Positions 1 to 57,674 of a stretch of 57,674 nucleotides of DNA are shown piece by piece; position 1 is the first letter of the stretch; each line of letters opens with the position of its first letter. The DNA comes from a virus. The notes beneath the pieces are model-generated. The model was not told the origin of the DNA and did not search any database. It worked only from the letters and a program-made list of their open reading frames with translations. Location of the stretch: positions 1-57,674 of the IMG/VR virus record IMGVR_UViG_3300023198_000698; one strand, written 5' to 3'. The translations under genes were made by a program, and so were the position numbers.

Positions 1-22
1 TTCGTTCCTGTTTCGTTCCTGT
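1..22. repeat. Two tandem copies of an 11-bp unit at the window edge
   Basis: The unit TTCGTTCCTGT occurs twice head to tail with no mismatch. It lies just downstream of the hairpin that follows the metallophosphoesterase gene. The array may continue beyond the window edge, so copy number is unknown. No function can be assigned. Confidence 0.5.
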
Positions 23-27
23 CTAAC

Positions 28-58
28 GGCGGCGGGAAGGTAGCGCACTCCCGCCGCC
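28..58 (-). terminator. Hairpin after the metallophosphoesterase gene, terminator-like
   Basis: A perfect 10-bp GC-rich inverted repeat (GGCGGCGGGA / TCCCGCCGCC) encloses an 11-nt loop. It starts 13 nt past the stop codon of the adjacent gene. No U-tract follows in the direction of transcription, so it may stabilise an mRNA 3' end or act as a factor-dependent terminator. Confidence 0.5.
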
Positions 59-71
59 TCCGCAAGTTTTC

Positions 72-1154
72 TTATGAGACGTAGGCTCGATCGTCAATGA
101 TCTTGTAATTGAGGATCTGAAAATTCCCCTTGAGATCCGTCCGTTCGACGATCGCGAAGCCGTGATTCCATCGGAGGCTGACCATGTTATAGCGGGGATG
201 CAGATCGCAGAGGCATCCCTGCGACCAACACGCGATCACCTTGTCATTGATTGACTTGTTCGAGTGGCTGCTCGTTTGGTGTCCGTGTCCTACAAGGGTG
301 CAATTCAGCGTCCGGAGGAAGACTCCTCTCGCCTGATTTACCGGCGAGAAAATCCCTTTGCCGACTTCGTGACCGTGGAGAACCCAAAGGTGACCGATCT
401 TCATCGGTTGGGACTTCACGAACTTAATGTCCAGGTCGTATTCCGGCGCCTCGTCTTCCGGGAAGAACAGCTCCGGGCATTTGAAGATCTTGTCTACCTG
501 CGAGAGTTGCGTCTCCCATAGGGCGGACGACACGTTCGACATGTGATCCGCCCATCGCTCCTCATGGTTCCCCATCTTCCAAGTGATCGGGATCGACGGC
601 CCGAAGATCTTCCGGATCGCCTGGATTAGCTGATAGGTTCCGCGGAGTTCCAGCTCGATCTTCCGGCCCTTCATCGTCTTCGTGAACCGACTAATCTGGT
701 AGAAGTCGATCAGGTCGCCATTGATTAGAATGCTGTCCACCTTGTTCTCGTAGCCGGTCCGTAGGGCGATCTCTAGCGCGTCCTCGTCGTGGAATGGGTA
801 GTGGATATCCGAGATAGAGAGAACCTTCTCTCCAGGGATGTTGTAAGGCGTCCAGATCACGTCCGTCTTCTCTGGCGGCGGAACGGTGGCCAAGACGACC
901 TTCGCTTCATCCCAGGACTTAACCAGCTCGGGTGCCACATTCACGGCTTGCTTGCGGCTCTGCTTCCCGTTCGCTCCGCGCCAGTATCGGATGCGGCCTC
1001 GCGCCATTTCGAGCGTCCACCGATCCGGGAACATTTTAACGAGGCGCTTGGCAAGTGTTCTTGTGGGGACGTCCGGACTTTTCCGGATCGCGGCCATCAC
1101 CAGCTTCGTCTCGCTTGGGTTCCATTGGTTTGTTTTTGGGTTCCGTTTACTCAT
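72..1154 (-). CDS. Calcineurin-like metallophosphoesterase with an N-terminal helix-turn-helix-like domain
   Basis: Residues 112-330 carry the metallophosphoesterase signature blocks in order: SDIH (115-118), GDLID (146-150), GNHE (195-198), then HGHE and GHGH. These ligate two metal ions and cleave phosphomono- or phosphodiesters. Phage members are often annotated as phosphatases, DNA repair exonucleases or 2',3'-cyclic phosphodiesterases; the substrate here cannot be told. Residues 10-62 are basic and helical (TRTLAKRLVK followed by an ARGRIRYWR segment), resembling a small DNA-binding domain such as those on phage regulators. The gene starts 4 nt after the preceding gene ends and is followed by a strong hairpin, so it is probably the last gene of its transcript. 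Confidence 0.85.
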   Translation of the reverse strand: MSKRNPKTNQWNPSETKLVMAAIRKSPDVPTRTLAKRLVKMFPDRWTLEMARGRIRYWRGANGKQSRKQAVNVAPELVKSWDEAKVVLATVPPPEKTDVIWTPYNIPGEKVLSISDIHYPFHDEDALEIALRTGYENKVDSILINGDLIDFYQISRFTKTMKGRKIELELRGTYQLIQAIRKIFGPSIPITWKMGNHEERWADHMSNVSSALWETQLSQVDKIFKCPELFFPEDEAPEYDLDIKFVKSQPMKIGHLWVLHGHEVGKGIFSPVNQARGVFLRTLNCTLVGHGHQTSSHSNKSINDKVIACWSQGCLCDLHPRYNMVSLRWNHGFAIVERTDLKGNFQILNYKIIDDRAYVS

Positions 1155-1158
1155 AGAT

Positions 1159-1674
1159 TTATTCCCAGTTTTCCAGCCTGCTCTGTAGCTCCTCGACTGC
1201 TTTGATTGTGTGCTCCCTGATCCCCTTCGCTTGGATCGTCTCGATCGGCGCGAAGGCGTCCGGGTTCTCGATGATTTGATTCACATCGAAGGCCCAGTAT
1301 TCTGCCGGATACTTGAGCGGCCCGAACCGATGCTGCCTGATTCTGACAATGATAAAACGTCCGTTGTTGTGGGCGGAGTAGAAGACGCCGTGCTCTTGTG
1401 CGTCTACGAACTTGAAGGCGATCGCCTCCATCGTTGGGACGTGTTCGTCGGGGATGCTTTGCTTTAGAGGTTTCCTGAGTGATCTCCTGAGTCCTTTGAT
1501 TTCATGCTGCATTTTTTTCCTTCTTGGTTCGCTTGCGATCGCGTAGCTCCTGCGAATCTTGCAAGCCGTCGATAACGCGCTTTGGTAGCCTTCGTCCGAT
1601 AGGTGGCGTTCGCTTTCTTCACGGAGTTCTTTCTGCAGCTTCTTGAGCCGCTTGTTCGCTGCCTCGGATGTCAT
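1159..1674 (-). CDS. Hypothetical protein with a basic coiled-coil N-terminus
   Basis: This 171-residue protein is not recognised. The start is set at the ATG that overlaps the upstream stop codon as ATGA; a longer in-frame extension upstream is arginine-rich shadow sequence. Residues 1-70 are highly charged and helical, and the C-terminal half alternates strands and helices (for example FIIVRIRQHRF and EYWAFDVNQI). It may be translationally coupled to the 44-residue gene upstream. No enzymatic motif is visible. Confidence 0.65.
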   Translation of the reverse strand: MTSEAANKRLKKLQKELREESERHLSDEGYQSALSTACKIRRSYAIASEPRRKKMQHEIKGLRRSLRKPLKQSIPDEHVPTMEAIAFKFVDAQEHGVFYSAHNNGRFIIVRIRQHRFGPLKYPAEYWAFDVNQIIENPDAFAPIETIQAKGIREHTIKAVEELQSRLENWE

Positions 1675-1805
1675 GGCGTTATAACTTCGACTTGGTAGCC
1701 TGTCCTTAGCAGGTAGCTCGTTGTCTGCAGCGCCTTCTTGGATGTCTTGCAGATGTCGAAACAGATCCACGCTCCAGGCGTTACGATGTAGATGATCCAG
1801 GTCAT
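1671..1805 (-). CDS. Small hypothetical protein, 44 residues
   Basis: This short ORF overlaps its neighbours at both ends with ATGA junctions, which is the main reason to believe it is translated. It begins with a hydrophobic run (TWIIYIVTPGAWICF) and carries two cysteines. It may be membrane associated. No family is recognised. Confidence 0.5.
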   Translation of the reverse strand: MTWIIYIVTPGAWICFDICKTSKKALQTTSYLLRTGYQVEVITP

Positions 1806-2287
1806 GGGAGGCGGGTGTCGAGGTTTTGGTTTAGTTTGTAGGCGGTCAAGACTGGACTCAGGCAGAGCATAACAGGCGAGACGTTTGATGCTGGTATCCG
1901 GGAGAGTAGCTGGACTCCGGACTTCTCCAGTGCCGCGAAGACCAGCTCGGAACAGAACCATTTGCGGTTCGGCGGGTGAGCGCGGCGGGACACGAACCGA
2001 GCGACCCCGCTGAAGTCGTAGGGCTTCCCGACCTGCGCCTCGGCGAACGCCCAAGCGTCCTTGCTTTGCTTCGAGGTGATGCCGGTGATGTTGTAGCGTT
2101 GGACGTTGTCCCAGTTCTTCAGCTCCTTCTTCCGGACGCCACTTGTCCAGGCTTCGATTATGGTGTCGCTGCCGGCGCTCTCGACGAGTGCGGCGTGAGA
2201 CCAGAAGCTTCGGGTCTGCCAGCGGATCGCCCAGGAGACGAATCCGTGACCGTGAAATAATGCGACTTGAACGACTTTTTTATTCAT
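1802..2287 (-). CDS. Permuted papain-like (YiiX/NlpC-P60-type) hydrolase
   Basis: The order of motifs is that of circularly permuted NlpC/P60 enzymes. A histidine comes first (WSHAALVES, His31), then an acidic position (IIEAW, Glu46), and the catalytic cysteine lies near the C-terminus (FCSELVFAAL, Cys112). Family members cleave amide or thioester bonds in peptidoglycan peptides, lipids or acylated proteins. There is no signal peptide, so it is cytoplasmic or needs a holin. It is far from the tail genes, so a role in lysis or host take-over is as likely as a virion role. The 161-residue length is normal for the family. Confidence 0.7.
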   Translation of the reverse strand: MNKKVVQVALFHGHGFVSWAIRWQTRSFWSHAALVESAGSDTIIEAWTSGVRKKELKNWDNVQRYNITGITSKQSKDAWAFAEAQVGKPYDFSGVARFVSRRAHPPNRKWFCSELVFAALEKSGVQLLSRIPASNVSPVMLCLSPVLTAYKLNQNLDTRLP

Positions 2288-2298
2288 GTGGTTTGTGT

Positions 2299-2379
2299 TT
2301 AATGGGGTTCGAGGTCGTTTATGTTATGCCTCAAGGTTAGAAGGATCGCTATCGGTATGATTAAACCTAGAAAAATCAT
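2299..2379 (-). CDS. Possible 26-residue membrane peptide
   Basis: An ATG-started ORF fills most of the gap between two larger genes. Its first 16 residues form a hydrophobic segment (MIFLGLIIPIAILLTL) followed by a polar tail. There is no good Shine-Dalgarno sequence, so translation is uncertain. If real, it belongs with the other tiny hydrophobic ORFs of this genome. Confidence 0.3.
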   Translation of the reverse strand: MIFLGLIIPIAILLTLRHNINDLEPH

Positions 2380-2431
2380 TGTGTTGTAGGGGTCCGGGGT
2401 TTGCTGTCCCCCGGATTCCTTCGGTGGTGGT

Positions 2432-3058
2432 TTACGGTCCGCCGTCGCCGCCTTCCATTTCCCGGCGCTCGTCCTCGGTGAGCGTCCCGCCGGCGGTGTC
2501 GTCGTCGAACTTCTTCTCCCGCTTCTTCGCGGCGGCGTCTTCCTGTTCGCGGTTGAAGGCTTGCTGCTCCTCGATCTCCTTCATCCTGGCAGCGTCGGCT
2601 TCGTCCGGGTTCACGACTTCGACGCCGGCCGTCTTGGTGACTGCCAGCGGCAGCTCGGTCTGATCCGGGTCCGGGACCTGAACCCTGGCGCCGTCCTTCC
2701 AGGCTTGCGAGAACGCGATCCCGACTTTGATCTGCCCCGGCTGGGTCTTCCGGCAGATCTCGATCTTCAGCGCGAACGCAAGGGTCCGCTCCCCGCTATC
2801 CCTGGCGATCTTGTCGATCATCTCGTAATGGCGCTTTATCAGCAGGACCGCCTGCTGAAGGCTTGCGCCGAGTTCCGACTCCTCCCACGGTCCAGATGTG
2901 GGCGGTAGGGCTTCCCGGGCGAGCGATCGCCAATAATCCATGTTCAGCTCGTCACCGGCGCCCTGCGTGATCTCGTCCACTACGGCCATCTCGGCCGGCT
3001 GTTCCGGCGGAGGCGCCGGCTTGTTCGGTTTCATTGCTTTCTTTGGTTTCTTTGCCAT
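2432..3058 (-). CDS. Hypothetical protein with lysine/proline-rich N-terminus and acidic C-terminus
   Basis: The 208-residue product is not recognised. The first 25 residues are Lys/Pro-rich and the last 60 are charged and probably disordered (EEQQAFNREQEDAAAKKREKK, then an acidic tail). The structured core is residues 40-140, with helices and a strand region around KVGIAFSQAW. A good ribosome-binding site (AAGGA) precedes the start. It lies directly downstream of the replication genes, so it may be a replication accessory protein, but this is only inferred from position. Confidence 0.65.
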   Translation of the reverse strand: MAKKPKKAMKPNKPAPPPEQPAEMAVVDEITQGAGDELNMDYWRSLAREALPPTSGPWEESELGASLQQAVLLIKRHYEMIDKIARDSGERTLAFALKIEICRKTQPGQIKVGIAFSQAWKDGARVQVPDPDQTELPLAVTKTAGVEVVNPDEADAARMKEIEEQQAFNREQEDAAAKKREKKFDDDTAGGTLTEDERREMEGGDGGP

Positions 3059-3065
3059 GTGTTCC

Positions 3066-3542
3066 TTATGCTGCCTTTGGTTGCGCGGGGTGCTTCGGCA
3101 GCTTCGCCTCCCACGATTTATATCCTCCGAGGATCTCGCGGATCTCCGTGATGATGTTCCCGAGGATTATCGACTGACATCTTCCAGCCTTCAGCGCGGC
3201 TACGATCGACGGCTCCCTCGCGATGATCGTGATCTCGACGAACTCAGGCAGGACTCCGGAGCATCGCAGATCCGGCGTGAGCTTCTTGGTGAATGTTAGG
3301 AGGTTCTTCAGGATGCCGAAGATCCGATCGCTCGCGGTCGTTCCGGTTGTGGCCTTCTCCATCTCGACACGGTGGGTCTTGGTTTTGCCGACCATGATGT
3401 TCCAAGCGTTGTATCCGGTGGCGCCTATAGCGACCTCAATCCTTATGGGGTTGCTGATACCCCGGGAGCGAATCTCCTGTAGTTCCTTGTGCTCCGGTGG
3501 TGTTCTCTCCTGCGGGTTTGGTGTCGGGGATGTCGTCTTCAT
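3066..3542 (-). CDS. Hypothetical protein overlapping the primase-helicase C-terminus
   Basis: This 158-residue product is of unknown function. Residues 30-150 look structured (PIRIEVAIGATGYNAW, then EFVEITIIAREPSIVAALKAG). The first 30 residues are Pro/Thr-rich and are read from DNA that also encodes the disordered tail of the primase-helicase, giving a 107-nt overlap. A purine-rich GGAAATAAA precedes the chosen ATG. A downstream ATG (residue 50) would remove the overlap but cut into the conserved-looking part, so the longer form is preferred. Confidence 0.6.
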   Translation of the reverse strand: MKTTSPTPNPQERTPPEHKELQEIRSRGISNPIRIEVAIGATGYNAWNIMVGKTKTHRVEMEKATTGTTASDRIFGILKNLLTFTKKLTPDLRCSGVLPEFVEITIIAREPSIVAALKAGRCQSIILGNIITEIREILGGYKSWEAKLPKHPAQPKAA

Positions 3543-5295
3543 CTATTTTATTTCCAGGCTGCAGCTTGACGAAGTTCACGGACAGGTCGCGCCATAGAAG
3601 GATCACTGGTTCCTTCCCGGTCGATCGTTGCTTGGTGCAATAGATCCATGCGTCGGGTGCTTTAGGGTCTGGCGTGTTGGATTGTTCTTTTCGTCGGTTA
3701 CGATACACCGCAAGAGCGACGGATGTCAAATCGGTGATTGTGGAGGCGCCTCGGACTTCATCGACGGAGTGGATCTGCTTCTTGGCTTGGTCGGTCGGGA
3801 TCTTGCGATGGTGCGCGAGGACCCAGACGGTTACGCGGTTGTCTCGCCCCCAGTCGGTGAGTGTGTTCATGTCGTCGGTCTGCTGCGCGTAGTCGTCCAT
3901 CTTGGTCGTGAGCTTGGTCAGGTTGTCCAAGACAAAGTGAGTGCATCCGAAGCGGCTCTTCGCGTATTCCCAGAAGTCGATAATGTCCGCCAGTCTGGCT
4001 TTGCCTGTCTGTTTTAGCCAGACGAAGGAGTCCCTCTCGGCGAGGTAGTCTTCCAGGATCTCCTTGGTCATCTCGCCGGCGGCGATCCCGATGTCCAGCT
4101 CGACCATCCGACGGACGACGTCCAGGGTGTCCATCTCCAGGCTGGCGATCGCGACCTTCGCCTGATGCTGCTGGGCGATCTCGACCGCAGCCTGATGGAC
4201 GATCTGAGACTTGCCGTGTCCGGTTGGTCCGGACAGAAGGACGGCGTGTCCTGGCAGGAGACGGATGTCCGGGCCGAAAAGCGCGATGTGGGACCCCTCC
4301 TCGATCTCGTTCGAGCGGAGGATGTAGTCGGTGATCTCCTGCGCGTTCTGCGCGGTCGTCAAGATCCTGGAGTCGAACAGTCCCTTCGCTTGGAAGATTG
4401 CCTCCCGGAACTCAGTTGAGGTCCAGCCTTTACAGAGCGCATCGTTCGCGTCCTTGTGCTCCCCGAGGCCGATCACGCGCAGCCGCGCCTTGCCGATCCT
4501 GCGGACGAACTGCTCGACCATCTCCTCGCCAGCTCGGTCCGCGTCCGGGCAGAGGTAGATCGTCTCGAACTGCTGCAGGTTCTCCCAGTCGTAGCCGATC
4601 GCTTCGCCGGCTGAGCTGGCGCCGTTCGGAACGGACAACGCCGGGAATCCCATCGAATGCCATGTCATTGCGTCGATCTCGCCCTCGGTGATGATCACTT
4701 CCGGGGAGTCCTTGGCGAGCGCCTGCCAACCGAAGAAGGACGGGGCGCAGCCGGGGTCTGCGCGGATGATTTTTCTGCCGCGCTCGTCTCTGTTCAGCTT
4801 TAGATATTTGATCGCCACAAGCTCTCCGTCTGGCGATATGAACGGGAAGACGATCTCATTCTTGTCGCGGATCATGCAGGCCTTGAATTGCGCCAAGGTC
4901 TCGGGGTTTATCATTCGGGTCCCGGTCATGTAATCACTAAACTCGTCCCTGAGCTTCTTCGCCGCCGGCTTGTCCGGGGTGCGGTAGGTCTTTTTGTGCG
5001 CGACGACCTCCTCCACTCCAAGGAACGCTTTCGCTTCGATGATTGCCTCCCGCATCGAGATCCCTCGCGCCTTCCTCCAGAGCGTGAGCATGTCGCCGGC
5101 GTAGGAGTCCGGGTTCGCGAAGTCTTTCCCGACGCCCTTGTTGAGATTGATCGAGAGGCTATTGCCGTCGTCCCCGTAGAGATCGCCGGCCTGCCATTCG
5201 CCGCCGACCTTCTTCCCGTGCGGGAGAAGCTTTCGGCAAACCTGCTCAGCTTGCGCGTTCAGGCGCTGAGCTATTTCACGGGGTCCGATCTGCAT
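3436..5295 (-). CDS. Bifunctional TOPRIM primase / DnaB-like helicase
   Basis: The protein combines primer synthesis with replicative helicase activity, as in phage T7 gp4. Residues 30-95 form the primase N-terminal fold (NKGVGKDF, DMLTLWRKARGIS) but lack the cysteines of a zinc ribbon. The TOPRIM domain has the catalytic Glu in TEGEIDAM (near 205) and the metal-binding DADRAG (251-256). The RecA-type ATPase has Walker A GPTGHGKS (356-363), a Walker B-like FVLDNL, and a conserved GAST/T run near the C-terminal part. The start is at MQIGPREI, giving 619 residues; a longer upstream extension is shadow sequence. It overlaps the end of the initiator gene by 20 nt, which supports joint expression at the origin. 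The C-terminal 40 residues are disordered. Confidence 0.92.
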   Translation of the reverse strand: MQIGPREIAQRLNAQAEQVCRKLLPHGKKVGGEWQAGDLYGDDGNSLSINLNKGVGKDFANPDSYAGDMLTLWRKARGISMREAIIEAKAFLGVEEVVAHKKTYRTPDKPAAKKLRDEFSDYMTGTRMINPETLAQFKACMIRDKNEIVFPFISPDGELVAIKYLKLNRDERGRKIIRADPGCAPSFFGWQALAKDSPEVIITEGEIDAMTWHSMGFPALSVPNGASSAGEAIGYDWENLQQFETIYLCPDADRAGEEMVEQFVRRIGKARLRVIGLGEHKDANDALCKGWTSTEFREAIFQAKGLFDSRILTTAQNAQEITDYILRSNEIEEGSHIALFGPDIRLLPGHAVLLSGPTGHGKSQIVHQAAVEIAQQHQAKVAIASLEMDTLDVVRRMVELDIGIAAGEMTKEILEDYLAERDSFVWLKQTGKARLADIIDFWEYAKSRFGCTHFVLDNLTKLTTKMDDYAQQTDDMNTLTDWGRDNRVTVWVLAHHRKIPTDQAKKQIHSVDEVRGASTITDLTSVALAVYRNRRKEQSNTPDPKAPDAWIYCTKQRSTGKEPVILLWRDLSVNFVKLQPGNKIDEDDIPDTKPAGENTTGAQGTTGDSLPGYQQPHKD

Positions 5296-6415
5296 CGTTT
5301 TTCTTTCGTTGGTGCTTTGCGGTGATCTCCATCGCCGCGGCGTCGTTCTTTTTCCGGCGCTCAATAGAATCGCACACCGCCTTCGCTTTGTCACGTCCAG
5401 GTTTTAGGACCTGCTCGTCGTAGTCCTTCGCGAAGGTTGTCAGGTGGCGGGTTAGGGCCGCGATTGAATATTCAAAGTGAGGCTTTAGCCACGGCTTGCT
5501 GATCGCCCACTGCATGAGCGCCGGCAGGCTCACCCCGGGAATCCCGTCCTTGTCCCAGATCGTGAGCATGTTCTTGCATTGCGCCATCTCGATCTGAATC
5601 TGGCTCCGGGTTTTCGCCTGACCGCCCACTCCCTCGAACCGCATCGCGGCGTTGATCTCCTTCCAGAGCGTGAAGGTTCGGTTCTGCTTCTTCGGTCGAG
5701 GCGGTTCGGACCCTCTCGCCAGCTCCCGTTTTTCGGCTTCTGTCAGGTCTGGCTCCGGTAGCGTGAAGAGGTCTTGCTGCATGGCTTGTTGTCCTTCCCC
5801 GAAAGTGATCTTAATCACGTTGATCGGTGGAGCATCCGAGAGGATCGCTCCATCCGGAGGATATTGTTTAGATGTTTCCTTAATGTTTACTATATAGGGG
5901 CCTCGCTTTTTTCCGAATGTTGGTAGGCTGTTTTCCGAATGTTGGGGCCTCTTTTTCCGAATGTTGGCAAGGCGCTTTTCCGAATGTTGGGACGTCCTGA
6001 AGGCAGGCACCAGACGCCCGGATGCCGGCGGGAAAGTGCGCGTGTTGGAGAACCTCCAGACCCACTTCCCGAGGCAGGTCCCAGGCTGGGCGTAGCCGAA
6101 GCTACGGAGTTCCGACAATCTGTCGCGAATAGTGTCGGGATTGCATCCGGCCCAGTCCGCCAGGGCGCCGGTCGAGTAGAACCTGGAGGACTGGAGGCCG
6201 GTCTTAGATTTGAAGATCGCGAACAGCAGGCCCCTCGCCTTCTCTCCAAGGTGTTCGTCCCGGGTGAAGGAGGACTCGCCGGCGTCCTTGGTGAAGACGA
6301 AGGAACGATCGGCCACTTGACGAGGCCGGCGTCGGGTGGTAGTGTCCCGACGTTGTTCTTCCGTCGCCCCCTTTGGTGTAGCAGCCAGGGGGGTGTTTTT
6401 TTCTAATTGTCCCAT
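5276..6415 (-). CDS. Replication initiation protein, lambda O-like, with the origin inside its gene
   Basis: This 379-residue protein lies immediately upstream of the primase-helicase, as initiators do. Residues 35-115 contain a winged-helix-like region (STGALADWAGCNPDTIRDRL), a plausible DNA-recognition helix. The middle (about 140-172) is encoded by four copies of a DNA repeat and is basic and probably flexible. The C-terminal half is helical, with a basic tail (ERRKKND, KHQRKKND), and would be the partner-binding part. The start ATG is internal to a much longer open frame whose N-terminus is arginine-rich shadow. It overlaps the upstream gene by 13 nt. The family assignment rests on domain layout, neighbours and iterons, not on a recognised close homologue. 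Confidence 0.7.
   Translation of the reverse strand: MGQLEKNTPLAATPKGATEEQRRDTTTRRRPRQVADRSFVFTKDAGESSFTRDEHLGEKARGLLFAIFKSKTGLQSSRFYSTGALADWAGCNPDTIRDRLSELRSFGYAQPGTCLGKWVWRFSNTRTFPPASGRLVPAFRTSQHSEKRLANIRKKRPQHSENSLPTFGKKRGPYIVNIKETSKQYPPDGAILSDAPPINVIKITFGEGQQAMQQDLFTLPEPDLTEAEKRELARGSEPPRPKKQNRTFTLWKEINAAMRFEGVGGQAKTRSQIQIEMAQCKNMLTIWDKDGIPGVSLPALMQWAISKPWLKPHFEYSIAALTRHLTTFAKDYDEQVLKPGRDKAKAVCDSIERRKKNDAAAMEITAKHQRKKNDADRTP
5860..5896. other. AT-rich stretch, candidate DNA-unwinding element
   Basis: About 36 bp contain only seven G or C bases, in a genome that is otherwise strongly GC-rich. It abuts the iteron array on the side nearer the primase-helicase. The combination of iterons and a flanking AT-rich element is the standard layout of iteron origins, including lambda ori. 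Unwinding here is inferred. Confidence 0.6.
5909..5990. repeat. Four iterons of 15 bp, candidate replication origin
   Basis: The sequence TTTTCCGAATGTTGG occurs four times without mismatch, starting at 5909, 5931, 5953 and 5976. The spacing of 22, 22 and 23 bp is about two helical turns, so all copies face one side of the DNA. In the overlapping gene the repeats are read in three frames (QHSEK, NIRKK, QHSEN, TFGKK), so conservation is at DNA level rather than protein level. They are the likely binding sites of the initiator encoded by the same gene. Confidence 0.8.
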
Positions 6416-6714
6416 GATTCGATTCCGATGGCTGGGTTCACGATCTGCTTCGCCCAGAGCAGGACTTCCTCTCCTCCTCCGTCCGGGGAGAAGACGAAGG
6501 TCCCGACGTGTTGCAGGTCCCCCTCGACGAAGGGGCGAGCGATGCCGGTCTGCCCGAAGCTTAGGAGGACGTCTTCGTCTGGCCCCTTGACTTGCTTCCC
6601 GACGTAGATCGCCGGAGATGATTCGACGTGCAAGACGTCGCCTTCTTTGATGTCGGTGCTCATGTGGTGCGTTGACTGTAGCGCGTCCGGTTCGGTTTTG
6701 CAAGTTGGGTTCAT
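6403..6714 (-). CDS. Hypothetical protein, beta-rich, 103 residues
   Basis: The product has a short beta-strand pattern (GDVLHVESSPAIYVGK, DVLLSFGQTGIARPF, VGTFVFSPDGG) resembling small single-barrel phage proteins. The start ATG overlaps the previous stop as ATGA. An internal ATG 17 codons later has no better ribosome site. It sits at the head of the initiator/primase pair, overlapping the initiator start by 13 nt. Function is unknown. Confidence 0.6.
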   Translation of the reverse strand: MNPTCKTEPDALQSTHHMSTDIKEGDVLHVESSPAIYVGKQVKGPDEDVLLSFGQTGIARPFVEGDLQHVGTFVFSPDGGGEEVLLWAKQIVNPAIGIESWDN

Positions 6715-6938
6715 TCGGTTATTGTTACATGGAAGCCGTCGGCGATCAGGCCGAGGATCTCGATCTCCATCACCTCGTCGAGGACGCGTAAGTCTCGGAG
6801 GCCCTTGCCGAGGCGCTTCACGCCGACGGCCCCCTCGATCTTAATGATGCGATAGCCTTCCGTGACTGCCTGATAGGCAAACGTCTTGCCTCCAGGTTTG
6901 TCTCTCCATCTCCGGATTGTGATCTTGGTGTCGTTCAT
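6711..6938 (-). CDS. Hypothetical protein, 75 residues
   Basis: A small basic protein with alternating strand and helix pattern (KITIRRWRDKPGG, GYRIIKIEGAVGVKRL, EIEILGLIADGFHVTI). A clear Shine-Dalgarno sequence (GGGAGA) lies about 10 nt before the ATG. It is coupled by ATGA overlap to the next gene. No family is recognised. Confidence 0.6.
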   Translation of the reverse strand: MNDTKITIRRWRDKPGGKTFAYQAVTEGYRIIKIEGAVGVKRLGKGLRDLRVLDEVMEIEILGLIADGFHVTITE

Positions 6939-6944
6939 ATCATG

Positions 6945-7124
6945 TTAGTCTCCCTGTTTCGTGCTCCACCAGCTCGGATACATTCCGGCCTTCGAGAGCG
7001 ATCGTAGCCACTTCTCCGCGAAGAGCAGGTTCGGGAATTCCACCCTGCTCGCTGCTTTCCGCAGTGCGGATCGCCACTCGGACGCCGGCGCCTGCGGCCC
7101 TTCTTGTTGTTTCTTTGGGATCAT
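6945..7124 (-). CDS. Hypothetical protein, 59 residues
   Basis: The start is the ATG that overlaps the preceding stop codon as ATGA; upstream in-frame sequence is shadow. The product is basic, with a helical segment (EWRSALRKAASRVEF, FAEKWLRSLSKAG) and an aromatic C-terminus (YPSWW). Function is unknown. Confidence 0.55.
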   Translation of the reverse strand: MIPKKQQEGPQAPASEWRSALRKAASRVEFPNLLFAEKWLRSLSKAGMYPSWWSTKQGD

Positions 7125-7369
7125 GCTTGGATGCTGAAGACGTTTCCGATCAGGGTCGCTCGATCGAAGCCTTCCATGATTCCGTTGACCTGCATAGATC
7201 CAAACATCGTGGTGGTGACCGCCCACCAAGCTTTGCGCTGATGCGCAAGCATGGAGTGCGGGTTCTGGACGACGATGATCGGGGAGCCGGCCGAGGTCTT
7301 CGTCCACTTGGCGCGGAGGCCGGCGTCCCGAAATGTTGCGACGGTGTATTTCATCGCCTCAAGACCCAT
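7121..7369 (-). CDS. Hypothetical protein, 82 residues
   Basis: A small alpha/beta protein (MKYTVATFRDAGL, SPIIVVQNPH, KAWWAVTTTMFG). The chosen ATG has AAAGG six nt upstream and overlaps the preceding gene by 11 nt. A second ATG five codons later with GAGG just before it is possible. Function is unknown. Confidence 0.6.
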   Translation of the reverse strand: MGLEAMKYTVATFRDAGLRAKWTKTSAGSPIIVVQNPHSMLAHQRKAWWAVTTTMFGSMQVNGIMEGFDRATLIGNVFSIQA

Positions 7370-7728
7370 AGCTGCCTTTCAGCGTCTGCCCCATAGACGG
7401 GTGGCGCTTGACGCGGTCGGTCACGACGACGCGGACGTTCTCGTTTATCTCCAGGAGGAACTCCTTCGAGACCCTCTTGAATTTTCCGTTCCGCTCGTTC
7501 GTGCTGATCGCGAGAGCGAGGTCGCGGACCATCTTCTGGTTTATTAGATTCATCTATTTTTTTCATCCTCTCTTTGTGTGCTGCATTGCGTTCCGCCCAC
7601 TCTTTCATGGTCTTGCTCCAGCAAGGATCGCACAAATAAAGCGTGTATTTGTCGTGGCTGGTTTCCGGCCAGCTAAACTTCTCCGACCTAGCCCCGAACT
7701 TCCCGCAAGCTTCACATTTCTCGGGCAT
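7351..7728 (-). CDS. Small zinc-binding protein, possibly read through or frameshifted
   Basis: The first 60 residues look like a real zinc-finger protein: CEACGKF at the start and LCDPCW later give two CxxC pairs, followed by a charged helix ending in KKIDESNK. A good ribosome site (AAAGG) precedes the ATG, and a sigma-28-like promoter lies 43 bp upstream. From about residue 62 onward the composition turns Arg/Pro-rich, typical of out-of-frame sequence, while a convincing second gene occupies the other frame. The natural C-terminus may have lost its stop codon, or there is a sequence error or recoding. Confidence 0.55.
   Translation of the reverse strand: MPEKCEACGKFGARSEKFSWPETSHDKYTLYLCDPCWSKTMKEWAERNAAHKERMKKIDESNKPEDGPRPRSRDQHERAERKIQEGLEGVPPGDKRERPRRRDRPRQAPPVYGADAERQLWVLRR
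7359..7553 (-). CDS. Hypothetical protein, 64 residues, nested in another open frame
   Basis: The amino-acid composition is natural (EFLLEINENVRVVVTDRVKRH), unlike the arginine-rich other frame here. An in-frame TAG sits directly before the ATG, and AGAGG lies about 13 nt upstream. The whole gene lies inside the 3' half of the zinc-binding ORF that starts at 7728, which is unusual for this genome. Function is unknown. Confidence 0.6.
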   Translation of the reverse strand: MNLINQKMVRDLALAISTNERNGKFKRVSKEFLLEINENVRVVVTDRVKRHPSMGQTLKGSYGS

Positions 7729-7770
7729 GTATTGCCTTTCGTTGTCGGCTGTCAGTAGCCGTTCCTTATG

Positions 7771-7797
7771 TTATCGGCAGATCCTGGAAATACTTTA
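7771..7797 (-). promoter_or_regulatory. Sigma-28-like promoter, site A
   Basis: In the sense of the minus strand the site reads TAAA, 15 nt, GCCGATAA, an exact match to the FliA/sigma-D consensus. The TAAA includes the stop codon of the upstream gene. It would drive the zinc-binding gene that starts at 7728. A short dyad (CGGCT-ACTGAC-AGCCG) follows in the predicted leader. Confidence 0.7.
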
Positions 7798-8160
7798 GCG
7801 GCAGAATTTCAGGATGAGCGGATCGGTCGGCTTTGGGCATGGGTTCATCGGCGACTGGTTCGGGGAGACCTGGAACCCAAGCTGGCAGCGGCTTTCGAGG
7901 CCTGAATGATGCTGGCCCACCTTAACCGGCTGTCTGAGCAGCGCATGGCATCCTGAGCAGGACGAGTGCTGCCGCAGCGGCGGCTTCTTGGTGAGCGGCG
8001 TCTGATCGAAGTCGACCCAGACGTGAGCGGAGACCCAGGCGCCGTTCAGGGAGCCGAACTCGCTGATCGCCGGCATGGGTTCGAACTCGATCACCCCGGG
8101 CTTCTCATGGTAAGCCTTCGCCATCTCGACGATCGCGTTCCTGCGTGGTTCGCCCTTCAT
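7795..8160 (-). CDS. Hypothetical cysteine-containing protein, 121 residues
   Basis: The start overlaps the preceding stop as ATGA; the nine extra upstream codons in the open frame are unlikely. The C-terminal half has CSGCHALL and further cysteines, suggesting a metal site. The N-terminal part has a strand-rich segment (GAWVSAHVWVDFDQ). It is translationally coupled to the coiled-coil gene. Function is unknown. Confidence 0.6.
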   Translation of the reverse strand: MKGEPRRNAIVEMAKAYHEKPGVIEFEPMPAISEFGSLNGAWVSAHVWVDFDQTPLTKKPPLRQHSSCSGCHALLRQPVKVGQHHSGLESRCQLGFQVSPNQSPMNPCPKPTDPLILKFCR

Positions 8161-8903
8161 GATCGGACGCGGACCTCGTCGGTCCATTGGTGCTTAACGC
8201 CAGGGAGGGTGTGGCCGGCTTCCAGGTATTCCCGGATCACGGACTTGATCGGAATCAGCGAAACGCAAGAAGGGTGAGCCTTCAGGAGCGCGTGGACGTC
8301 CGTCACCTCGTAGGACAGGACCTTCTGGATGCTTTGGCCGGTCGCTTTGAGCGCCTTCGGTTTGCCGGCGCGGACCGCGTTGTCGTAGTCCTTCTGGCGC
8401 TTCTCGGCTTCCTCTGTCGCAAGCGCGGCGGCTTCCGCCTCGTTGATGCCTGCGTCTTTCGTGGTAACCTTAGCTTGTGCGGCTTCGGCGGCTTCCTTCG
8501 CGGCTTGGTGATCCTTCCGCGCCTGCTCCATGTCGGCGAATCGCTTCGCCTCGGCGGCGTCGATCCGAGCCTTCTCGGCGGCTTGGAATTCGATCGTCAG
8601 ATTCCCGAGGCGCTTCGCTTCAGTGTCCAGGCCGGCGACGTATTCCTTGCAGGCAGTGTCGATCTTCTGGCCCATCCGGATAAACGGCTCCTTCGCGGCC
8701 TTCCGGAACTTCTCAACGTCGGAAACGAGGGCCTTAAGCATCCGGGCGGTCCGGACGATCATCCCCTGCTTCTCGGCGTCCGGGCAGTCCTGAAATACGG
8801 TCGCTTTGTCGAGGAGTTCCTGGCGCTCCTGAACTGCGGCGGCGGACAAGGTGATCTCGGTGTTCTCAAACGGGAGGCGGTGTTCAATTTTGACAATTTC
8901 CAT
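8157..8903 (-). CDS. Coiled-coil phage protein, possibly recombination or replication related
   Basis: The 248-residue protein is mainly helical. Residues 20-185 form a long charged coiled coil (EFQAAEKARIDAAEAKRF, AAKEAAEAAQAK), and residues 200-248 form a separate globular end (SYEVTDVHALLKAHPSCVSLI). This layout, a coiled coil plus a small C-terminal domain next to an SSB-like gene, is common in phage recombination/replication modules (compare DUF1351-type proteins), but I cannot confirm a family. It is preceded by a terminator-like hairpin and lacks an obvious promoter of its own. Confidence 0.65.
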   Translation of the reverse strand: MEIVKIEHRLPFENTEITLSAAAVQERQELLDKATVFQDCPDAEKQGMIVRTARMLKALVSDVEKFRKAAKEPFIRMGQKIDTACKEYVAGLDTEAKRLGNLTIEFQAAEKARIDAAEAKRFADMEQARKDHQAAKEAAEAAQAKVTTKDAGINEAEAAALATEEAEKRQKDYDNAVRAGKPKALKATGQSIQKVLSYEVTDVHALLKAHPSCVSLIPIKSVIREYLEAGHTLPGVKHQWTDEVRVRS

Positions 8904-8955
8904 AATCTTCGTTGTGTTAAGCGGACTTTATTTTCGTCGGTTTGTTTTAAAGGGT

Positions 8956-8988
8956 GGGGCGGGAACCTTTAATTCAGATCCCCGCCCC
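8956..8988 (-). terminator. Intrinsic terminator-like hairpin after the SSB-like gene
   Basis: An 8-bp GC-only stem (GGGGCGGG / CCCGCCCC) with a 17-nt loop starts about 10 nt after the stop codon. It is followed in the direction of transcription by ACCCTTTAAAAC, a weak U-run. It probably limits read-through from the SSB-like gene into the coiled-coil gene. Confidence 0.55.
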
Positions 8989-8998
8989 GGTGTTTCAA

Positions 8999-9859
8999 TT
9001 AGAACGGGATGTCATCTTCCGGGATGTCGTCCTCGGTCGGTCCAGCCGGCGGGAGCGGCGGGTTCGGTTCGGGTTCGGGTTCCGGCGGAGGCGGAGGAGG
9101 CGCCGGCGGCGGAGCAGATCCCCCGCCTTTGATCGAGGCGATGATCGGCACGACCGACCGGACAGGCATCTCGGAGACCAGCTCCGGACGGGTCTGGAAG
9201 CTCCCGGAGATGTTCAGGAAGAAGGTCGTCGCCAGTGCCTGGACGTCCAGCTCGACGCCTTCCTTCTCCATCTCAGCCTTGACATGCTTCGCGGTGTGGG
9301 CGGCGAGGATGTAGGCGTTCGCGGATCTGGCCAGATATTGCCGCGATCGCATCACATGCTCCCGATCCGCGGGGTCAGACTGGGCCAGAGGCGCTGAATT
9401 CGGGGCGCTACGGGGGGCAGGAGCCATTTTCCCGGCTTGGGTGGTGGCAGTAGAGCTGGGAGCCGCTGCGTAGCCTCCTGGGACGATTGTGGCGGTCTGG
9501 GTGACCAGCAGGACGCGCTCGGTGACTTCGTGCGCTTCCGGGGTGCCTTTCTTGGCGGTGTAGGTGTTGTCCTTCGACTTCAGGCCGAACCAACCCTTGT
9601 CATTGTGGTAAGCCGTCATTATGACGGGTTTGCCGACGGCCGACTTCGGGACCTCGTCGCGGTTCCTGAAGAGCGCCTTCAGCTTAAAATCGCCCTGCCG
9701 GAAGGCTACCTTCTGGAAGGATTGAGAGTTCGCGTCCCCGGGCTTCGCTGGGTAGAAGGGTCCGACGTAGTCAAACGTCGCCTGGACGGCGAAGACGACC
9801 TGATCGTCCTGCATCTCGGTGATCTCCTTCAGGGAGGAGGGCTTTAATTGCGTTGCCAT
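8999..9859 (-). CDS. Single-stranded DNA-binding protein-like, with an SSB-type acidic tail
   Basis: The C-terminus is TEDDIPEDDIPF, almost identical to the bacterial SSB tip (DDIPF) that docks repair and replication partners. It is joined to the body by a long Pro/Glu linker (PPPAPPPPPPEPEPEP). The first 130 residues have an OB-fold-like strand pattern (DQVVFAVQATFDYVG, KPVIMTAYHNDKGWFGL). Residues 165-245 form a helical domain. At 286 residues it is longer than usual SSBs (about 150-180). The start has a good AAAGGAA ribosome site 6 nt away. Its 5' leader is long and hairpin-containing. The call rests on the tail and location beside the replication genes, so the fold is inferred. Confidence 0.65.
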   Translation of the reverse strand: MATQLKPSSLKEITEMQDDQVVFAVQATFDYVGPFYPAKPGDANSQSFQKVAFRQGDFKLKALFRNRDEVPKSAVGKPVIMTAYHNDKGWFGLKSKDNTYTAKKGTPEAHEVTERVLLVTQTATIVPGGYAAAPSSTATTQAGKMAPAPRSAPNSAPLAQSDPADREHVMRSRQYLARSANAYILAAHTAKHVKAEMEKEGVELDVQALATTFFLNISGSFQTRPELVSEMPVRSVVPIIASIKGGGSAPPPAPPPPPPEPEPEPNPPLPPAGPTEDDIPEDDIPF

Positions 9860-9960
9860 AATTTTCCTTTCGTGAGCGGACCTCTGGCTCCGTTCTTTCG
9901 GGATGCCTTTGATCTCGCTGCGTTGTTCTTTCTCATTCCAGGGTGCCGCCAGGATCGGGC

Positions 9961-9978
9961 CTCCGCTCACATGCGGAG
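9961..9978 (-). promoter_or_regulatory. Short dyad at the start of the SSB-like transcript
   Basis: CTCCGC and GCGGAG are separated by six bases, immediately downstream of the predicted start of transcription from site O. It could be a leader hairpin or an operator for feedback control. No binding protein can be named. Confidence 0.4.
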
Positions 9979-9986
9979 ACTCCGTA

Positions 9987-10013
9987 ATATCGGACGGTAT
10001 CGGAAAAACTCAA
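9987..10013 (-). promoter_or_regulatory. Degenerate sigma-28-like promoter, site O
   Basis: On the minus strand: TTGA, 15 nt, TCCGATAT. The spacing is conserved but both boxes deviate from the consensus. It lies just after the late-operon terminator, in the right place to restart transcription for the SSB-like gene about 120 nt downstream. The match is weaker than at sites A-E. Confidence 0.45.
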
Positions 10014-10018
10014 GCGAT

Positions 10019-10136
10019 AAAAAAAACAGGGGAGCAGGAGGCGCTGCCGGTGGCGCTTTAGAAGGGTGTTATCAGCGTCCAGTTATGCAGTACAAACGCC
10101 AAGGAGATCGCGCCAGGAACCGACATCCTGCTCCCC
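10019..10136 (-). terminator. Late-operon terminator with a long structured loop
   Basis: An 11-bp inverted repeat (GGGGAGCAGGA / TCCTGCTCCCC) closes an 86-nt loop and is followed, in the direction of transcription, by TG and eight T residues. This is a textbook end of an intrinsic terminator, with an unusually large loop that could hold further structure. It ends the structural operon. The 328-bp gap from 9860 to 10187 contains this element, the dyad and promoter site O. I see no gene, tRNA or other feature in it. Confidence 0.6.
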
Positions 10137-10187
10137 CGAGGGGAGGACCAACCATACACCGCGCCGGCCGGCTCCGCAAGTGCCATC

Positions 10188-10664
10188 CTACGAGATCAGC
10201 TTCTGATAAAGTTCGTCGAATTCTGTCGCCTTCGGGGTGAGGTCTGGCCTGCCGTAGCCGTGCGGTATTCGGAGTTCCCTCAGAAGGTGAGCGTGTAGGA
10301 CCTGCCGGCATGGACTCCCGCCGAGCCATTGGATCGCGTCCGTGATGCAGCCGGTCCTCTCCAGGAGCGCGGCTTGGATGATCAGCTTCATCCCGACCTG
10401 CCAGCGGGTGAGGTCGTCCTCCGGTTGAATGCAGCGGACGATCTGCTGGAGGTCTGTCCGGGTGACCGGAAGGGGAGGAGGCGGTTTGATCTGCCGGTCC
10501 GGGAGGAGTGCGTTCTCCCCGACCTTCCGGAGGATGTTCTCGACGAGCGCCAAGATTGAGAGGAGCAGCCATCGCCGGCGTGGGTCCCGCTCATGTCGGG
10601 CGGCGACGGCTGCTTCCTGAAGGATTCCGCGTTCGGTCTGCTGGGCCGTCACGCTACGGGACAA
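10188..10664 (-). CDS. Hypothetical protein, last gene of the late operon
   Basis: The 158-residue product is helical (RRRWLLLSILALVENILRKV, DLQQIVRCIQPEDD, QVGMKLIIQAALLERTG) with a proline run in the middle. It overlaps the upstream lipoprotein gene by 11 nt and is followed by the operon terminator. By position it could be a lysis or virion accessory protein; no family is recognised. Confidence 0.6.
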   Translation of the reverse strand: MSRSVTAQQTERGILQEAAVAARHERDPRRRWLLLSILALVENILRKVGENALLPDRQIKPPPPLPVTRTDLQQIVRCIQPEDDLTRWQVGMKLIIQAALLERTGCITDAIQWLGGSPCRQVLHAHLLRELRIPHGYGRPDLTPKATEFDELYQKLIS

Positions 10665-11238
10665 GCGGAGGAGGTGGTCCGATGATCGTCGGAGCGATCA
10701 GGTTCGAGGACGCCGGCGGATCGACAAGCGGCGGGATAGGCGAGGCGCCTCCCGCCTCGATAATCCCCCTATTGATCATCGTCGCGATCGCGTCGGTAAG
10801 ATGCCAGACCCATTTCTCCGGGTCCATCTTCACGTTCCAGCGGTCGCTGTAAAAGATCGTGTAGATCCCGATCAGCGCGTTCTTCGCGTCCATCACCGCT
10901 TGCGCCCAGTCCTCCTGCATCGGTAGAGTTCCGAATCGGGCGTCCAGGGCCTCGGTAACCACGAAAGGGTTCCACGCGCCAGAGTCCCTGGCATCGGAAA
11001 ACACGTCTGCGATCGCCTGGAAGTAGTTCGTCGATTCCGGGTTCCGCACAATGACCCTGCGGATAACACCAACGGTAAGCGGCTGGATCGCTGCCTTAAA
11101 CTGCGCTGTTTTCGTTGCGTCGTAGACGGGGTCACCTCCCCCTTGCGGCGTCGTCATGCAGCCGGTGAAGGTAAAGGTGATTATCAGGGCGATGATGGCG
11201 ACGGCGAACTGCCATCGCTTACGGAAGTAGTTTCCCAT
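10654..11238 (-). CDS. Lipoprotein with a signal peptide and lipobox
   Basis: The N-terminus is a classical lipoprotein signal: basic residues, a hydrophobic core (FAVAIIALIITFTFTG) and a cysteine at residue 27 in the context FTGC. The mature part (about 168 residues) is probably in the periplasm or outer membrane; the C-terminus is proline-rich. It is coupled by TAATG overlap to a membrane-spanning coiled-coil gene. Such a pair at the end of a late operon resembles an outer/inner spanin pair, but outer spanins are usually shorter, so superinfection or surface functions are also possible. Confidence 0.65.
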   Translation of the reverse strand: MGNYFRKRWQFAVAIIALIITFTFTGCMTTPQGGGDPVYDATKTAQFKAAIQPLTVGVIRRVIVRNPESTNYFQAIADVFSDARDSGAWNPFVVTEALDARFGTLPMQEDWAQAVMDAKNALIGIYTIFYSDRWNVKMDPEKWVWHLTDAIATMINRGIIEAGGASPIPPLVDPPASSNLIAPTIIGPPPPLVP

Positions 11239-11720
11239 TATTCTGCTCTCTTTCTGTTTTGTTCCAGTTGCGTCATCCGTTCTCGCAGGTCGCTCAGTCG
11301 CTGATCCGCGAGTTCTTTCAATAGCTCACCTTCGCGCTTCTGGTGAGAATTTACAAGTGAGATCTTTTCGGCGAGCCATTGCTGGCCCACTTCCAGGGTC
11401 CGGGTCCGCGATTCCAGGGAGTATTTTACAAGACCAGCAGCCAGGACGCAAACAGTAGCGGCGAGGCCGAGGACGCGGACCCAAGGGATCTTGGCGTCGT
11501 TCGAGATCCGCTCGGAGTCCCGCTTGGCGGAGGCGTGGACTTCTCGAAGGCGCTCGTTCCATTCAGAACCGGCAGTCCGGAATTGCAGGACAAGATCCTC
11601 AAACTGCTTCGCCGTATGCTCAGCGTATGCAGCAAGCTCCGCTTCCATACGAGCGATAGCCGTCTCGGTCGCTTCGAGTCGCTCGATGGTTCTGTCTGAA
11701 GGGGTGGTGTCATTGGCCAT
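11238..11720 (-). CDS. Coiled-coil membrane protein, spanin-like candidate
   Basis: Residues 10-75 form a coiled coil, residues 81-103 a transmembrane helix (VRVLGLAATVCVLAAGLVKYS), and residues 110-158 a second charged coiled coil. There is no signal peptide. The following lipoprotein gene is translationally coupled. Inner-membrane spanins have one transmembrane helix and periplasmic coiled coil, but the helix is normally at the N-terminus. A holin accessory or tail/host membrane protein is an alternative. Confidence 0.55.
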   Translation of the reverse strand: MANDTTPSDRTIERLEATETAIARMEAELAAYAEHTAKQFEDLVLQFRTAGSEWNERLREVHASAKRDSERISNDAKIPWVRVLGLAATVCVLAAGLVKYSLESRTRTLEVGQQWLAEKISLVNSHQKREGELLKELADQRLSDLRERMTQLEQNRKRAE

Positions 11721-11727
11721 TGTTCTC

Positions 11728-12702
11728 CTAAAAACTTAGCGGATTTGCCACAAGGAACGTGGTTTCTGAGCCGAATACCGGATCTTTGGTTACATCGCAT
11801 CGAAACGAGGCGTTCATCATAACGTCTTGCTTGCCGACTGGGACCGGCTCCCCGGCTTCGACATAAACCTGGAAGGCGTCCAGGGTGACTCCGTCCCAGA
11901 TGCCGCCATCCGAGACGTTGGCCGAGATGGTCAGATGAAAGGGATCTGCCGACCTCATTAATGCTGCCAGATCTACGGTCGTAGTATCCCAATATTGAAT
12001 GATCGTCCCGGTCAGGCTCATATTGCCACTCCGCGCCCACCTTGTCGCCACTCCGTCCGGGCCGTGGACCCCGAAGGTTTTCGGGTCGGTCCATTCGAAA
12101 GAGGCTTCCTGGATTTGGCTGGCGGCAATAAAATTAAACGAAACAGAGATGTTCGGTGGGGCGGCTACGGATCTAGCGTAATCCTGAGCCGTTGGACTCC
12201 ACACTGGATCGGCTCCCAGCTCGGTTCTCGAAGCGGCCTTCCATCCGACCGTGATCTTCGCGACCTGCCCAGCTCGGAACGTCCACCGCATCCGCTCGAT
12301 CACGACCCCGCGATAGAGCGCCCAAGGTCCGCCGTCGAAAGCGAAAAGGAGCTGTCCGGTCTTGGGGACTTGGGCGTGGGGCGCCCGAAACGTCCAATGG
12401 AAATTCCCATTGCCTACGACCGCGTTTACAAGCTCCAAAAGGCATCTGACAAGGGGAACAGTTTGCAGGAGTCTAGGGTCGTATTCCATCTCGAACGTCC
12501 CGGCATAATTCTGGACGCCGATCGCCCGGGTGGTCGGGGTCCTCCAGGCGTTGACCTTGGTGGTCGTGCGCTTCTGATCCGTGTCAATCTCCATGCTGTT
12601 AAAGCGGAGAAGGAAGTTCTCGGCCGGCTCGGTGGCCTGAAGGAAGCTTGTCTCCTCCAGCCCGAACAGGGCAGACCCCGCAAATTGTTCTTTGACTGCC
12701 AT
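11728..12702 (-). CDS. Tail-tube-like structural protein, second copy
   Basis: The 324-residue protein is rich in beta strands with the layout of phage tail tube proteins: an N-terminal arm, then alternating strands (GTFEMEYDPRLLQTVPLVRCLL, GQVAKITVGWKAASRTEL, SGNMSLTGTIIQYWD). It resembles in plan the main tube protein at 25.6-26.8 kb. Its place downstream of the tail tip suggests a tip, fibre-attachment or decoration role rather than the main tube. Assignment is by pattern only. Confidence 0.5.
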   Translation of the reverse strand: MAVKEQFAGSALFGLEETSFLQATEPAENFLLRFNSMEIDTDQKRTTTKVNAWRTPTTRAIGVQNYAGTFEMEYDPRLLQTVPLVRCLLELVNAVVGNGNFHWTFRAPHAQVPKTGQLLFAFDGGPWALYRGVVIERMRWTFRAGQVAKITVGWKAASRTELGADPVWSPTAQDYARSVAAPPNISVSFNFIAASQIQEASFEWTDPKTFGVHGPDGVATRWARSGNMSLTGTIIQYWDTTTVDLAALMRSADPFHLTISANVSDGGIWDGVTLDAFQVYVEAGEPVPVGKQDVMMNASFRCDVTKDPVFGSETTFLVANPLSF

Positions 12703-12705
12703 CGG

Positions 12706-13023
12706 TTATTTGTTGGCTGTTGGGTTCTGCGCGACCGCAAGGGATCGAGCCTCTTCCATCGCAAGCATGATCTGACCCTTGCCCATGTTCACAAGGCGGC
12801 GGTCCCTCTCAAGGATGCCGAGGATCGTCTGATAGTCGTCCGGAGCGAGTTCAACCTTTCCTTGCCGGTGGAGCGCGGTCGCAATGTGGAGCAGCTTGAC
12901 GGCTGGGCCTTCGCTGCTTTTCATGAGGGCGTCCGCCAGGACTTTCGCCGCGGTGCTCGCAGGTTTCAATGGTTCTCCGTCCAGGTCGGTCAGGTTCTTC
13001 GTTAGGTCGATTTTTATTTGCAT
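12706..13023 (-). CDS. Hypothetical protein, possible assembly partner of the tube-like protein
   Basis: The start is the internal ATG before QIKIDLTKN; the upstream open frame reads into shadow. The 105-residue product has a short N-terminal strand (IKIDLTKNLTDLDGEPL) and then helices (AVKLLHIATALHRQG, YQTILGILERDRRL). This pattern is typical of small phage proteins encoded beside tail components, such as chaperones. It directly precedes the tube-like gene in the operon. Function is unknown. Confidence 0.6.
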   Translation of the reverse strand: MQIKIDLTKNLTDLDGEPLKPASTAAKVLADALMKSSEGPAVKLLHIATALHRQGKVELAPDDYQTILGILERDRRLVNMGKGQIMLAMEEARSLAVAQNPTANK

Positions 13024-13067
13024 AGGCTTGACAATATCACGGTGATCGGTTCGGTGCAAGCAACCCA

Positions 13068-14099
13068 TTAATCTTGAATGCGGATCGCTACCATGTGGAA
13101 GTGCTCGATGACGATGGTCGTAGTATTCGTCTCGTTGGTCATGGCGAACGAAAGTTCCTGCGATGCCGTCAATGTCATGATGGAGCATCCGCTCATGGAG
13201 CCGGTATCCCCGGCAGCGTTCAGTCTCCGCTCGCCTTGCGCGTAAACGGTTCCCACGACCGAATCAATGATGATGCCCCCCTCGCAGGTCGAGTTCGTCG
13301 GTCCCGAGAAATTGCAAGACCATGTGACAAAATAGTTCCCGGCGTTGGTCATGTCCAGCGCGTGAGCGGTGACAAGGGTCGCCTGATACAGGTTCCGGCT
13401 TCCGAGTCCGGTCGTGATCTCGTAAAACGTCCCGGCGACGGCGATTGTCCGGTTCAGGCTCGCGTCATTGACATAAAGCTCCCCGCTGGCGAGGTTAAGC
13501 TCGGTGTTTCCCTTCAGGGTGTTCGTGACCCCGGTCGCCACTTGGTTAATGATCCCGGCGGTGACGGTGAAGTCCCCGGCTGTCACGGTGAAGTCCCCCA
13601 CGTCCACCACAAAATTCCCAGACAATAGGCTGAAGTGCAGCCCGTTCATATAAAGCGGTGATGGCTCGAACCGCGCCCCGGTCTGATTCCAAAACGGGAA
13701 GCGGAAATTGTGCGTTGCGGTCGTGAGGTCCGTCGCTTTGAAAAAAGCCCTTCCGAATGCTTCATTGGCTGCGTAGTCGGTGCGATACATTTTCATCGTT
13801 ACCCCGCCGCCCGTGTCGGAGCCCCCAGACACAGAGACTTGAAGGCCGCTGGTGAATACCGTTATTACAGATGTTGTCCCATCCGGCCATTCAATAGTTG
13901 CCCCAACGTCGTCGGCTCGGAAACCGTCTTTCGCTGCCCCTGGCGTGTAAAGATAAACGATCCCCGAAAATTGTTCGGCGTTCCATCCCAAGGCTGGCGC
14001 CCAAATGTCTTCGAGCTGATTCCAGTTCCCGTTCACGATAGCGTTCAGGTTCCCGGAGCCGTCCGGGTGATTCTCAAGTCCTGCATTGTAGAGTTGCAT
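13068..14099 (-). CDS. Tail fibre or tail-tip appendage protein
   Basis: The protein lies just downstream of the J-like hub gene, the usual place for receptor-binding proteins. Residues 1-130 contain an N-terminal attachment-like part (NAIVNGNWNQLEDIW). Residues 160-210 carry short repeats (VGDFTVTAGDFTVTAGI) suggestive of a trimeric fibrous section. Residues 220-343 look like a compact beta-sandwich head (YQATLVTAHALDMTNAGNYFVTWSCNFSG, ELSFAMTNETNTTTIVIEHFHMVAIRI), similar in plan to C1q/TNF-like or phage receptor-binding knobs. Receptor binding is inferred. Confidence 0.6.
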   Translation of the reverse strand: MQLYNAGLENHPDGSGNLNAIVNGNWNQLEDIWAPALGWNAEQFSGIVYLYTPGAAKDGFRADDVGATIEWPDGTTSVITVFTSGLQVSVSGGSDTGGGVTMKMYRTDYAANEAFGRAFFKATDLTTATHNFRFPFWNQTGARFEPSPLYMNGLHFSLLSGNFVVDVGDFTVTAGDFTVTAGIINQVATGVTNTLKGNTELNLASGELYVNDASLNRTIAVAGTFYEITTGLGSRNLYQATLVTAHALDMTNAGNYFVTWSCNFSGPTNSTCEGGIIIDSVVGTVYAQGERRLNAAGDTGSMSGCSIMTLTASQELSFAMTNETNTTTIVIEHFHMVAIRIQD

Positions 14100-14105
14100 A
14101 TTTTT

Positions 14106-16730
14106 TTAGCTGACGTTGAATTGTGCGAACCGAACCGACCGCAGTCCGTTCTGAGCCGAGAAAACCCGGACGATCTTCGCCCCGCTTGTCTTGGCTACTG
14201 ACAAGCTTACCACACCAGTCGCCGGATCGTCCAGAACTGGAACCGTCCAGGTGTGCGGGTGAACCGTCGGAGCCGTGAGGACCGTCTCGTCCTGTTCGAG
14301 CTGCTCCACAAAAAAGCTTTGTTCCATCTCCAGGATGGGAGTCGCCATTGCTTCGTAGAACCGCTGAACGCCGGCGCCGGCCGTCGCCCACAAGGGGCGG
14401 ACCTTCAGGGTCATTGTCCCGCCGTCCGTGAGGGCGTAGAACTCCGGAGCCAGTGGGCGGAGGCCGAGTCCGTAGTAGGTCGCGTCCGGTTTGAGCTGCA
14501 GGTTCGAGGCTCCTCCGGTGTATGTCCCGTAGCGGCTGATCGGATGGCCGCGGAAGTAGTAGTCCACGTCCTTCTCGATCAGGGTCGTGATCACCCCGTC
14601 CCGGCGCGTCGGGAAGAAGAAGACGTCCTCGTCCACCGCATGAGCGCGGATCGGTGTCCCGAACAGGCCCCGGACGATGTTCCGCATTTTCACCGTGTCG
14701 GAGTCCACCGTCTCGAAGACCCCGACCCCGATGATCTCGTCCGCGATCACCAGCAGGTTCGTAGCGGAGGCGGTGACGTCCTCCAGGTCGTCGTCCGGGG
14801 TGTCGCAGGTGGTTACGGCGATGAAGTCCGCCAAGTCGTCGGCGTCCGTAAGGTCGATATTGAATCCCCCGGTTGATCGGTCCCAGAACTGCCCCGTGGG
14901 GATCGCGGTCTTCAGGACCCCGGTGAATGAAAAGCAAGGGTAGGTCGCGATCAGGTCGAAGTTCGTCCCGTCCGTCCCGTAGACGTGCTGGATCGAGATC
15001 GCGCTCCCAATCGGCTTCTGTCCGGTGACGACTGTCCGCGCCTGAACCATCCCGGTCGCGATCGCTGGCATCTCGAAGACGTGAGCTGGCGAGATCGGGT
15101 CCTCGATCTTGACGGGGTCCTCGGTCAGGGTGACTTCCCCCTCGTCGATCTCCTGCCAGCGTTCCCAAGGGTAGTATCCAGGGACCTCGGCGATCGTTAG
15201 CTCCTCGCCATCGACCGGCGAGAGGAGCTGATCCTCGACCGCGGTGATCTTTATGTTCTCGGAGTCGCTGGCCCCGTCCTCGATCGTGAGGATCATCCAG
15301 TAAGTCGTCGTGATGTTGTCCCCGAATTCGTTCCAGACGACGCGGGTGATGTCCCCGACCTCAATATGGCTTTTGTAGCGGTTCATCTCCCAGGTCGCCG
15401 TCATGTAAGGGTAGGACAGCTCCGAGAGGATTCGCTGCGCCTGCTGCAGGGAGAGGTTGAACAGGGAGAATCCCGAGAACTGGATGCGGGTCGGGGTGAC
15501 GCGACCGCCGACCGCCTCACGGTTCGCGATGTCCTGGATGTGGACGATGTCCGGGCGATATGATCGGGTCTGGCTCTGGAACTCCGCCCGGACCTCGTTG
15601 ATCGTGTTCGACCACATCGGGCGGTTGACGGTCAGGTCAGAGATCTCGTCCTGATTCAGGGTCTGGATGTATTTATGGGTTTGGCCGACATCCATGAGGC
15701 AGCGCATTTTATACTGCTCCCCGTCCCAGGTGATGATCAGCTTCAGGTGGCGCCTGATCCCCTCCAGGACGTCCGCGATAGACTCCGCCCTGTCCAGGGT
15801 GAAGGACATCCCGATCTTCTTCAGGAGGAAGAACTCGGAGCAGAGCGCGAAAGAGTCTTCATTGATGATGTCCGAGGAGAGGCCGCGCCCCCAGATCTTG
15901 TTCGTGAGGATCTCGTAGACGATCGCCGCGGGGTTCGCTTGCCAGTATTCCACGTCCGAGGCGTTATCACTCGCCCGGGTCTGGATCTCGTCGACGTTGG
16001 TCAGGTCGTCCCGTGTGCAAACCGGCATCCGGCGAACCACGAACTGGAAGGTCGGGACCGTCGGCGATCTGCCATAGGTGAACTTGCCGCCGATCCCCAT
16101 CATGGCGAAGCAGAGGTTCGGATAGTTCATCCCGAGCGACTGATAAACGTCCCCGGATGCGACACGGGTCTGATCGGACGCCCCCCGGTAGACTCTGGAA
16201 GCGCCGAGCTGGGAGTCCGTCCCGGAGAGGCTGAGATCCGCATAGTCCCCGGAGAAGATCGTCCAAAGATCAGGAGTTAGCATCTGAACCTCCCCCGGCA
16301 TCGAGTAGATCTGACCAATCTGATCGACCGGCCCCATGCAGATCCCAAGCTCGAAGTTCAGCTTGTATTCGTAGCCTGTCACCTGCTCCTCCCCGCCGCC
16401 CCCCATCCCGCCCTTGCCGCCGGCCGGCTTCTCGGTGAGCTCGGTGATCTCGTAGGTGTCCGGGTCGTAGTGGAGATGATTCGGCGCGACCCGCATCTCC
16501 CCGAAGACGACCGGGACCGGCGCCCCGACGACGGTCGTCGCCATCTTCAGCTCGGTGTTCCGCGCTCCGTCCTGATCGCTCGCCTCAGGCTGGAACGTGA
16601 GGGAGTAGGCGCCCCCCGCGATCAGCATTGCAGCAGTAAAGAGAAGGTAGAGCTGTCCCGTGTAGATCGCGACGACGCCGATCACGGCTCCGAGGACAAT
16701 CCCGCCTATTCCGCCGGCTTTTCCCGACAT
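14106..16730 (-). CDS. Tail tip hub protein, lambda J / GTA gp15-like host specificity protein
   Basis: At 874 residues this is the largest tail-tip protein. It starts with a Gly-rich hydrophobic region (GGIGGIVLGAVIGVVAIYTG, then LLFTAAMLIAGGAYSL) typical of J-type hubs, followed by VVGAPVPVVFGEMRVAPN and ELGICMGPVDQIGQIY, which recur at this point in the family. Residues 270-520 hold the hub fold (YEILTNKIWGRGL, VLEGIRRHLKLIITWDG, ITRVVWNEFGD). The C-terminal half is beta-rich. The start is the internal ATG before SGKAGGIGG and overlaps the peptidase gene by 25 nt. It caps the tail and directs contact with the host. Confidence 0.85.
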   Translation of the reverse strand: MSGKAGGIGGIVLGAVIGVVAIYTGQLYLLFTAAMLIAGGAYSLTFQPEASDQDGARNTELKMATTVVGAPVPVVFGEMRVAPNHLHYDPDTYEITELTEKPAGGKGGMGGGGEEQVTGYEYKLNFELGICMGPVDQIGQIYSMPGEVQMLTPDLWTIFSGDYADLSLSGTDSQLGASRVYRGASDQTRVASGDVYQSLGMNYPNLCFAMMGIGGKFTYGRSPTVPTFQFVVRRMPVCTRDDLTNVDEIQTRASDNASDVEYWQANPAAIVYEILTNKIWGRGLSSDIINEDSFALCSEFFLLKKIGMSFTLDRAESIADVLEGIRRHLKLIITWDGEQYKMRCLMDVGQTHKYIQTLNQDEISDLTVNRPMWSNTINEVRAEFQSQTRSYRPDIVHIQDIANREAVGGRVTPTRIQFSGFSLFNLSLQQAQRILSELSYPYMTATWEMNRYKSHIEVGDITRVVWNEFGDNITTTYWMILTIEDGASDSENIKITAVEDQLLSPVDGEELTIAEVPGYYPWERWQEIDEGEVTLTEDPVKIEDPISPAHVFEMPAIATGMVQARTVVTGQKPIGSAISIQHVYGTDGTNFDLIATYPCFSFTGVLKTAIPTGQFWDRSTGGFNIDLTDADDLADFIAVTTCDTPDDDLEDVTASATNLLVIADEIIGVGVFETVDSDTVKMRNIVRGLFGTPIRAHAVDEDVFFFPTRRDGVITTLIEKDVDYYFRGHPISRYGTYTGGASNLQLKPDATYYGLGLRPLAPEFYALTDGGTMTLKVRPLWATAGAGVQRFYEAMATPILEMEQSFFVEQLEQDETVLTAPTVHPHTWTVPVLDDPATGVVSLSVAKTSGAKIVRVFSAQNGLRSVRFAQFNVS

Positions 16731-17317
16731 AATCTGATAGCTCTCTTTGGTTCGATTTTGAATCCGGGGTGAACGATCCGGACCAGACAATCAGCTTCGT
16801 GCTTCCAGTGGTTCCAGGGCGATCGAATGACTGCCCTTCCGGAGAGACTATGCCACACAAGCTCCGGGGTGTAAAAGCCACAATGCGCGGAGGTCTTGCC
16901 GGTCTTGAAGATCACGATATCCCCGAACTCCGCCTCCCCCGGGTGACGCTCCTCGCTGTAGCAGGCGGCCAGGAAGACGCGCTTCAGGTAGTCGGACGGA
17001 TTGAAGGTCCCGTCCGTGAGCGTGTAGCGGCCGAGGTCGGCCGGCGGAAGGACGCCGCTGTCTATCAGGACCTCATGGACAAAATGAATGCAGTCGATCC
17101 CGGTCGGGTGAACGGCGACTCGGTTCACATGCGGGACCCCAAGCCACTTCTCGCAGGACGCAAGGGCCTGCTTCTGGCGCTCCGGGAGGCTGAACTGGAA
17201 GCCGGTCCAGACCTGCGCGGATGCTTGGAGCTGGGTCTTCACCTCGTCCGGCGATGGCTGCGGAGACTTCTTTATACGCTCCATCCTATCGACGAGCCAA
17301 TCCGGGGCCTGAGTCAC
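16706..17317 (-). CDS. Tail NlpC/P60 cysteine peptidase
   Basis: The catalytic cysteine is in GIDCIHFVHEVL (Cys76) and the catalytic histidine in GDIVIFKTGKTSAHCGFY (His145), with a third polar residue near VWHS (His156). This order is that of NlpC/P60 peptidoglycan endopeptidases in tail tips (lambda gpK C-terminal domain, GTA gp14). It would cut cell-wall peptides during DNA injection. It overlaps the DUF2163 gene by 4 nt and the hub gene by 25 nt, as in other phages with this module. Confidence 0.85.
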   Translation of the reverse strand: MTQAPDWLVDRMERIKKSPQPSPDEVKTQLQASAQVWTGFQFSLPERQKQALASCEKWLGVPHVNRVAVHPTGIDCIHFVHEVLIDSGVLPPADLGRYTLTDGTFNPSDYLKRVFLAACYSEERHPGEAEFGDIVIFKTGKTSAHCGFYTPELVWHSLSGRAVIRSPWNHWKHEADCLVRIVHPGFKIEPKRAIRLCREKPAE

Positions 17318-18246
17318 GACGGGATTCCGTTAATGGTTGGGTTGATGTTCGGGATGTAAGGCATCCCGCCGAACTTAGCCAGATTGTTGAAGACGTCCTC
17401 GCATTGCGTGGAGGTCCGAGAGCATCCGCGGAAGACTTTGATCGAGGAGCCGACCTCTATGTCGTTATGCCACCAACCGATATAAAACCGGACGCCTGCA
17501 GACGCCGGCAGGACAAGGGTCCCGTCGATCCGGACCTTCGTGATCACCGTCGAGCCGCTCATGAGGTAGAACAGTCCGCCCTGAAACATCTCGTTGTCGA
17601 TCGCTTCCCCGTCCAGGGTTAGCTCCGCGATGTCGATCGACCGCTCCCTGGAGTCGATCGCCGTGGTTACCGTGGCGATCCGGAAGGCCGTCTGATCCGG
17701 GTCCACCCCGCAGGCTGTTCCGTAAAGGATGTGCTGGCAGGTCTTCTGCCAGAAGTAGCGGGGAATCATCCCGTTGTTCTGCATGATCTGGGAGATCAGG
17801 TTCAACTGGATAACGTATCGGTTGAAGGTGACGTTCGTCACGACGCCTTTAAAGACGACATAAGCGTCCGTGTTCCAGTCCACCGTTCCGGTCGCGATCA
17901 CCAGCGGGTTCAGTCTCGCGATGATCACCGTGATCGGGTCCGGGACCGTCTGCAGGATGTAGGACTTCACGGATGTCGCGAAGCTGCTGGAGTTCACCCC
18001 TATGTCCATTTGAACCTCGCCAGCGTTGATCTCCGATTCCTGCTTAATCGGTGAATGCTTCGCTTGGCAGGCGGTGAATGTTTGCGGTTCCAGTCCGTGA
18101 GTCGCCGGCAGGTTCGTCATCGAGAGATCGACGTCCGCGTTCGTGAAATGGTAGAGGTTGTCCCCGTGAATCACAATGTAGGCGTAAGTCGGGCGGATCT
18201 TCTCTGCCGCCTCTCTCGTTCTGAGTGCTGAAGGGTGGGTCTTCAT
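17314..18246 (-). CDS. BR0599/DUF2163-family tail hub assembly protein (GTA gp13-like)
   Basis: The C-terminal half has the family's hallmarks: YFWQKTCQHILYGTACGVD, and near the end CSRTSTQCEDVFNNLAKFGGMPYIPNIN, with paired cysteines and the FGGxPYIP motif. In gene transfer agents this protein bridges the distal tail ring and the hub. The N-terminal half (residues 20-150) is beta-rich. It sits between the tail-tip insert and the NlpC/P60 gene, with ATGA-type overlaps on both sides. Confidence 0.85.
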   Translation of the reverse strand: MKTHPSALRTREAAEKIRPTYAYIVIHGDNLYHFTNADVDLSMTNLPATHGLEPQTFTACQAKHSPIKQESEINAGEVQMDIGVNSSSFATSVKSYILQTVPDPITVIIARLNPLVIATGTVDWNTDAYVVFKGVVTNVTFNRYVIQLNLISQIMQNNGMIPRYFWQKTCQHILYGTACGVDPDQTAFRIATVTTAIDSRERSIDIAELTLDGEAIDNEMFQGGLFYLMSGSTVITKVRIDGTLVLPASAGVRFYIGWWHNDIEVGSSIKVFRGCSRTSTQCEDVFNNLAKFGGMPYIPNINPTINGIPS

Positions 18247-18950
18247 CGCAGCCTCTTGACGGTCACCCCGAAGACCTCCATCGCAGGGGTCGCTTTATTC
18301 CACCAGAGATTGAAGTAGTCAAGGGAGCCATAGGTCCCCTCGTCCACCGTGAGGACGTTTCCGGTGTTCTCGGTTACGACCGCCCCGGAAGAAAGCGCAT
18401 GTGATGCGCTCAAGACGTGCTCGGCGTTTTCCCATACGTCTTCGAGGGTGAGATCGACGCCGCCGGTCGCTTCGAAGCCGAGGCTTCCAGTCCATGAGCT
18501 GCCGCTCTTCGAGATCCGAAGGGCGAGCAGACCGCGGAACCAAGACTCCCCGATCGTGTAGGTGGGGACGTAGGGCGTAGTCACCCACACTCCCGCGACG
18601 GTCTTCGCGCTGTCTTCGACCTGGACGTTCCTCCATGTGTTCGTCGTGGTTCGGTATTTATACGGCGAGGCGGATCTTGTCCAGGCGCCGATCCCATCAT
18701 GCCCCTCGACGATGCCGAACCAGTGGGCGCGGGACCCCGAGTTCCAGGAGGAGTTCTCGTCCGTGCAGAGGCCGATCGCTAGGGTAGATCCGGAGATATT
18801 GGCGACACTGTCCTGGAAGCCGAGCTGGACCCCTATCACGATCTCCTCCCAGCCGGCCGGCAGGCCGAGTTCTCGGACGATCTCGTCGCCGCCAAGGGTT
18901 AGGTAGCGATCATTTGCTCCGCTGATTAGTCTCTGTCCACTCGTTGACAT
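18243..18950 (-). CDS. Beta-rich tail-tip protein, paralogue of the gene at 19.3-20.1 kb
   Basis: The 235-residue protein is beta-rich. It shares its N-terminal plan with the 266-residue protein two genes upstream: a short start, a YLxLGG-type strand, a hydrophobic LPAGWEEIVIGVQLGF segment and then LAIGLC. It lies in a cluster inserted between the distal tail and DUF2163 genes. A role as a tail-tip decoration or receptor-contact domain is inferred from position and composition. Confidence 0.6.
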   Translation of the reverse strand: MSTSGQRLISGANDRYLTLGGDEIVRELGLPAGWEEIVIGVQLGFQDSVANISGSTLAIGLCTDENSSWNSGSRAHWFGIVEGHDGIGAWTRSASPYKYRTTTNTWRNVQVEDSAKTVAGVWVTTPYVPTYTIGESWFRGLLALRISKSGSSWTGSLGFEATGGVDLTLEDVWENAEHVLSASHALSSGAVVTENTGNVLTVDEGTYGSLDYFNLWWNKATPAMEVFGVTVKRLR

Positions 18951-18959
18951 GTTTCCTTT

Positions 18960-19262
18960 CTATTGCACGAATCCGGACGCCGCCCAGCCTGTCCCCCCGA
19001 TCAGGGCTTGGCCGGTGACGGTCCCGTCGCTCAAGTATTCAAGATTATCCCAGGCCATCCGGTAAGTCGTCGGCGCCTGGATCACTCCATCGCCAGCCCA
19101 GCCGGCTCCGCCGGTCAAGGTCAAGGTGATCCCATCGCCAAGCTCTTCCAGAGAGCTTTCAGGATCGGAGCTGCTGCTCGCCGTCAAGGTCTCAAGCTTC
19201 CCTTCCGTCCAGGCTCCGACGGTGTTCGGGATCGACTGATGAAGGCTCAGGATGTGCGTCAT
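18960..19262 (-). CDS. Small Gly/Trp-rich tail-tip protein
   Basis: The 100-residue product contains two similar glycine-rich motifs (TGGAGWAGDGVIQA and GGTGWAASGFVQ). The same GGxGWxGxG pattern ends the distal tail protein at 21.0 kb (GGGGWGGQGIFYAA). This suggests a shared docking or trimerisation element. It overlaps the preceding gene by 4 nt. Function is otherwise unknown. Confidence 0.6.
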   Translation of the reverse strand: MTHILSLHQSIPNTVGAWTEGKLETLTASSSSDPESSLEELGDGITLTLTGGAGWAGDGVIQAPTTYRMAWDNLEYLSDGTVTGQALIGGTGWAASGFVQ

Positions 19263-20059
19263 GTTGCCTCGCTGCAGTTGGCAGATCTCGCGCTCACGAC
19301 GAGGGCCGCGCCGGTCGCGCTCCAGTCCCGGAACAGGATGAACATCGAGTCCGGTCTCCCGCGGGTGTTATCCTGCGCGAAGGTTGCGATCACGTTTGAT
19401 CTTGGTTGGAAGCTGTAGTCGTTAAGCCGCATTGCTCCGGTTGTGGTGTAGTGGAGCGGCGACTTGGTTCCTTTGATCATCTCACCATAGCTGCATCCGG
19501 AATTGAATGTCGATGTTCCTGATTCGACGTAGTTACAATGTGCCTTCCAGTTCGCCCCGTAGTCCGCCAGCTCCATAAAGAACGTCCCGCGGCGGGTGTC
19601 GTAGTTCCGGAAGCATTTCATCCCGGCGTGTTTCGCGCTCGTCCCCTCCAAGGTTGTCGATCCGGAGAAGTTCGAGATCAGCCGGCTCCCGGTAGAAGCC
19701 GAGTAGTAGACGTCCCCTCCGGAGTAGTCCTGTTCGACCCAGGTGTCGCCGGCGGTCCAGAGCGCCCCGACCGTCCCGAACCTCCAGCCGATCGCCGTGT
19801 CCATCCCGCTCGCAGGGGTGACTCCCGGGTGATTCACCCCGGACTTGCAGAAGCCTATCACCAGCTCCACGTTCGCCACATTGACAGGCGTCGTGTCCCC
19901 GGACGGGTCTGGCCAGAAGGAAAATTGAACGCCGATTTTTGCCTGATTCCAGGTCGCCGCGAGCGGTAGCTGCTGGACGAGGACAGTCTTCCCCGTCAAG
20001 ACGAGATGTTTGTCGTCGCTATACTCGGCGGTCGCTTGCTCGTAGATTGTCTGAGGCAT
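19259..20059 (-). CDS. Beta-rich tail-tip protein, paralogue of the gene at 18.2-19.0 kb
   Basis: The 266-residue protein has many strands and aromatic residues, six cysteines, and an N-terminal segment (HLVLTGKTVLVQQLPLAATW, then VELVIGFC) matching the plan of the 235-residue protein downstream. It is part of the inserted tail-tip cluster. It is likely exposed on the virion, and adhesion to the host is inferred. Confidence 0.6.
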   Translation of the reverse strand: MPQTIYEQATAEYSDDKHLVLTGKTVLVQQLPLAATWNQAKIGVQFSFWPDPSGDTTPVNVANVELVIGFCKSGVNHPGVTPASGMDTAIGWRFGTVGALWTAGDTWVEQDYSGGDVYYSASTGSRLISNFSGSTTLEGTSAKHAGMKCFRNYDTRRGTFFMELADYGANWKAHCNYVESGTSTFNSGCSYGEMIKGTKSPLHYTTTGAMRLNDYSFQPRSNVIATFAQDNTRGRPDSMFILFRDWSATGAALVVSARSANCSEAT

Positions 20060-20063
20060 TGCT

Positions 20064-21044
20064 TTACGGTTGGGGATCGGTTCCGCTCATGTAAAACGCG
20101 AGCGCGTAGATCCGCAGCTTCTTTGTCCCCGTGGACTCGCGATAATGTATAACAGCGTGATCCATTTCGCCATTCGAATAATTCGACGACCCAGAGAAGA
20201 AGCCGCCGGCGCCGAATTGGTTCCCCCCCATCCAGGCGGGTCCGGTTGGAGTTGGCCAAGTGAATCTCGCGAGCCGTAGCGAGTGCGCCGGCTCTCCGTC
20301 TATCACGAACGTCGGATGTCCTCCTGCCGCGGCGTGAGATCTGCCGTTTCCGTTCCAGGTGGTCGGTCCGCGGTGCATCATGATAGACCAGAGGCATCGC
20401 TTCAGCGCGACCGGCCCCGAGTGAGTGGAGATCGCAGATCCGCCGGCTACCCCCATGAGGACATCCCCCACGCCGTTCTGCCTGCGGATTCCGTATTGGT
20501 TCGCGGTGTAGTAGGCGGTCCCGTCCACCCCGTCGACTATCCTCCCGAGAGGCTCGAAGGTGCCGATCCCTCCGGTCCCGTTCGCCCACTTGCTGCCGTA
20601 GAATTGGAGAGTGCTCGCGTTGCTTGGTCCGCCGTCTGCGTCTTTACACCATCCCGCCCACATCTCGACGCTCTGAGCTGCCCCAGAGTCTTCCATGCTG
20701 CAGAGCATGGAGATGCTCACGCGATGGAACGGAGACCACGGGACCAACGGGAAGACGACCTCCCCGCCTGTCCCTGGCAGCTCCAGGCAGTTCTTCGTGA
20801 GGCCGGTCCGCGGCTCGGTGTAGGTCACGATCGCCGCCGCCCCCCACGACACGGAAGGCGCGGCCGAGAATCCTGTCCCGCCTGAGAACGTGGTGATCGC
20901 TCCCGGGGTGTATGATTGCAGGTCGTCAACCGCCCAGTTGCGCCCCCCCGCCTCGGCTGATAGCTGTCCGCTCGCGAAGGTCATCCTCTGATGATAGACT
21001 CCGCCATAGACTCCTGAGCTGAAAATATTTCCTGTAAACGCCAT
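20064..21044 (-). CDS. Tail-tip or fibre protein with lectin-like composition
   Basis: The start is the internal ATG before AFTGNIFSS, directly after the upstream stop. The 326-residue product is Gly/Ser/Trp-rich (SGGTGFSAAPSVSWGAAAIVTY, HRVSISMLCSMEDSGAAQSVEMWAGW, MGGNQFGAGGFFSGSSNYSNGEMDHAVIHY), a composition typical of concanavalin-like carbohydrate-binding folds. Its C-terminal sequence ends in a strand-rich segment (KLRIYALAFYMSG). Family not confirmed; receptor binding inferred from position in the tip cluster. Confidence 0.6.
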   Translation of the reverse strand: MAFTGNIFSSGVYGGVYHQRMTFASGQLSAEAGGRNWAVDDLQSYTPGAITTFSGGTGFSAAPSVSWGAAAIVTYTEPRTGLTKNCLELPGTGGEVVFPLVPWSPFHRVSISMLCSMEDSGAAQSVEMWAGWCKDADGGPSNASTLQFYGSKWANGTGGIGTFEPLGRIVDGVDGTAYYTANQYGIRRQNGVGDVLMGVAGGSAISTHSGPVALKRCLWSIMMHRGPTTWNGNGRSHAAAGGHPTFVIDGEPAHSLRLARFTWPTPTGPAWMGGNQFGAGGFFSGSSNYSNGEMDHAVIHYRESTGTKKLRIYALAFYMSGTDPQP

Positions 21045-21046
21045 AA

Positions 21047-21901
21047 TTAGGCTGCGTAAAAGATCCCTTGCCCACCCCATCCGCCGCCCCCGCTCATTGC
21101 GGCGATCGCCCCAACTTCATAATCGTTATTGTTATCGTAGCCGAATCCGGGCGGAAAAGCGATCGAAAGGACCCCCGCGGAGAAGGTTCCGATCAGAGAC
21201 GGAGGTCCGCTCTCCTCCTCGGTCAGGAACAGGGTCGCGCTCTCGTAGGCGATCCGATCCTCGATCGTGCTCTCCAGCGCGTCCGCCTCCGCCTCGACGA
21301 CGATGATCTCCTGCGCGGACAGTGTCGTCCTGCAGTTGTCGCCGCCCTCGTAGCTCAGGGAAAGCTCGTCATTCAAGAAGCGGACGTAGTAGACGAAGCC
21401 GACGATGTAGTCGCCCAGAGTGAACGCCTGCGGAACTCCATCCCGCAGGGTGATCGTTTCGGTGGTGGTTCCGCTAACCGCTGTCACCTTGTCAACGTGA
21501 AGGGTTCCGTCTCTGTGTAGTAGGAAGATGTAGTTCCCGAGGCTCGTCGTGCCGTCCAGTGCGCCGAGGGTAGCGAGGTAGCCGACCCCTGTCACCTGGA
21601 GCGATGTTCCCGCTGGAGCGAGGGAGTTCTTCGGTTCAAGCTCCCCGTGCCAGGACGGGATGAAGAAGCCGTCCCACTTCCCTTTGCGATCGTGGAAGAA
21701 CTCCTCCAAGGCGAGGACCTCGCTGTCCCCCTGAAGAACCCATTCGTGGTAAAGGGTGTGAACAACGCGCTTCCCGCGGACCGCCATGATCCGCTGAGCC
21801 GGCGAGAGATCGACCATCTCCTGAATCCGCGTCCCCCTGATTCTCGGAGGGACCGCGAAGTCTGGCTGGATGTCCAGGATCTCGATAGAGTCGATTGTCA
21901 T
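21047..21901 (-). CDS. Distal tail protein-like (DUF2460/GTA gp12-type) with a Gly-rich C-terminus
   Basis: Residues 1-90 resemble the N-terminal domain of distal tail proteins (RVVHTLYHEWVLQGDSEVLALEEFFHDRKGKWDGFFIP), which form the ring joining tube and hub. The rest is beta-rich, and the last 25 residues are a GGGGWGGQG tail shared in style with the small tail-tip protein at 19 kb. The gene is coupled by ATGA overlap to another tail gene upstream. DUF2460 membership is by pattern and order only. Confidence 0.6.
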   Translation of the reverse strand: MTIDSIEILDIQPDFAVPPRIRGTRIQEMVDLSPAQRIMAVRGKRVVHTLYHEWVLQGDSEVLALEEFFHDRKGKWDGFFIPSWHGELEPKNSLAPAGTSLQVTGVGYLATLGALDGTTSLGNYIFLLHRDGTLHVDKVTAVSGTTTETITLRDGVPQAFTLGDYIVGFVYYVRFLNDELSLSYEGGDNCRTTLSAQEIIVVEAEADALESTIEDRIAYESATLFLTEEESGPPSLIGTFSAGVLSIAFPPGFGYDNNNDYEVGAIAAMSGGGGWGGQGIFYAA

Positions 21902-22506
21902 AATTGCGCGAAGTCCAAGACCTCGTCCGTGAGGTTCACTCTCTGCCGTGAGATCTGGAAGGTGCTCTCGTTCCGGACGCCAAGAAGGGCGGGGTAGACG
22001 TAGGCGGCGGAGTAAGCCTGGACGCTCTCCCCGCTTGGGAAGGCGACCGGCGCGGCCTCGAAGGAGATCTTCTCGTTCGTGTCGTCGATCGCGGTGATCA
22101 CTCGGAAGGTGTTCAGCAGGACGCCGGCGGGGTCCTCGAAGTAGGCATATTGTCCGACCCGGAACGGCGCCTTCGTGAGCTGCCGGTTCTTCGCGTCTAC
22201 GGTGACGATGTTCGCGGTCTCGGAAACGAAGTCGAAGCGGTGAGTCCAGATCGGAACCACGATCGGCGCCCCCATCTCCTGGATCTGCGCCATGTGGCGA
22301 GCGGAGAACGTCCCGAGGTTCATCGCGTTATAGCGATAGATGAACTGGTAGGTCGGCAGCTCCCGCCGCCGCGCTCTCTGCTCCGCCCCACTCCAAGCCA
22401 GGGAGATGTCAGTCCACCATTGTTGAGTGAGCCGGATATCCTCCAGCCAGTCCGGGTGTATCTCCAGGAACTTCGGGATGGTGTTCGTACTGTCAGATAA
22501 TGACAT
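21898..22506 (-). CDS. Tail protein directly downstream of the tape measure, distal tail-like
   Basis: The 202-residue protein contains WSGAEQRARRRELPTYQFIYRYN, a segment that recurs in phage minor tail proteins lying after the tape measure gene. The remainder is beta-rich (IVTVDAKNRQLTKAPFRVGQYAYFED). It starts right at the tape measure stop and overlaps the next tail gene. It is probably a tail-ring or tube-to-hub adaptor. Confidence 0.6.
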   Translation of the reverse strand: MSLSDSTNTIPKFLEIHPDWLEDIRLTQQWWTDISLAWSGAEQRARRRELPTYQFIYRYNAMNLGTFSARHMAQIQEMGAPIVVPIWTHRFDFVSETANIVTVDAKNRQLTKAPFRVGQYAYFEDPAGVLLNTFRVITAIDDTNEKISFEAAPVAFPSGESVQAYSAAYVYPALLGVRNESTFQISRQRVNLTDEVLDFAQL

Positions 22507-24840
22507 TTAAGATCCAATCCCAAGGGTTCGGCGGATTGACTGCCGGTTCCGGTTGATCACGTTCAGGACCGCGTCCGGGTTCGCTGCGATCCGCTCGTCC
22601 ACCATGCTCGGATCGGCGACGTTGATGATCTCGACCGGCTGGCTGCGGTCTCCCCCGCTAACAGCTTGCCCGAGTGCGGCCATTTGATCCTTTGTGAAGA
22701 CCCCCTCGCCGCGGTGGGCGACGATCGGGACCTCGTCCCCGGCGATCCCGCCCCCGCTGAATCGGTTCGCCCCAGCGAATGCGGAGGCGCCGACTTGGCG
22801 GGTGGGTCCGCCGGCTCCGACGACGCCGCCAGAGTGCATCACTGGCGCCCCACCGCCGCCCCCGAAGGCGGTCATGAGGCTCCGAACGATCAGTTGTTGC
22901 ACCATGATTCGAATCAGATCCGCGACCATTGCGTTCGCGAAGTCCCGGAAGGCTTCGCCGGCGCTCTTGGTTCCGTCGATGAAGGAGACGAGCGCGTCGG
23001 TCATGTTCGCGTCGATCGAGTAGGCGATCCCTTCCCCCATGTCCGAGACGCGCTGATTGAAGTCCCCGAACCGATCCAGGGCAGTGTCGAAGCCGAGGAC
23101 GAGGGAGTCCAGGCTCTCTCCCATCCGGTCGAAGATGTTCCTCTCGTCCTCCTTGGCCTGAACCTCGTCCAGGGCGTCCTTCAGCTTGTCGAGCGCGTCT
23201 TGCTTTGCCTTGAGGTCGGATTCCCCGCTCTGCGCGAGCTGGGAGGCTTTGGTCCGCTCGAAGGACCGCTCCCCTACGGCGCTGATCCGGGCGGCGTTCC
23301 GGGCCTCGGACTCGGCCTGGATCTGGGCGGCTCTGGCGAAAGCGGAGTCTGCTGCCCCCCTGGCGGACGAAGGAGCCAGCAAACCGGCCTTGACGGCTCC
23401 CAGGCTGCCCCCTGCTGCGTCCAATCGGTCCGCGATGGCTCCTCCACCTGGAAGCGCCCTTGCGACGACTGAAGCCTTCGAGACGAGGAACTGCATCTTG
23501 GAGATCTGGGACGCGATCATCTTCCCGAACTGCTCCTCCAGCGCGGCGAAGATCGTGAATAGCACTCCCTTAAGGTCGAACCATCCCGCTTTGATGTGCG
23601 CGAGAGCTGTGTCGAAGCCGTTCTGGAGTGCCGTTGAAAGCACATCCGCGAAGTCCTCGATGTCCAGCATCGTCATCACGGCGGCGTTCCGTAGGTGGTT
23701 CCAGTTGTCGATCAGCCATCTGACCCCTTTCGTGACACTCTGGAGCAGGTCCCGCATCGAGCCGCCGGCGCCGTCCTCTCCCAGGCTGATAGCGACCTCG
23801 GAGATCGCGCTCTTCAGCTTCAGCCAGTCCCCGATCAGGTTGTCCATCCGCGCCTCTGCCATCCGCTTCGCGGCCCCCTCCGCTTTGGTGAGTTCGTCGG
23901 TGAGCTTCCGCATCTCAGGGACCGCCTTCTGCAGAGCCAGGAAGCCTGTCACCCCGCGGACCTCGAAGACCTTCGCTGCGTCGGTGACGCTGATCTGAGC
24001 GTCCGCCAGTCGCTGCAGGACGTTGGTGAATCCGTGGACCTGAGGGTCCAGGTCCTCCATCGCGAAGCCGTAGGTCGCCAGGGCCTTCTTCGCCTCGGTG
24101 CTCGGCTTTATTAGCGAGAGCATCACGCGGCGGAGAACAGTCCCTGCTTCCCCGCCCTTAATGCCGGCGTTAGATAGGGTGCCGATCGCTGCCGAGACCT
24201 CCTCGATCTCCACCCCGAGGTTCGAGGCGATAGGCGCGGAAAACTTCATTGCCTCGCCTAGCTCGAAGACGTTGGTGTTCGCTGAGGCGGAGGTAAGCGC
24301 CAGGACATCGCCGACCCTCCCCATCTCCTTCGCTTGAAGTCCGAAGCCGGCCAGGATGTTTGTGGCGATGTCGGCGGCAGCTCCCAGGTCGATCATCCCG
24401 GCAGCGGCCAGATCGAGGGTTCCGGGCATGGCTGCGAGAATCTGGTTAGTCTCCAGGCCAGCCATCGCCATAAACTGCATTCCCTTGGCGGCTTCGGCTG
24501 CGGTGAATTTTGTCGTGGACCCAAGCTCCCGGGCGAGCTTCTGCATGTTGTCCATTTCCTCGGCTGTCGCCTGCGTGAGCGCCTGGACTCCGGACATCTC
24601 CTGCCCGAAGGATGCGATCGTTCTGATCCCCGCCCGGAACGCCATCGCGCCGGCGACCCCGGCGATCAGAAGGCGCATCTTGGAGGCAGCCGCCCCGACC
24701 TTGTTCATAGCGGCGGTCCCCTGCATACCTGCGCGGGTTGATGTGTCACCGAAGCCGATCATCTGGCGCTTTGCGCGGTTAATCGCGCTGACCGCCCTCT
24801 TCGATGAAACACTAAGTTCTAGCTCTGCGAGGTCTGGCAT
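22507..24840 (-). CDS. Tape measure protein, TP901 core type
   Basis: Residues 80-330 contain the conserved phage tail tape measure core (GQEMSGVQALTQATAEEMDNM, LARELGSTTKFTAAEAAKGM, AGLETNQILAAMPGTLDLA, and later VLRRVMLSLIKPS). Hydrophobic segments lie near residues 55-70 and in the middle, and long helices are broken by a Gly/Pro-rich C-terminal part. At 777 residues it sets a tail length of the order of 0.1 micrometre. Its start overlaps the tail chaperone frame by 29 nt, as in most siphophages. Confidence 0.92.
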   Translation of the reverse strand: MPDLAELELSVSSKRAVSAINRAKRQMIGFGDTSTRAGMQGTAAMNKVGAAASKMRLLIAGVAGAMAFRAGIRTIASFGQEMSGVQALTQATAEEMDNMQKLARELGSTTKFTAAEAAKGMQFMAMAGLETNQILAAMPGTLDLAAAGMIDLGAAADIATNILAGFGLQAKEMGRVGDVLALTSASANTNVFELGEAMKFSAPIASNLGVEIEEVSAAIGTLSNAGIKGGEAGTVLRRVMLSLIKPSTEAKKALATYGFAMEDLDPQVHGFTNVLQRLADAQISVTDAAKVFEVRGVTGFLALQKAVPEMRKLTDELTKAEGAAKRMAEARMDNLIGDWLKLKSAISEVAISLGEDGAGGSMRDLLQSVTKGVRWLIDNWNHLRNAAVMTMLDIEDFADVLSTALQNGFDTALAHIKAGWFDLKGVLFTIFAALEEQFGKMIASQISKMQFLVSKASVVARALPGGGAIADRLDAAGGSLGAVKAGLLAPSSARGAADSAFARAAQIQAESEARNAARISAVGERSFERTKASQLAQSGESDLKAKQDALDKLKDALDEVQAKEDERNIFDRMGESLDSLVLGFDTALDRFGDFNQRVSDMGEGIAYSIDANMTDALVSFIDGTKSAGEAFRDFANAMVADLIRIMVQQLIVRSLMTAFGGGGGAPVMHSGGVVGAGGPTRQVGASAFAGANRFSGGGIAGDEVPIVAHRGEGVFTKDQMAALGQAVSGGDRSQPVEIINVADPSMVDERIAANPDAVLNVINRNRQSIRRTLGIGS

Positions 24841-25138
24841 GTTTGGTTCCGTGGGTTTTGGCAGTCCCCGACTTGCCGGTTCTCGTCTGCTTCTTATTGT
24901 AGTCCTCTAAATAGATCCTGTCTAGGTATTGGATCGCTTGGACGAAGAACGCCGGCTGGCAATGCGGGAAGAGTGAGAGATAGACGGCCATCTCGGACAA
25001 CTTAATGAATCCGGGTCCGAAGCCGGTGTCCCGCGTCCGGTGAAGAACCCAGAACGCTTCCCAGACCTCGACAAGATCCTCGAAAAGCTCCGGTTTACGC
25101 GACAAGGCAGGAACCGGCTTCCCCGATTCCCGCTCCAT
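24812..25138 (-). CDS. Tail assembly chaperone, downstream frame (lambda T-like)
   Basis: This 108-residue reading frame lies between the chaperone G-like gene and the tape measure. It is most likely expressed as the C-terminal part of a -1 frameshift fusion, because the slippery sequence in the upstream gene leads exactly into this frame. Sequence includes FEDLVEVWEAFWVLHRTRDTG and LSEMAVYLSLFPHC, helical as expected for a chaperone, and a basic Lys/Arg-rich tail. Independent initiation at the ATG shown is possible but no strong ribosome site is seen. Confidence 0.7.
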   Translation of the reverse strand: MERESGKPVPALSRKPELFEDLVEVWEAFWVLHRTRDTGFGPGFIKLSEMAVYLSLFPHCQPAFFVQAIQYLDRIYLEDYNKKQTRTGKSGTAKTHGTKHARPRRART

Positions 25139-25182
25139 GTCCTGGAGGCTTTCCTCGTTCTTGCCCCACTCCAGCTCCCACT

Positions 25183-25581
25183 CTAACCTTTTCCCAGGTT
25201 TTCTTTCCCTTCATCGTCAAGGGTTGCCTGGAATGCAGCTTCGTTCATGGCGAACTCGGCCACTAACGCAGAGAAGCGCGGATATTTCAGCATCATCTCC
25301 TTCGCCGCCGCCGCGGAGAATTCGATAGGCTTCCCGGCTTCCGTCACGTTCTCCCAACCGAGGAGAATCGTCTCCGCCATCGCCTCGGTCGCCAGCCGCT
25401 CCGCGGTGTCGGCGTTCATCGAGTTCCGGCGGATCTGCGCCTTGTAGGGCGCTCGCTTAATCTGCAGGACGTCCTGGAATCGCTGCGAGTTGATGCTTGC
25501 GATCAGGAGACGTGAGTCGTCCCACTCGAACCATTTCCCTGCCTGCTCCGCAGGTGACGGGATCATCTTGTTGAGTTCCAT
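25183..25581 (-). CDS. Tail assembly chaperone, upstream frame (lambda G-like)
   Basis: The ATG before ELNKMIPSP has an AAAGGA ribosome site at good distance, so it is preferred to an ATG four codons upstream. The 132-residue protein is helical with a strand-rich N-terminal third (KWFEWDDSRLLIASINSQRF), a plan common to tail chaperones. It ends three codons after a GGGAAAA slippery site. It binds the tape measure during tail assembly in known systems. Confidence 0.75.
   Translation of the reverse strand: MELNKMIPSPAEQAGKWFEWDDSRLLIASINSQRFQDVLQIKRAPYKAQIRRNSMNADTAERLATEAMAETILLGWENVTEAGKPIEFSAAAAKEMMLKYPRFSALVAEFAMNEAAFQATLDDEGKENLGKG
25189..25195 (-). promoter_or_regulatory. Programmed -1 ribosomal frameshift site, GGGAAAA
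   Basis: Read in the zero frame the codons are CTG GGA AAA GGT TAG, so the heptamer is G GGA AAA, the canonical X XXY YYZ form and close to the GGGAAAG site of lambda G/T. The zero-frame stop follows after one codon. The heptamer, position and frame all agree. Confidence 0.85.
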
Positions 25582-25604
25582 TTTTCCTTTCATTGGGTTT
25601 GCCT

Positions 25605-25619
25605 GCCGGACCTTCCGGC
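25605..25619 (-). terminator. Intercistronic hairpin between tail tube and tail chaperone genes
   Basis: A 6-bp stem (GCCGGA / TCCGGC) with loop CCT. It belongs to a family of at least four hairpins in the late operon that share an A-CCT-T apex. It may give partial termination or stabilise the abundant tail tube message. Confidence 0.45.
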
Positions 25620-25625
25620 CGGCGG

Positions 25626-26780
25626 TTATGCGTCGAGCTGATCGACCTGGATGATATATCCGGCGGTCGTGTCGAGGGTCGCCTGGAATTCCAGGTCAAC
25701 CATCACGTCGGTATTGATCGCCTCGATCTCCGGGTTCCCGTTCGAGAACTGGATCTTCGGGAGATGAATGGACATCGTGTTCCCGTCGGCGTCCACCAGC
25801 GGGACGAGAAGCTCGGCGTTCGAGTGGTCGATGAAGGCGCTCAGGAGCGTGTCATCGTCGAAGTAGGCGTTGATTGTTCCCGTGAGGTTGATCGTTCCCT
25901 TGCCGTGTTCGAGGGTGACCTCGGACGAGATCCGCGGCCGATCGCGGAGGTTGTTGTTCATCGCGAAGGAGAGGGACATCACGTTCGACGCGAACGCTGA
26001 GCCGTTCCAGAGCAGGCCCCCGACGTTGGAGGTCGCGTTCAGGATCGGATTCGTGCTCGGCGTGTCCGGAGAACCGTCGCCGTAGGTCGCCGCCCCTTCG
26101 AGCTGCTTCGTCCCCATGAATGAGAAGGTCGAGAGCGCCCTCGCTCTGGCTTCCAGCTCGATCGTCCACTCGTTCACGGTCGAACCGAGGCAGGCGACAA
26201 AGTGTGGCGTGTCCAGGCTCAGGAACTGCTTCTCGATCAGGAAGGACGTCGCGGTGACCCCGTTCCTGGCGTAGTTCACTTGGTAGGAGTTGGTCTCCCC
26301 GACGGCGTTCGTGAGTGTCCCGGTGATCACCATCACGGTCGCCGAGCAGGAGACCACGGGATAAATCCCGTCTTCCGCGGACACGGTGAGTCCTGCAAGC
26401 TTGACATATTTCGCCCCCTGGACAGCGGCGGTGAATGCTCCAGCGGTCAGGGTGAGGGTGGTCCCGAGGGTGATCGTGGTAGTCCCCGCGGCGTAAGTCT
26501 CGCTCGTCCAGGCAGACGCCATGAGGGCGCCGAGGATGAACGGATTATACTGGGTGAGGGACAGCTCGACATTGATCGCGCCGGCCATTGCGGTCCCGAC
26601 TTCGGTTAAGTCGGTGATTGATCGGTCGGATCGGATCTCCTCAGATGCGACGGTCTGCTTCTCATGAGCGAGGCTCTCTCCGGTGAATCGGATCTCCTGG
26701 AGTGTTTCCCCGAGGTCGGGAGTCTCGCCGAATGCGGACTCGGTTGAAAAAAGCAATTTGGTGATGTTTGCGTCTGACAT
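25626..26780 (-). CDS. Major tail tube protein
   Basis: The 384-residue protein has the tail-tube pattern (LQEIRFTGESLAHEKQTVAS, RSITDLTEVGTAMAGAINVEL, YNPFILGALMASAW) of the Phage_tube_2 type. Its position between the tail terminator and the chaperone pair is diagnostic. The middle contains an extra beta domain (TLTLTAGAFTAAVQGAKYVKL, SCSATVMVITGTLTNAVGE), probably an Ig-like decoration. Many copies stack to form the tube. A hairpin follows the gene. Confidence 0.85.
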   Translation of the reverse strand: MSDANITKLLFSTESAFGETPDLGETLQEIRFTGESLAHEKQTVASEEIRSDRSITDLTEVGTAMAGAINVELSLTQYNPFILGALMASAWTSETYAAGTTTITLGTTLTLTAGAFTAAVQGAKYVKLAGLTVSAEDGIYPVVSCSATVMVITGTLTNAVGETNSYQVNYARNGVTATSFLIEKQFLSLDTPHFVACLGSTVNEWTIELEARARALSTFSFMGTKQLEGAATYGDGSPDTPSTNPILNATSNVGGLLWNGSAFASNVMSLSFAMNNNLRDRPRISSEVTLEHGKGTINLTGTINAYFDDDTLLSAFIDHSNAELLVPLVDADGNTMSIHLPKIQFSNGNPEIEAINTDVMVDLEFQATLDTTAGYIIQVDQLDA

Positions 26781-26787
26781 GGTTTTC

Positions 26788-27216
26788 CTATGTGGTTACG
26801 AGCTGCCCCTCGAAAGGGACGTTTACATTCAACTGAAAATGCGACTGCTGCTCAGGCCCCCGCGTGACGTATGGCGCCTCCATTGATACCGTCACGGTTC
26901 CGTTTGTCAACTGCTTATAACGCAGGGCTTCTCCAGCTTTGTCCGCAAGATCATTTGCGGGTTTAGTGCCTCCGCTCTTCGGAACGAAGACCCCGACCAT
27001 GCAGACCCCCGGCTGCTTCTCCAGCGGTGTCGATCCGAGGCTTGCCTGGAATCCTTGTCCGAAGTTAATCGTGACGCGGACCCAGATCCCGCTCGCCGGC
27101 TGATTGAAGGGAACCTCCCCCCAAGCAATCGGGACGCCGCCTCCGACTGAAGACCAAGTCGTATTGAACTCAGTCTCAATCAGTGCGCGGATCGGATCGA
27201 AAACTTCGTTTGCCAT
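26788..27216 (-). CDS. Tail terminator protein (DUF4128/gpU-like)
   Basis: The start region (VFDPIRALIETEFNTTWSS) and the strand SGIWVRVTINFGQGFQASLG match the plan of small tail terminator proteins, which cap the tube and join it to the neck. At 142 residues the length is typical. It lies between the gp10-like neck gene and the tail tube gene, as in HK97-type phages. Confidence 0.75.
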   Translation of the reverse strand: MANEVFDPIRALIETEFNTTWSSVGGGVPIAWGEVPFNQPASGIWVRVTINFGQGFQASLGSTPLEKQPGVCMVGVFVPKSGGTKPANDLADKAGEALRYKQLTNGTVTVSMEAPYVTRGPEQQSHFQLNVNVPFEGQLVTT

Positions 27217-27228
27217 CGTTGGACTCTA

Positions 27229-27600
27229 TCACGGTCCGAGATCATGTTCAAGGAGAGCTTTCTCGCTGGCGATCGAGGTCTTCACCATTCCAGCCGGCGC
27301 CTGCGAGGAGTGTCCCTCCTCAAGCGCCAGGATGTAATGCAGATTATTTGAGATTGTCCAGGAGTCCGCGCTCGTCGCGGTCGGCATCGGAGAAGGCTCC
27401 CCTGCGTCCCGGGTTGTCAGATCGGCGACATCGCCCGGGACGAGGTTCCAGTTCGATTGTGCTCGGCCGGTGTCCCGCGGAGTTGCGTCGATCAGCCGGC
27501 CCCACAATCCGAACGCGATCCGCTTCAGTAAGACGCGCTGGCTGATGTTCGCCCGGACCGCCCACCGCTTCACCTGAGATTTGAACCGTTGCTGGGCCAT
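27229..27600 (-). CDS. HK97 gp10-like neck / tail completion protein
   Basis: The protein starts with a basic helix (RFKSQVKRWAVRANISQRVLLKRIAFGLWGRLI) followed by the conserved TPRDTGRAQSNWNL segment and an HYILALEEGHSSQAPAGMV block. These are typical of HK97-gp10-like proteins, which sit at the head-to-tail junction. It overlaps the upstream gene by one base. Confidence 0.8.
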   Translation of the reverse strand: MAQQRFKSQVKRWAVRANISQRVLLKRIAFGLWGRLIDATPRDTGRAQSNWNLVPGDVADLTTRDAGEPSPMPTATSADSWTISNNLHYILALEEGHSSQAPAGMVKTSIASEKALLEHDLGP

Positions 27601-27977
27601 TACATCACCCTCCGGACCTGGAAGATGTAGACCGTCTCGGTCGGATCGAATTTGAAGTTCACAATCTGCCAGATCACCCCGGAGATCGTGATCCTATCGT
27701 CGAGGCGGACGGAGGTCACCGTTGACAGCTCGCTCGCCCGGACGATCATCTTCTTGTCCCCGATCTTGACGACGTCCCCGTCGATCTCGTTCGCCTTGTA
27801 GACCGCCTCCAAGACGTTCACGGTCGGCTCCTGGACGACCGGAGTCAGGCCCCCAGTAGCTGGGTCGTAGCCGCCTGAGGTGGTGTGGGTGTAGGTCGCC
27901 GAGACGACGATCTGATCGGCCAGATCGAAGCCGAGGTCTACCATGTCAGGGACGAGGCTGTTCAGGTCGATCGCCAT
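27600..27977 (-). CDS. Head-tail joining (neck) protein, 125 residues
   Basis: A small beta-rich protein (QIVVSATYTHTTSGGYDPATG, KKMIVRASELSTVTSVRLDDRI, WQIVNFKFDPTETVYIFQVRRV). Its location between the connector and the gp10-like gene and its size fit a stopper or head-closure protein. It starts one base before the upstream gene ends. Sequence family is not recognised beyond pattern. Confidence 0.65.
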   Translation of the reverse strand: MAIDLNSLVPDMVDLGFDLADQIVVSATYTHTTSGGYDPATGGLTPVVQEPTVNVLEAVYKANEIDGDVVKIGDKKMIVRASELSTVTSVRLDDRITISGVIWQIVNFKFDPTETVYIFQVRRVM

Positions 27978-28528
27978 TATGCCCTTTGAAGTTTAGCCGA
28001 TCCCCCGCCGGCGACGGAGCCGTATTTCAGCAGCTCCGACCAGATGTAGGACGGGATCACTGGCGCCTTCGTGGTCTTGTCGAAGATCACTTCCAGGACG
28101 TCGGTCAGGACGAACTCCCTGATCCCCTCGCCGTCCGGGTCCTTCTGCCGGTCCTTCTTGATCAGCATCTGAGCCAGCTCCGCGGCTGCGTTAGATAAAA
28201 ACACTGGAATTGAATCTGATGCGATGTAGGCGACGTTCGGGATCGTTCGAGACGGGTAGGTCGCCGCGACCCTGTCCGGGTCCGGGACGTCCGCCCTCGG
28301 CCATTGAAGCGCCTGCGTGGTGGTGGCCTTCCAGCCGAACCAGTAGAACTGCTGGTCAAGGACGCGGGTCGCCATCGCGAGCGCGATGTTCTTCTGCGCG
28401 TCGGTGGCCCCGTCCCAGTCGGTTGTGTAGAGGTGGGCCTCGTAGTAGGTGTCCGCGGCTGCGAGGGTGATGTAGGTGTTCGCGCCGGCGAGTCCTGTCC
28501 CGTCTTCGACGACTAAGGTGATTGCCAT
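27977..28528 (-). CDS. Head-tail connector of the DnaT-like (DnaT_2) family
   Basis: The N-terminus VVEDGTGLAGANTYITLAAADTYYEAH with WDGATDAQKNIALAMATRVLDQQFYWFGWKA is the signature of phage proteins often labelled DnaT-like ssDNA-binding. Their place in the genome and helical fold indicate a head-tail adaptor like HK97 gp6. The label DnaT is historical and no DNA-binding role is implied. Confidence 0.75.
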   Translation of the reverse strand: MAITLVVEDGTGLAGANTYITLAAADTYYEAHLYTTDWDGATDAQKNIALAMATRVLDQQFYWFGWKATTTQALQWPRADVPDPDRVAATYPSRTIPNVAYIASDSIPVFLSNAAAELAQMLIKKDRQKDPDGEGIREFVLTDVLEVIFDKTTKAPVIPSYIWSELLKYGSVAGGGSAKLQRA

Positions 28529-28578
28529 GTTCTGGCCTTTCGTTTACTGGGCGGTAAGAATTGCGCTTCTCGGTGAGA

Positions 28579-28737
28579 TCAGTTCCCGAAGCGAGGCTTC
28601 GGGCCTTTGACGCCGATCGTGTCTTCGCGCCAGAACTTCTCCTGACCCTTCACGTCAACCGGGATGATCGAGGTCCGATCCGCCCGGGTGTCAGGCGGGA
28701 ATTGCAGGATCTTTTTTCGCGGTCTTTTTCTTGGCAT
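28579..28737 (-). CDS. Small basic protein, 52 residues, overlapping its neighbour
   Basis: An ATG-started frame begins inside the 3' end of the upstream gene, in another frame, and fills the gap before the connector gene. The N-terminus is basic (MPRKRPRKKI) and the rest looks natural (IIPVDVKGQEKFWREDTIGV). A weak AAGAG lies before the ATG. A perfect hairpin (CCCGAAGC-GAG-GCTTCGGG) forms its last codons. It may be a minor head protein. Confidence 0.55.
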   Translation of the reverse strand: MPRKRPRKKILQFPPDTRADRTSIIPVDVKGQEKFWREDTIGVKGPKPRFGN

Positions 28738-29023
28738 GGCTCTTGAGAATTTGCCGGCGCGACGTCTCGGTCTGGGTCGGCGGTTGTGGTTTCGGAGCCG
28801 GTGTCGGCGGAGCCTGTTCCGTCGATGCGATCACTGGCATCCCTTCATCTGCGTCCGTGCCTGCTGTAACCGGCTTGAGCGTCGGCTCGGCGGCTTTGGC
28901 TGCTTTCTTCGCGTCTTCGATTTCCTGCGCTTGCTCTGATAGCCTGCGGAACCGTGCCACTTTCCCGCTCTGCGTTTCCATTGGCCGGCGAACTCTTCTC
29001 ACCATCGGATACAATCCAAACAT
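28691..29023 (-). CDS. Hypothetical head-region protein, Pro/Lys-rich
   Basis: The start is the ATG before FGLYPMVRRVRRP, with AAAGG and AAGAAG upstream. The 110-residue protein has a charged helix (KVARFRRLSEQAQEIEDAKKA), a long Pro/Thr-rich linker and a basic C-terminus. Such proteins between the decoration and connector genes are often small virion components. Function is unknown. Confidence 0.6.
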   Translation of the reverse strand: MFGLYPMVRRVRRPMETQSGKVARFRRLSEQAQEIEDAKKAAKAAEPTLKPVTAGTDADEGMPVIASTEQAPPTPAPKPQPPTQTETSRRQILKSHAKKKTAKKDPAIPA

Positions 29024-29050
29024 ACTTCTTGCCTTTCTTTTCGTTAAAAC

Positions 29051-29090
29051 GGGGTCCTCGCTTCGCTGGAGGACGGCGAGCAAGGACCCC
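29051..29090 (-). terminator. Terminator-like hairpin downstream of the decoration protein gene
   Basis: The arms GGGGTCCT and AGGACCCC pair perfectly, with further pairing inside the 24-nt loop. In the direction of transcription it is followed by GTTTTAACG. It probably reduces transcription past the abundant capsid and decoration messages. Confidence 0.55.
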
Positions 29091-29136
29091 GGTGTCGGTT
29101 GACTTTGCCGAGGCAGGTCAGTCTCGGCGGTAGATT

Positions 29137-29679
29137 TTACAGTGATCCGTGGGCGACCTTCTTCCAGTTGGCATCGGCGACCGTGTTGTCCGCGGTGCAG
29201 ATGTAGATGTTCGTCGCGTCCACTCGGATCGCGCCTTGCTCCGCGACGGTCCCGTCCACCCCGCCGGTCAGGGTAGCGGCCCCGAAGGAGGCGTTCGCGC
29301 AGTCGGTGGTCGTCGCTTTGGCGTTCATGGCAGCGCCCTTGACGTCCGCGGTGAGGTCCACGACGTCTCCGGTCCCGTCCACTCCGCCGATCGCCTGCGT
29401 GTCGGATGCGGTGATTGACGCGGCGAGTGCGGTGACTGCGTCGGAGGCTGTCGCGCCCCCGGAGACGTCCACCAGGATGTTCCCGGCGGTGACTGCGGCG
29501 TCCGTGTCGAATTCGTAGGTGTCTGCCCCGATCACTACGACTTCCCCGTCCGAGACTACCCCGGTGAAGGTGAGTGCTCCTGTCGCGGCGACCGCGTCCA
29601 CGGGAGTCCCGGTGGCGGATCGCGCCAGAAGCTCGGCGTTAATGGAAGCCGATCCATTTTGTCCTCTTGCCAGTGCCAT
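29137..29679 (-). CDS. Capsid decoration / head fibre-like protein
   Basis: The 180-residue protein is Ala/Thr/Gly/Asp-rich and beta-structured. It contains the motif GALTFTGVVSDGEVVVIGADTYEFDTD with VDVSGGATASDAVTALAASI, a module I know from phage capsid-associated proteins. It follows the major capsid gene. The last 30 residues (RVDATNIYICTADNTVADANWKKV) form a separate small domain often used for surface exposure. Confidence 0.7.
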   Translation of the reverse strand: MALARGQNGSASINAELLARSATGTPVDAVAATGALTFTGVVSDGEVVVIGADTYEFDTDAAVTAGNILVDVSGGATASDAVTALAASITASDTQAIGGVDGTGDVVDLTADVKGAAMNAKATTTDCANASFGAATLTGGVDGTVAEQGAIRVDATNIYICTADNTVADANWKKVAHGSL

Positions 29680-29718
29680 ATTTCGAAGGTCTTTCTTGGT
29701 TGAGAGTTGGTGGGGGCT

Positions 29719-29740
29719 GGGCGGGAATCCGTTCCCGCCC
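29719..29740 (-). terminator. Perfect hairpin between the major capsid and decoration genes
   Basis: A 9-bp stem (GGGCGGGAA / TTCCCGCCC) with a TCCG loop on the plus strand. No U-run follows, so mRNA stabilisation or processing at the capsid gene end is more likely than full termination. Confidence 0.5.
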
Positions 29741-29762
29741 TTTCCCGTGCGATGTGTCTCGC

Positions 29763-30788
29763 TTACTGGTCGAGGTTATGCTCGATGATCACGATCCGGA
29801 CGTTCTTCGATTCGAAGACGATGTCCCAGTTCGCGGCCAGAGCGCATTCCACGTTGGTCGGCGACTGCGCGACGACCGAGCTGGAGGTCCACTTGATGCC
29901 CCGCGGATGCAGGATGTGGCGCCGGCGATTGATCAGGATCGAGTCGTGATCCAGGGGGACCCGGGCGAACTCGACGCCTTCAGTCCCGAAGCCGCCGTCC
30001 AGCGGTTCGCCGCTGAGCGAGGCCGAGCCGGCACCGAAGGCGCCAGAACCGAACAAAACCGACTTGTATACCAAGCCGTCGGTCGTCCCTGCGCGGGTTG
30101 CGAGGTCGTCGTCCACTACGACGCGCCGGCCCTGGAAGGTGGCGATCTGCGCCTTGCCTTCGGAGTCGGGGACGTAGTCGATCAGGTCGGCCTTCTTGAG
30201 CTGCGCCTCGGTGGCGGAGTGGATCGCGATCGCGGTCAGGCGGGAACTCATGTCCCCGAGGACCTGGAGCGCGTCGATGAAGGTCGTCCCGGTGAGCTGA
30301 GTGTCCGCGGTGGTGGCCGCGATGCTCTCGCTGGCGATCTTGAGGATGTTCGGATCGCCGGATTCGGCGTCCAGGCTCAGATAGAGGCCATTGATGCAGG
30401 CGACCAGCAAGGTCTCGTCTTCCCGCGCCCAGTAGGCCGCGACGAGTTCGCCGATGGCTTTCATGGGGTCGGAGCCGGCCAGCATCCCGGCCAGGAGAGT
30501 CGTGCTCCAGGCGTTCGCGTCGTTGTGGATCGCCGCGATGTCGGAGGTGGCGCCGATCTTGACGGTGGTCAAGGAGGTGTCGTCTTTGATGAGCTGCCGG
30601 CCTCCGCTGATGTCCTGCCAGAACGGCATGTTCGCGACGGTCCCAGGACCGGCGGCGAGTGCGGAGAACGTCGGATCGTTGTTGATGATTCCCGACTGGG
30701 CGAACTTCGGAAGCTCGGCAGTGCGTTCAATGACGTATTTCTCGAAAACTTCCGGGACAATTACGTCGCTTACAACTGTTTTAGCCAT
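29763..30788 (-). CDS. Major capsid protein
   Basis: The 341-residue protein has the N-terminal arm (VIVPEVFEKYVIERTAELPKF, SGIINNDPTF) and core segments (MPFWQDISGGRQLI, SDIAAIHNDANAWSTTLLAG, YWAREDETLLVACINGL) of phage major capsid proteins of the HK97-fold group. It lies between the scaffold and decoration genes. The C-terminal part (GIKWTSSSVVAQSPTNVECALAANWDIVFESKNVRIV) is the usual capsid end. It makes the shell. Confidence 0.9.
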   Translation of the reverse strand: MAKTVVSDVIVPEVFEKYVIERTAELPKFAQSGIINNDPTFSALAAGPGTVANMPFWQDISGGRQLIKDDTSLTTVKIGATSDIAAIHNDANAWSTTLLAGMLAGSDPMKAIGELVAAYWAREDETLLVACINGLYLSLDAESGDPNILKIASESIAATTADTQLTGTTFIDALQVLGDMSSRLTAIAIHSATEAQLKKADLIDYVPDSEGKAQIATFQGRRVVVDDDLATRAGTTDGLVYKSVLFGSGAFGAGSASLSGEPLDGGFGTEGVEFARVPLDHDSILINRRRHILHPRGIKWTSSSVVAQSPTNVECALAANWDIVFESKNVRIVIIEHNLDQ

Positions 30789-30827
30789 AGGTCAGTCTCT
30801 TTCGGTTTTGGTTCCGAATCGTCCGGT

Positions 30828-31613
30828 CTACCCAGTGGCTTCCGCTTCGAGGCGTTTGGCCAGCTTCGGGTCCTTCCGGATGATTCTCATTTGCTCGGTT
30901 AAGTTGTGCGTTTCAGCCTTCCAAGGGTTCTTAATCTTGGAGGCGCCAGCTCCACCGGAGCCATTACCGGAAGCACCGCTCCCGCTGCTAGGTTCGAACA
31001 GGTGAGGCGCCTCGGCGGTGAGTGTCTCGACCCATTCGGGTATTTCGAGTGGTGTGGCATCTTTGCCAAACCGAACGGTTTTTCCGTCGCCTTCGTAGGC
31101 GGTCGGTCTGCCGTCCTGCAATTTAAATAACATACGAGCGCGGGATGTCAAGTCCATGATCGCAGAAGCGCGGAGACCCTTCTTCGTCGCTGCGGTGATC
31201 GCGGCTTGGTCGATCGTGAGAGAGGTCAGGCCCTGATCCAGTCTCGCGTTCTCGTCCTGGACCTTCTTCATCGCGGCGGCGTGTTCCGCCTTCAGGCGAT
31301 CGGTCCGGGTCTTCAGCTCCGCCTCGATCTCTTCGCTGCCCTTTGCCTTGCTGCTGCGGATCTGGTCCGCCTTTGCGACAAGCTCCTTGACCTCTTCGGG
31401 CGACATGTCAACGCCGGCCCAGAGATCGGTCAGCTCCTCGATCTTCTTTCGTTGCGCGATATTGTTGTCCCGGAACTCATTCAGCTTGTCCCGGTCGACT
31501 GCTCCCTCCACTTTCAGGAGCCAAACCTTGGCGCCTTTGATTTCTTTCTCTTCGTAGAGGTCGCGGTGTGCTTCGTCTACTTCTTCGAGGTTTGTTACTT
31601 TGAATTTCAGCAT
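30828..31613 (-). CDS. Capsid scaffold protein
   Basis: The 261-residue protein is highly charged and helical, with a coiled coil at residues 80-125 (EEIEAELKTRTDRLKAEHAA), a Gly/Ser linker near residue 215 and a basic helical C-terminus (EQMRIIRKDPKLAKRLEAEA). The final motif ('RxDPxLAxxLxA'-like) is common in phage scaffolds that dock to capsid subunits. Location immediately upstream of the capsid gene supports the call. No protease motif is seen. Confidence 0.8.
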   Translation of the reverse strand: MLKFKVTNLEEVDEAHRDLYEEKEIKGAKVWLLKVEGAVDRDKLNEFRDNNIAQRKKIEELTDLWAGVDMSPEEVKELVAKADQIRSSKAKGSEEIEAELKTRTDRLKAEHAAAMKKVQDENARLDQGLTSLTIDQAAITAATKKGLRASAIMDLTSRARMLFKLQDGRPTAYEGDGKTVRFGKDATPLEIPEWVETLTAEAPHLFEPSSGSGASGNGSGGAGASKIKNPWKAETHNLTEQMRIIRKDPKLAKRLEAEATG

Positions 31614-31639
31614 TTTATCCGCCCAGCGGTTGAGGTTGT

Positions 31640-31658
31640 CCCCTCCACCTTGGAGGGG
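31640..31658 (-). terminator. Hairpin with CCT loop upstream of the scaffold gene
   Basis: An 8-bp stem (CCCCTCCA / TGGAGGGG) with loop CCT on the plus strand. It lies in the gap before the scaffold and capsid genes and shares its A-CCT-T apex with hairpins near 25.6 and 38.0 kb. It may be a processing or partial termination signal. Confidence 0.5.
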
Positions 31659-31684
31659 GAATTGTTCTGAAGATTATCATCTGA

Positions 31685-32134
31685 TTAGAAGCGAGTCAAA
31701 TCTTTGTGCCGAATTAAGACCTCCTCCCGGATGTTGTCCGCCTCCTTCTCGGTGAGTCCATACTCGTCGTGATTGATCGACATCTCCTTTGAGTAGCTGT
31801 CCCGCGCCTGCTTCCTGACTATCACCGCCAGGGCGTAAATCGCCTCTTTCCGGGTCGGCTCTCTCCCAGGTGCGATCGCGAAGATCAGCTCCCACCAAGC
31901 GCGATAATGAGCCAGCTCCTCCCGGTCGAGGTGGCGCGTCATTGTCTCGCAGTATCCCGTCTGAAGGAAGGACTCCCAGGTCGGGATAAGGTGAGCCAGT
32001 CGCATCGTCCGCATGTTCACGCGGATATGCTTCACCAGCTTCGGCAGTGATCGGATGACGTTCTTCCAGATCTGGATTTGATGATTTACGTTCGCGAGTC
32101 CGTTTATGTGGATTGGTGTGTTCTTGTTGTTCAT
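31685..32134 (-). CDS. Hypothetical protein between MuF and scaffold genes
   Basis: The 149-residue product is helical and basic at the start (IQIWKNVIRSLPKLVKHIRVNM), with a tryptophan-rich middle (HYRAWWELIFAIAPG) and an acidic end (EKEADNIREEVLIRH). No family is recognised. Position suggests a head assembly accessory, but an unrelated inserted gene is equally possible. Confidence 0.6.
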   Translation of the reverse strand: MNNKNTPIHINGLANVNHQIQIWKNVIRSLPKLVKHIRVNMRTMRLAHLIPTWESFLQTGYCETMTRHLDREELAHYRAWWELIFAIAPGREPTRKEAIYALAVIVRKQARDSYSKEMSINHDEYGLTEKEADNIREEVLIRHKDLTRF

Positions 32135-32138
32135 GATT

Positions 32139-32339
32139 TTAGATGATTGCGTCGGGTGGTAGGCCCTGCGCGATGTCCAGCTCCTCCTGCGGGAGATCCA
32201 GGCGGAGGCATCGCTCGATCCATTGCTTGTGCGTGGACTGGGCGCGGCCGATAGACGGCCAGATCTCTCCGAATCTCTCGAAGTATCGGCGATTAAGATT
32301 GGCGAGTTCTCTGTCTGCTTTCCTGCTTTCTTTGCTCAT
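32139..32339 (-). CDS. Small charged protein, 66 residues
   Basis: It overlaps the end of the MuF gene by ATGA and precedes the 149-residue gene by 4 nt. It is helical and charged (KADRELANLNRRYFERFGEIW, LPQEELDIAQGLPPD). Its tight coupling to a gene whose product ends in a metallopeptidase domain makes an inhibitor or chaperone role worth testing; nothing in the sequence proves it. Confidence 0.55.
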   Translation of the reverse strand: MSKESRKADRELANLNRRYFERFGEIWPSIGRAQSTHKQWIERCLRLDLPQEELDIAQGLPPDAII

Positions 32340-34405
32340 AGCATGGCTTTCCTTCCGAACTCCAGAAGCTCAGGGAAAAACTTCTCGATATAAACATTCC
32401 CGTCGAGGACTGCCGTGAACATGTGGGCCGCGACCTCTTGATATTTGAACGTCATGGTCTTGTAGTATTTCACAGTATGCCCGTATCCCATCCTCCCCTC
32501 GGTGAGCGACCCGATTATATCGGCGAATTCTCCAAACGCTTCCCGGTCTATAACCTTCCCGATTGGAAGCTCCGCTTCGGTGATCCCCATTAAACCGCGA
32601 AGCTTTTCCCGTGCGGTATAGTCGAACTTGTTCCTGAATATTGCGACCATCTTCTCGTTCCCTTTGTCGAGAAACCTCTTCCGCATTGAAAAGAACAAGT
32701 CCTCGAAGTCCTTGCGAACCTTGAAGGACGAGGCGATCGCCTGCTCGTTGTGGTAGTGGTGGCCGGTCTCATGAAGTAGCGTCCGCTTTCCGGCTGCGTT
32801 CTCCGCTGTCTCGCCCATCTGCAGGATGCCCCTTGTCTCGGCGTCCTTCAGTCTAACGAAGCGGTCGTAGTGTGCGCGTTGCCCCCGCCTGTAATTGGCT
32901 GGGCAAGGTCGCATTTGTCGGCGAACGTTCTCTGGGATCTTCTCGTAAAACGCCGGCTTGTATTGGCCAAGTCCTTCCGTCCATTTGGCGTCTGCTGCCG
33001 CGTTCCACTCATACTTCATCCGCGGATCGGTTGGATTGACGACCGGATTCGGCGCCTGCCCTGCCGGCGGGGCGCCTGTCACCTTCGGGGCGGGTGTAGC
33101 CGGCGGCGGCTGGCTGGGTGGCGGCGGGGTCCTCGGCGGCGGGTTCGGTGGCAGTCCTCCAGTCGCTCCGCTGCCGAACGGCGGGATCGCCGGCGGTGTG
33201 CTCAGGTTCGCGATCGCTGGGATCTGCGGTGTCCCGGGGACGTTCAGCAGCTCCTTGAGCGGAAGCGGTCGGCCTTTCTGGCTGATCAGATCGGAGACGG
33301 AAATCTTCCCGTCCCGGAACAGATTGGCCCTGCCCTTGCCCAGCATCTGATCCTGGACGGTCTTGGAGCGCGAGTTCAGCCAGGAGTCGAAGCTCATGTC
33401 CCGGGCGACCTGTCCGTCCATCGAGGCCCTGGCGTTGAACTTCGCCTTCGCGATGTTCGCGTCCGACATGCCGGCGCTCCGGAGGTTCTTCTCGAAGGAC
33501 GCTTGGAAGTTCGTCGGGCGTCCGCCGGTCCGGACGGCGCCGTCCTCGGACAGCTCCGAATAGGATTTAAGCACTGGAGTTTGACCAGATCGGCAGTTCC
33601 AGTGTGCGGTCGGTCCGGGGAACTCCTTGTCGTGTCCCTTCGGCTTCAGGTTCCCCTCGGAGTCGTAGACCCAGATTTTGCCATGCAGCGCCATGCAGAT
33701 GTCAGTCGTCCGCTTGTCCAGGGTGGCCGACCATTGGACCCCGTTGGTCACGTCCTGATTCTTCTTGTAGGTCTCCAGCCGTGAGGAGTTCGCGGCCGTC
33801 TGGACGGAGGTCCGGACGAGCGCCTCGGCGTTGTGGCGGGGGACCGACATGATCCCATCGGTGAACCCTTTCGCCCGGGTCCCGCGGATGCGGCGGACGA
33901 TCTCCGGTGTGGTCTCCCCGCGGAGCATCCCTTGGCGGACCTGAGTCGCGAACCGATGCTGGATGTCGGGCGCCATCTTCTTTTTCCACCAATCCGCGGA
34001 CGGCGCCCCCTCGATTAGCGCGTCCGAAGCGATCGCTGAGACCTGATCGGGCGAGAGAGCGACACTCATGAGATCGACCCCGACCTGATGGCGGACTTCA
34101 TTGATCAGGTATTGGCTCTCCGCCTTCGCGACCGTGGTCAGGTTCCGGACGGTGGTTCTTGCCGCCTTCGTGGTGTAGGCCGAGATGGACCGTTGCGTCT
34201 GCTTTAGCAGGCGCTCCAGGCGTTGCTGTTTGAAGGCTGTCCGGGTGGCGGCGGCTGGATTGTTCGCCGCGAGGTCGTTCAGGAGCGTCCCTTCCAGCTC
34301 CTTCAGGGTCCGGAAGACGTCTTGGCGCATCCCTTCCTTGACACGCTCCAAGACGATCGCCCTGTCGGTGATGGCAAATTGCAGATTCTGATTGGCGCTC
34401 GGCAT
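32336..34405 (-). CDS. MuF-type minor head protein fused to a C-terminal HExxH metallopeptidase-like domain
   Basis: Residues 1-300 form the Mu gpF-like head morphogenesis protein: helices, then a conserved core (NAEALVRTSVQTAANSSRLE, CMALHGKIW, HWNCRSGQTPVL). Residues 390-460 are a Pro-rich linker. The C-terminal domain has a zinc-protease signature, LLHETGHHYHN with His545, Glu546 and His549, and a downstream EAFGEFADI that could hold the third ligand. MuF proteins with toxin or enzyme C-termini are known, and they travel inside the head and may be injected with the DNA. At 689 residues it is much longer than plain MuF proteins (about 300-400). Confidence 0.8.
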   Translation of the reverse strand: MPSANQNLQFAITDRAIVLERVKEGMRQDVFRTLKELEGTLLNDLAANNPAAATRTAFKQQRLERLLKQTQRSISAYTTKAARTTVRNLTTVAKAESQYLINEVRHQVGVDLMSVALSPDQVSAIASDALIEGAPSADWWKKKMAPDIQHRFATQVRQGMLRGETTPEIVRRIRGTRAKGFTDGIMSVPRHNAEALVRTSVQTAANSSRLETYKKNQDVTNGVQWSATLDKRTTDICMALHGKIWVYDSEGNLKPKGHDKEFPGPTAHWNCRSGQTPVLKSYSELSEDGAVRTGGRPTNFQASFEKNLRSAGMSDANIAKAKFNARASMDGQVARDMSFDSWLNSRSKTVQDQMLGKGRANLFRDGKISVSDLISQKGRPLPLKELLNVPGTPQIPAIANLSTPPAIPPFGSGATGGLPPNPPPRTPPPPSQPPPATPAPKVTGAPPAGQAPNPVVNPTDPRMKYEWNAAADAKWTEGLGQYKPAFYEKIPENVRRQMRPCPANYRRGQRAHYDRFVRLKDAETRGILQMGETAENAAGKRTLLHETGHHYHNEQAIASSFKVRKDFEDLFFSMRKRFLDKGNEKMVAIFRNKFDYTAREKLRGLMGITEAELPIGKVIDREAFGEFADIIGSLTEGRMGYGHTVKYYKTMTFKYQEVAAHMFTAVLDGNVYIEKFFPELLEFGRKAML

Positions 34406-34417
34406 AGCCGGGGGATG

Positions 34418-35965
34418 TTAATCCTCGTCCTCGGGATTGACCGGCGGACCGCTATCGTCCTCTCCAGGTCGGCCGAGTGCGCCCTCGATGCCGAGCAGCT
34501 CCTCCTCCTGTTCCGGGGTTCGGCCGGGAGGCAGGATCTCGCCCTGCTGCAGGTTCCAGTGGAGGGTGTTCCGGGAGATCCCGCGCTGAATCCAGGCGGA
34601 TGTCAAGGCGACGACGTCGGTCGAGGACAGCTTCACCGCTACAAAGTCGGTATTGATGGCGATGCTCACCGCGTCGTCTTCGATCTCCTCCGGGGAGTCG
34701 GCTGTCCCGCTCCACCAAGCCGCGATCTTGACCGCTCGGGTGAGGGTGGTCGAGATCACGCCGGCGACATGCTGCAGGACGGACGCCTCGCCGCCTTGGC
34801 GGATCTGCAGGGTCTCCGCGGCTTCCGCCGACTTCTTCTGCTGCTCCAGGAGGCGAGCGCCGAGGACCGCCATCCGGATCTCGGACTTCTCCAGGTAGGT
34901 CGAGAACTCGCTCAGGCCCTTCCCGGTGAACTCCAGGAAGCCGGCGTGGGCAGTCGGTTCGGGTGAGATCCAGGCGGTCGAGGAGCCGATCTTCAGGATT
35001 GTCTTCTCCGGGAAGCCTGCGACCCAGGCGGTCGGGAGTGCGGTGTAGTGCATCCCGTGCTTGTAGTCTGCGGTGGTCTTGTAGTGGTCGATATTCAGCT
35101 CCGCGAGATCCTCCAGGGGCGGACGGTCGACGGAGGCGTCCCCATCGTCGGAGCCGTGGAAGACGAACGGGATGTCCTCCAGGAACTTCCCTTTCCGGTC
35201 TGGCTGCTCGATGTCGGTCAGAACCCAGTGCGTCGAGGTCTTGCCGGCGGCGTCTTCCTTGGTGGCCTTCTCCCAGATCTCGGCGATGTATTGCATCGGA
35301 ACGGTCGGAGCGCCTTCTTCGGGCGGGATGTCCATCTGCGGGACGAGGCGGAGGACACGGATTCGATCGGTCACCTTGTCGGTGTAGGGGTCGCCGCCCT
35401 TGGCGATATTGTCCGATGTGGTTCCGATGGTGAGCCGGCTATGGTCCGGGTTGGTCGTCGATTCATTCAGGACGACGAGTGTCAACTTGATCCCGTTCTC
35501 CACTCGCTCAGTCCTCCAGCTCAGGACGTCCTCCGCCTTGTATTGGATGAAGAACGGCTGCTCCAGGCCGGCGTCCCAGTCCACAAGGGTCCCGCCGCGG
35601 CCGACTGCCAGGACCTCCTCGGTGATGTTCCGGGAGTAGGCTTCGAGGGAGTTCCCCTTCAGATCTGCGTCGAGCCAGAAGTTGTTCATCGACTTGCTGG
35701 CCCCGCCTTCGCCCTTCGCCATCTTCACGGTCGGGTCCTTGCGGAACAGCATCCCCACAAGTCCTTCGTGCGTCCGGGCGGTCGCGTTCCAGAACGGGGT
35801 CCGGTCCCTGTAAGCGAGGTATTCACTCTCCCCTTGCGCCTCCAGGCGCGGGAGGTAAGCCTCGGCCCTCCCCTTCACTGCGTCGGCGCCGGCGAGGACG
35901 TCTCGCATCCGCATCCATTTGTGTTGATTGTCGGCGTATTCGTCGTGAACTGTGTCGATAGGCAT
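34418..35965 (-). CDS. Portal protein (DUF4055 family)
   Basis: The N-terminus (MRMRDVLAGADAVKGRAEAYLPRLE, YRDRTPFWNATARTHEGLVGMLFRKDP) matches the DUF4055 portal type. Residues 100-200 (EEVLAVGRGGTLVDWDA, YKAEDVLSWRTERVENG) are the stem/wing region, and the C-terminal part contains helices near RMAVLGARLLEQQKKSAEAAETLQIR. The 515-residue length is normal. It forms the dodecameric ring for packaging and lies directly after the large terminase gene. Confidence 0.9.
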   Translation of the reverse strand: MPIDTVHDEYADNQHKWMRMRDVLAGADAVKGRAEAYLPRLEAQGESEYLAYRDRTPFWNATARTHEGLVGMLFRKDPTVKMAKGEGGASKSMNNFWLDADLKGNSLEAYSRNITEEVLAVGRGGTLVDWDAGLEQPFFIQYKAEDVLSWRTERVENGIKLTLVVLNESTTNPDHSRLTIGTTSDNIAKGGDPYTDKVTDRIRVLRLVPQMDIPPEEGAPTVPMQYIAEIWEKATKEDAAGKTSTHWVLTDIEQPDRKGKFLEDIPFVFHGSDDGDASVDRPPLEDLAELNIDHYKTTADYKHGMHYTALPTAWVAGFPEKTILKIGSSTAWISPEPTAHAGFLEFTGKGLSEFSTYLEKSEIRMAVLGARLLEQQKKSAEAAETLQIRQGGEASVLQHVAGVISTTLTRAVKIAAWWSGTADSPEEIEDDAVSIAINTDFVAVKLSSTDVVALTSAWIQRGISRNTLHWNLQQGEILPPGRTPEQEEELLGIEGALGRPGEDDSGPPVNPEDED

Positions 35966-35980
35966 GGCTCGGTCTTTCGG

Positions 35981-37333
35981 TTATACTCCCACAAGCTTCC
36001 CGACCTTCACCGCTCCGGTCCTCTGCTGGAGACCGTATCGGAGTGCGTCGTAGCCGTGGTCTTCTGCTGTCGTGTCAACGTCTTCCGGATCGAGTCCGTC
36101 GATCGGTAGCGCCGGGATCGTTCTGATCAGATTCGCGCAGTTAGAAAACACCTGAATCTTCGGGAGGCCGTCGGTCAGCTTCTGCTTCAGCATCGCGTGG
36201 ACGAGCTGGCATCCTTGCCGGCGCGAGTTCGGCCCTTTGTGAGCTGGTTGCCATTGACAGCCTAGCTCGTTCATCTGCTTCCCGCGGCTCTCTCCGCGGT
36301 TCCGTTTCAAGCCGATGTCGGCGAACGCGGACGAGTCGATCACCCCGGTTAGGATTCCGCCGTGATCCCTGATCACTCCGCTCCCGTCGGTGATCGGTAG
36401 ACGCTTGTCGCGTTTGAGGACGATCTCTGCCATCTCTCCCGCGATCATCCCGTTCCGATACAGCTCGGCGACAACATAGACCCTGCCGTCGATCTCTGCA
36501 AACCATAAAACGCAGGCCGGCGCGTTGTAGCCGTCGTCCGCGGATCGCCACATCCTGGAGCCGGCAGGGATCGGGAACGGATGGCAGACGTGGGTCCGGT
36601 GATCCCACTCGGAGAACATCACCCCTTCGAGGATGTCCCAGCGTCCCTCCTTCAGCATCCGCTTGAGGTTGTCCGGTAAGGCTTCGAGGTCGGTCTCGTA
36701 GGTGGTTCCATGCAGGAACGGATTGTCCACCAGCTTCGCGGGGATGAAGCGCCTCCAGGTTCCGGTGTTCTGATCCTTGAACTCGGTTGGGCCTCCAGCG
36801 TCCAGGATTCCGAAGCGGGTCTTGACCCAGTGATGGCCGACTCCGCCCGGGTTCGTTGTCGCTCGGACGCGGAGCGTCACGTTCGACCCCTTCGGAGCGC
36901 GGAGACGTGAGAGCATGTAAACGTAGCTCTTGTCATCCTTCCATTGCGTTAGCTCGTCCCAACCGATGTAGGAGAACTGCCTGCCTTGGTAGAGATACTT
37001 GTCCTGATCGCGCTTCAGGTAGGCGAACTCCACGATCCCGCCGGCCGGGAAGAACCACTCCTTCGAGGTCTCCCGGAATCGGCCCTGGATCGCTGGATAC
37101 AGCTCACGCGATCGGCGAATGAGGTCCTTCAGCTCGGTGTAAGTCCGCCGGAAGATGATAGACCGCATGTGCGGCTTTAGGTAGTCATGGACCGCGGAGA
37201 TCAGGAGCGCGTCCGACTTCCCGCCGCCGGCAGCTCCACCGTAGAGGACCTCCCGGTCTCGGCAGGATACAAATTTATACTGCGGCCCCTTGTTCGGGCG
37301 CCAGAGCGTCGGTCGAGATGTCGCCTGCTGCAT
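35981..37333 (-). CDS. Terminase large subunit
   Basis: The ATPase has Walker A GGAAGGGKS (32-40), Walker B FSYIGWDEL (120-128) and the coupling segment RATTNPGG (157-164). The nuclease half shows acidic residues in WRSADDGYN (262-270), GVIDSSAF (330-337) and the C-terminal DHGYDALRYGL. It packages DNA through the portal and cuts concatemers. The 450-residue length is typical. A 31-residue hydrophobic ORF separates it from the small subunit gene. Confidence 0.93.
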   Translation of the reverse strand: MQQATSRPTLWRPNKGPQYKFVSCRDREVLYGGAAGGGKSDALLISAVHDYLKPHMRSIIFRRTYTELKDLIRRSRELYPAIQGRFRETSKEWFFPAGGIVEFAYLKRDQDKYLYQGRQFSYIGWDELTQWKDDKSYVYMLSRLRAPKGSNVTLRVRATTNPGGVGHHWVKTRFGILDAGGPTEFKDQNTGTWRRFIPAKLVDNPFLHGTTYETDLEALPDNLKRMLKEGRWDILEGVMFSEWDHRTHVCHPFPIPAGSRMWRSADDGYNAPACVLWFAEIDGRVYVVAELYRNGMIAGEMAEIVLKRDKRLPITDGSGVIRDHGGILTGVIDSSAFADIGLKRNRGESRGKQMNELGCQWQPAHKGPNSRRQGCQLVHAMLKQKLTDGLPKIQVFSNCANLIRTIPALPIDGLDPEDVDTTAEDHGYDALRYGLQQRTGAVKVGKLVGV

Positions 37334-37336
37334 GGT

Positions 37337-37432
37337 TCACTTGCTGAACAGGTGGCAATAGGCCAGCATACTGGCGAGTATGCCAGCGCAGACGATCAGT
37401 ATCGGAATCAGGTTCGCGCTTAAGAATTCCAT
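37337..37432 (-). CDS. Membrane micropeptide, 31 residues, between the terminase genes
   Basis: The ATG overlaps the stop of the small subunit gene as ATGA, and the stop lies 3 nt before the large subunit start. Almost all of the sequence is one hydrophobic helix (LIPILIVCAGILASMLAYC). The coupling on both sides argues for translation. Its role is unknown; it could also merely carry ribosomes into the large subunit gene. Confidence 0.5.
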   Translation of the reverse strand: MEFLSANLIPILIVCAGILASMLAYCHLFSK

Positions 37433-37989
37433 CACTTGGCCCCCTTCGGTTGGGTGACCGGCAGCGGCTCGGAATAGGCTGGGATCATGATCACGCCGCC
37501 GGCGAACTGCTGCGGGGTGTCGTCTCCGGGGACGATCCGCGGGATCTTGGTCCCGATCAGATCAGCTTCGAGGGAGATCAGATCCCGGACGAGGGTGAGG
37601 AACTTCGATTGTCCAGGGGTGTTCTTGGTCCGAACGGTCTCACGGCTCCCGACCGCCTTGGTGGCGCCGGCGCCGAGCTGGCGCTTCTCCTTGGTCTCCT
37701 CCTTCTCGGGTTCCCTGGACTTGTTCCAGGCGTCCCAGGCTTGGGATCGTGCCTGCTGGATCTCCCGGACCTGCCGCGTCCGGACACGTTGCATGTCCAG
37801 GATGCCGTCCTTCCGCCAGCGGTTCTCCAGTTCGAGCAGGTCTTTAAAGGTCGTGCTCCTGCTCACGTTCAGCTCCGCGGCGATCTCCGTGATCGTCTTC
37901 CCCTGCTCATGGAGCTTTGCCGTCTTGGCGAGGTCGTGTTCCTTCTCCGTGCGGGTCCGTCCCACCTTCCCGCTTCTCTTCGTTCTCAT
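37432..37989 (-). CDS. Terminase small subunit-like, helix-turn-helix protein
   Basis: The start ATG follows a strong AAGGGA site; upstream in-frame codons run through the hairpin repeats and are unlikely to be translated. Residues 30-65 contain a helix-turn-helix (TITEIAAELNVSRSTTFKDL) suitable for recognising the packaging site. Residues 65-110 are a charged helix for oligomerisation. The last 70 residues are more variable. It begins the structural operon and precedes the large subunit, as usual. Confidence 0.75.
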   Translation of the reverse strand: MRTKRSGKVGRTRTEKEHDLAKTAKLHEQGKTITEIAAELNVSRSTTFKDLLELENRWRKDGILDMQRVRTRQVREIQQARSQAWDAWNKSREPEKEETKEKRQLGAGATKAVGSRETVRTKNTPGQSKFLTLVRDLISLEADLIGTKIPRIVPGDDTPQQFAGGVIMIPAYSEPLPVTQPKGAK

Positions 37990-38012
37990 GATGTCCCTTC
38001 GGGTTTGTTCCG

Positions 38013-38051
38013 CCTCCCACCTTGGGAGGGGTCTCTCCCACCTTGGGAGAG
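38013..38051 (-). repeat. Two adjacent hairpins with a shared CCT loop upstream of the terminase operon
   Basis: Stems CCTCCCA/TGGGAGG and CTCTCCCA/TGGGAGAG each close the loop CCT on the plus strand, and they are three bases apart. They lie in the leader of the late operon, before the small terminase gene. Attenuation, mRNA stabilisation or a packaging-site structure are possible. Confidence 0.6.
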
Positions 38052-38094
38052 CGTCCCTACTGTGCATCATGTTTATGTGGCTGGCAAGATCAGA

Positions 38095-38125
38095 GGATCG
38101 AACGGAGCGGTTTTAGGGATCGAAC
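38095..38125. promoter_or_regulatory. Direct repeats 22 bp apart at the start of the late operon
   Basis: GGATCGAAC occurs at 38095 and again at 38117. The 22-bp spacing puts both on the same face of the DNA. They lie in the intergenic region before the structural operon, where a late activator, repressor or terminase (cos/pac) site would be expected. No sigma-28-like element is present here. Confidence 0.5.
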
Positions 38126-38127
38126 AA

Positions 38128-38490
38128 TTATCCCGCCGGTTTCCCGATGGCTCTGCGGTAGGCGGTGAAGGCGTCAAAAACTAACTTCTGTTGGTCAATT
38201 CCAGCTCCCTGCCCGGCCACGATTGTGTCCGTCACTTCCTGCATCCACGCTTCCAGTGCTTGTTCCTGTTCTGTCAGGCGGACCTTTAGCTGGAAGGGTT
38301 TGCTGACGATTACAGACGGGTCTCCACCCGGAACTCCTTCGGAGCGTTCAATCCCCACCGGCTCACACAGGTGGTCTTTGATGGCGGTGAGTTCTTTGAT
38401 CCAACGCCAGTATGTTGTAGCATTTTCATGCAATTCAGCTTCCGCTGCGTCTTGCCGCCACTTCTCCAGCAGTTCATCGATGGGTTTCAT
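38128..38490 (-). CDS. Hypothetical protein upstream of the terminase operon
   Basis: The 120-residue protein is helical (DELLEKWRQDAAEAELHENATTYWRWIKEL, EQEQALEAWMQEVTDTIVAG). It ends just before the direct repeats. By size and location it could be a packaging or late-control accessory protein; nothing in the sequence decides this. Confidence 0.6.
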   Translation of the reverse strand: MKPIDELLEKWRQDAAEAELHENATTYWRWIKELTAIKDHLCEPVGIERSEGVPGGDPSVIVSKPFQLKVRLTEQEQALEAWMQEVTDTIVAGQGAGIDQQKLVFDAFTAYRRAIGKPAG

Positions 38491-38520
38491 GGGTTTTGTG
38501 GATCGTTTATCTAGTGAAGC

Positions 38521-38553
38521 CTCCCCTGATCCGTGCTGATCAGATCAGGGGAG
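38521..38553 (-). terminator. Strong hairpin between two early-region genes
   Basis: The 11-bp arms CTCCCCTGATC and GATCAGGGGAG pair perfectly, with an 11-nt loop and additional outer pairing (AAGC/GCTT). No U-run follows in the direction of transcription. It is likely a boundary between the accessory region and the late region. Confidence 0.5.
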
Positions 38554-38569
38554 TGCGGCTTGCGTTGTG

Positions 38570-39040
38570 TTAGTGCGATGTGGACGGTCGCCCGGGCATC
38601 GGGTAGCTCTTGGCCGGCATCTGCGGGTGACGTGACTCCTGCGCGGCGGCTTTGGCCTGCAGGGCGAGCGCGTCCCGGCTGGCTTTGGCTTCCGTGGAGA
38701 GGATCGCTCGCTTGACGGCGTGTTCGGCGGTCCCGCGCTTCCAGGCGACGGCGACGACCATGTCCGCGGACGTCCTCAGCTTCTCCAGGGTTGCGGGGAC
38801 GTCGATCCGGAAGGAGGCTCCTTCGCCCTTCCAGACGAGGCGCGGGTCCTTGCAGCGTTGCCGCTCGGCGGTGGTGCGGTTGTCGATCTTCACCTGATGC
38901 GGCTCGTCCGCGGTCGGGGCGATGTTGAACTGCTTCAGGGTCACACCCTGCTCTTGTCCGATGATGTCGGAGATGTGGGTCGCCCACGTTGTCCCCTTCG
39001 AATCGTTGAAGGTGGCCTCGATTGTTAATTTGTAGGTCAT
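38570..39040 (-). CDS. Hypothetical protein, beta-rich N-terminus
   Basis: The 156-residue product starts with a strand-rich domain (YKLTIEATFNDSKGTTWATHI, HQVKIDNRTTAERQRCK, ASFRIDVPATLEKL) and ends in a helical, then disordered tail. It is next to the zinc-binding gene in a transcript that begins upstream. Function is unknown. Confidence 0.6.
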   Translation of the reverse strand: MTYKLTIEATFNDSKGTTWATHISDIIGQEQGVTLKQFNIAPTADEPHQVKIDNRTTAERQRCKDPRLVWKGEGASFRIDVPATLEKLRTSADMVVAVAWKRGTAEHAVKRAILSTEAKASRDALALQAKAAAQESRHPQMPAKSYPMPGRPSTSH

Positions 39041-39046
39041 GGAATT

Positions 39047-39658
39047 TTATCTGTTTCGTTCGTCTTCCTTGGTGGTTTGGTCCTGTAAAATCGGTTCGCG
39101 GCCGCCGTAGCGGTAAACCAAGGCTCGGATGAAGCTCTCCTTCTTCTGCTGCAGGACCTCGGACTTGAATTGTCCGCAGTATCCTTGACGGTCGACATGG
39201 CTCCCGTCCTTGAACATATAACACCATGCGCCAGGGTGGTAGGTCGGCGTCCCGGGCTTCTGGACGTGATCGCAGGCATGGCAGATGCCGTGCCCAACGG
39301 CGGTCGATGCGTAGTGCTCCTTCTCCATGTCGTCCTTGCAGCCGTCGCAGATCCCTTGAGTCTCCCCGGGTGGCAGCTTGGCCCCCGGGAAACACCATGA
39401 GCAGCGGCAGTCTACGACCTCAAAGTCTGCTCCGTCGCTGGCTTCGCATAGCCGGCGCCAAGCGTCCCCGACGTCGATCTGGGTCGTGGTGCCCTCTTCG
39501 AGGTTGCGCTCGACCCAGTCCATCGCGAGATCGGTCAGGTCCGACCGGACGGTCCGGAGGGTCATGATCGGCTGGTATTCGGCGTTCCCGTGTCGGTCGG
39601 TCGTGAGCCGGCGGATAGAGTAGGTCCGCCCGGGTCCCATTGATTGGCTAGCCTTCAT
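39047..39658 (-). CDS. Cysteine-rich zinc-binding protein
   Basis: Residues 80-165 contain a series of CxxC and related pairs (CRCSWC, CDGCKDD, CHACDHV, CYMFKDGSHVDRQGYCGQF), enough for two or three zinc sites. The N-terminal 75 residues are a separate alpha/beta domain. Zinc-ribbon proteins of this kind in phages bind nucleic acids or host proteins, but the target is unknown. It overlaps the small gene upstream by 11 nt. Confidence 0.65.
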   Translation of the reverse strand: MKASQSMGPGRTYSIRRLTTDRHGNAEYQPIMTLRTVRSDLTDLAMDWVERNLEEGTTTQIDVGDAWRRLCEASDGADFEVVDCRCSWCFPGAKLPPGETQGICDGCKDDMEKEHYASTAVGHGICHACDHVQKPGTPTYHPGAWCYMFKDGSHVDRQGYCGQFKSEVLQQKKESFIRALVYRYGGREPILQDQTTKEDERNR

Positions 39659-39860
39659 GTTGTCCTTTCTGTCCGTTCATTATTGCTTGCATTGCCTTCT
39701 TGACCTTTGGGTCTTCCGGGTCCGCCTTCGCGGCGTCCAGGATGTGCATTCCTGCCGACATGTGCGCCCTGTATCTTGCGCCGTTGTCGAGTGTTTCATT
39801 TCTGGCGATAGCGTAGTCCATTCTCGCCATTTGTAAAGAGTGGGAAGCGGCTGGGTTCAT
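39648..39860 (-). CDS. Small helical protein, 70 residues
   Basis: A charged, helical protein (QMARMDYAIARNETLDNGARYRAHMSAGMHILDAA). It overlaps the next gene and is 7 nt after the previous one, so it belongs to the same transcript. No family is recognised. Confidence 0.55.
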   Translation of the reverse strand: MNPAASHSLQMARMDYAIARNETLDNGARYRAHMSAGMHILDAAKADPEDPKVKKAMQAIMNGQKGQHEG

Positions 39861-39867
39861 GGTTCCT

Positions 39868-40299
39868 TTATCCTGCGATCGCCTTCGCGAGCGCGATCGT
39901 TTCCGGGTCGTTGGTTACGTCTTCCGGGTTGTGCATCGTGGGTGATAACGTGACCTGCAGCGTTCCGGGTTTTACCCCGTAAGCTCCAGCCTTGGCGGCT
40001 AGGAACTGCCTGAGGTGATTGGCGGATCGGATCTCCTTCGACGTCTTGCCCAGGTCTTCGGTCCTGAAGACGATCCGGACCTTGTCCCAGGAGACGGTCA
40101 GGTTGAATGTCTGATCCGCGAGCGGGTCCCGCGGCTTCGGTGGCGCCGGCGCCTTGTAGCCGATCGCGTCCCGCGCCTGCTCCAGTGCCTTCGGGTCGTG
40201 CTGCTCCAGGAAGGCGCGGGTGTGCGGCGTGAGGATCAGGACCTCGATCGCCTTCTTCATCTTCCGGCGTTGTGCTTCTCTTGCTTCGGTGGTTTTCAT
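39868..40299 (-). CDS. Hypothetical protein with a strand-rich C-terminal domain
   Basis: The first 40 residues are a basic helix, followed by a Pro-rich linker and a compact domain (QTFNLTVSWDKVRIVFRTEDLG, ANHLRQFLAAKAGAYG, TLQVTLSP). The 143-residue product is not recognised. A short gap precedes it, without a visible sigma-28-like element. Confidence 0.6.
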   Translation of the reverse strand: MKTTEAREAQRRKMKKAIEVLILTPHTRAFLEQHDPKALEQARDAIGYKAPAPPKPRDPLADQTFNLTVSWDKVRIVFRTEDLGKTSKEIRSANHLRQFLAAKAGAYGVKPGTLQVTLSPTMHNPEDVTNDPETIALAKAIAG

Positions 40300-40336
40300 G
40301 ATCTGATATTGGTTGAGTGTTTTCGTTTGATTCGGT

Positions 40337-40975
40337 TTAGCTTCGGCCTTCTTCGCGGACTAGCCGACCGTATTCGGTCAGGTGCCAATGCTTGGAGGTT
40401 AGCCGGATGCGGGGGATCTGGTGAAGGCTGACAGGTTTTTTGTCGCCTTCCACTAGGTAAGCCTTCCACGTTCCGCGGGTTGAGTGGTTGTAGGTGACTC
40501 GGGTGTAAAGTCTCGCGCCGTCGTGTCGGGTGGCTTCGTGCATGTAAGTGTAGCGGCCGAGGCTGGCGCTCTGCTCGGCGGTCAGGTCTACGTTCGGCGC
40601 GTCTTTGAGCGCGAGCCGCTGCTTCTCATGGGGGACCGCGGCCGGCCGCTTGACTGAGTTGCACTCAATTACGACTTCCACATGGGAGATTACGAGGCCC
40701 TTAAACGCATTGGCGGCGGTCTCTTCGAACCACATGGCTCCGGGTTGGAAGGTCTTCAGGCCCTCGATCACGGCGTCCACAGTGGCGGCTGCGGCGATGT
40801 CGTGGCAGATCTGGACGAAGGCCGCATTCTCCGGATGCTTGGCGGCGTCGTTCGTGAAGGTATCCTGGAGGGCGCCGTTCGCGGCTTGGAAAGCCTTCAG
40901 GAGGGCCATATTCCCGCGGTGTCCGTGGGTGGCGAGTGTTTCGACTGCTTGCTTCAGGTATTGTGTGCTATTCAT
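40337..40975 (-). CDS. Hypothetical protein driven by promoter site B
   Basis: The 212-residue protein has a helical N-terminal half (NMALLKAFQAANGALQDTF, AFVQICHDIAAAATVDAVIEG) and a second half of mixed structure ending in a winged-helix-like segment (SLHQIPRIRLTSKHWHLTEYGRL). Its leader contains the CGGAGAAAAAGATCATG-type sequence shared by several genes of this region, and a sigma-28-like promoter lies about 50 bp upstream. Function is unknown. Confidence 0.65.
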   Translation of the reverse strand: MNSTQYLKQAVETLATHGHRGNMALLKAFQAANGALQDTFTNDAAKHPENAAFVQICHDIAAAATVDAVIEGLKTFQPGAMWFEETAANAFKGLVISHVEVVIECNSVKRPAAVPHEKQRLALKDAPNVDLTAEQSASLGRYTYMHEATRHDGARLYTRVTYNHSTRGTWKAYLVEGDKKPVSLHQIPRIRLTSKHWHLTEYGRLVREEGRS

Positions 40976-41023
40976 GATCTTTTTCTCCGTCGTTCGTTTG
41001 TTTCGTTTTCCGTCTCTGGTTTA

Positions 41024-41050
41024 CTATCGGCAGATCCCGGCAGGACTTTA
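41024..41050 (-). promoter_or_regulatory. Sigma-28-like promoter, site B
   Basis: Minus-strand reading: TAAA, 15 nt, GCCGATAG. The TAAA includes the stop codon of the upstream gene. The downstream sequence AAACCAGAGACGG resembles the start regions of sites C, J, K and L. It would transcribe the 212-residue gene. Confidence 0.7.
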
Positions 41051-41311
41051 GTCGGCCGGCGTCCAGTGTTGGAGCTTCATCCCGCGGTAGGCGATCCCGT
41101 AGGCTCGGCGGATGCCTTCCCGGTGTCCGACGCGGAGCGTGATGTCCGTCGCCTCGAGCTCCTCTTTCAGGGATGCCAGGACATGCTCCAGGACTTGCGC
41201 CGTGGTCCGCTGCTTCAGCTCGAAGATGGAAGCGTCCACCGTTCCGAGGCGAATCGCGAAGTGAAGCGCCTTCTCCCAGGGGGCTGAATTGTCTAAGTCT
41301 ATTCGTTTCAT
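41048..41311 (-). CDS. Hypothetical protein, 87 residues
   Basis: A small alpha/beta protein (KALHFAIRLGTVDASIFELKQRTTAQVLEHVLASL, ATDITLRVGHREGIRRAYG). The leader CGGAGACAAGATCATG is shared with five other genes of the region. The stop codon is embedded in promoter site B. Function is unknown. Confidence 0.6.
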   Translation of the reverse strand: MKRIDLDNSAPWEKALHFAIRLGTVDASIFELKQRTTAQVLEHVLASLKEELEATDITLRVGHREGIRRAYGIAYRGMKLQHWTPAD

Positions 41312-41327
41312 GATCTTGTCTCCGTGG

Positions 41328-41639
41328 TTATTCGGCTGTCAGGCCGAGGTTTTCGTCTTCCCATCCGTTCGCGATCGCGTCAACCATGCTGCAGAGGTGG
41401 CTGTTCAGAGCTGATTTGGCTGCGTCCGCGTTGTAAAATCTAGTTGCGTTGTAGCTCGGTCCCGGCTTCGTGATCGGCGCGGTCCTCATGATCGCCGCCC
41501 GGACCTTCCGGACCTGCGGCAGGGTGACCCCGTGAGCCTCGGCGGTGAGGCCGATCATCTGCCGGTCTTCGATCCCGCCTTCGACGAGATCCTTCGCGAT
41601 CGCCGCCGCCTTCGTCCGATTCATTGTCTTCGCTCTCAT
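41328..41639 (-). CDS. Hypothetical protein, 103 residues, with a possible helix-turn-helix
   Basis: Residues 5-55 are helical with a segment (RQMIGLTAEAHGVTLPQVRKVRAAI) resembling a helix-turn-helix, suggesting DNA or RNA binding. The C-terminal part has a helix (AAKSALNSHLCSMVDAIAN) and an acidic end. A GAGG ribosome site precedes the ATG. It could be a regulator of the accessory genes, but this is inferred. Confidence 0.6.
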   Translation of the reverse strand: MRAKTMNRTKAAAIAKDLVEGGIEDRQMIGLTAEAHGVTLPQVRKVRAAIMRTAPITKPGPSYNATRFYNADAAKSALNSHLCSMVDAIANGWEDENLGLTAE

Positions 41640-41650
41640 GGGGGCCTCGG

Positions 41651-41752
41651 TTACAGGATCGCCAGGACAACGAAGCCGATCCCGATGATCGTTCCGATGA
41701 TTAGGGTCAGATTCGCCTTCGCGGCTTCGAGCAGGTCTTCGGTTCGGTTCAT
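41651..41752 (-). CDS. Membrane micropeptide, 33 residues
   Basis: After a short polar start (NRTEDLLEAAKANL) the sequence is a single hydrophobic helix (LIIGTIIGIGFVVLAIL) to the end. It has its own sigma-28-like promoter (site C), which argues that it is a real gene in spite of its size. Inner-membrane location is expected. Role unknown. Confidence 0.6.
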   Translation of the reverse strand: MNRTEDLLEAAKANLTLIIGTIIGIGFVVLAIL

Positions 41753-41797
41753 GTCGTTCTTTCGGTTCGGTCGTTTCGTTATCCGTCTCTGGTTATG

Positions 41798-41824
41798 TTA
41801 TCGGCAGGCCGGCGGGGAACTTTA
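41798..41824 (-). promoter_or_regulatory. Sigma-28-like promoter, site C
   Basis: Minus-strand reading: TAAA, 15 nt, GCCGATAA, an exact consensus match, preceded by GC as in sites A, D, E and F. It lies in the gap upstream of the 33-residue membrane peptide gene. Confidence 0.75.
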
Positions 41825-41845
41825 GCCCCCGCCTGCCGTTTTTCT

Positions 41846-42061
41846 TTACCGGACCCCGATCCATTCGTAGGTGGCCAGATCCATGTCGCGGAGGACGTCG
41901 TAGCTCGGGACGATCGCTACGTTCCCGGCCTCGACTTGGGAGGCGAGGAAGAGGACGAGGGCGGTCGCTCGGGGACCTTGGCAGGCGCCGACATGGCGCT
42001 GGAGGCGTTCGAGGCTGATAAAGGGATGCTTCTTGATGGTCGCGATGATTTTTGCGTTCAT
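41846..42061 (-). CDS. Hypothetical helix-turn-helix-like protein, 71 residues
   Basis: The chosen start ATG has the CGGAGACAAGATC leader immediately before it. The open frame also extends to a GTG 12 codons upstream that coincides with the predicted transcription start. The product (IIATIKKHPFISLERLQRHVGACQGPRATALVLFL) looks like a short winged-helix domain. A regulatory role is possible. Driven by site D. Confidence 0.6.
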   Translation of the reverse strand: MNAKIIATIKKHPFISLERLQRHVGACQGPRATALVLFLASQVEAGNVAIVPSYDVLRDMDLATYEWIGVR

Positions 42062-42104
42062 GATCTTGTCTCCGGTTTTTTCGTTGTTCTCGTTCACACC
42101 TATA

Positions 42105-42131
42105 ATATCGGCAGGACCGCTGGGAACTTTA
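42105..42131 (-). promoter_or_regulatory. Sigma-28-like promoter, site D
   Basis: Minus-strand reading: TAAA, 15 nt, GCCGATAT. Seven bases after the -10 box comes GTGAACGAGAAC, the initial transcribed sequence shared in form with sites E, F and I. It drives the 71-residue gene. Confidence 0.72.
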
Positions 42132-42157
42132 GCGTCCCCGCAGGTCCTTGATTTGTA

Positions 42158-42340
42158 TCAGCTTAGCTCGCGAGCTTTGAGGGTGACGGGGCCGTCTTGG
42201 CGGTCGTATCCGGATCGTTCCAGGTCGCGGCGAGCGAGCTTGACGGCGTCGGCCTTGGTGGCGGCTTCGTATTCGTCCACGCTCGGCTGCTCATGGAGGG
42301 CGGGGAACTTCGCGGTGATCGTGACTTCGTAGCGTTTCAT
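42158..42340 (-). CDS. Hypothetical protein, 60 residues
   Basis: The ATG has an AGGAAA ribosome site close by; a GTG 12 codons upstream lies at the predicted transcription start of site E. The product has a ferredoxin-like strand-helix pattern (RYEVTITAKFPAL, EYEAATKADAVKLARRDLE). No family is recognised. Confidence 0.6.
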   Translation of the reverse strand: MKRYEVTITAKFPALHEQPSVDEYEAATKADAVKLARRDLERSGYDRQDGPVTLKARELS

Positions 42341-42383
42341 CTGTTTTCCTTCGGTTTTTTCGATTGTTCCGTTCACGCTTATA

Positions 42384-42410
42384 CTATCGGCAGATCCGCG
42401 GGAGACTTTA
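42384..42410 (-). promoter_or_regulatory. Sigma-28-like promoter, site E
   Basis: Minus-strand reading: TAAA, 15 nt, GCCGATAG, followed after seven bases by GTGAACGGAAC. The full context GCTAAAGTCTCCC matches sites C, D and F. It drives the 60-residue gene. Confidence 0.72.
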
Positions 42411-42442
42411 GCGCCTCCCGCAGGCCCCTGCCTTTGAAGATC

Positions 42443-42655
42443 TTAGGCGGCTTCGCCGGCCAGCGTCCCGGCTTCCTCGGCGTTCCGCAGGTAGGCGCGG
42501 ATGTCGGAGATGTTCACATATCCGTCGAGGCGGTCGCCGCATCGGAATTTAGAGCTTGCGAGGTGGCTGCGGAGGTCGTCGAGGCCCTGCTTCACGGCGG
42601 CGAGTTCTTTTTTGGCGGCGGCGGCTTCGAGCTGGAGGCGTTTGATGTAGTTCAT
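42443..42655 (-). CDS. Small coiled-coil protein, 70 residues
   Basis: Residues 1-35 form a charged helix (IKRLQLEAAAAKKELAAVKQGLDDL), and the C-terminal half contains a short domain (DGYVNISDIRAYLRNAEEAG). The start has GGAAACAAG upstream; a GTG 14 codons earlier again coincides with the predicted transcript start (site F). Function is unknown. Confidence 0.6.
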   Translation of the reverse strand: MNYIKRLQLEAAAAKKELAAVKQGLDDLRSHLASSKFRCGDRLDGYVNISDIRAYLRNAEEAGTLAGEAA

Positions 42656-42704
42656 CTTGTTTCCTTCGGTCTTCGGTGTTTCGTTTATTCCGTTCACACC
42701 TATA

Positions 42705-42731
42705 CCATCGGAAGAACTCCGCGGAACTTTA
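42705..42731 (-). promoter_or_regulatory. Sigma-28-like promoter, site F
   Basis: Minus-strand reading: TAAA, 15 nt, TCCGATGG. The -10 box carries two substitutions, but the spacing, the GCTAAAGTTCC context and the following GTGAACGGAA are conserved. It drives the 70-residue coiled-coil gene. Confidence 0.55.
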
Positions 42732-42739
42732 GCCTGATT

Positions 42740-44143
42740 TTAATCTTCTCGGAAGTGCTTCTGCCAGAGGCGTCCCAGGACCTCGATCGCGAGGCTCCCC
42801 TGCTTCGCCTTGCCTTCTCCGTCGATCAGCCGGCCGGCGAGGGCGCCCTTGGCCAGGACGCAGCGGTCGACCTCCTCGTCCACGGAGAACATCCGCGGCC
42901 ATATCGCCGTCACTGGATTGAATTGTCCTGCTCGGTGGGCGCGGTCCTCCGCCTGCTCGGCGTCCGCCAGGGTCCAGGGGCGATCGACAAGGATGATGTA
43001 GGACGCCCGGGTGAGGTTCAGGCCGACGCCGCCGGCGTAGGTGAAGGAGACCGCCTTCGATGCGCCATCCTGGAAGCCGTCCACGATCTCCTGCCGGCGC
43101 TTCTTGGTGGTCTCCCCGGTGAAGATCGGGACGCGGAGGCTGGCGCCGATCGTCTCCGCGGTCTCGATGTAGGCCGAGAACAGAAGGACGGAGTGTCCTT
43201 GCCCGATCAGGTCTTGAGCCAGGGTGACGACGTGCGGGACCTTCCAGGCCGAGCAGAGCATCCGGGTTTGCGAGAGCGCGGTGATCGCCAGGGTCCCCGG
43301 GTCTCCGCCTTCCTCCGCCTTCTCTCTGGCGTCGTCGATCGCCCGGGAGAGTGCTCGCCTGTAGTCCACCGCCTCCTCTTGGCTCGGCTCGATCTCTAGG
43401 ATCTGGCGCGTCTTCGGTGGCAGGTCCAGGCAATCCTTCTTCAGCCGGCGGATCGTAAACGGCGCCATGATGCCGTGAAGCTCCTCGATGTTTGTCGCTC
43501 CGGAGTTCTCCCAGAAGTGAATCGTCTTCCCGGTTTTCTTCTGAATCTTCCGCAGGTGGCCGGCGCAATAACGCTTGTCGTAGTCGGTTGATCGGTCGGC
43601 GATCTCATGTCCGAGAGCGCGGAGGATCGGGAACAGCTCACGCGCTCTGCCGTTCCGGGTCGGTGTTCCGGAGACCGCGAAGACTGCGGCAGCATGTTTC
43701 GCCCAATCCAGGAACCGCTTCGTCCGGACGGACTTCATGGACTGGATCTGCTGGACTTCGTCCCCTACCAGAACGAACGGGAAGTCTCCGCCGAACATCT
43801 CGAACATCGGCTCCGGGATGCTGGCCCAGGAGAACGTCGAGACGCGGACCCCGACGATCCGGGCCTCTCGCTGCCAGTTCGTTGTCAGGCTCGCGGGACA
43901 CGCGACGAAGACGGGGAGGTTCATCCATCGCTGGATCTCCAAGCAAGCCAGCAGGACGGAGCGCGTCTTGCCGGTCCCCATCTCGGATGCGAGCAGGATT
44001 CGGCCGTCTCGGAGCATCTGCTCGGCGTCCTCGATCTGGTGGGCGAACGGCTTGGAGCCGTCCTTGAATTCGAAGCCGTGGAGGCCGGCGGTCTCGATCA
44101 GGTTCCAGCGGCTCCACTCTTTGCGGCGTTCTTCGAAGGTCAT
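42740..44143 (-). CDS. SNF2-type superfamily 2 helicase / DNA translocase
   Basis: The 467-residue protein has all core motifs: the Q-motif region (PFAHQIEDAEQ), motif I EMGTGKT (54-60), motif II GDEVQ (126-130), motif III SGTP (157-160), motif V AGGVGLNLTRA and motif VI QAEDRAHRAGQ. It would move along double-stranded DNA and remodel bound proteins. No nuclease or other domain is attached. The start overlaps the peptidase/VWA stop as ATGA and has a strong GGAGG ribosome site. Phage SNF2 proteins can act in replication, recombination or counter-defence. Confidence 0.9.
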   Translation of the reverse strand: MTFEERRKEWSRWNLIETAGLHGFEFKDGSKPFAHQIEDAEQMLRDGRILLASEMGTGKTRSVLLACLEIQRWMNLPVFVACPASLTTNWQREARIVGVRVSTFSWASIPEPMFEMFGGDFPFVLVGDEVQQIQSMKSVRTKRFLDWAKHAAAVFAVSGTPTRNGRARELFPILRALGHEIADRSTDYDKRYCAGHLRKIQKKTGKTIHFWENSGATNIEELHGIMAPFTIRRLKKDCLDLPPKTRQILEIEPSQEEAVDYRRALSRAIDDAREKAEEGGDPGTLAITALSQTRMLCSAWKVPHVVTLAQDLIGQGHSVLLFSAYIETAETIGASLRVPIFTGETTKKRRQEIVDGFQDGASKAVSFTYAGGVGLNLTRASYIILVDRPWTLADAEQAEDRAHRAGQFNPVTAIWPRMFSVDEEVDRCVLAKGALAGRLIDGEGKAKQGSLAIEVLGRLWQKHFRED

Positions 44144-45546
44144 TCCACCGCCTCCAGGCAGGTCCCGAAGTTCGGCTTGCCGTAGCGCCAGTCGTGCTGC
44201 GCGGTCTTGACCCAGAAGCAAGGGACGCCAGGGTTCACGACGGCCGTCATGGGGAGATACATGTCCGAGATCACGATCACCCAGGCCCACTCTTTCGCGC
44301 CGGCTTGGTAGCCGATCTGAGTCAGGGCGGGATTCAGGTCCGTCCCGCCGCGTCCATACCATTCGGTCGGGACCTTGATCGGGAAGTCCGCCGCGGTGAA
44401 CTTCTTCTCTTCGCCGACGATCCGCGTGTCGCACTGGATCAGACTGATCTCTGCGCCGGCGAATTCGCGGACGATCTCTTCGATCCGGGCGAGGGTGCTG
44501 TCCATCTCTTTCGCGGACATGCTACCGGACGTATCGACGAGGACGACGCCCTTCCCATTATTCCGATCGACGTTCGACGGCATGATCACGTCCGAGCGCC
44601 AGGAGGACTTCCGGTTCGCCCGGGAGTAGCTCTGGCCATCGTCGCCGAGTTCCTGCATGAGGTTCTTCAGGTGGTGGAACCACTGGACGCGGTTCTTGGA
44701 GGCGAGCGCCTGCTGCATTTGCTTGGCCCAACCGGGCGAATTGCCGGCCATCTCCGCCGCCAGGATACCCTCGGAGACGATCTCTTCCCAGGTCTGCTCC
44801 GCCTGCTGGACTTCCTCAGGCTTGACTTCGAGGACTTCGCCGACGTCGCCTTCTCCCGCGGTGGCCGGATCGAAGGTCTTTTCGCCTTTGTTTTCGCCCT
44901 GCTCGCTGCCGGGATTCGATTCTCCGCCACTTTGATCGGGTGAGCTGCTAGATCCATCGTCTTTTTGATCGGGATCGCTCTCCGTCGATTCTCCGGACTC
45001 TCCGGGATAGCCGTCTTTATCGTCGAGCTGATCGCCTTCGCCCTGCTCGCCGGCGTCCGATTTGTCCTCTGACTTGTCTTCCGACTTGTCCTGCTCCTGC
45101 TGGCTCTTCTGGAGTTCCTTCAGGTAGAATTCGGCGTCCTTGTTGATCGGCAGCTCGGCGAACGATCCCATCCCCGGGAAGCATCCCAGAGCGCGGAGGC
45201 GATCAGGGCAGCGGCCCTGTATCAGCCAGTTAGCGGCGAGGTCGAAAGCTTGGTTCCGGATCTCCTTGTCGGCGCCGAGGCATCGGAAGTGATGGCCGAG
45301 GAAAACATGAGCGGCTTCGTGAAGGACGACCCAAGCGGCTTCTTCGTTCGTCATCCAGTCCACGAAGGAGCGGTTCCAGAACAGCTCTCCGCCGTTCGTC
45401 GTCATCGTGTCGGTGATCTTGTTGTCTTCGCGGACCGTCCACTGGGCGCGGACAGAGGTGAAGCAGGGGAAGTCTTCGATCAGGCGGTCGAGCGCCCGGG
45501 TGATCTTCGTCTCTGCCTTCGTGATCGTGATTTTGTTTCCGTTCAT
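44140..45546 (-). CDS. Metallopeptidase-like and VWA-domain protein (DUF2201/COG3864-type), partner of the MoxR ATPase
   Basis: Residues 1-125 form a zincin-like domain with VVLHEAAHVFLGHH (HEAAH at 76-80). Residues 150-260 are an acidic, disordered linker (DKSEDKSEDKS and similar). Residues 330-468 form a von Willebrand A domain with an intact MIDAS (VLVDTSGSMS, Thr/Asp in GGTDLNPAL). This architecture is that of bacterial proteins paired with MoxR-type AAA+ ATPases, and is CobT-like in phage annotations. The start ATG sits exactly at the predicted transcription start of site G with no ribosome site, so translation may be leaderless. The SNF2 gene is coupled downstream. Confidence 0.85.
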   Translation of the reverse strand: MNGNKITITKAETKITRALDRLIEDFPCFTSVRAQWTVREDNKITDTMTTNGGELFWNRSFVDWMTNEEAAWVVLHEAAHVFLGHHFRCLGADKEIRNQAFDLAANWLIQGRCPDRLRALGCFPGMGSFAELPINKDAEFYLKELQKSQQEQDKSEDKSEDKSDAGEQGEGDQLDDKDGYPGESGESTESDPDQKDDGSSSSPDQSGGESNPGSEQGENKGEKTFDPATAGEGDVGEVLEVKPEEVQQAEQTWEEIVSEGILAAEMAGNSPGWAKQMQQALASKNRVQWFHHLKNLMQELGDDGQSYSRANRKSSWRSDVIMPSNVDRNNGKGVVLVDTSGSMSAKEMDSTLARIEEIVREFAGAEISLIQCDTRIVGEEKKFTAADFPIKVPTEWYGRGGTDLNPALTQIGYQAGAKEWAWVIVISDMYLPMTAVVNPGVPCFWVKTAQHDWRYGKPNFGTCLEAVE

Positions 45547-45553
45547 GGTAGTA

Positions 45554-45580
45554 ATATCGGCGCGGCAGCGGAAAACTTCA
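45554..45580 (-). promoter_or_regulatory. Sigma-28-like promoter, site G
   Basis: Minus-strand reading: TGAA, 15 nt, GCCGATAT. Seven bases after the -10 box stands ATGAACGGAAAC, where the ATG is the start codon of the peptidase/VWA gene. This implies a leaderless or nearly leaderless transcript. Confidence 0.65.
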
Positions 45581-45588
45581 CCTTTTAT

Positions 45589-45618
45589 TGTCAGAAATTT
45601 GTGCCTCTTTTTCTGACA
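45589..45618 (-). promoter_or_regulatory. Dyad upstream of promoter site G
   Basis: TGTCAGAAA and TTTCTGACA form a 9-bp perfect inverted repeat with a 12-nt spacer. It lies just upstream of promoter site G and after the stop codon of the 117-residue gene. It is AT-richer than terminators in this genome and has no U-run, so an operator is favoured over a terminator. Confidence 0.45.
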
Positions 45619-45626
45619 TTGAGTGT

Positions 45627-45980
45627 CTACTTTTTGGACAGCTCTCGGAGCGCGGCTTCTAGCTGGTTCACCGCCTCGGACAGGGTCCCGGGCAGCGCCT
45701 GAGAATGCCGGCGTCCGGATCGCGGCGGCGGGATCTCCATCTCGATCGTCTCGATCGCCGACCTGATCAGACCCTCGGCGGTGGGCGGCGGGGTGGTGAT
45801 GTGGCTCGCGACCCAAGCCTTGCAGTCCCGGAGCGTCGTCCGGTCATGCAGCGGCTTGCATTCGGCGCCCTGGAAAACTGCGTAGCAACGGACATGGTCG
45901 TCGCTCAGATTCACGATGCAGATGTCCGGATAGGCCGACGACCTCCAAGCGGTCGGGGTAGTCTTTTTCCATGTTGCCAT
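45627..45980 (-). CDS. Hypothetical protein, 117 residues
   Basis: The N-terminal half is alpha/beta (TAWRSSAYPDICIVNLSDDHVRCYAVFQG), followed by a proline/arginine linker and a helical C-terminus (SEAVNQLEAALRELSKK). The start overlaps the preceding stop as TAATG. It lies between two genes of the MoxR/VWA cluster. Function is unknown. Confidence 0.6.
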   Translation of the reverse strand: MATWKKTTPTAWRSSAYPDICIVNLSDDHVRCYAVFQGAECKPLHDRTTLRDCKAWVASHITTPPPTAEGLIRSAIETIEMEIPPPRSGRRHSQALPGTLSEAVNQLEAALRELSKK

Positions 45981-46564
45981 TATTCGGCCTCCTGGACTTC
46001 GCGGATCGCCTTCAGGACCTTCGCGAGGTTCTTGTTGTTCACTTGGACGGAGACGATCGACTCGCCAGACGTCGGCTGCATGTCAACCTTGACCGCGTGA
46101 GCCGGGAAGAAGACGGAGTCGCCCCTGTTCTCGGTGTCCGCGATCTCCGGGAAGACTTTCCCGATGATCGCCGTCCGCTCTCGGAGGCGGAAGCTGGCCT
46201 GCTTCTCCAGGGTCTCCCGGTTGTGCATGTCGAGGGTCAAGCGGTCGAAGTTCTGGGCGAACTCTCTGGCGATCTTGAATGTCTTTTCGTCTGTAACCTT
46301 CCGGATCTTGCGGAGACCTCCGCGGCCGTAGCTCTTGCGCCATTCGATCTCTGCGGTGTCGCTGATGTGGTTCCAGCGGACGGCGATCAGCTCGCGGACA
46401 TGGCGACCGAAGGAGCCGCTCTTCTCCAGGGTGACGAAGCCCCGGGGGATCTTGGTCCCTTTGTTAGCGATCATCTCGGGCTGGCCGGACGGCATGTAGC
46501 CTTTAACGGTGTTCGCGATCTGGTCGATGATGCTGTTCACTGTTTTGATCTGGTCTAGGTTCAT
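45980..46564 (-). CDS. Hypothetical protein of the MoxR/VWA cluster
   Basis: The 194-residue protein begins with a helix (LDQIKTVNSIIDQIANTVKGYM), then a strand-rich middle (ELIAVRWNHISDTAEIEWRK) and a charged end (NLAKVLKAIREVQEAE). The chosen start is the internal ATG before NLDQIK; upstream open frame lies in the hairpin and the next gene's shadow. It is probably co-transcribed with the DUF3150-like gene. No family is recognised. Confidence 0.65.
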   Translation of the reverse strand: MNLDQIKTVNSIIDQIANTVKGYMPSGQPEMIANKGTKIPRGFVTLEKSGSFGRHVRELIAVRWNHISDTAEIEWRKSYGRGGLRKIRKVTDEKTFKIAREFAQNFDRLTLDMHNRETLEKQASFRLRERTAIIGKVFPEIADTENRGDSVFFPAHAVKVDMQPTSGESIVSVQVNNKNLAKVLKAIREVQEAE

Positions 46565-46584
46565 GGTCTTTTCTTTCTTGGTTG

Positions 46585-46615
46585 GGGAAGGGAGGCTTCC
46601 TTGCCTGCCCTTCCC
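46585..46615 (-). terminator. Hairpin between the DUF3150-like gene and its downstream neighbour
   Basis: GGGAAGGG and CCCTTCCC form an 8-bp stem around a 15-nt loop, 20 nt upstream of the next start codon. No U-run follows. It may attenuate transcription or protect mRNA ends. Confidence 0.45.
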
Positions 46616-46629
46616 GGGTTGGGCAGTTC

Positions 46630-47505
46630 TTAGAATTGGAAATTGTCGAGTTCGTCGATCGTGTCGGCGGCGACCTGCTTCACTTCGTTCCGGACCGTCC
46701 GGGACTCGCGGACCGCGTCCGGGTTCATCGCGCCGAACTTGTCGCTGATCCGCTTCAGGGTCTCGTCGAGCTTCACGGAGCCGACGACGTTCAGGCCCTG
46801 CATCTCGTCGCACAATTCCCAGACGTTTGTCAGGAGGCTATCCTTAAAATGCTTGTCGGTGTTCGGCTGATTGCACTCTTCCAGCTTCTTGACGACGTGG
46901 GCGAGCTTCTTGGAGACCCGGGCGAGAACGTCGCGCTGGGATTCGAAGAGCTGCTCTCGGACGGAGGCTTCCTGGCTGGCTTTGATCTTCTCGACTTCTT
47001 CGGCCGGAAGCGAGGCGAGGCGGATGTCGGAGGCGCGGGAGACCGCGGAGGTCCGGACGTTGAAGCGGAACTTGCCGGCGAAGCCAGCCTTGTCCGGGAA
47101 GTTGACTTCCGGGGTGAGACCGTTCAGGCGCTTGTGGACCTTCGCGGCGATCTCGTCGTAGCGGCCGACCGCGGCTTGAACGGCGTCTTCGAACTTCGCC
47201 TTCGCGACTTCGAGCGCGTCCTTGGTTTTCAGGTAGCGGCCGACGGGGACCAAGCGCATCCCGTTATCTTCCCACGGGAGGCTGCTCCCGATCCAGACGG
47301 CTCTCGCTTCGCTGCGAGCTGCCATGATGTCCTTACGGTCGGCGGGGTCCATCGCTTTCAGGACCGTCGAGATCGCGTCTTCGTCGGCGCCGTGAGTCGC
47401 TGCGGCTTCCTTGGAAAGCTTGTCGCATTTGACGTTGCCGGCGTAGGTTCCGACGCTGAGCTTGACTAGGACGCATTGTTCGCTGATGTCTTTTGTTTGG
47501 TTCAT
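46630..47505 (-). CDS. DUF3150-like protein, third member of the MoxR/VWA set
   Basis: The 291-residue protein starts with EQCVLVKLSVGTYAGNVKCDKLS and continues with a helical body (AARSEARAVWIGSSLPWEDNGMRLVPVGRYL, FEDAVQAAVGRYDEIAAKVHKRL), the plan I recall for DUF3150 proteins that accompany CobS-like ATPases and CobT-like VWA proteins in phages. The assignment is tentative. The start has the CGGAGACAAGATC leader, and promoter site H lies 44 bp upstream. Biochemical role unknown. Confidence 0.6.
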   Translation of the reverse strand: MNQTKDISEQCVLVKLSVGTYAGNVKCDKLSKEAAATHGADEDAISTVLKAMDPADRKDIMAARSEARAVWIGSSLPWEDNGMRLVPVGRYLKTKDALEVAKAKFEDAVQAAVGRYDEIAAKVHKRLNGLTPEVNFPDKAGFAGKFRFNVRTSAVSRASDIRLASLPAEEVEKIKASQEASVREQLFESQRDVLARVSKKLAHVVKKLEECNQPNTDKHFKDSLLTNVWELCDEMQGLNVVGSVKLDETLKRISDKFGAMNPDAVRESRTVRNEVKQVAADTIDELDNFQF

Positions 47506-47548
47506 GATCTTGTCTCCGTTCTTTGTTTGGTTTTCCGTCACTGGTTTA

Positions 47549-47575
47549 CTATCGGCTAATCTGCTGAAAGCTTTA
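47549..47575 (-). promoter_or_regulatory. Sigma-28-like promoter, site H
   Basis: Minus-strand reading: TAAA, 15 nt, GCCGATAG, followed after seven bases by GTGACGGAAAAC. It drives the DUF3150-like gene and perhaps the following two genes. Confidence 0.75.
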
Positions 47576-47579
47576 GGAT

Positions 47580-47753
47580 TTATTCGCTTGCCCAGTCGAT
47601 CACCGCGTTCGCGTCTGCCGTGTGCCTCGCCGCCGAGGTCTGGGTCGCGACGATCTGCTTTGCGCTGCTCTTCGCGAATTGGGCGAGCTGTCCGCCTTTG
47701 AAGGTGATCAGGAGCGCCACTGCGAGGAGGAGGATCGAGCCGGTTTTTTTCAT
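47580..47753 (-). CDS. Small exported or membrane protein, 57 residues
   Basis: The start ATG begins a signal-anchor sequence: two lysines, then a hydrophobic core (TGSILLLAVALLITFKGG), followed by a short polar domain (AQFAKSSAKQIVATQTSAARHT). It has its own promoter (site I). A GTG 12 codons upstream lies at the predicted transcription start. Role unknown; it may act at the inner membrane. Confidence 0.6.
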   Translation of the reverse strand: MKKTGSILLLAVALLITFKGGQLAQFAKSSAKQIVATQTSAARHTADANAVIDWASE

Positions 47754-47796
47754 CTTGCTGCTTTCGTTTTTTTCGTTGTTTCCGTTCACAGTAATA

Positions 47797-47823
47797 ATAT
47801 CGGCCAGATCTGGCTATTCTTTA
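47797..47823 (-). promoter_or_regulatory. Sigma-28-like promoter, site I
   Basis: Minus-strand reading: TAAA, 15 nt, GCCGATAT, then GTGAACGGAAAC seven bases later. It lies partly inside the 3' end of the upstream gene and drives the small membrane protein gene. Confidence 0.75.
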
Positions 47824-48101
47824 GGGTTTTTCTCTCTTTTCTCGTAAGTGCCTGATCCGGTGAGGTTTGTCTGGAAGACTCCAGGAACGCCTTCCCAGGT
47901 CGCTTTGCAGTCAGGGCAGGAGCAAGGCTCGATCCGCTTGGCGGCGGCTCGGAGGTCCGCCCGGGTCCATTCGTGGAGCGCGTGGACGCCGTCGCAGGCC
48001 CAGCCGGTCTTCAGGTTCGCCCAGAAGCCGTCGCCGGTTCCGGCCTCGCTCCAGACCTCGGAGATCCGGGGATCTTTTCGGAGCTGTTCGAGTATGGTCA
48101 T
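47814..48101 (-). CDS. Hypothetical protein with a CxC/CxxC motif, 95 residues
   Basis: The protein has a helical start (ILEQLRKDPRISEVWSEAG), a tryptophan-rich centre (DGFWANLKTGWACDGVHALHEW) and a CSCPDC motif near residue 60, perhaps a metal site. Promoter site I overlaps its last codons. It follows the terminator of the MoxR gene. Function is unknown. Confidence 0.6.
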   Translation of the reverse strand: MTILEQLRKDPRISEVWSEAGTGDGFWANLKTGWACDGVHALHEWTRADLRAAAKRIEPCSCPDCKATWEGVPGVFQTNLTGSGTYEKREKNPKE

Positions 48102-48125
48102 GTTGCGCCTTTCGATTTAAAGGGT

Positions 48126-48164
48126 CCGGGAGGAGGAGGACGGAGAGGCCTCCCTCCCTCCCGG
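48126..48164 (-). terminator. Intrinsic terminator-like hairpin after the MoxR gene
   Basis: CCGGGAGG and CCTCCCGG form an 8-bp GC-rich stem with purine/pyrimidine-rich loop sequence that allows more pairing. It is followed in the direction of transcription by ACCCTTTAAAT. It ends the MoxR transcript. Confidence 0.55.
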
Positions 48165-48181
48165 CAGCAGGCGTCCGCGGA

Positions 48182-49210
48182 TCAGGCGGCTCGCTTGCCT
48201 TCCCAGATTTGATACTCGGTCGTCGCGACGATCTCAGGGCAAGCCTTGGCGAGCTGCCGGATGAAGAAGGAGGCTTGCTCGGTCGCCCAGCGCATCGCGT
48301 AGGTCAGGAACTTCTTGGCCTTCGTCGGCGTCTCTTTCGCCTTGCGGACGAGGAAGAGCGAGAGCGCGAACGTCACGTCCACCTTGTCGGGTAGTCTGCA
48401 GCCGGCCGGATCTTTCAGGATCTCGTCTTCGGTCGGCGCGTTCTTCCAGATCTTCACCCATCCCATGAATTCGTTCGCGGCTTCGCTGCCGACGCAGCCG
48501 GCGACCACTGCGCGGATGATATCGCCGACCGGGAAGTTCACCGTCTCGCTGATCTGGTGAAGCGTGTCGGCCATCTCCCAGGTCCGCTTCGTGACGCTGC
48601 CAAGCTCGATCATCTCGCCGCCGGCGGGACCGTTCCAGACGTCGTTCCGATACTGCGCGAAGGCTCGCATTGCGGGAGAGATCCCGGCGTCTTCGGCCCA
48701 GCTATCCCAAGCTTCCAGGGCCTGCTCGGAGTCGGTTTCCATGTAGATGTGAACCATCCGCGAAGCGGCAGCTTTGGACATCATGTTCGTCCCGACGTCG
48801 GTCGCCTGATTGCCGGCGATCACCATCCGGGCGCCGGATTTGATCTTGCGGCCGAAGACTTGGCGGTCGAGGACGATCTGGAGGCTCATGTTCTGAACCT
48901 GCATCTTGGCGCGGTCGTATTCGTCCAGGAAGACGATCGACTTCTCGTCGTCGGCGCCGATGCCTTGGAAGGGGATCAGGTCCGTCATGAGATACTTCAG
49001 GCGCTCGCCGTCCGGGAACGGGATCGCGAAGTCCGAAGGCTCCTTGTCACCCAGGCGGACGTCGTAAAGGTTCCATTTGAGGCGCTTCGCGATCTGCGCG
49101 ACGATCGCCGACTTGCCGGTTCCAGGTTTGCACCAGACCGCGACGGGGATGTTTGCCTTCAGGCAGAGGGCGATCGCTCGGGCGGTTTGTTCTTGGTTCA
49201 GTTTTTGCAT
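48182..49210 (-). CDS. MoxR-type (CobS-like) AAA+ ATPase
   Basis: The 342-residue protein has Walker A CKPGTGKS (27-34), Walker B SIVFLDEYDRA (91-101), sensor 1 in MVIAGNQ (129-135) and a sensor 2-like arginine in GSVTKRTWEMADTL. This is the MoxR branch of AAA+ proteins, which pair with VWA proteins to remodel or insert metal into target proteins. It has its own promoter (site J), the CGGAGACAAGATC leader and a terminator, so it is expressed as a single gene near its presumed partner at 44-45.5 kb. Confidence 0.88.
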   Translation of the reverse strand: MQKLNQEQTARAIALCLKANIPVAVWCKPGTGKSAIVAQIAKRLKWNLYDVRLGDKEPSDFAIPFPDGERLKYLMTDLIPFQGIGADDEKSIVFLDEYDRAKMQVQNMSLQIVLDRQVFGRKIKSGARMVIAGNQATDVGTNMMSKAAASRMVHIYMETDSEQALEAWDSWAEDAGISPAMRAFAQYRNDVWNGPAGGEMIELGSVTKRTWEMADTLHQISETVNFPVGDIIRAVVAGCVGSEAANEFMGWVKIWKNAPTEDEILKDPAGCRLPDKVDVTFALSLFLVRKAKETPTKAKKFLTYAMRWATEQASFFIRQLAKACPEIVATTEYQIWEGKRAA

Positions 49211-49255
49211 GATCTTGTCTCCGTTTCGTTGTTTCGTTGTCCGTCTCTGCTTAAG

Positions 49256-49282
49256 CTATCGGCATCCTTGCCGAAAGCTTGA
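49256..49282 (-). promoter_or_regulatory. Sigma-28-like promoter, site J
   Basis: Minus-strand reading: TCAA, 15 nt, GCCGATAG. The -35 box has a substitution, while the -10 and spacing are conserved. Followed by TTAAGCAGAGACGG as in sites B, C, K and L. It drives the MoxR gene. Confidence 0.6.
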
Positions 49283-49296
49283 GATGTTTTTTCTGA

Positions 49297-49695
49297 TTAA
49301 TGATCTCCCGCGGGACCCTTGCGATAGCCAATGCTGCGGACTTCGAACTGTATCGTCCCCGGGATCTGGGTCACTGTCGCGACCGTCGCGGTCATGAATT
49401 CGATTGCTGCCAGGACGATCTCGATCTCTCCGACCAAGATGTTCGCGAAGATCGGGGCCTTCCAGTCGGCCGGATTGGCGACCGCGGTGAAGGCAGTCTT
49501 CAGGGCGCCGACCGTGAACTTGCCGCAGGTCTGCGCGTTCATCTCGGCGGCTTGCGCGGCGTCCAGCTCACGATAGAGGCGTTCCAGTCTTTCGGTGGCT
49601 CCGCAGACCCCGCCGGCGTCCAGGACTTGGGAGGCGGCGTAGCGGTTCTGGTTCTCGATCTCGATCTGCTTTTTGATTTGTTCGGTTTTGGTCAT
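49297..49695 (-). CDS. Hypothetical protein, 132 residues
   Basis: A helical first half (EQIKKQIEIENQNRYAASQVL, LERLYRELDAAQAAEM) is followed by a more hydrophobic second half (IFANILVGEIEIVLAAIEFMTATVATV). The CGGAGACAAGATC leader and promoter site K precede it. Function is unknown. Confidence 0.6.
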   Translation of the reverse strand: MTKTEQIKKQIEIENQNRYAASQVLDAGGVCGATERLERLYRELDAAQAAEMNAQTCGKFTVGALKTAFTAVANPADWKAPIFANILVGEIEIVLAAIEFMTATVATVTQIPGTIQFEVRSIGYRKGPAGDH

Positions 49696-49740
49696 GATCT
49701 TGTCTCCGGTTTTTGTTCTTGTTTCCCGTCTCTGGTTATA

Positions 49741-49767
49741 ACATCGGCAGGCCCCAAGATTACTTTA
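49741..49767 (-). promoter_or_regulatory. Sigma-28-like promoter, site K
   Basis: Minus-strand reading: TAAA, 15 nt, GCCGATGT. It is followed by TATAACCAGAGACGGG. It drives the 132-residue gene. Confidence 0.7.
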
Positions 49768-49786
49768 GGCCCACCGTGAGATTTGT

Positions 49787-49975
49787 TTAGGCAATGCGAT
49801 CGAGGATCGCGACCGAGGACCTGATCCGGGACGCTTCGGCGGCGAGGTCGTCGATCTTGCGGAGCAGGGCTCCGGTGCCTTGTTGGTGACGGCCGCAGGC
49901 GATGTTCGCCGCGTGGTGAGTCTTCCGTAGTTCCGCTTTGATCTCTTCGAGTCTGTTTTCGAGCTGGCTTTTCAT
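49787..49975 (-). CDS. Small helical protein, 62 residues
   Basis: A charged helical hairpin (SQLENRLEEIKAELRKTHHAAN and LLRKIDDLAAEASRIRSSVA). An AAGGA ribosome site and promoter site L precede it. It resembles many short phage coiled-coil proteins, and its function is unknown. Confidence 0.6.
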   Translation of the reverse strand: MKSQLENRLEEIKAELRKTHHAANIACGRHQQGTGALLRKIDDLAAEASRIRSSVAILDRIA

Positions 49976-50020
49976 CGTTTTTCCTTCGGTTCGTCGTTTC
50001 GTTTCCCGTCTCTGGTGGTA

Positions 50021-50048
50021 ACATCGGTAGCTTCTGGCGAAAGCTTTA
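50021..50048 (-). promoter_or_regulatory. Sigma-28-like promoter, site L
   Basis: Minus-strand reading: TAAA, 16 nt, ACCGATGT. It is the only site with 16 instead of 15 bases between the boxes and has an A for the first G. The context and following CAGAGACGGG are conserved. It drives the 62-residue gene. Confidence 0.5.
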
Positions 50049-50051
50049 GGA

Positions 50052-50261
50052 TTATTTCACCCATTCGGCGCCGGCGGTCGTTAGCTTGTTTCCGGCCCAG
50101 CCGTCCGTCACCGTGTATTCGATGATTCCAGCCTCACGGAGTTCGGCGAGCGCGGCCTTCGTGGTGGGGCGGAGGTTCGGGGCCTTGACCCAGCCGGTCC
50201 CGTGCGCGTTGTCGTGGGCGGTGGCGAGGATCGCTTGCTGGGTTTTATTGAGCTTTTTCAT
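50052..50261 (-). CDS. Winged-helix-like DNA-binding protein, 69 residues
   Basis: The sequence (KTQQAILATAHDNAHGTGWV, LRPTTKAALAELREAGIIEYTVTDGW) has the helix-helix-wing pattern of small MarR-like or phage regulatory domains. The ATG has GAAGGC upstream, with a GTG 13 codons earlier at the predicted transcript start of site M. It is the best candidate in the window for a regulator of the accessory genes, but its target is unknown. Confidence 0.6.
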   Translation of the reverse strand: MKKLNKTQQAILATAHDNAHGTGWVKAPNLRPTTKAALAELREAGIIEYTVTDGWAGNKLTTAGAEWVK

Positions 50262-50307
50262 CTTTTTGCCTTCGGTCTTCGTTGTCTCGTTCTCTGTCAC
50301 TGGTTTA

Positions 50308-50334
50308 ATATCGGCAGCTTCTGGCGAGACCTGA
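50308..50334 (-). promoter_or_regulatory. Sigma-28-like promoter, site M
   Basis: Minus-strand reading: TCAG, 15 nt, GCCGATAT. The -35 box is poor, but the -10, spacing and following GTGACAGAGAAC are conserved. It drives the winged-helix gene. Confidence 0.5.
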
Positions 50335-50348
50335 AGGATTATTTCAGA

Positions 50349-50591
50349 TTATTCGACCCCGCTGAATCCGCCGCCCTTGACCTCGGACCTCATGGCTGCT
50401 GTGCTGGCGAGATCGGTGGCCTTCCAGGTCCTCCATTCCTGCTCTGCCGCGGCCTTCGTTTCCTTGGGTTCCCCTACGGTCCATCCCATCGACCGATCGA
50501 CGGCGAACCATTTTCCGGTCTTGGGATGCTTCGCCGTGCTGGGAGTCAGCTCTGCGGCTATTGCTTTGGCTTTTTCGAAGAGTGCGTTCAT
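50349..50591 (-). CDS. Hypothetical protein, 80 residues
   Basis: The ATG has an AAAGGAA ribosome site. The product contains a helical start (LFEKAKAIAAELTP) and a lysine/tryptophan-rich middle (HPKTGKWFAVDRSMGWTVGEPKETKAAAEQEWRTW). No family is recognised. Confidence 0.6.
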   Translation of the reverse strand: MNALFEKAKAIAAELTPSTAKHPKTGKWFAVDRSMGWTVGEPKETKAAAEQEWRTWKATDLASTAAMRSEVKGGGFSGVE

Positions 50592-50604
50592 GGGTTCCTT
50601 TCCT

Positions 50605-50736
50605 TTAGTGCTTTTTGAGTTCGCGGACGATCCCGGCCCAATGCCACTTGACCTTGTGGTCGAGGGCGAGGCAGTAGGTGTGTAGGATGATTCTCCCCGT
50701 CCGGGTCGTCGCCAGTTTTGATTTTATCGCTCTCAC
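50605..50736 (-). CDS. Possible leaderless 43-residue protein from a GTG start
   Basis: A GTG seven bases after the -10 box of site N opens a basic frame (RAIKSKLATTRTGRIILHTYCLAL) ending just before the 80-residue gene. No ribosome site exists, so it would have to be translated from a leaderless transcript, as proposed for the peptidase/VWA gene. The frame may also be only the 5' leader of the downstream gene. Confidence 0.4.
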   Translation of the reverse strand: MRAIKSKLATTRTGRIILHTYCLALDHKVKWHWAGIVRELKKH

Positions 50737-50743
50737 GATAATA

Positions 50744-50770
50744 CCATCGGCATCCCGCAGAAAAACTTCA
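50744..50770 (-). promoter_or_regulatory. Sigma-28-like promoter, site N
   Basis: Minus-strand reading: TGAA, 15 nt, GCCGATGG, then GTGAGAGC seven bases later. It is the rightmost member of the array. A dyad (GAGACAG-TTC-CTGTCCC) lies 35 bp upstream. Confidence 0.55.
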
Positions 50771-50804
50771 GGAGTTTTTTTCACTTTCCCCGGTGTCCAT
50801 TGTT

Positions 50805-50821
50805 GAGACAGTTCCTGTCCC
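50805..50821. promoter_or_regulatory. Dyad upstream of promoter site N
   Basis: GAGACAG and CTGTCCC are inverted repeats with one mismatch and a 3-base centre. Its place upstream of a promoter fits an operator. The rest of the 50737-50951 gap contains no convincing gene. Confidence 0.4.
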
Positions 50822-50951
50822 AAAAGTAGACCTGGATTCCGGGAGTGCAAGATGGAAGCGTGAGAAGCTGCAGGAAGGGGGCGCCGGCGCGCCCAGGCTC
50901 GCCAGGAGACGCCGGCCGACCGTCTGAAGGGGATCAGGGCAGGCGGACCGC

Positions 50952-51185
50952 TTAAAGCCTCCTGAGTGATCCGTCCGGACGCCATTGGTAGGCGCGTCCG
51001 TCGTGCATCTTGAAGGGTTTAGCGGAATCGGATGGAATCCCGTTATGGAAGCCGGCGCGATGCAGTAGGGCGAACCTGGACGGAATCTGCCGGTGGAGTC
51101 CAGGGGCGCGGTCCGCCCGGAAGCGGCTGCGGATCGGGGCGCCTTTGTCTGGCGTGAATATCGGGTGATAGTGTGATGCTTTCAT
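50952..51185 (-). CDS. Hypothetical basic protein, 77 residues
   Basis: The product is rich in Arg, His and Pro (PIRSRFRADRAPGLHRQIPSRFALLHRAG) and ends in a more natural segment (MHDGRAYQWRPDGSLRRL). An AAGGCA lies before the ATG. It is not recognised, and the composition leaves some doubt about its frame. Confidence 0.45.
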   Translation of the reverse strand: MKASHYHPIFTPDKGAPIRSRFRADRAPGLHRQIPSRFALLHRAGFHNGIPSDSAKPFKMHDGRAYQWRPDGSLRRL

Positions 51186-51198
51186 GGTGTGCCTTTCG

Positions 51199-51744
51199 TT
51201 ATGTTGAGATCGGATTGAGGAAGGAGAAGCTGATCAGCTCCTGCCCTGTCCCGGTAAAGTTCGTGAAGGTCTCCGTCCCCAGGCTGAACGGGATCGACTT
51301 CCGGCCGGCGTTCTGCTCTTCCCACTGGGAAAGGAGCCGGTATGGAATCCAGACGACCTTCGGCGGGGTGTCGTGTTTTGCGTGGAATGCTTTGGGGCGA
51401 AACTCCCAGAGGACCCCGGAGATCGCGCCGGCCCAGTACCAGAGCGCCAGGGACTCGAACTGCTTCGTGGTGAGTCCGGACTTCTTGACCTTGAAGCCGA
51501 GGCGCGGCTCCGCGGTGCTCTTCGCCTCGATCCAGATCGCCCTCCCATCGACGACGCGGGTCCCGGTGTAGTCCAGGCAGTCGTTCCGGAGCTGGATCAC
51601 GACCGGCTTCCCTCCGATCCGGATCACCTTGGTCGGCGGCTCGATCTTGCGGAGGACGATGATCCGGTTCATCTCCGCCCAGCCGGCGGAGAGGTCTATC
51701 CGGCGCTCGAAGTCTTGCCCGGGGGTTTGTGGCTTAGTCTTCAT
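51199..51744 (-). CDS. RecU-like Holliday junction resolvase / PD-(D/E)XK nuclease
   Basis: The core reads GQDFERRI, IIVLRKIEPP, then CLDYTGTRVVDGRAIWIEAKST, with Asp58, Glu73 and Lys75 forming the nuclease site, followed by LTTKQFESLALWYWAGAISGVLWEF. This order matches RecU family nucleases, which cut four-way junctions. At 181 residues the size fits. It would resolve recombination or replication intermediates before packaging. It lies in a run of short overlapping genes with nuclease and membrane functions. Confidence 0.75.
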   Translation of the reverse strand: MKTKPQTPGQDFERRIDLSAGWAEMNRIIVLRKIEPPTKVIRIGGKPVVIQLRNDCLDYTGTRVVDGRAIWIEAKSTAEPRLGFKVKKSGLTTKQFESLALWYWAGAISGVLWEFRPKAFHAKHDTPPKVVWIPYRLLSQWEEQNAGRKSIPFSLGTETFTNFTGTGQELISFSFLNPIST

Positions 51745-51982
51745 GGCGCGGATTGACGTTCACGATCTTCGGCGGGACGAGCTTTTCCATTGTTGCCGCG
51801 ATGTCCCCGAGGATCTCAACTTGCTTGCTGTGCCTGTCGAGTGATTCCCGCCAGAAGGCTTTGATCTCTTCGCGGCTTTGCTTGTCCTTGAGTTGGACCG
51901 CCAGCGCGACCATGCAGACGGTCGCAACTGCTCCGCCAATGAAGGCCGCTCCGCAAAGGAAGCTTAGGATGATTGTGTTCAT
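51734..51982 (-). CDS. Single-pass membrane protein, 82 residues
   Basis: An N-terminal hydrophobic helix (IILSFLCGAAFIGGAVATVCMVALAV) is followed by a charged helix (DKQSREEIKAFWRESLDRHSKQVEILGDIA). It overlaps the resolvase start by 11 nt. It could be a signal-anchored protein with a cytoplasmic or periplasmic coiled tail. No family is recognised. Confidence 0.6.
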   Translation of the reverse strand: MNTIILSFLCGAAFIGGAVATVCMVALAVQLKDKQSREEIKAFWRESLDRHSKQVEILGDIAATMEKLVPPKIVNVNPRHED

Positions 51983-51986
51983 GTTT

Positions 51987-52385
51987 TCATTTTTCTTTCG
52001 GTTTGCTGTTCCATCCGCCTTCTTCGGCGATTAATCCTTCGGCCCTCGCTGCGGTCGGGTTCCTTCCGATCCACTCATGGCAGGCGAAGCAGACCGCGGC
52101 GAAGAAGTCCTGATTGTGGAGGAGGTCCCCGATCCTGCCTCGCTTGTGGTGAATGTGCTCGCTCTTCTTGGCCCAGCATCGTTCGCAGATCGGGTGAGTC
52201 TTCAGATATCGCCGCTTCTCCCTTGCGTAGAGCGTGAGGTTCGCCTTCCGCGCCTTCGAGACCGGACTGATCCGCTTCTTCTTGGAGGCGCCGGCGGGGC
52301 GAGCTGTCTTCGGGCGTTCCTTTCGGGTTTTCCACCCATTCGGCTTCGTCCCGCCGGCTAAAGTTGTCCAGAGCGCGTTCCCCAT
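51987..52385 (-). CDS. HNH endonuclease
   Basis: Residues 67-103 form a zinc-supported HNH fold: CERC (67-70), HIHHKRGRIGDLLHN (His79/80, Asn91), and CFACH (99-103). The preceding 60 residues are highly basic and bind DNA. As it is not next to the terminase, it is probably a nicking or homing-type nuclease rather than the packaging HNH partner. Its length (132 residues) is typical. Confidence 0.8.
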   Translation of the reverse strand: MGNALWTTLAGGTKPNGWKTRKERPKTARPAGASKKKRISPVSKARKANLTLYAREKRRYLKTHPICERCWAKKSEHIHHKRGRIGDLLHNQDFFAAVCFACHEWIGRNPTAARAEGLIAEEGGWNSKPKEK

Positions 52386-52397
52386 GTCGCCAATCTA

Positions 52398-52595
52398 TCA
52401 CAAGGCTATGATGATGCGAGCGAATTTCCAGGCGATCCCGATCGCGATCCCTACGCCGGCGCCGGCAGCGCAGGCGATGGCGAGCGCGTATAACGCAAGG
52501 CGCCAGGGTGGGCGTCTCGGCTTAGGTGTCGGCGGGGTGATGTAGGTCCTCGGTCCTATTCCGGGCAAGGCTGTTTCGTGATTGTTCGGTTTCAT
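52398..52595 (-). CDS. Small membrane protein, 65 residues
   Basis: A Pro-rich N-terminus (ITPPTPKPRRPPW) precedes a Gly/Ala-rich transmembrane helix (LALYALAIACAAGAGVGIAIGIAW). It overlaps the SWIM-like gene by 4 nt. Holin-like but without a family match; function unknown. Confidence 0.55.
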   Translation of the reverse strand: MKPNNHETALPGIGPRTYITPPTPKPRRPPWRLALYALAIACAAGAGVGIAIGIAWKFARIIIAL

Positions 52596-52930
52596 TCTTC
52601 TTTCGTTCTTCGTTGGTGTTCCCTTGTCAGCATCGCGCCGACAAGGAGGTCACGGACCTTTGTGATGTGTTTACACTGCAGCGGGAGGCCCTTGTTCGCT
52701 CCGCTGTTCAGGTGCTTCTGCTTCTTGAACGTGAACTCCTCGCATGTGCAAGATCCGTTTCGGTCGCCCTGAAGTTCGTAGTCCATCAAGTCGACGAGAT
52801 ACTCCTTCCCTGGAGTTGTCTCGGACTCGACGATCCAGCGCGTCCAGTCGTCCTCCTCCGGTCTCGCTCTGGCGGTCAGCTTGCGGACAAGCTGGGCGAC
52901 CCAGGACACGCCCGAAGGGATCATGTTCAT
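52592..52930 (-). CDS. SWIM-like zinc protein, 112 residues
   Basis: The motif CTCEEFTFKK followed by QCKHITKVRDLL gives CxC (61, 63) and CxH (86, 88), the SWIM zinc-binding pattern found in proteins that bind DNA or protein, often with RecA-like or helicase partners. The first 50 residues include WIVESETTPGKEYLVDL, a strand pair before the finger, as in the family. It is tightly coupled with its neighbours. Confidence 0.7.
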   Translation of the reverse strand: MNMIPSGVSWVAQLVRKLTARARPEEDDWTRWIVESETTPGKEYLVDLMDYELQGDRNGSCTCEEFTFKKQKHLNSGANKGLPLQCKHITKVRDLLVGAMLTREHQRRTKEE

Positions 52931-53391
52931 CGGCTGGCGGTCGCCGGCTTCCAGCCTGCCTTAGGCTTCCAGTTCTTCCAGGGTTTGCCGTTGCCGTGAG
53001 TTGCGACGATCGTCACCGCTTCGGCCGGCGGTGGGATGATGAACGGCGCCGGCGCGGCGGCAGGGATCTCCATCGCCTTCCAGTATCGGATCGGGACGCG
53101 GTTCGTTCGCCCCATGAAGACGGTCTCCACCTTCCAGGCGAAGTTCCAGCTCTGCGGGGTCGGCGGCTGCTGGCAGTGCTGCGCGGTCCGCCAGTCCACA
53201 AGGTTAGTCGATGTGAGGAGCAGCCAGTTCGTGACGGACGTCCGGGTCGTGACGGTCCCCTCATGGAGGCCGGTTAAGTGATTGCCGAGGACGATCGGTT
53301 CGGCGTTTGCTACGCGGACCGCCGCCCATAGCAACGCTGCCAGCGTGATCATGATCGCGATATAGAATTTTTTGAATTTGTGCTTGTTCAT
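52927..53391 (-). CDS. Secreted protein with a TSTNLVDW-type motif
   Basis: A signal peptide is clear (HKFKKFYIAIMITLAALLWAAVRVANA). The mature part contains NWLLLTSTNLVDW and, about 50 residues later, PIRYWKAMEIP, a pattern I know from beta-domains of Verrucomicrobiota secreted proteins (STNL-x-W). The C-terminus is Pro/Trp/Lys-rich. It would act outside the cytoplasm. This gene could be a host-derived moron, and its neighbours are cytoplasmic nucleic-acid proteins. Confidence 0.6.
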   Translation of the reverse strand: MNKHKFKKFYIAIMITLAALLWAAVRVANAEPIVLGNHLTGLHEGTVTTRTSVTNWLLLTSTNLVDWRTAQHCQQPPTPQSWNFAWKVETVFMGRTNRVPIRYWKAMEIPAAAPAPFIIPPPAEAVTIVATHGNGKPWKNWKPKAGWKPATASR

Positions 53392-53445
53392 AATACTTCA
53401 GATGTTGTCCTTCGTTTGGTTGTCCCGGCTCCATCTCCGGGGAAA

Positions 53446-53976
53446 TTATTTAGGGTGAGAGATCAGATCGACGTGGACGACATGCTTCATCGACTTGCCG
53501 ATCCCGTGGAATAGCGCCTCGAACGATCGCTGCAGGCGCGGAACCTTCGAGATGTTCGGCGCGTCGTTTGGGACCCTGATCTCGAAGACGGTGATCGTCG
53601 GGCTTGCGGATTTAACCTCGATGGCGACGGAGCAGAAGATCGCCTCGGATGTATCCTTCAGGAGCTTCTCGAATGTCGCCTTGTCCCAGTTTTCTTGTGC
53701 GACAAATTTGTGAGTCGGTGGCGTCTTGCTTGTGGCGGTCGGCTCCAGGAGTTCGATTCTCACAAGCTTCCCGTGTCGGTCGCCGGCTTCTTCGGAGACG
53801 GCGATCAGCGCGTCCAGCGTCGAGCGTTGCTGTCCGAGGACCTTCCCTTGGTCGTGCTTTCCGACTTGAATGGTGAGGATCGTCGATCGCTGGAGGGCGC
53901 ACTCCGTTACGATTGCAGATCTCTTGTCCCAAACCAATCCGTTCACTAGTCTTTTAACGAGTTCCATGATGTTCAT
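53446..53976 (-). CDS. KH-domain-like (KhpA-like) RNA-binding protein
   Basis: Residues 15-75 (VTECALQRSTILTIQVGKHDQGKVLGQQRSTLDALIAVSEEAG) match the KhpA plan: strand, helix, strand, GKVIG-type loop and helix. The GXXG loop reads GQQR, so the second glycine is missing, which may weaken RNA contact. The C-terminal 100 residues are a separate alpha/beta domain (EAIFCSVAIEVKSASPTITVFEIRV). It may modulate host or phage RNA. Its precise role is unknown. Confidence 0.6.
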   Translation of the reverse strand: MNIMELVKRLVNGLVWDKRSAIVTECALQRSTILTIQVGKHDQGKVLGQQRSTLDALIAVSEEAGDRHGKLVRIELLEPTATSKTPPTHKFVAQENWDKATFEKLLKDTSEAIFCSVAIEVKSASPTITVFEIRVPNDAPNISKVPRLQRSFEALFHGIGKSMKHVVHVDLISHPK

Positions 53977-54003
53977 ATCTTTTTTTCCTGCCGGCAGCTT
54001 AAT

Positions 54004-54921
54004 CTATGGCGTTCTCCTTTGCAAATCCGAAACGAACAGGGAGTCAGAGTGGAGCTGGCGGATCACTTCCTGGATCAGGAGGTCCCGCGGCCATTCGGCA
54101 GGATTCGCTCCGCTCTTGTCCCGCATGTCCTCCAGGAGTTGGACGTCTTCGCGGGTGGCGTTTGATATCGGCGCCGAGCCGAGCTGTTTGATCATGATCT
54201 GGGTCGAGCCGGCCTGAGATCTGATTGAATTCCTGAGCGCCCGAATCCATTCGATGTTCGTCGGCCTCGCCCGGGGGCCTGATTCTCCTCCGATGATCAC
54301 CCAGTCCGGAGCGATGCCTCGCGGATTGATCGGTCCCAGCATTGGCTCGACGGAGACGAACCGCATCCGCGCCGGCGTCCCCATGAGGATCGGGACCTTG
54401 TGATCCCAGCAGTCTTGATTCTCGGCGGTGACGCCAAGCGCGACGTTGTCCCACGGGAGGTCCGGGAGCCGGCTGATCTGCTCCAGCATCTGGGCGGGTC
54501 GCTTCGTGAGCAGGAGCCAGAAAAGATTTGTGCATTCGGCTATGATGGTGAAGAGCTGCTTCCGCCAGTCCGGATCGACTTCCTGATCGAAGACGTCCAT
54601 GAGCGAACCGCAGAAGACGGACGGCTTCCTGGATGTGATAAAGCTCTGATGTTTTGAGCAGGTCAAGACGTGTTCGGCCGCTTGCTTGTTCCAGAGCCAT
54701 GTCCCGCAGACCTCGCAGCGTTGCTTGCGGACGTTCAGCGCCCGGGCGATCGTCTGCCATGCCTTCGTTTGCCGGCGGGGTTTGCCGGCGCCCCATTCGA
54801 TTCCGAAGCGGGAGCCATATTCTGCGGCGTAGCAGTGAAGGCAGGCTGGGGAAACGCGGGTGCATCCGATCCACGGGTTCAGCGTGAAGTCGGTCCAGAT
54901 GATGTTCGATTCATTCTTCAT
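54004..54921 (-). CDS. Phage Gp37/Gp68-family (DUF5131) protein
   Basis: The N-terminus IIWTDFTLNPWIGCTRVSPACLHCYAAEYGSR is the family signature, with the cysteine cluster Cys20-x6-Cys27-xx-Cys30, likely binding an iron-sulfur cluster as in radical SAM-like enzymes. Later blocks are CGSLMDVFDQEV, LLLTKRPAQM, LGVTAENQDCWDHKVPIL, SVEPMLGPI and VIIGGESGPRARP, all typical. An extra CEVC..HVLTC zinc finger is inserted near residue 70. The start is at the internal ATG (305 residues). The reaction is unknown; similar genes are widespread in phages. Confidence 0.85.
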   Translation of the reverse strand: MKNESNIIWTDFTLNPWIGCTRVSPACLHCYAAEYGSRFGIEWGAGKPRRQTKAWQTIARALNVRKQRCEVCGTWLWNKQAAEHVLTCSKHQSFITSRKPSVFCGSLMDVFDQEVDPDWRKQLFTIIAECTNLFWLLLTKRPAQMLEQISRLPDLPWDNVALGVTAENQDCWDHKVPILMGTPARMRFVSVEPMLGPINPRGIAPDWVIIGGESGPRARPTNIEWIRALRNSIRSQAGSTQIMIKQLGSAPISNATREDVQLLEDMRDKSGANPAEWPRDLLIQEVIRQLHSDSLFVSDLQRRTP

Positions 54922-55066
54922 TCGTTCTTTAAAAGGTTGGCCAAAGGGGTGCCAGACGTTGGGTTTGCAAGTCCCATATTCCGCTGCTAGTTGCAGCCTC
55001 CCCATCCAGCGAGCAAGCTCGCTATTCTAATTTATCGTCCCTTGAACTATTGGCCGGCGCAAGCTA

Positions 55067-56371
55067 CTACCTTCCCGCCCCGCGGTCAAGTTCTCGCTGC
55101 GCCCTAATCTCTCGGATGCGGGTTCTGGTTTCGTCGATGCTGAGGACCCACTCCGTCCGGATGTTCCGGAACTGGAAGATCGGGATGCCTTTGTTCCTGG
55201 CGGTCGCGATCTCAGCCATCACGCCGGCGCCGATCTTTCCATCGTCGAAGGTTCGGTAGACGAGGATGTCGGCCCACTCCTCGATAGCTATCTTGCAGGC
55301 TGTCATGCCTGCGCCAGATCCGGACGTCCGGAAGATCTCCTGGAAGCGTTCGGTGTTCGGATTGATCACCGCCCAGCCGGCGTTCGCGATGTCGATCAGG
55401 TCGAGCTTCTCTTCCTCCTCGCCGTAGAGCGTGATCGGGTGGGCGTAGTAGCAGCGGAGCTTGAGCGGCTTCAGGTCGTCAGGGTCAGGCGGTGCTGCCT
55501 TTTTGGCGGCTTCCAGGGCCGAGGTCAGGCCATCCCCAAGCATCCGTTGGAACTCTTTTCGGGTGAGCGGCGTCGGATCGGTTTTCGGCGGGATAGGCCC
55601 TTGCGCCTTCAGCTCCTCGGACTCCTTCCGGAGCGTCTCCAGGGTGGCCTTGCTGGCGTCGATCCGTCGCTCCAGCTCCGCGGCCTTCGCTCTGTCCGCG
55701 GCGTCCTTCCGTTCAGCTTCCAGGTCTTTAGCGTCCACGGCCATCCGCCTCATGCTGGCGGCGAGATCCGACGCGCTCCTGCCCATGCTTCGGCCGACCT
55801 CAGCGAACCGCTTCGCCAGGATGCCGGCGTTCACCCATCCGCCCGGATCAGCTTCGAAGTCTGGGTTGGTCGAGATGGTTTGCGTTATCGGCCAAGCGAC
55901 CCCGACCTTCACGTTCCCGCAGATCGCGTCCATCACGGGGGCGATCAGGTTGTCCAGTTCGGCCGGCAGCAGGCTCCGCTTGATCATCTCCGCCGTGTCG
56001 ATCATGGACATGATGTTCCAGGCCGCGGCGAGCAAGTGAGGCTCCTCGCGTTCCCCGCGCTGATGCTTGAACAGGTGGCGGAGCGCGGCGTCCAGGTAGA
56101 CGGAGAGCGGCTGGCCTTTGCGCCAGTTGTTCTCCCCGTAGATCGCCGCACCGTGCTCGTAGTGGTTCGCCAGGGCCTGCATCGCGTAGCCGGGGAGCAG
56201 GTCGAAGCGCCCCTTGTTCTTGGCTCCTCCGCGGTGGGCGCCGGTCCCGAATTCACGCTTGCCGGCGTCCGCTTTGATCGGTCCGCTGCTGGTTCCGGTG
56301 GTGGCGGCTTCGTCCAGGTCTTTGAAGTCTTGCATCATTTTTGCCTTCTCGGTTGGTGACATTGTTTCCAT
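55067..56371 (-). CDS. dATP/dGTP diphosphohydrolase-like (DUF5664) fused to a deoxyribosyltransferase-like domain
   Basis: Residues 30-125 match the PF18909 type (GRFDLLPGYAMQALANHYEHGA, NWRKGQPLSVYLDAALRHLFKH, AAAWNIMSMIDTAEM), a MazG-like helical pyrophosphohydrolase known from phage dNTP pathways, including those making 2-aminoadenine DNA. Residues 180-270 are helical/coiled coil. Residues 300-410 look like a nucleoside 2-deoxyribosyltransferase or DUF4406 Rossmann domain (CYYAHPITLYGEEEE, AGWAVINPN, EWADILVYRTFDDGKIGAGVMAEIATARNKGIPIFQF). Either METMSP or the ATG three codons later may be the start. Confidence 0.7.
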   Translation of the reverse strand: METMSPTEKAKMMQDFKDLDEAATTGTSSGPIKADAGKREFGTGAHRGGAKNKGRFDLLPGYAMQALANHYEHGAAIYGENNWRKGQPLSVYLDAALRHLFKHQRGEREEPHLLAAAWNIMSMIDTAEMIKRSLLPAELDNLIAPVMDAICGNVKVGVAWPITQTISTNPDFEADPGGWVNAGILAKRFAEVGRSMGRSASDLAASMRRMAVDAKDLEAERKDAADRAKAAELERRIDASKATLETLRKESEELKAQGPIPPKTDPTPLTRKEFQRMLGDGLTSALEAAKKAAPPDPDDLKPLKLRCYYAHPITLYGEEEEKLDLIDIANAGWAVINPNTERFQEIFRTSGSGAGMTACKIAIEEWADILVYRTFDDGKIGAGVMAEIATARNKGIPIFQFRNIRTEWVLSIDETRTRIREIRAQRELDRGAGR

Positions 56372-56376
56372 TGCGG

Positions 56377-57674
56377 TTAGTTTGGGCGCTTGCCGTGAAG
56401 TTTTTCCAGCAGGTCCAGCTTTTCAAGCTTCACGCGGTCGATCGCTGCCTGCATCTCGGCGAGGCGAGCGCCTTGTCCGCTGAGCTGCTGGCTCGCTTTA
56501 AGGGCCTGAGCTTGCAGCCTAACGATCCTCTTCCGATCCTCGTCCAGGAGGCCGCGCAGCGTGTCGATGGTCTCGCCGGCGGCGTGGAGCCGGCCGCGGA
56601 GGTTTTCGAGATCACGGAGAAGCGCCCCGTCTCGGAGGTCGAATTTTGAGGCTATGTTTCCGGCTTCCTTGCGGTGGACTGACAGCCGATCGCAAAGCTC
56701 CTGTACTTGGACTCTGTAGCTGGCGCGTTCCTTCTTTACCTGCGCCAGCGCGGCCTCCAGGCGGTCGATCGCGGCGTTCCTCTCCGCGCCCTTATGGTCT
56801 CGATCGCGAAGCATCTCGCTGAGGTCGCGGACCTGAGTCTCCAGGTGGGCGATCTGGGTCCGGAGTTCCCTGATTGTGGCAAGCCCTTGGTTTGCGGTCG
56901 GTCCGAAGGTTTCCAGGTCCCGGACCTTGCATCCGAGGCTCTGATTCTTTCCTTCCATCTCACGAAGGCGCGACCCCTGCGCCTGCGCTTCCAGGTGGAG
57001 TTCCTGGATCTCCGCCGCCTTGTTGTCCGCTGAGTGCTGAGCTGAATCAGCTCGGCCGCGCTGGCGGTCGGCTTCGGAGCGGATGGCGCTGATCGTGATC
57101 TTCTGCTCTTCGATGTTGTGCCTGAGTTCGTGGAACTGCTTCGCGTTCGCGTCCTTCATCCGGCGCTGCTCGTCCAGCTCCCTGCGGAGCGCGATGATCT
57201 GATCCACTTGATCGGAGACGGCTTGCCCTGATCGTGAGAGCTTCCCGCGGAGTCCTTCGATCTCGTCGTTCAGCCCCGAGACTCTGTCCTTCATCCCAGC
57301 CATCCCTTTGCGCTGGTTCTCGTTCATCTCGGAGAGTCCAGCGGTCCGCGCCTTCAGCTCCTCGATCTGTTTATCGAGCGAGACGACGCGCTTCGATTGG
57401 TTGGTGATCACTTGGAGGGCGTTGTCGCGTTCGCGTCGGACGGCGGTGAGGTCGCGCTTCATCTCCGCGATCAGCTCCGGGTCGGTCATGGTGCCGTCGC
57501 GTTCTTCTAGGGTTGCCTGGAGGCGCTTCACCGTCTCCGCCTGCTGGACGATCCGGTCCTGCCGGTCGGCCGCGGTCTTTCCGAGTGCGGTGGCCATACT
57601 CTCGGCCGCGCTGATCTGTCCCCTAAGATGCTTCTTGTCGGCCTCCAGTGCCTTATTCTTGTCGGTGAGGTCGT
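56377..57674 (-). CDS. Large coiled-coil protein, start beyond the window edge
   Basis: The frame stays open from the first ATG (57597) to the right edge, with natural coiled-coil sequence (LTDKNKALEADKKHLRGQIS), so the gene continues outside the window and only its C-terminal 430 or so residues are seen. It is a nearly uninterrupted coiled coil rich in Arg, Glu, Gln and Ala. Structural, SMC-like accessory or host-interaction roles are possible. The next gene starts 6 nt after its stop. Confidence 0.65.
   Translation of the reverse strand, partial: DLTDKNKALEADKKHLRGQISAAESMATALGKTAADRQDRIVQQAETVKRLQATLEERDGTMTDPELIAEMKRDLTAVRRERDNALQVITNQSKRVVSLDKQIEELKARTAGLSEMNENQRKGMAGMKDRVSGLNDEIEGLRGKLSRSGQAVSDQVDQIIALRRELDEQRRMKDANAKQFHELRHNIEEQKITISAIRSEADRQRGRADSAQHSADNKAAEIQELHLEAQAQGSRLREMEGKNQSLGCKVRDLETFGPTANQGLATIRELRTQIAHLETQVRDLSEMLRDRDHKGAERNAAIDRLEAALAQVKKERASYRVQVQELCDRLSVHRKEAGNIASKFDLRDGALLRDLENLRGRLHAAGETIDTLRGLLDEDRKRIVRLQAQALKASQQLSGQGARLAEMQAAIDRVKLEKLDLLEKLHGKRPN

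Follow-up and report, generated by a model that had tools for sequence, protein, structure and literature searches.

An array of sigma-28-class promoter-like sites in front of mostly small genes of a phage contig

Introduction

Phages that rely on the host RNA polymerase are usually thought to use promoters of the housekeeping sigma factor. Promoters of the sigma-28 class have been dissected at the Escherichia coli aer gene, where most sigma-28-dependent activity is lost when TAAAG is altered at its T, its third base or its G, and likewise when the CGA core of the -10 box is altered (PMC2859248). The related factor WhiG has a promoter specificity in common with FliA, with TAAA in the -35 and GCCGATAA in the -10 region; it is a sporulation sigma factor in Streptomyces, and in Rubrobacter it is tied to genes of the type IV pilus (PMC8325347). 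The open-access literature searched yielded no account of sigma-28-type sites arrayed in phages, although this absence is no proof of novelty. Here we describe such an array in the IMG/VR virus record IMGVR_UViG_3300023198_000698, the whole 57,674-nt stretch of which was analyzed and is referred to below as the window.

Fifteen two-box sites on the coding strand

The first-pass annotation of this DNA had listed fifteen TAAA-N15-GCCGAT-like sites, and each of them (A to O) was located as described on the coding (-) strand of the window (Table 1). Its box counts were likewise reproduced, with TAAA exact at 10 of the 15 sites, GCCGAT at 12, and a 15-nt spacer at 14, the site at 50048 having 16 nt. 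TAAA is altered at five sites and GCCGAT at three, a deviation that counts against the host sigma-28 reading. Column counts over the 15 sites were T15 A10 A14 A14 G15 T11 T9 T10 for the -35 box TAAAGTTT and G12 C15 C15 G15 A15 T15 A11 for the -10 box GCCGATAA, the eighth base of which is variable. Within TAAAG, the first T and the G are thus invariant (15/15), as is CCGAT (15/15). TTTT is enriched after TAAAG, a feature absent from the first-pass annotation. The gap between the two 8-mers is 11 nt (15 nt after TAAA) at 14 of the 15 sites.

Table 1. Sites of the array and two of the genes behind them; promoter assignments are putative.
Feature	Sequence	Position	Strand	Assignment	FliA consensus match	-10 end to ATG
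Site A	TAAAGTATTTCCAGGATCTGCCGATAA	7771..7797	-	promoter of ORF, ATG 7728	15/16 (core 11/11)	42 nt
Site B	TAAAGTCCTGCCGGGATCTGCCGATAG	41024..41050	-	promoter of ORF 40337-40975	13/16	48 nt
Site C	TAAAGTTCCCCGCCGGCCTGCCGATAA	41798..41824	-	before 33-codon ORF (ATG 41752) and ORF 41328-41639	15/16	45 nt (ATG 41752)
Site D	TAAAGTTCCCAGCGGTCCTGCCGATAT	42105..42131	-	promoter of ORF, ATG 42061	14/16	43 nt
Site E	TAAAGTCTCCCGCGGATCTGCCGATAG	42384..42410	-	promoter of ORF, ATG 42340	14/16	43 nt
Site F	TAAAGTTCCGCGGAGTTCTTCCGATGG	42705..42731	-	promoter of ORF, ATG 42655	12/16	49 nt
Site G	TGAAGTTTTCCGCTGCCGCGCCGATAT	45554..45580	-	promoter of VWA/DUF2201 gene, ATG 45546	14/16	7 nt
Site H	TAAAGCTTTCAGCAGATTAGCCGATAG	47549..47575	-	promoter of ORF, ATG 47505	14/16	43 nt
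Site I	TAAAGAATAGCCAGATCTGGCCGATAT	47797..47823	-	promoter of ORF, ATG 47753	13/16	43 nt
Site J	TCAAGCTTTCGGCAAGGATGCCGATAG	49256..49282	-	promoter of MoxR-type AAA gene, ATG 49210	13/16	45 nt
Site K	TAAAGTAATCTTGGGGCCTGCCGATGT	49741..49767	-	promoter of ORF 49297-49695	12/16	45 nt
Site L (spacer 16)	TAAAGCTTTCGCCAGAAGCTACCGATGT	50021..50048	-	promoter of ORF, ATG 49975; leader form as others		45 nt
Site M	TCAGGTCTCGCCAGAAGCTGCCGATAT	50308..50334	-	promoter of ORF, ATG 50261	12/16	46 nt
Site N (context doubtful)	TGAAGTTTTTCTGCGGGATGCCGATGG	50744..50770	-	inside ORF 50605-50985; ATG 50591	13/16	152 nt
Site O (weak)	TTGAGTTTTTCCGATACCGTCCGATAT	9987..10013	-	upstream of ORF, ATG 9859	12/16	127 nt
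VWA/DUF2201 putative metallopeptidase behind site G		44140..45546	-	Pfam DUF2201_N 4.6e-15, DUF2201 4.9e-14
MoxR-type AAA ATPase behind site J		48182..49210	-	Pfam bpMoxR 5.8e-07, AAA 2.4e-05

As an external probe, the published E. coli FliA consensus TAAAGTTT-n11-GCCGATAA (PMC2859248) was scored out of 16 positions. Over the whole window, 11 matches of at least 13/16 were obtained on the coding strand, ten of which are sites of the array, and none on the opposite strand. No match at this threshold was found in the window with the wrong spacers n8, 9, 10, 12, 13 and 14, nor in 20 Markov-simulated sequences with the consensus itself. When no motif was assumed, AAGT-N15-CGAT ranked first in over-representation among gapped 4+4 dimers of the coding strand (12 observed versus 1.1 expected, with none on the other strand). 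The fifteen-site array is therefore far beyond chance. Two more 10/11 core matches, at 54191 and 55911, lie inside genes, had been left out of the first-pass list, and are probably due to chance. The structural operon contains no 10/11 match, in keeping with the earlier statement that it lacks such sites.

Pairwise identity is 0.79 and 0.78 in the two boxes versus 0.38 in the spacer and 0.30 upstream, and the lack of conservation in the spacer points to selection on two boxes rather than to copied DNA. Chance or copied repeats devoid of promoter function could be argued from the similar composition of the leaders that follow the sites, but the empty controls, the dimer ranking, the unconserved spacer and upstream DNA, and the near-constant distance to the ATG together leave practically no room for this explanation.

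Position of the sites relative to genes

The sites were first described as lying 5' of a gene and directed along it. At 12 of the 15 the -10 box ends 42-49 nt before an ATG and points in the direction of the gene; those ending at 45580, 10013 and 50770 deviate. Sites N and O are far from plausible starts, O being a weak match besides, and the supposed intergenic placement is doubtful for N, which falls inside a longer ORF. At site G the ATG follows the -10 box so closely that the gene behind it is perhaps leaderless. Site C, an exact match to the pattern first proposed, has only the 33-codon ORF at the usual distance. The genes behind the sites are mostly small, with the addition of the MoxR and VWA genes.

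The window sites carry an AT-rich NTATAA after the -10 box and a leader that is specific to this window; the leaders 3' of the sites are alike in composition. A T-poor leader was considered as a special feature and rejected, because the entire coding strand is T-poor (16% T).

Assignment to the sigma-28 class

Both boxes and their spacing fit the FliA consensus, which upholds the resemblance to the flagellar sigma consensus noted in the first-pass annotation. In a comparison with the sigma-70 pattern TTGACA-N17-TATAAT, made by reading the aligned sites without a scoring scan, no TTGACA was seen at the right distance from the AT-rich stretch. A close variant of the motif, CTAAAGT-N12-CTGCCGATA, was found in 15 bacterial genomes. 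All of them (15/15) have a FliA_WhiG gene that scores above the curated cut-off, compared with 3 of 14 control genomes. The genes downstream of these matches include flagellin and FliS, together with a flagellar rod match below the cut-off. We consider the assignment of the sites to sigma-28-class promoters strongly supported, because it rests on the two boxes and the distance between them, on the additional TTT in the -35 box and on the FliA/WhiG gene in every genome with the close variant; in the absence of transcript data, dependence on sigma-28 remains inferred. One point that weakens the case for a host sigma-28 factor is that the genome pattern has a spacer of 16 nt, one base longer than most window sites, rather than 15 nt.

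The motif cannot separate members of the clade from one another. The factor might be a non-flagellar member, either WhiG-like or a sigma-28 such as that of non-motile bacteria, and the link would then be to development instead of motility. Such a possibility falls within the host-factor explanation and does not contradict it, and WhiG does have the same promoter specificity (PMC8325347); yet the flagellar genes behind the genome matches and the close resemblance to the motA and tar sites of E. coli fit FliA at least equally, and we regard the non-flagellar variant as unlikely, though still worth keeping in mind. Since such clade members share the consensus, the motif by itself does not imply motility.

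Arrays in other phages

Similar arrays occur in uncultivated phages of about ten lineages that appear unrelated to one another, mostly without a detected sigma gene. The extended form of the motif was present in 18 IMG/VR stretches and its reversed control in none; the phage scan was also done with spacer 15. The array phages share the boxes without detectable protein kinship.

This recurrence bears on whether the boxes could instead bind an activator or repressor made by the phage, or serve as promoters of a phage-specific RNA polymerase, and resemble FliA promoters by accident. Repeated elements before many phage genes often are such sites, and 6 of the 15 window sites are situated within hairpin-forming inverted repeats. 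Single-subunit phage RNA polymerases, however, have promoters in the form of contiguous blocks, whereas here an unconserved spacer of fixed length separates two boxes that both match an independent consensus, and these boxes recur in phages between which no protein kinship was detected. We therefore judge such a regulator or polymerase very improbable. As a general trait of phage sigma-28-type sites the hairpin was rejected, the sites of other arrays being similar to random positions.

An association with phages of predatory bacteria was unsupported: of two Bdellovibrio phages, neither phi1422, examined in full, nor phi1402, of which the first 20 kb were examined, has an array. These phages also speak against the reading of the sites as host sigma-28 promoters, given that FliA is a global regulator in their host.

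Source of the sigma factor

Sigma and anti-sigma families went undetected in the 57.7-kb window, with neither Sigma70_r2 nor FliA_WhiG over the cut-off, so the search for a sigma-28-family gene that the first-pass annotation had suggested came back empty for this possibly incomplete contig. That annotation had left it undecided whether the factor comes from the host or from the phage; the lack of a detected sigma gene on the contig favors the host. A sigma-28-clade factor encoded on a missing part of the phage genome is an improbable alternative. Genes extend nearly to either end of the linear contig, which may therefore lack part of the genome, and phages can carry sigma genes, such as the ECF-type gene in one other array record (G003). 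Against this, no Sigma70_r2 match was obtained either in 23 of 25 further phage records that contain such sites, several of which are 50-183 kb long, and the few sigma genes found in them are ECF-type or gp55-like rather than FliA-like.

The host has not been identified. No tRNA genes were found in the window; the nearest terminases (~41%) belong to podophages of alphaproteobacteria, the nearest portal is at ~31%, and single-sequence terminase and MoxR scans yielded no close IMG/VR relative. The segment 52927-53391, without a Pfam or PHROGs match, contains a motif whose Verrucomicrobia-like character is no more than a resemblance.

It is likely, in our assessment, that the sites are promoters for RNA polymerase with a host-supplied factor of the sigma-28 class (FliA/SigD/WhiG clade), although transcript data are lacking. 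Under this model, a holoenzyme with a sigma-28-class factor already in the cell at infection would initiate shortly 3' of GCCGATA at every site and transcribe the MoxR and VWA genes along with a group of accessory genes, most of them small; some other route would serve the structural operon. The timing of expression is likewise inferred: no data show the genes to be 'early', as they were first called, and their coupling to host motility is an inference too.

Implications and comparison with known systems

A phage regulon on flagellar-class promoters, if real, would couple gene expression to a condition of the host that differs from cell to cell, and it could account for phages whose growth is limited to motile or developing cells. 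We propose only tentatively, with somewhat more doubt than conviction, that phages widely use the host flagellar-class sigma factor as a main route for transcribing non-structural genes, that this strategy evolved repeatedly in unrelated lineages, and that it makes infection depend on whether the host is in a particular motile or developmental state. With arrays in so many lineages, laboratory tests of the idea become possible as soon as a host is identified for any of them, and for uncultivated phages the motif is a clue to host physiology.

The E. coli flxA gene belongs to Qin, a defunct prophage. It has a FliA-bound site, TAAAGATTTTTTTGTGCATGCCGATAGT (PMC4183435), which is a single site as opposed to the regulon of about 15 sites in the window. 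The E. coli FliA promoters tar, motA, aer and tsr have both boxes and the same 11-nt gap between 8-mers (PMC4183435, PMC2859248), with motA (TAAACTTTCCCAGAATCCTGCCGATATT) closely resembling window site D and tar closely resembling site C (PMC4183435). In contrast to these promoters, the window sites would drive phage genes, form an array, and have NTATAA after the -10 box and a leader of their own. The attack-phase FliA regulon of Bdellovibrio comprises a large, mostly non-flagellar gene set with TTAAG-N16-CCGATA promoters (PMC3627812), but it resides on a bacterial chromosome rather than in a phage. The WhiG regulons of Streptomyces and Rubrobacter share the promoter specificity, whereas their targets are cellular developmental and pilus genes and not those of a phage (PMC8325347).

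Presence and anatomy of the sigma-28-type sites

All fifteen TAAA-N15-GCCGAT-type sites of the first-pass annotation were found at their positions on the minus strand of the window, the strand that encodes nearly all of its genes. The box counts (exact TAAA in 10 of 15 sites, GCCGAT in 12 of 15) and spacer counts (15 nt in 14 sites, 16 nt in site 50048, named by its upper coordinate) were reproduced, and the structural operon, described as free of such sites, contained no match at 10 of the 11 core positions. The exact form TAAA-N15-GCCGATAA occurs twice (7771-7797 and 41798-41824), with 0 copies expected. The coding strand of the whole contig contains 16% T versus 24% A.

A probe independent of the window, the E. 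coli FliA consensus TAAAGTTT-n11-GCCGATAA (PMC2859248), matched 11 places on the coding strand at 13 or more of 16 positions, 10 of which are sites from the annotation. At this threshold, no matches were obtained on the other strand or with six wrong spacers, and on average none in 20 Markov-simulated sequences. The eleventh match (55911) lies inside a gene and is unlikely to be a promoter. When all gapped 4+4 dimers of the coding strand were ranked without a preset motif, AAGT-N15-CGAT came out on top (12 observed, 1.1 expected; 0 on the other strand).

The aligned sites gave the consensus C-TAAAGTTTT-N9-T-GCCGATA-NTATAA, in which CCGAT and two positions of TAAAG (its first T and its G) are invariant in 15/15 sites. 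Because pairwise identity is high in the boxes (0.79 and 0.78) and low in the spacer (0.38) and upstream (0.30), we infer that the boxes are under selection and that the elements are not recent copies.

The proposed location 5' of genes was confirmed for 12 sites, with 42-49 nt from the -10 end to the ATG and, in most cases, a ribosome site of the GGAG or GAAGG type; among the ORFs concerned, one is only 33 codons long. The location was less clear for sites 10013 and 50770 (127 and 152 nt). At site 45580, the VWA gene transcript (45546-45580) may be leaderless, because the ATG (45546) lies 7 nt past the -10 box. The genes behind the sites are mostly small and without Pfam or PHROGs matches where tested, and also include those for a VWA/DUF2201 protein and an AAA ATPase of the MoxR type; early timing of these genes was not shown.

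Six sites coincide with strong inverted repeats; in several of the six, the loop contains the -35 box and the stem includes part of the -10. Strong inverted repeats were absent at most array sites of the other phages examined. Whether the six represent a terminator of the upstream gene, an operator, or neither remains undecided.

Inverted repeats at window sites (fold z -2.5 to -5.2) and TAAA-N16-CCGATA counts in whole IMG/VR phage records (G-numbers)
Feature	Window coordinates	Count in whole record
Inverted repeat	7771-7797	
Inverted repeat	41798-41824	
Inverted repeat	42105-42131	
Inverted repeat	42384-42410	
Inverted repeat	49256-49282	
Inverted repeat	49741-49767	
G002		17
G007		7
G008		5
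G006		4
G001		3
G004		3
G005		3
G015		3

Sigma factor class and source

In the E. coli aer promoter, mutation of TAAAG at its T, third base or G, or of the CGA core of the -10, abolished most sigma-28-dependent activity (PMC2859248). The E. coli motA promoter (TAAACTTTCCCAGAATCCTGCCGATATT) is close to window site D (TAAAGTTCCCAGCGGTCCTGCCGATATT), and the tar promoter to site C. Scanning genomes of 84,980 species with CTAAAGT-N12-CTGCCGATANTATA, whose spacer of 16 is one above that of most window sites, yielded 15 stretches from unrelated phyla. A FliA_WhiG-family sigma above the curated cut-off was present in 15/15 source genomes versus 3/14 control genomes. Among the downstream proteins examined, Pfam matches were clear for flagellin and FliS, one further protein had a flagellar rod match below cut-off, and the remainder had no flagellar match. 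The motif thus accompanies sigma-28-class factors, given the FliA_WhiG genes in all source genomes and flagellin and FliS downstream. In the absence of transcript data, we regard the window sites as very likely sigma-28-class promoters. WhiG has the same promoter specificity as FliA (PMC8325347), so the motif cannot separate the two; FliA in a flagellated host is moderately favored over another clade member.

The annotation had left open whether the factor is the host's or the phage's own. Searches of the window for Sigma70_r2 and FliA_WhiG gave no match above cut-off, and a Pfam scan of 30 window proteins, including most unknowns, found no sigma or FlgM family. Provided that the promoters are sigma-28-class, supply by the host is likely; a phage sigma gene elsewhere is not excluded, since the contig is linear and perhaps incomplete. 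A weak KhpA/KhpB KH domain match, below the Pfam cut-off, was seen at 53446-53976.

Bdellovibrio was considered as host because its FliA is a global attack-phase regulator (PMC3627812). This candidate gained no support, as no array was found in phi1422 or the first 20 kb of phi1402. The protein at 52927-53391, without a family match, contains STNLVDW, which we presume to be common in Verrucomicrobia; there is only a weak hint of a Verrucomicrobia host.

Arrays in other phages

Among the IMG/VR matches listed for TAAAGTT-N12-GCCGATA, several contigs had arrays; most single matches are expected to be chance. In the eight tabulated records the reversed control of TAAA-N16-CCGATA gave 0 to 2 matches each, and G003 had five array-type sites and two others versus four control matches. 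The extended form TAAAGTT-N12-GCCGATAAGTAT was found in 18 IMG/VR stretches, its reversed control in none. Array sites typically precede a ribosome site and ATG. The 17-site array of G002 (169 kb; stretch L018) has the variant form TAAAGTTAGAT...TCCGATAT. In two T4-like records (L078, L248), the spacer of sigma-28-type sites contains TTGACA, with TATAAG or TATAGA farther downstream; sigma-70 and sigma-28 promoters may overlap there.

A Sigma70_r2 search of 25 further phage records that contain such sites gave no match in 23. G003, a 236-kb contig, encodes an ECF-type sigma (stretch L124); its second Sigma70_r2 gene and that of G006 are, in our reading, gp55-like.

The arrays were probably acquired several times, because a comparison of proteins on the fetched stretches, which cover the genomes only in part, sorted the phages that carry them into about ten lineages with no kinship detected between them. 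The site and leader forms nearest to the window occur in L241 and L244 (58-59% GC, spacer 16), of which L241 shares one protein with the window (a tail protein, 24%) and L244 none. Distant relatives of the window MoxR occur in phage contigs L243 and L212, the former also with a VWA relative and the latter with a sigma-28-type site.

It remains a tentative proposal that phages recurrently use such arrays as a strategy coupled to the state of the host. Searches of an open-access library gave no account of phage arrays of sigma-28-type sites; this points to novelty but does not prove it. Transcription of phage genes by the host's RNA polymerase is of a known kind; what would be new here is its action through a flagellar-class sigma factor, on a regulon.
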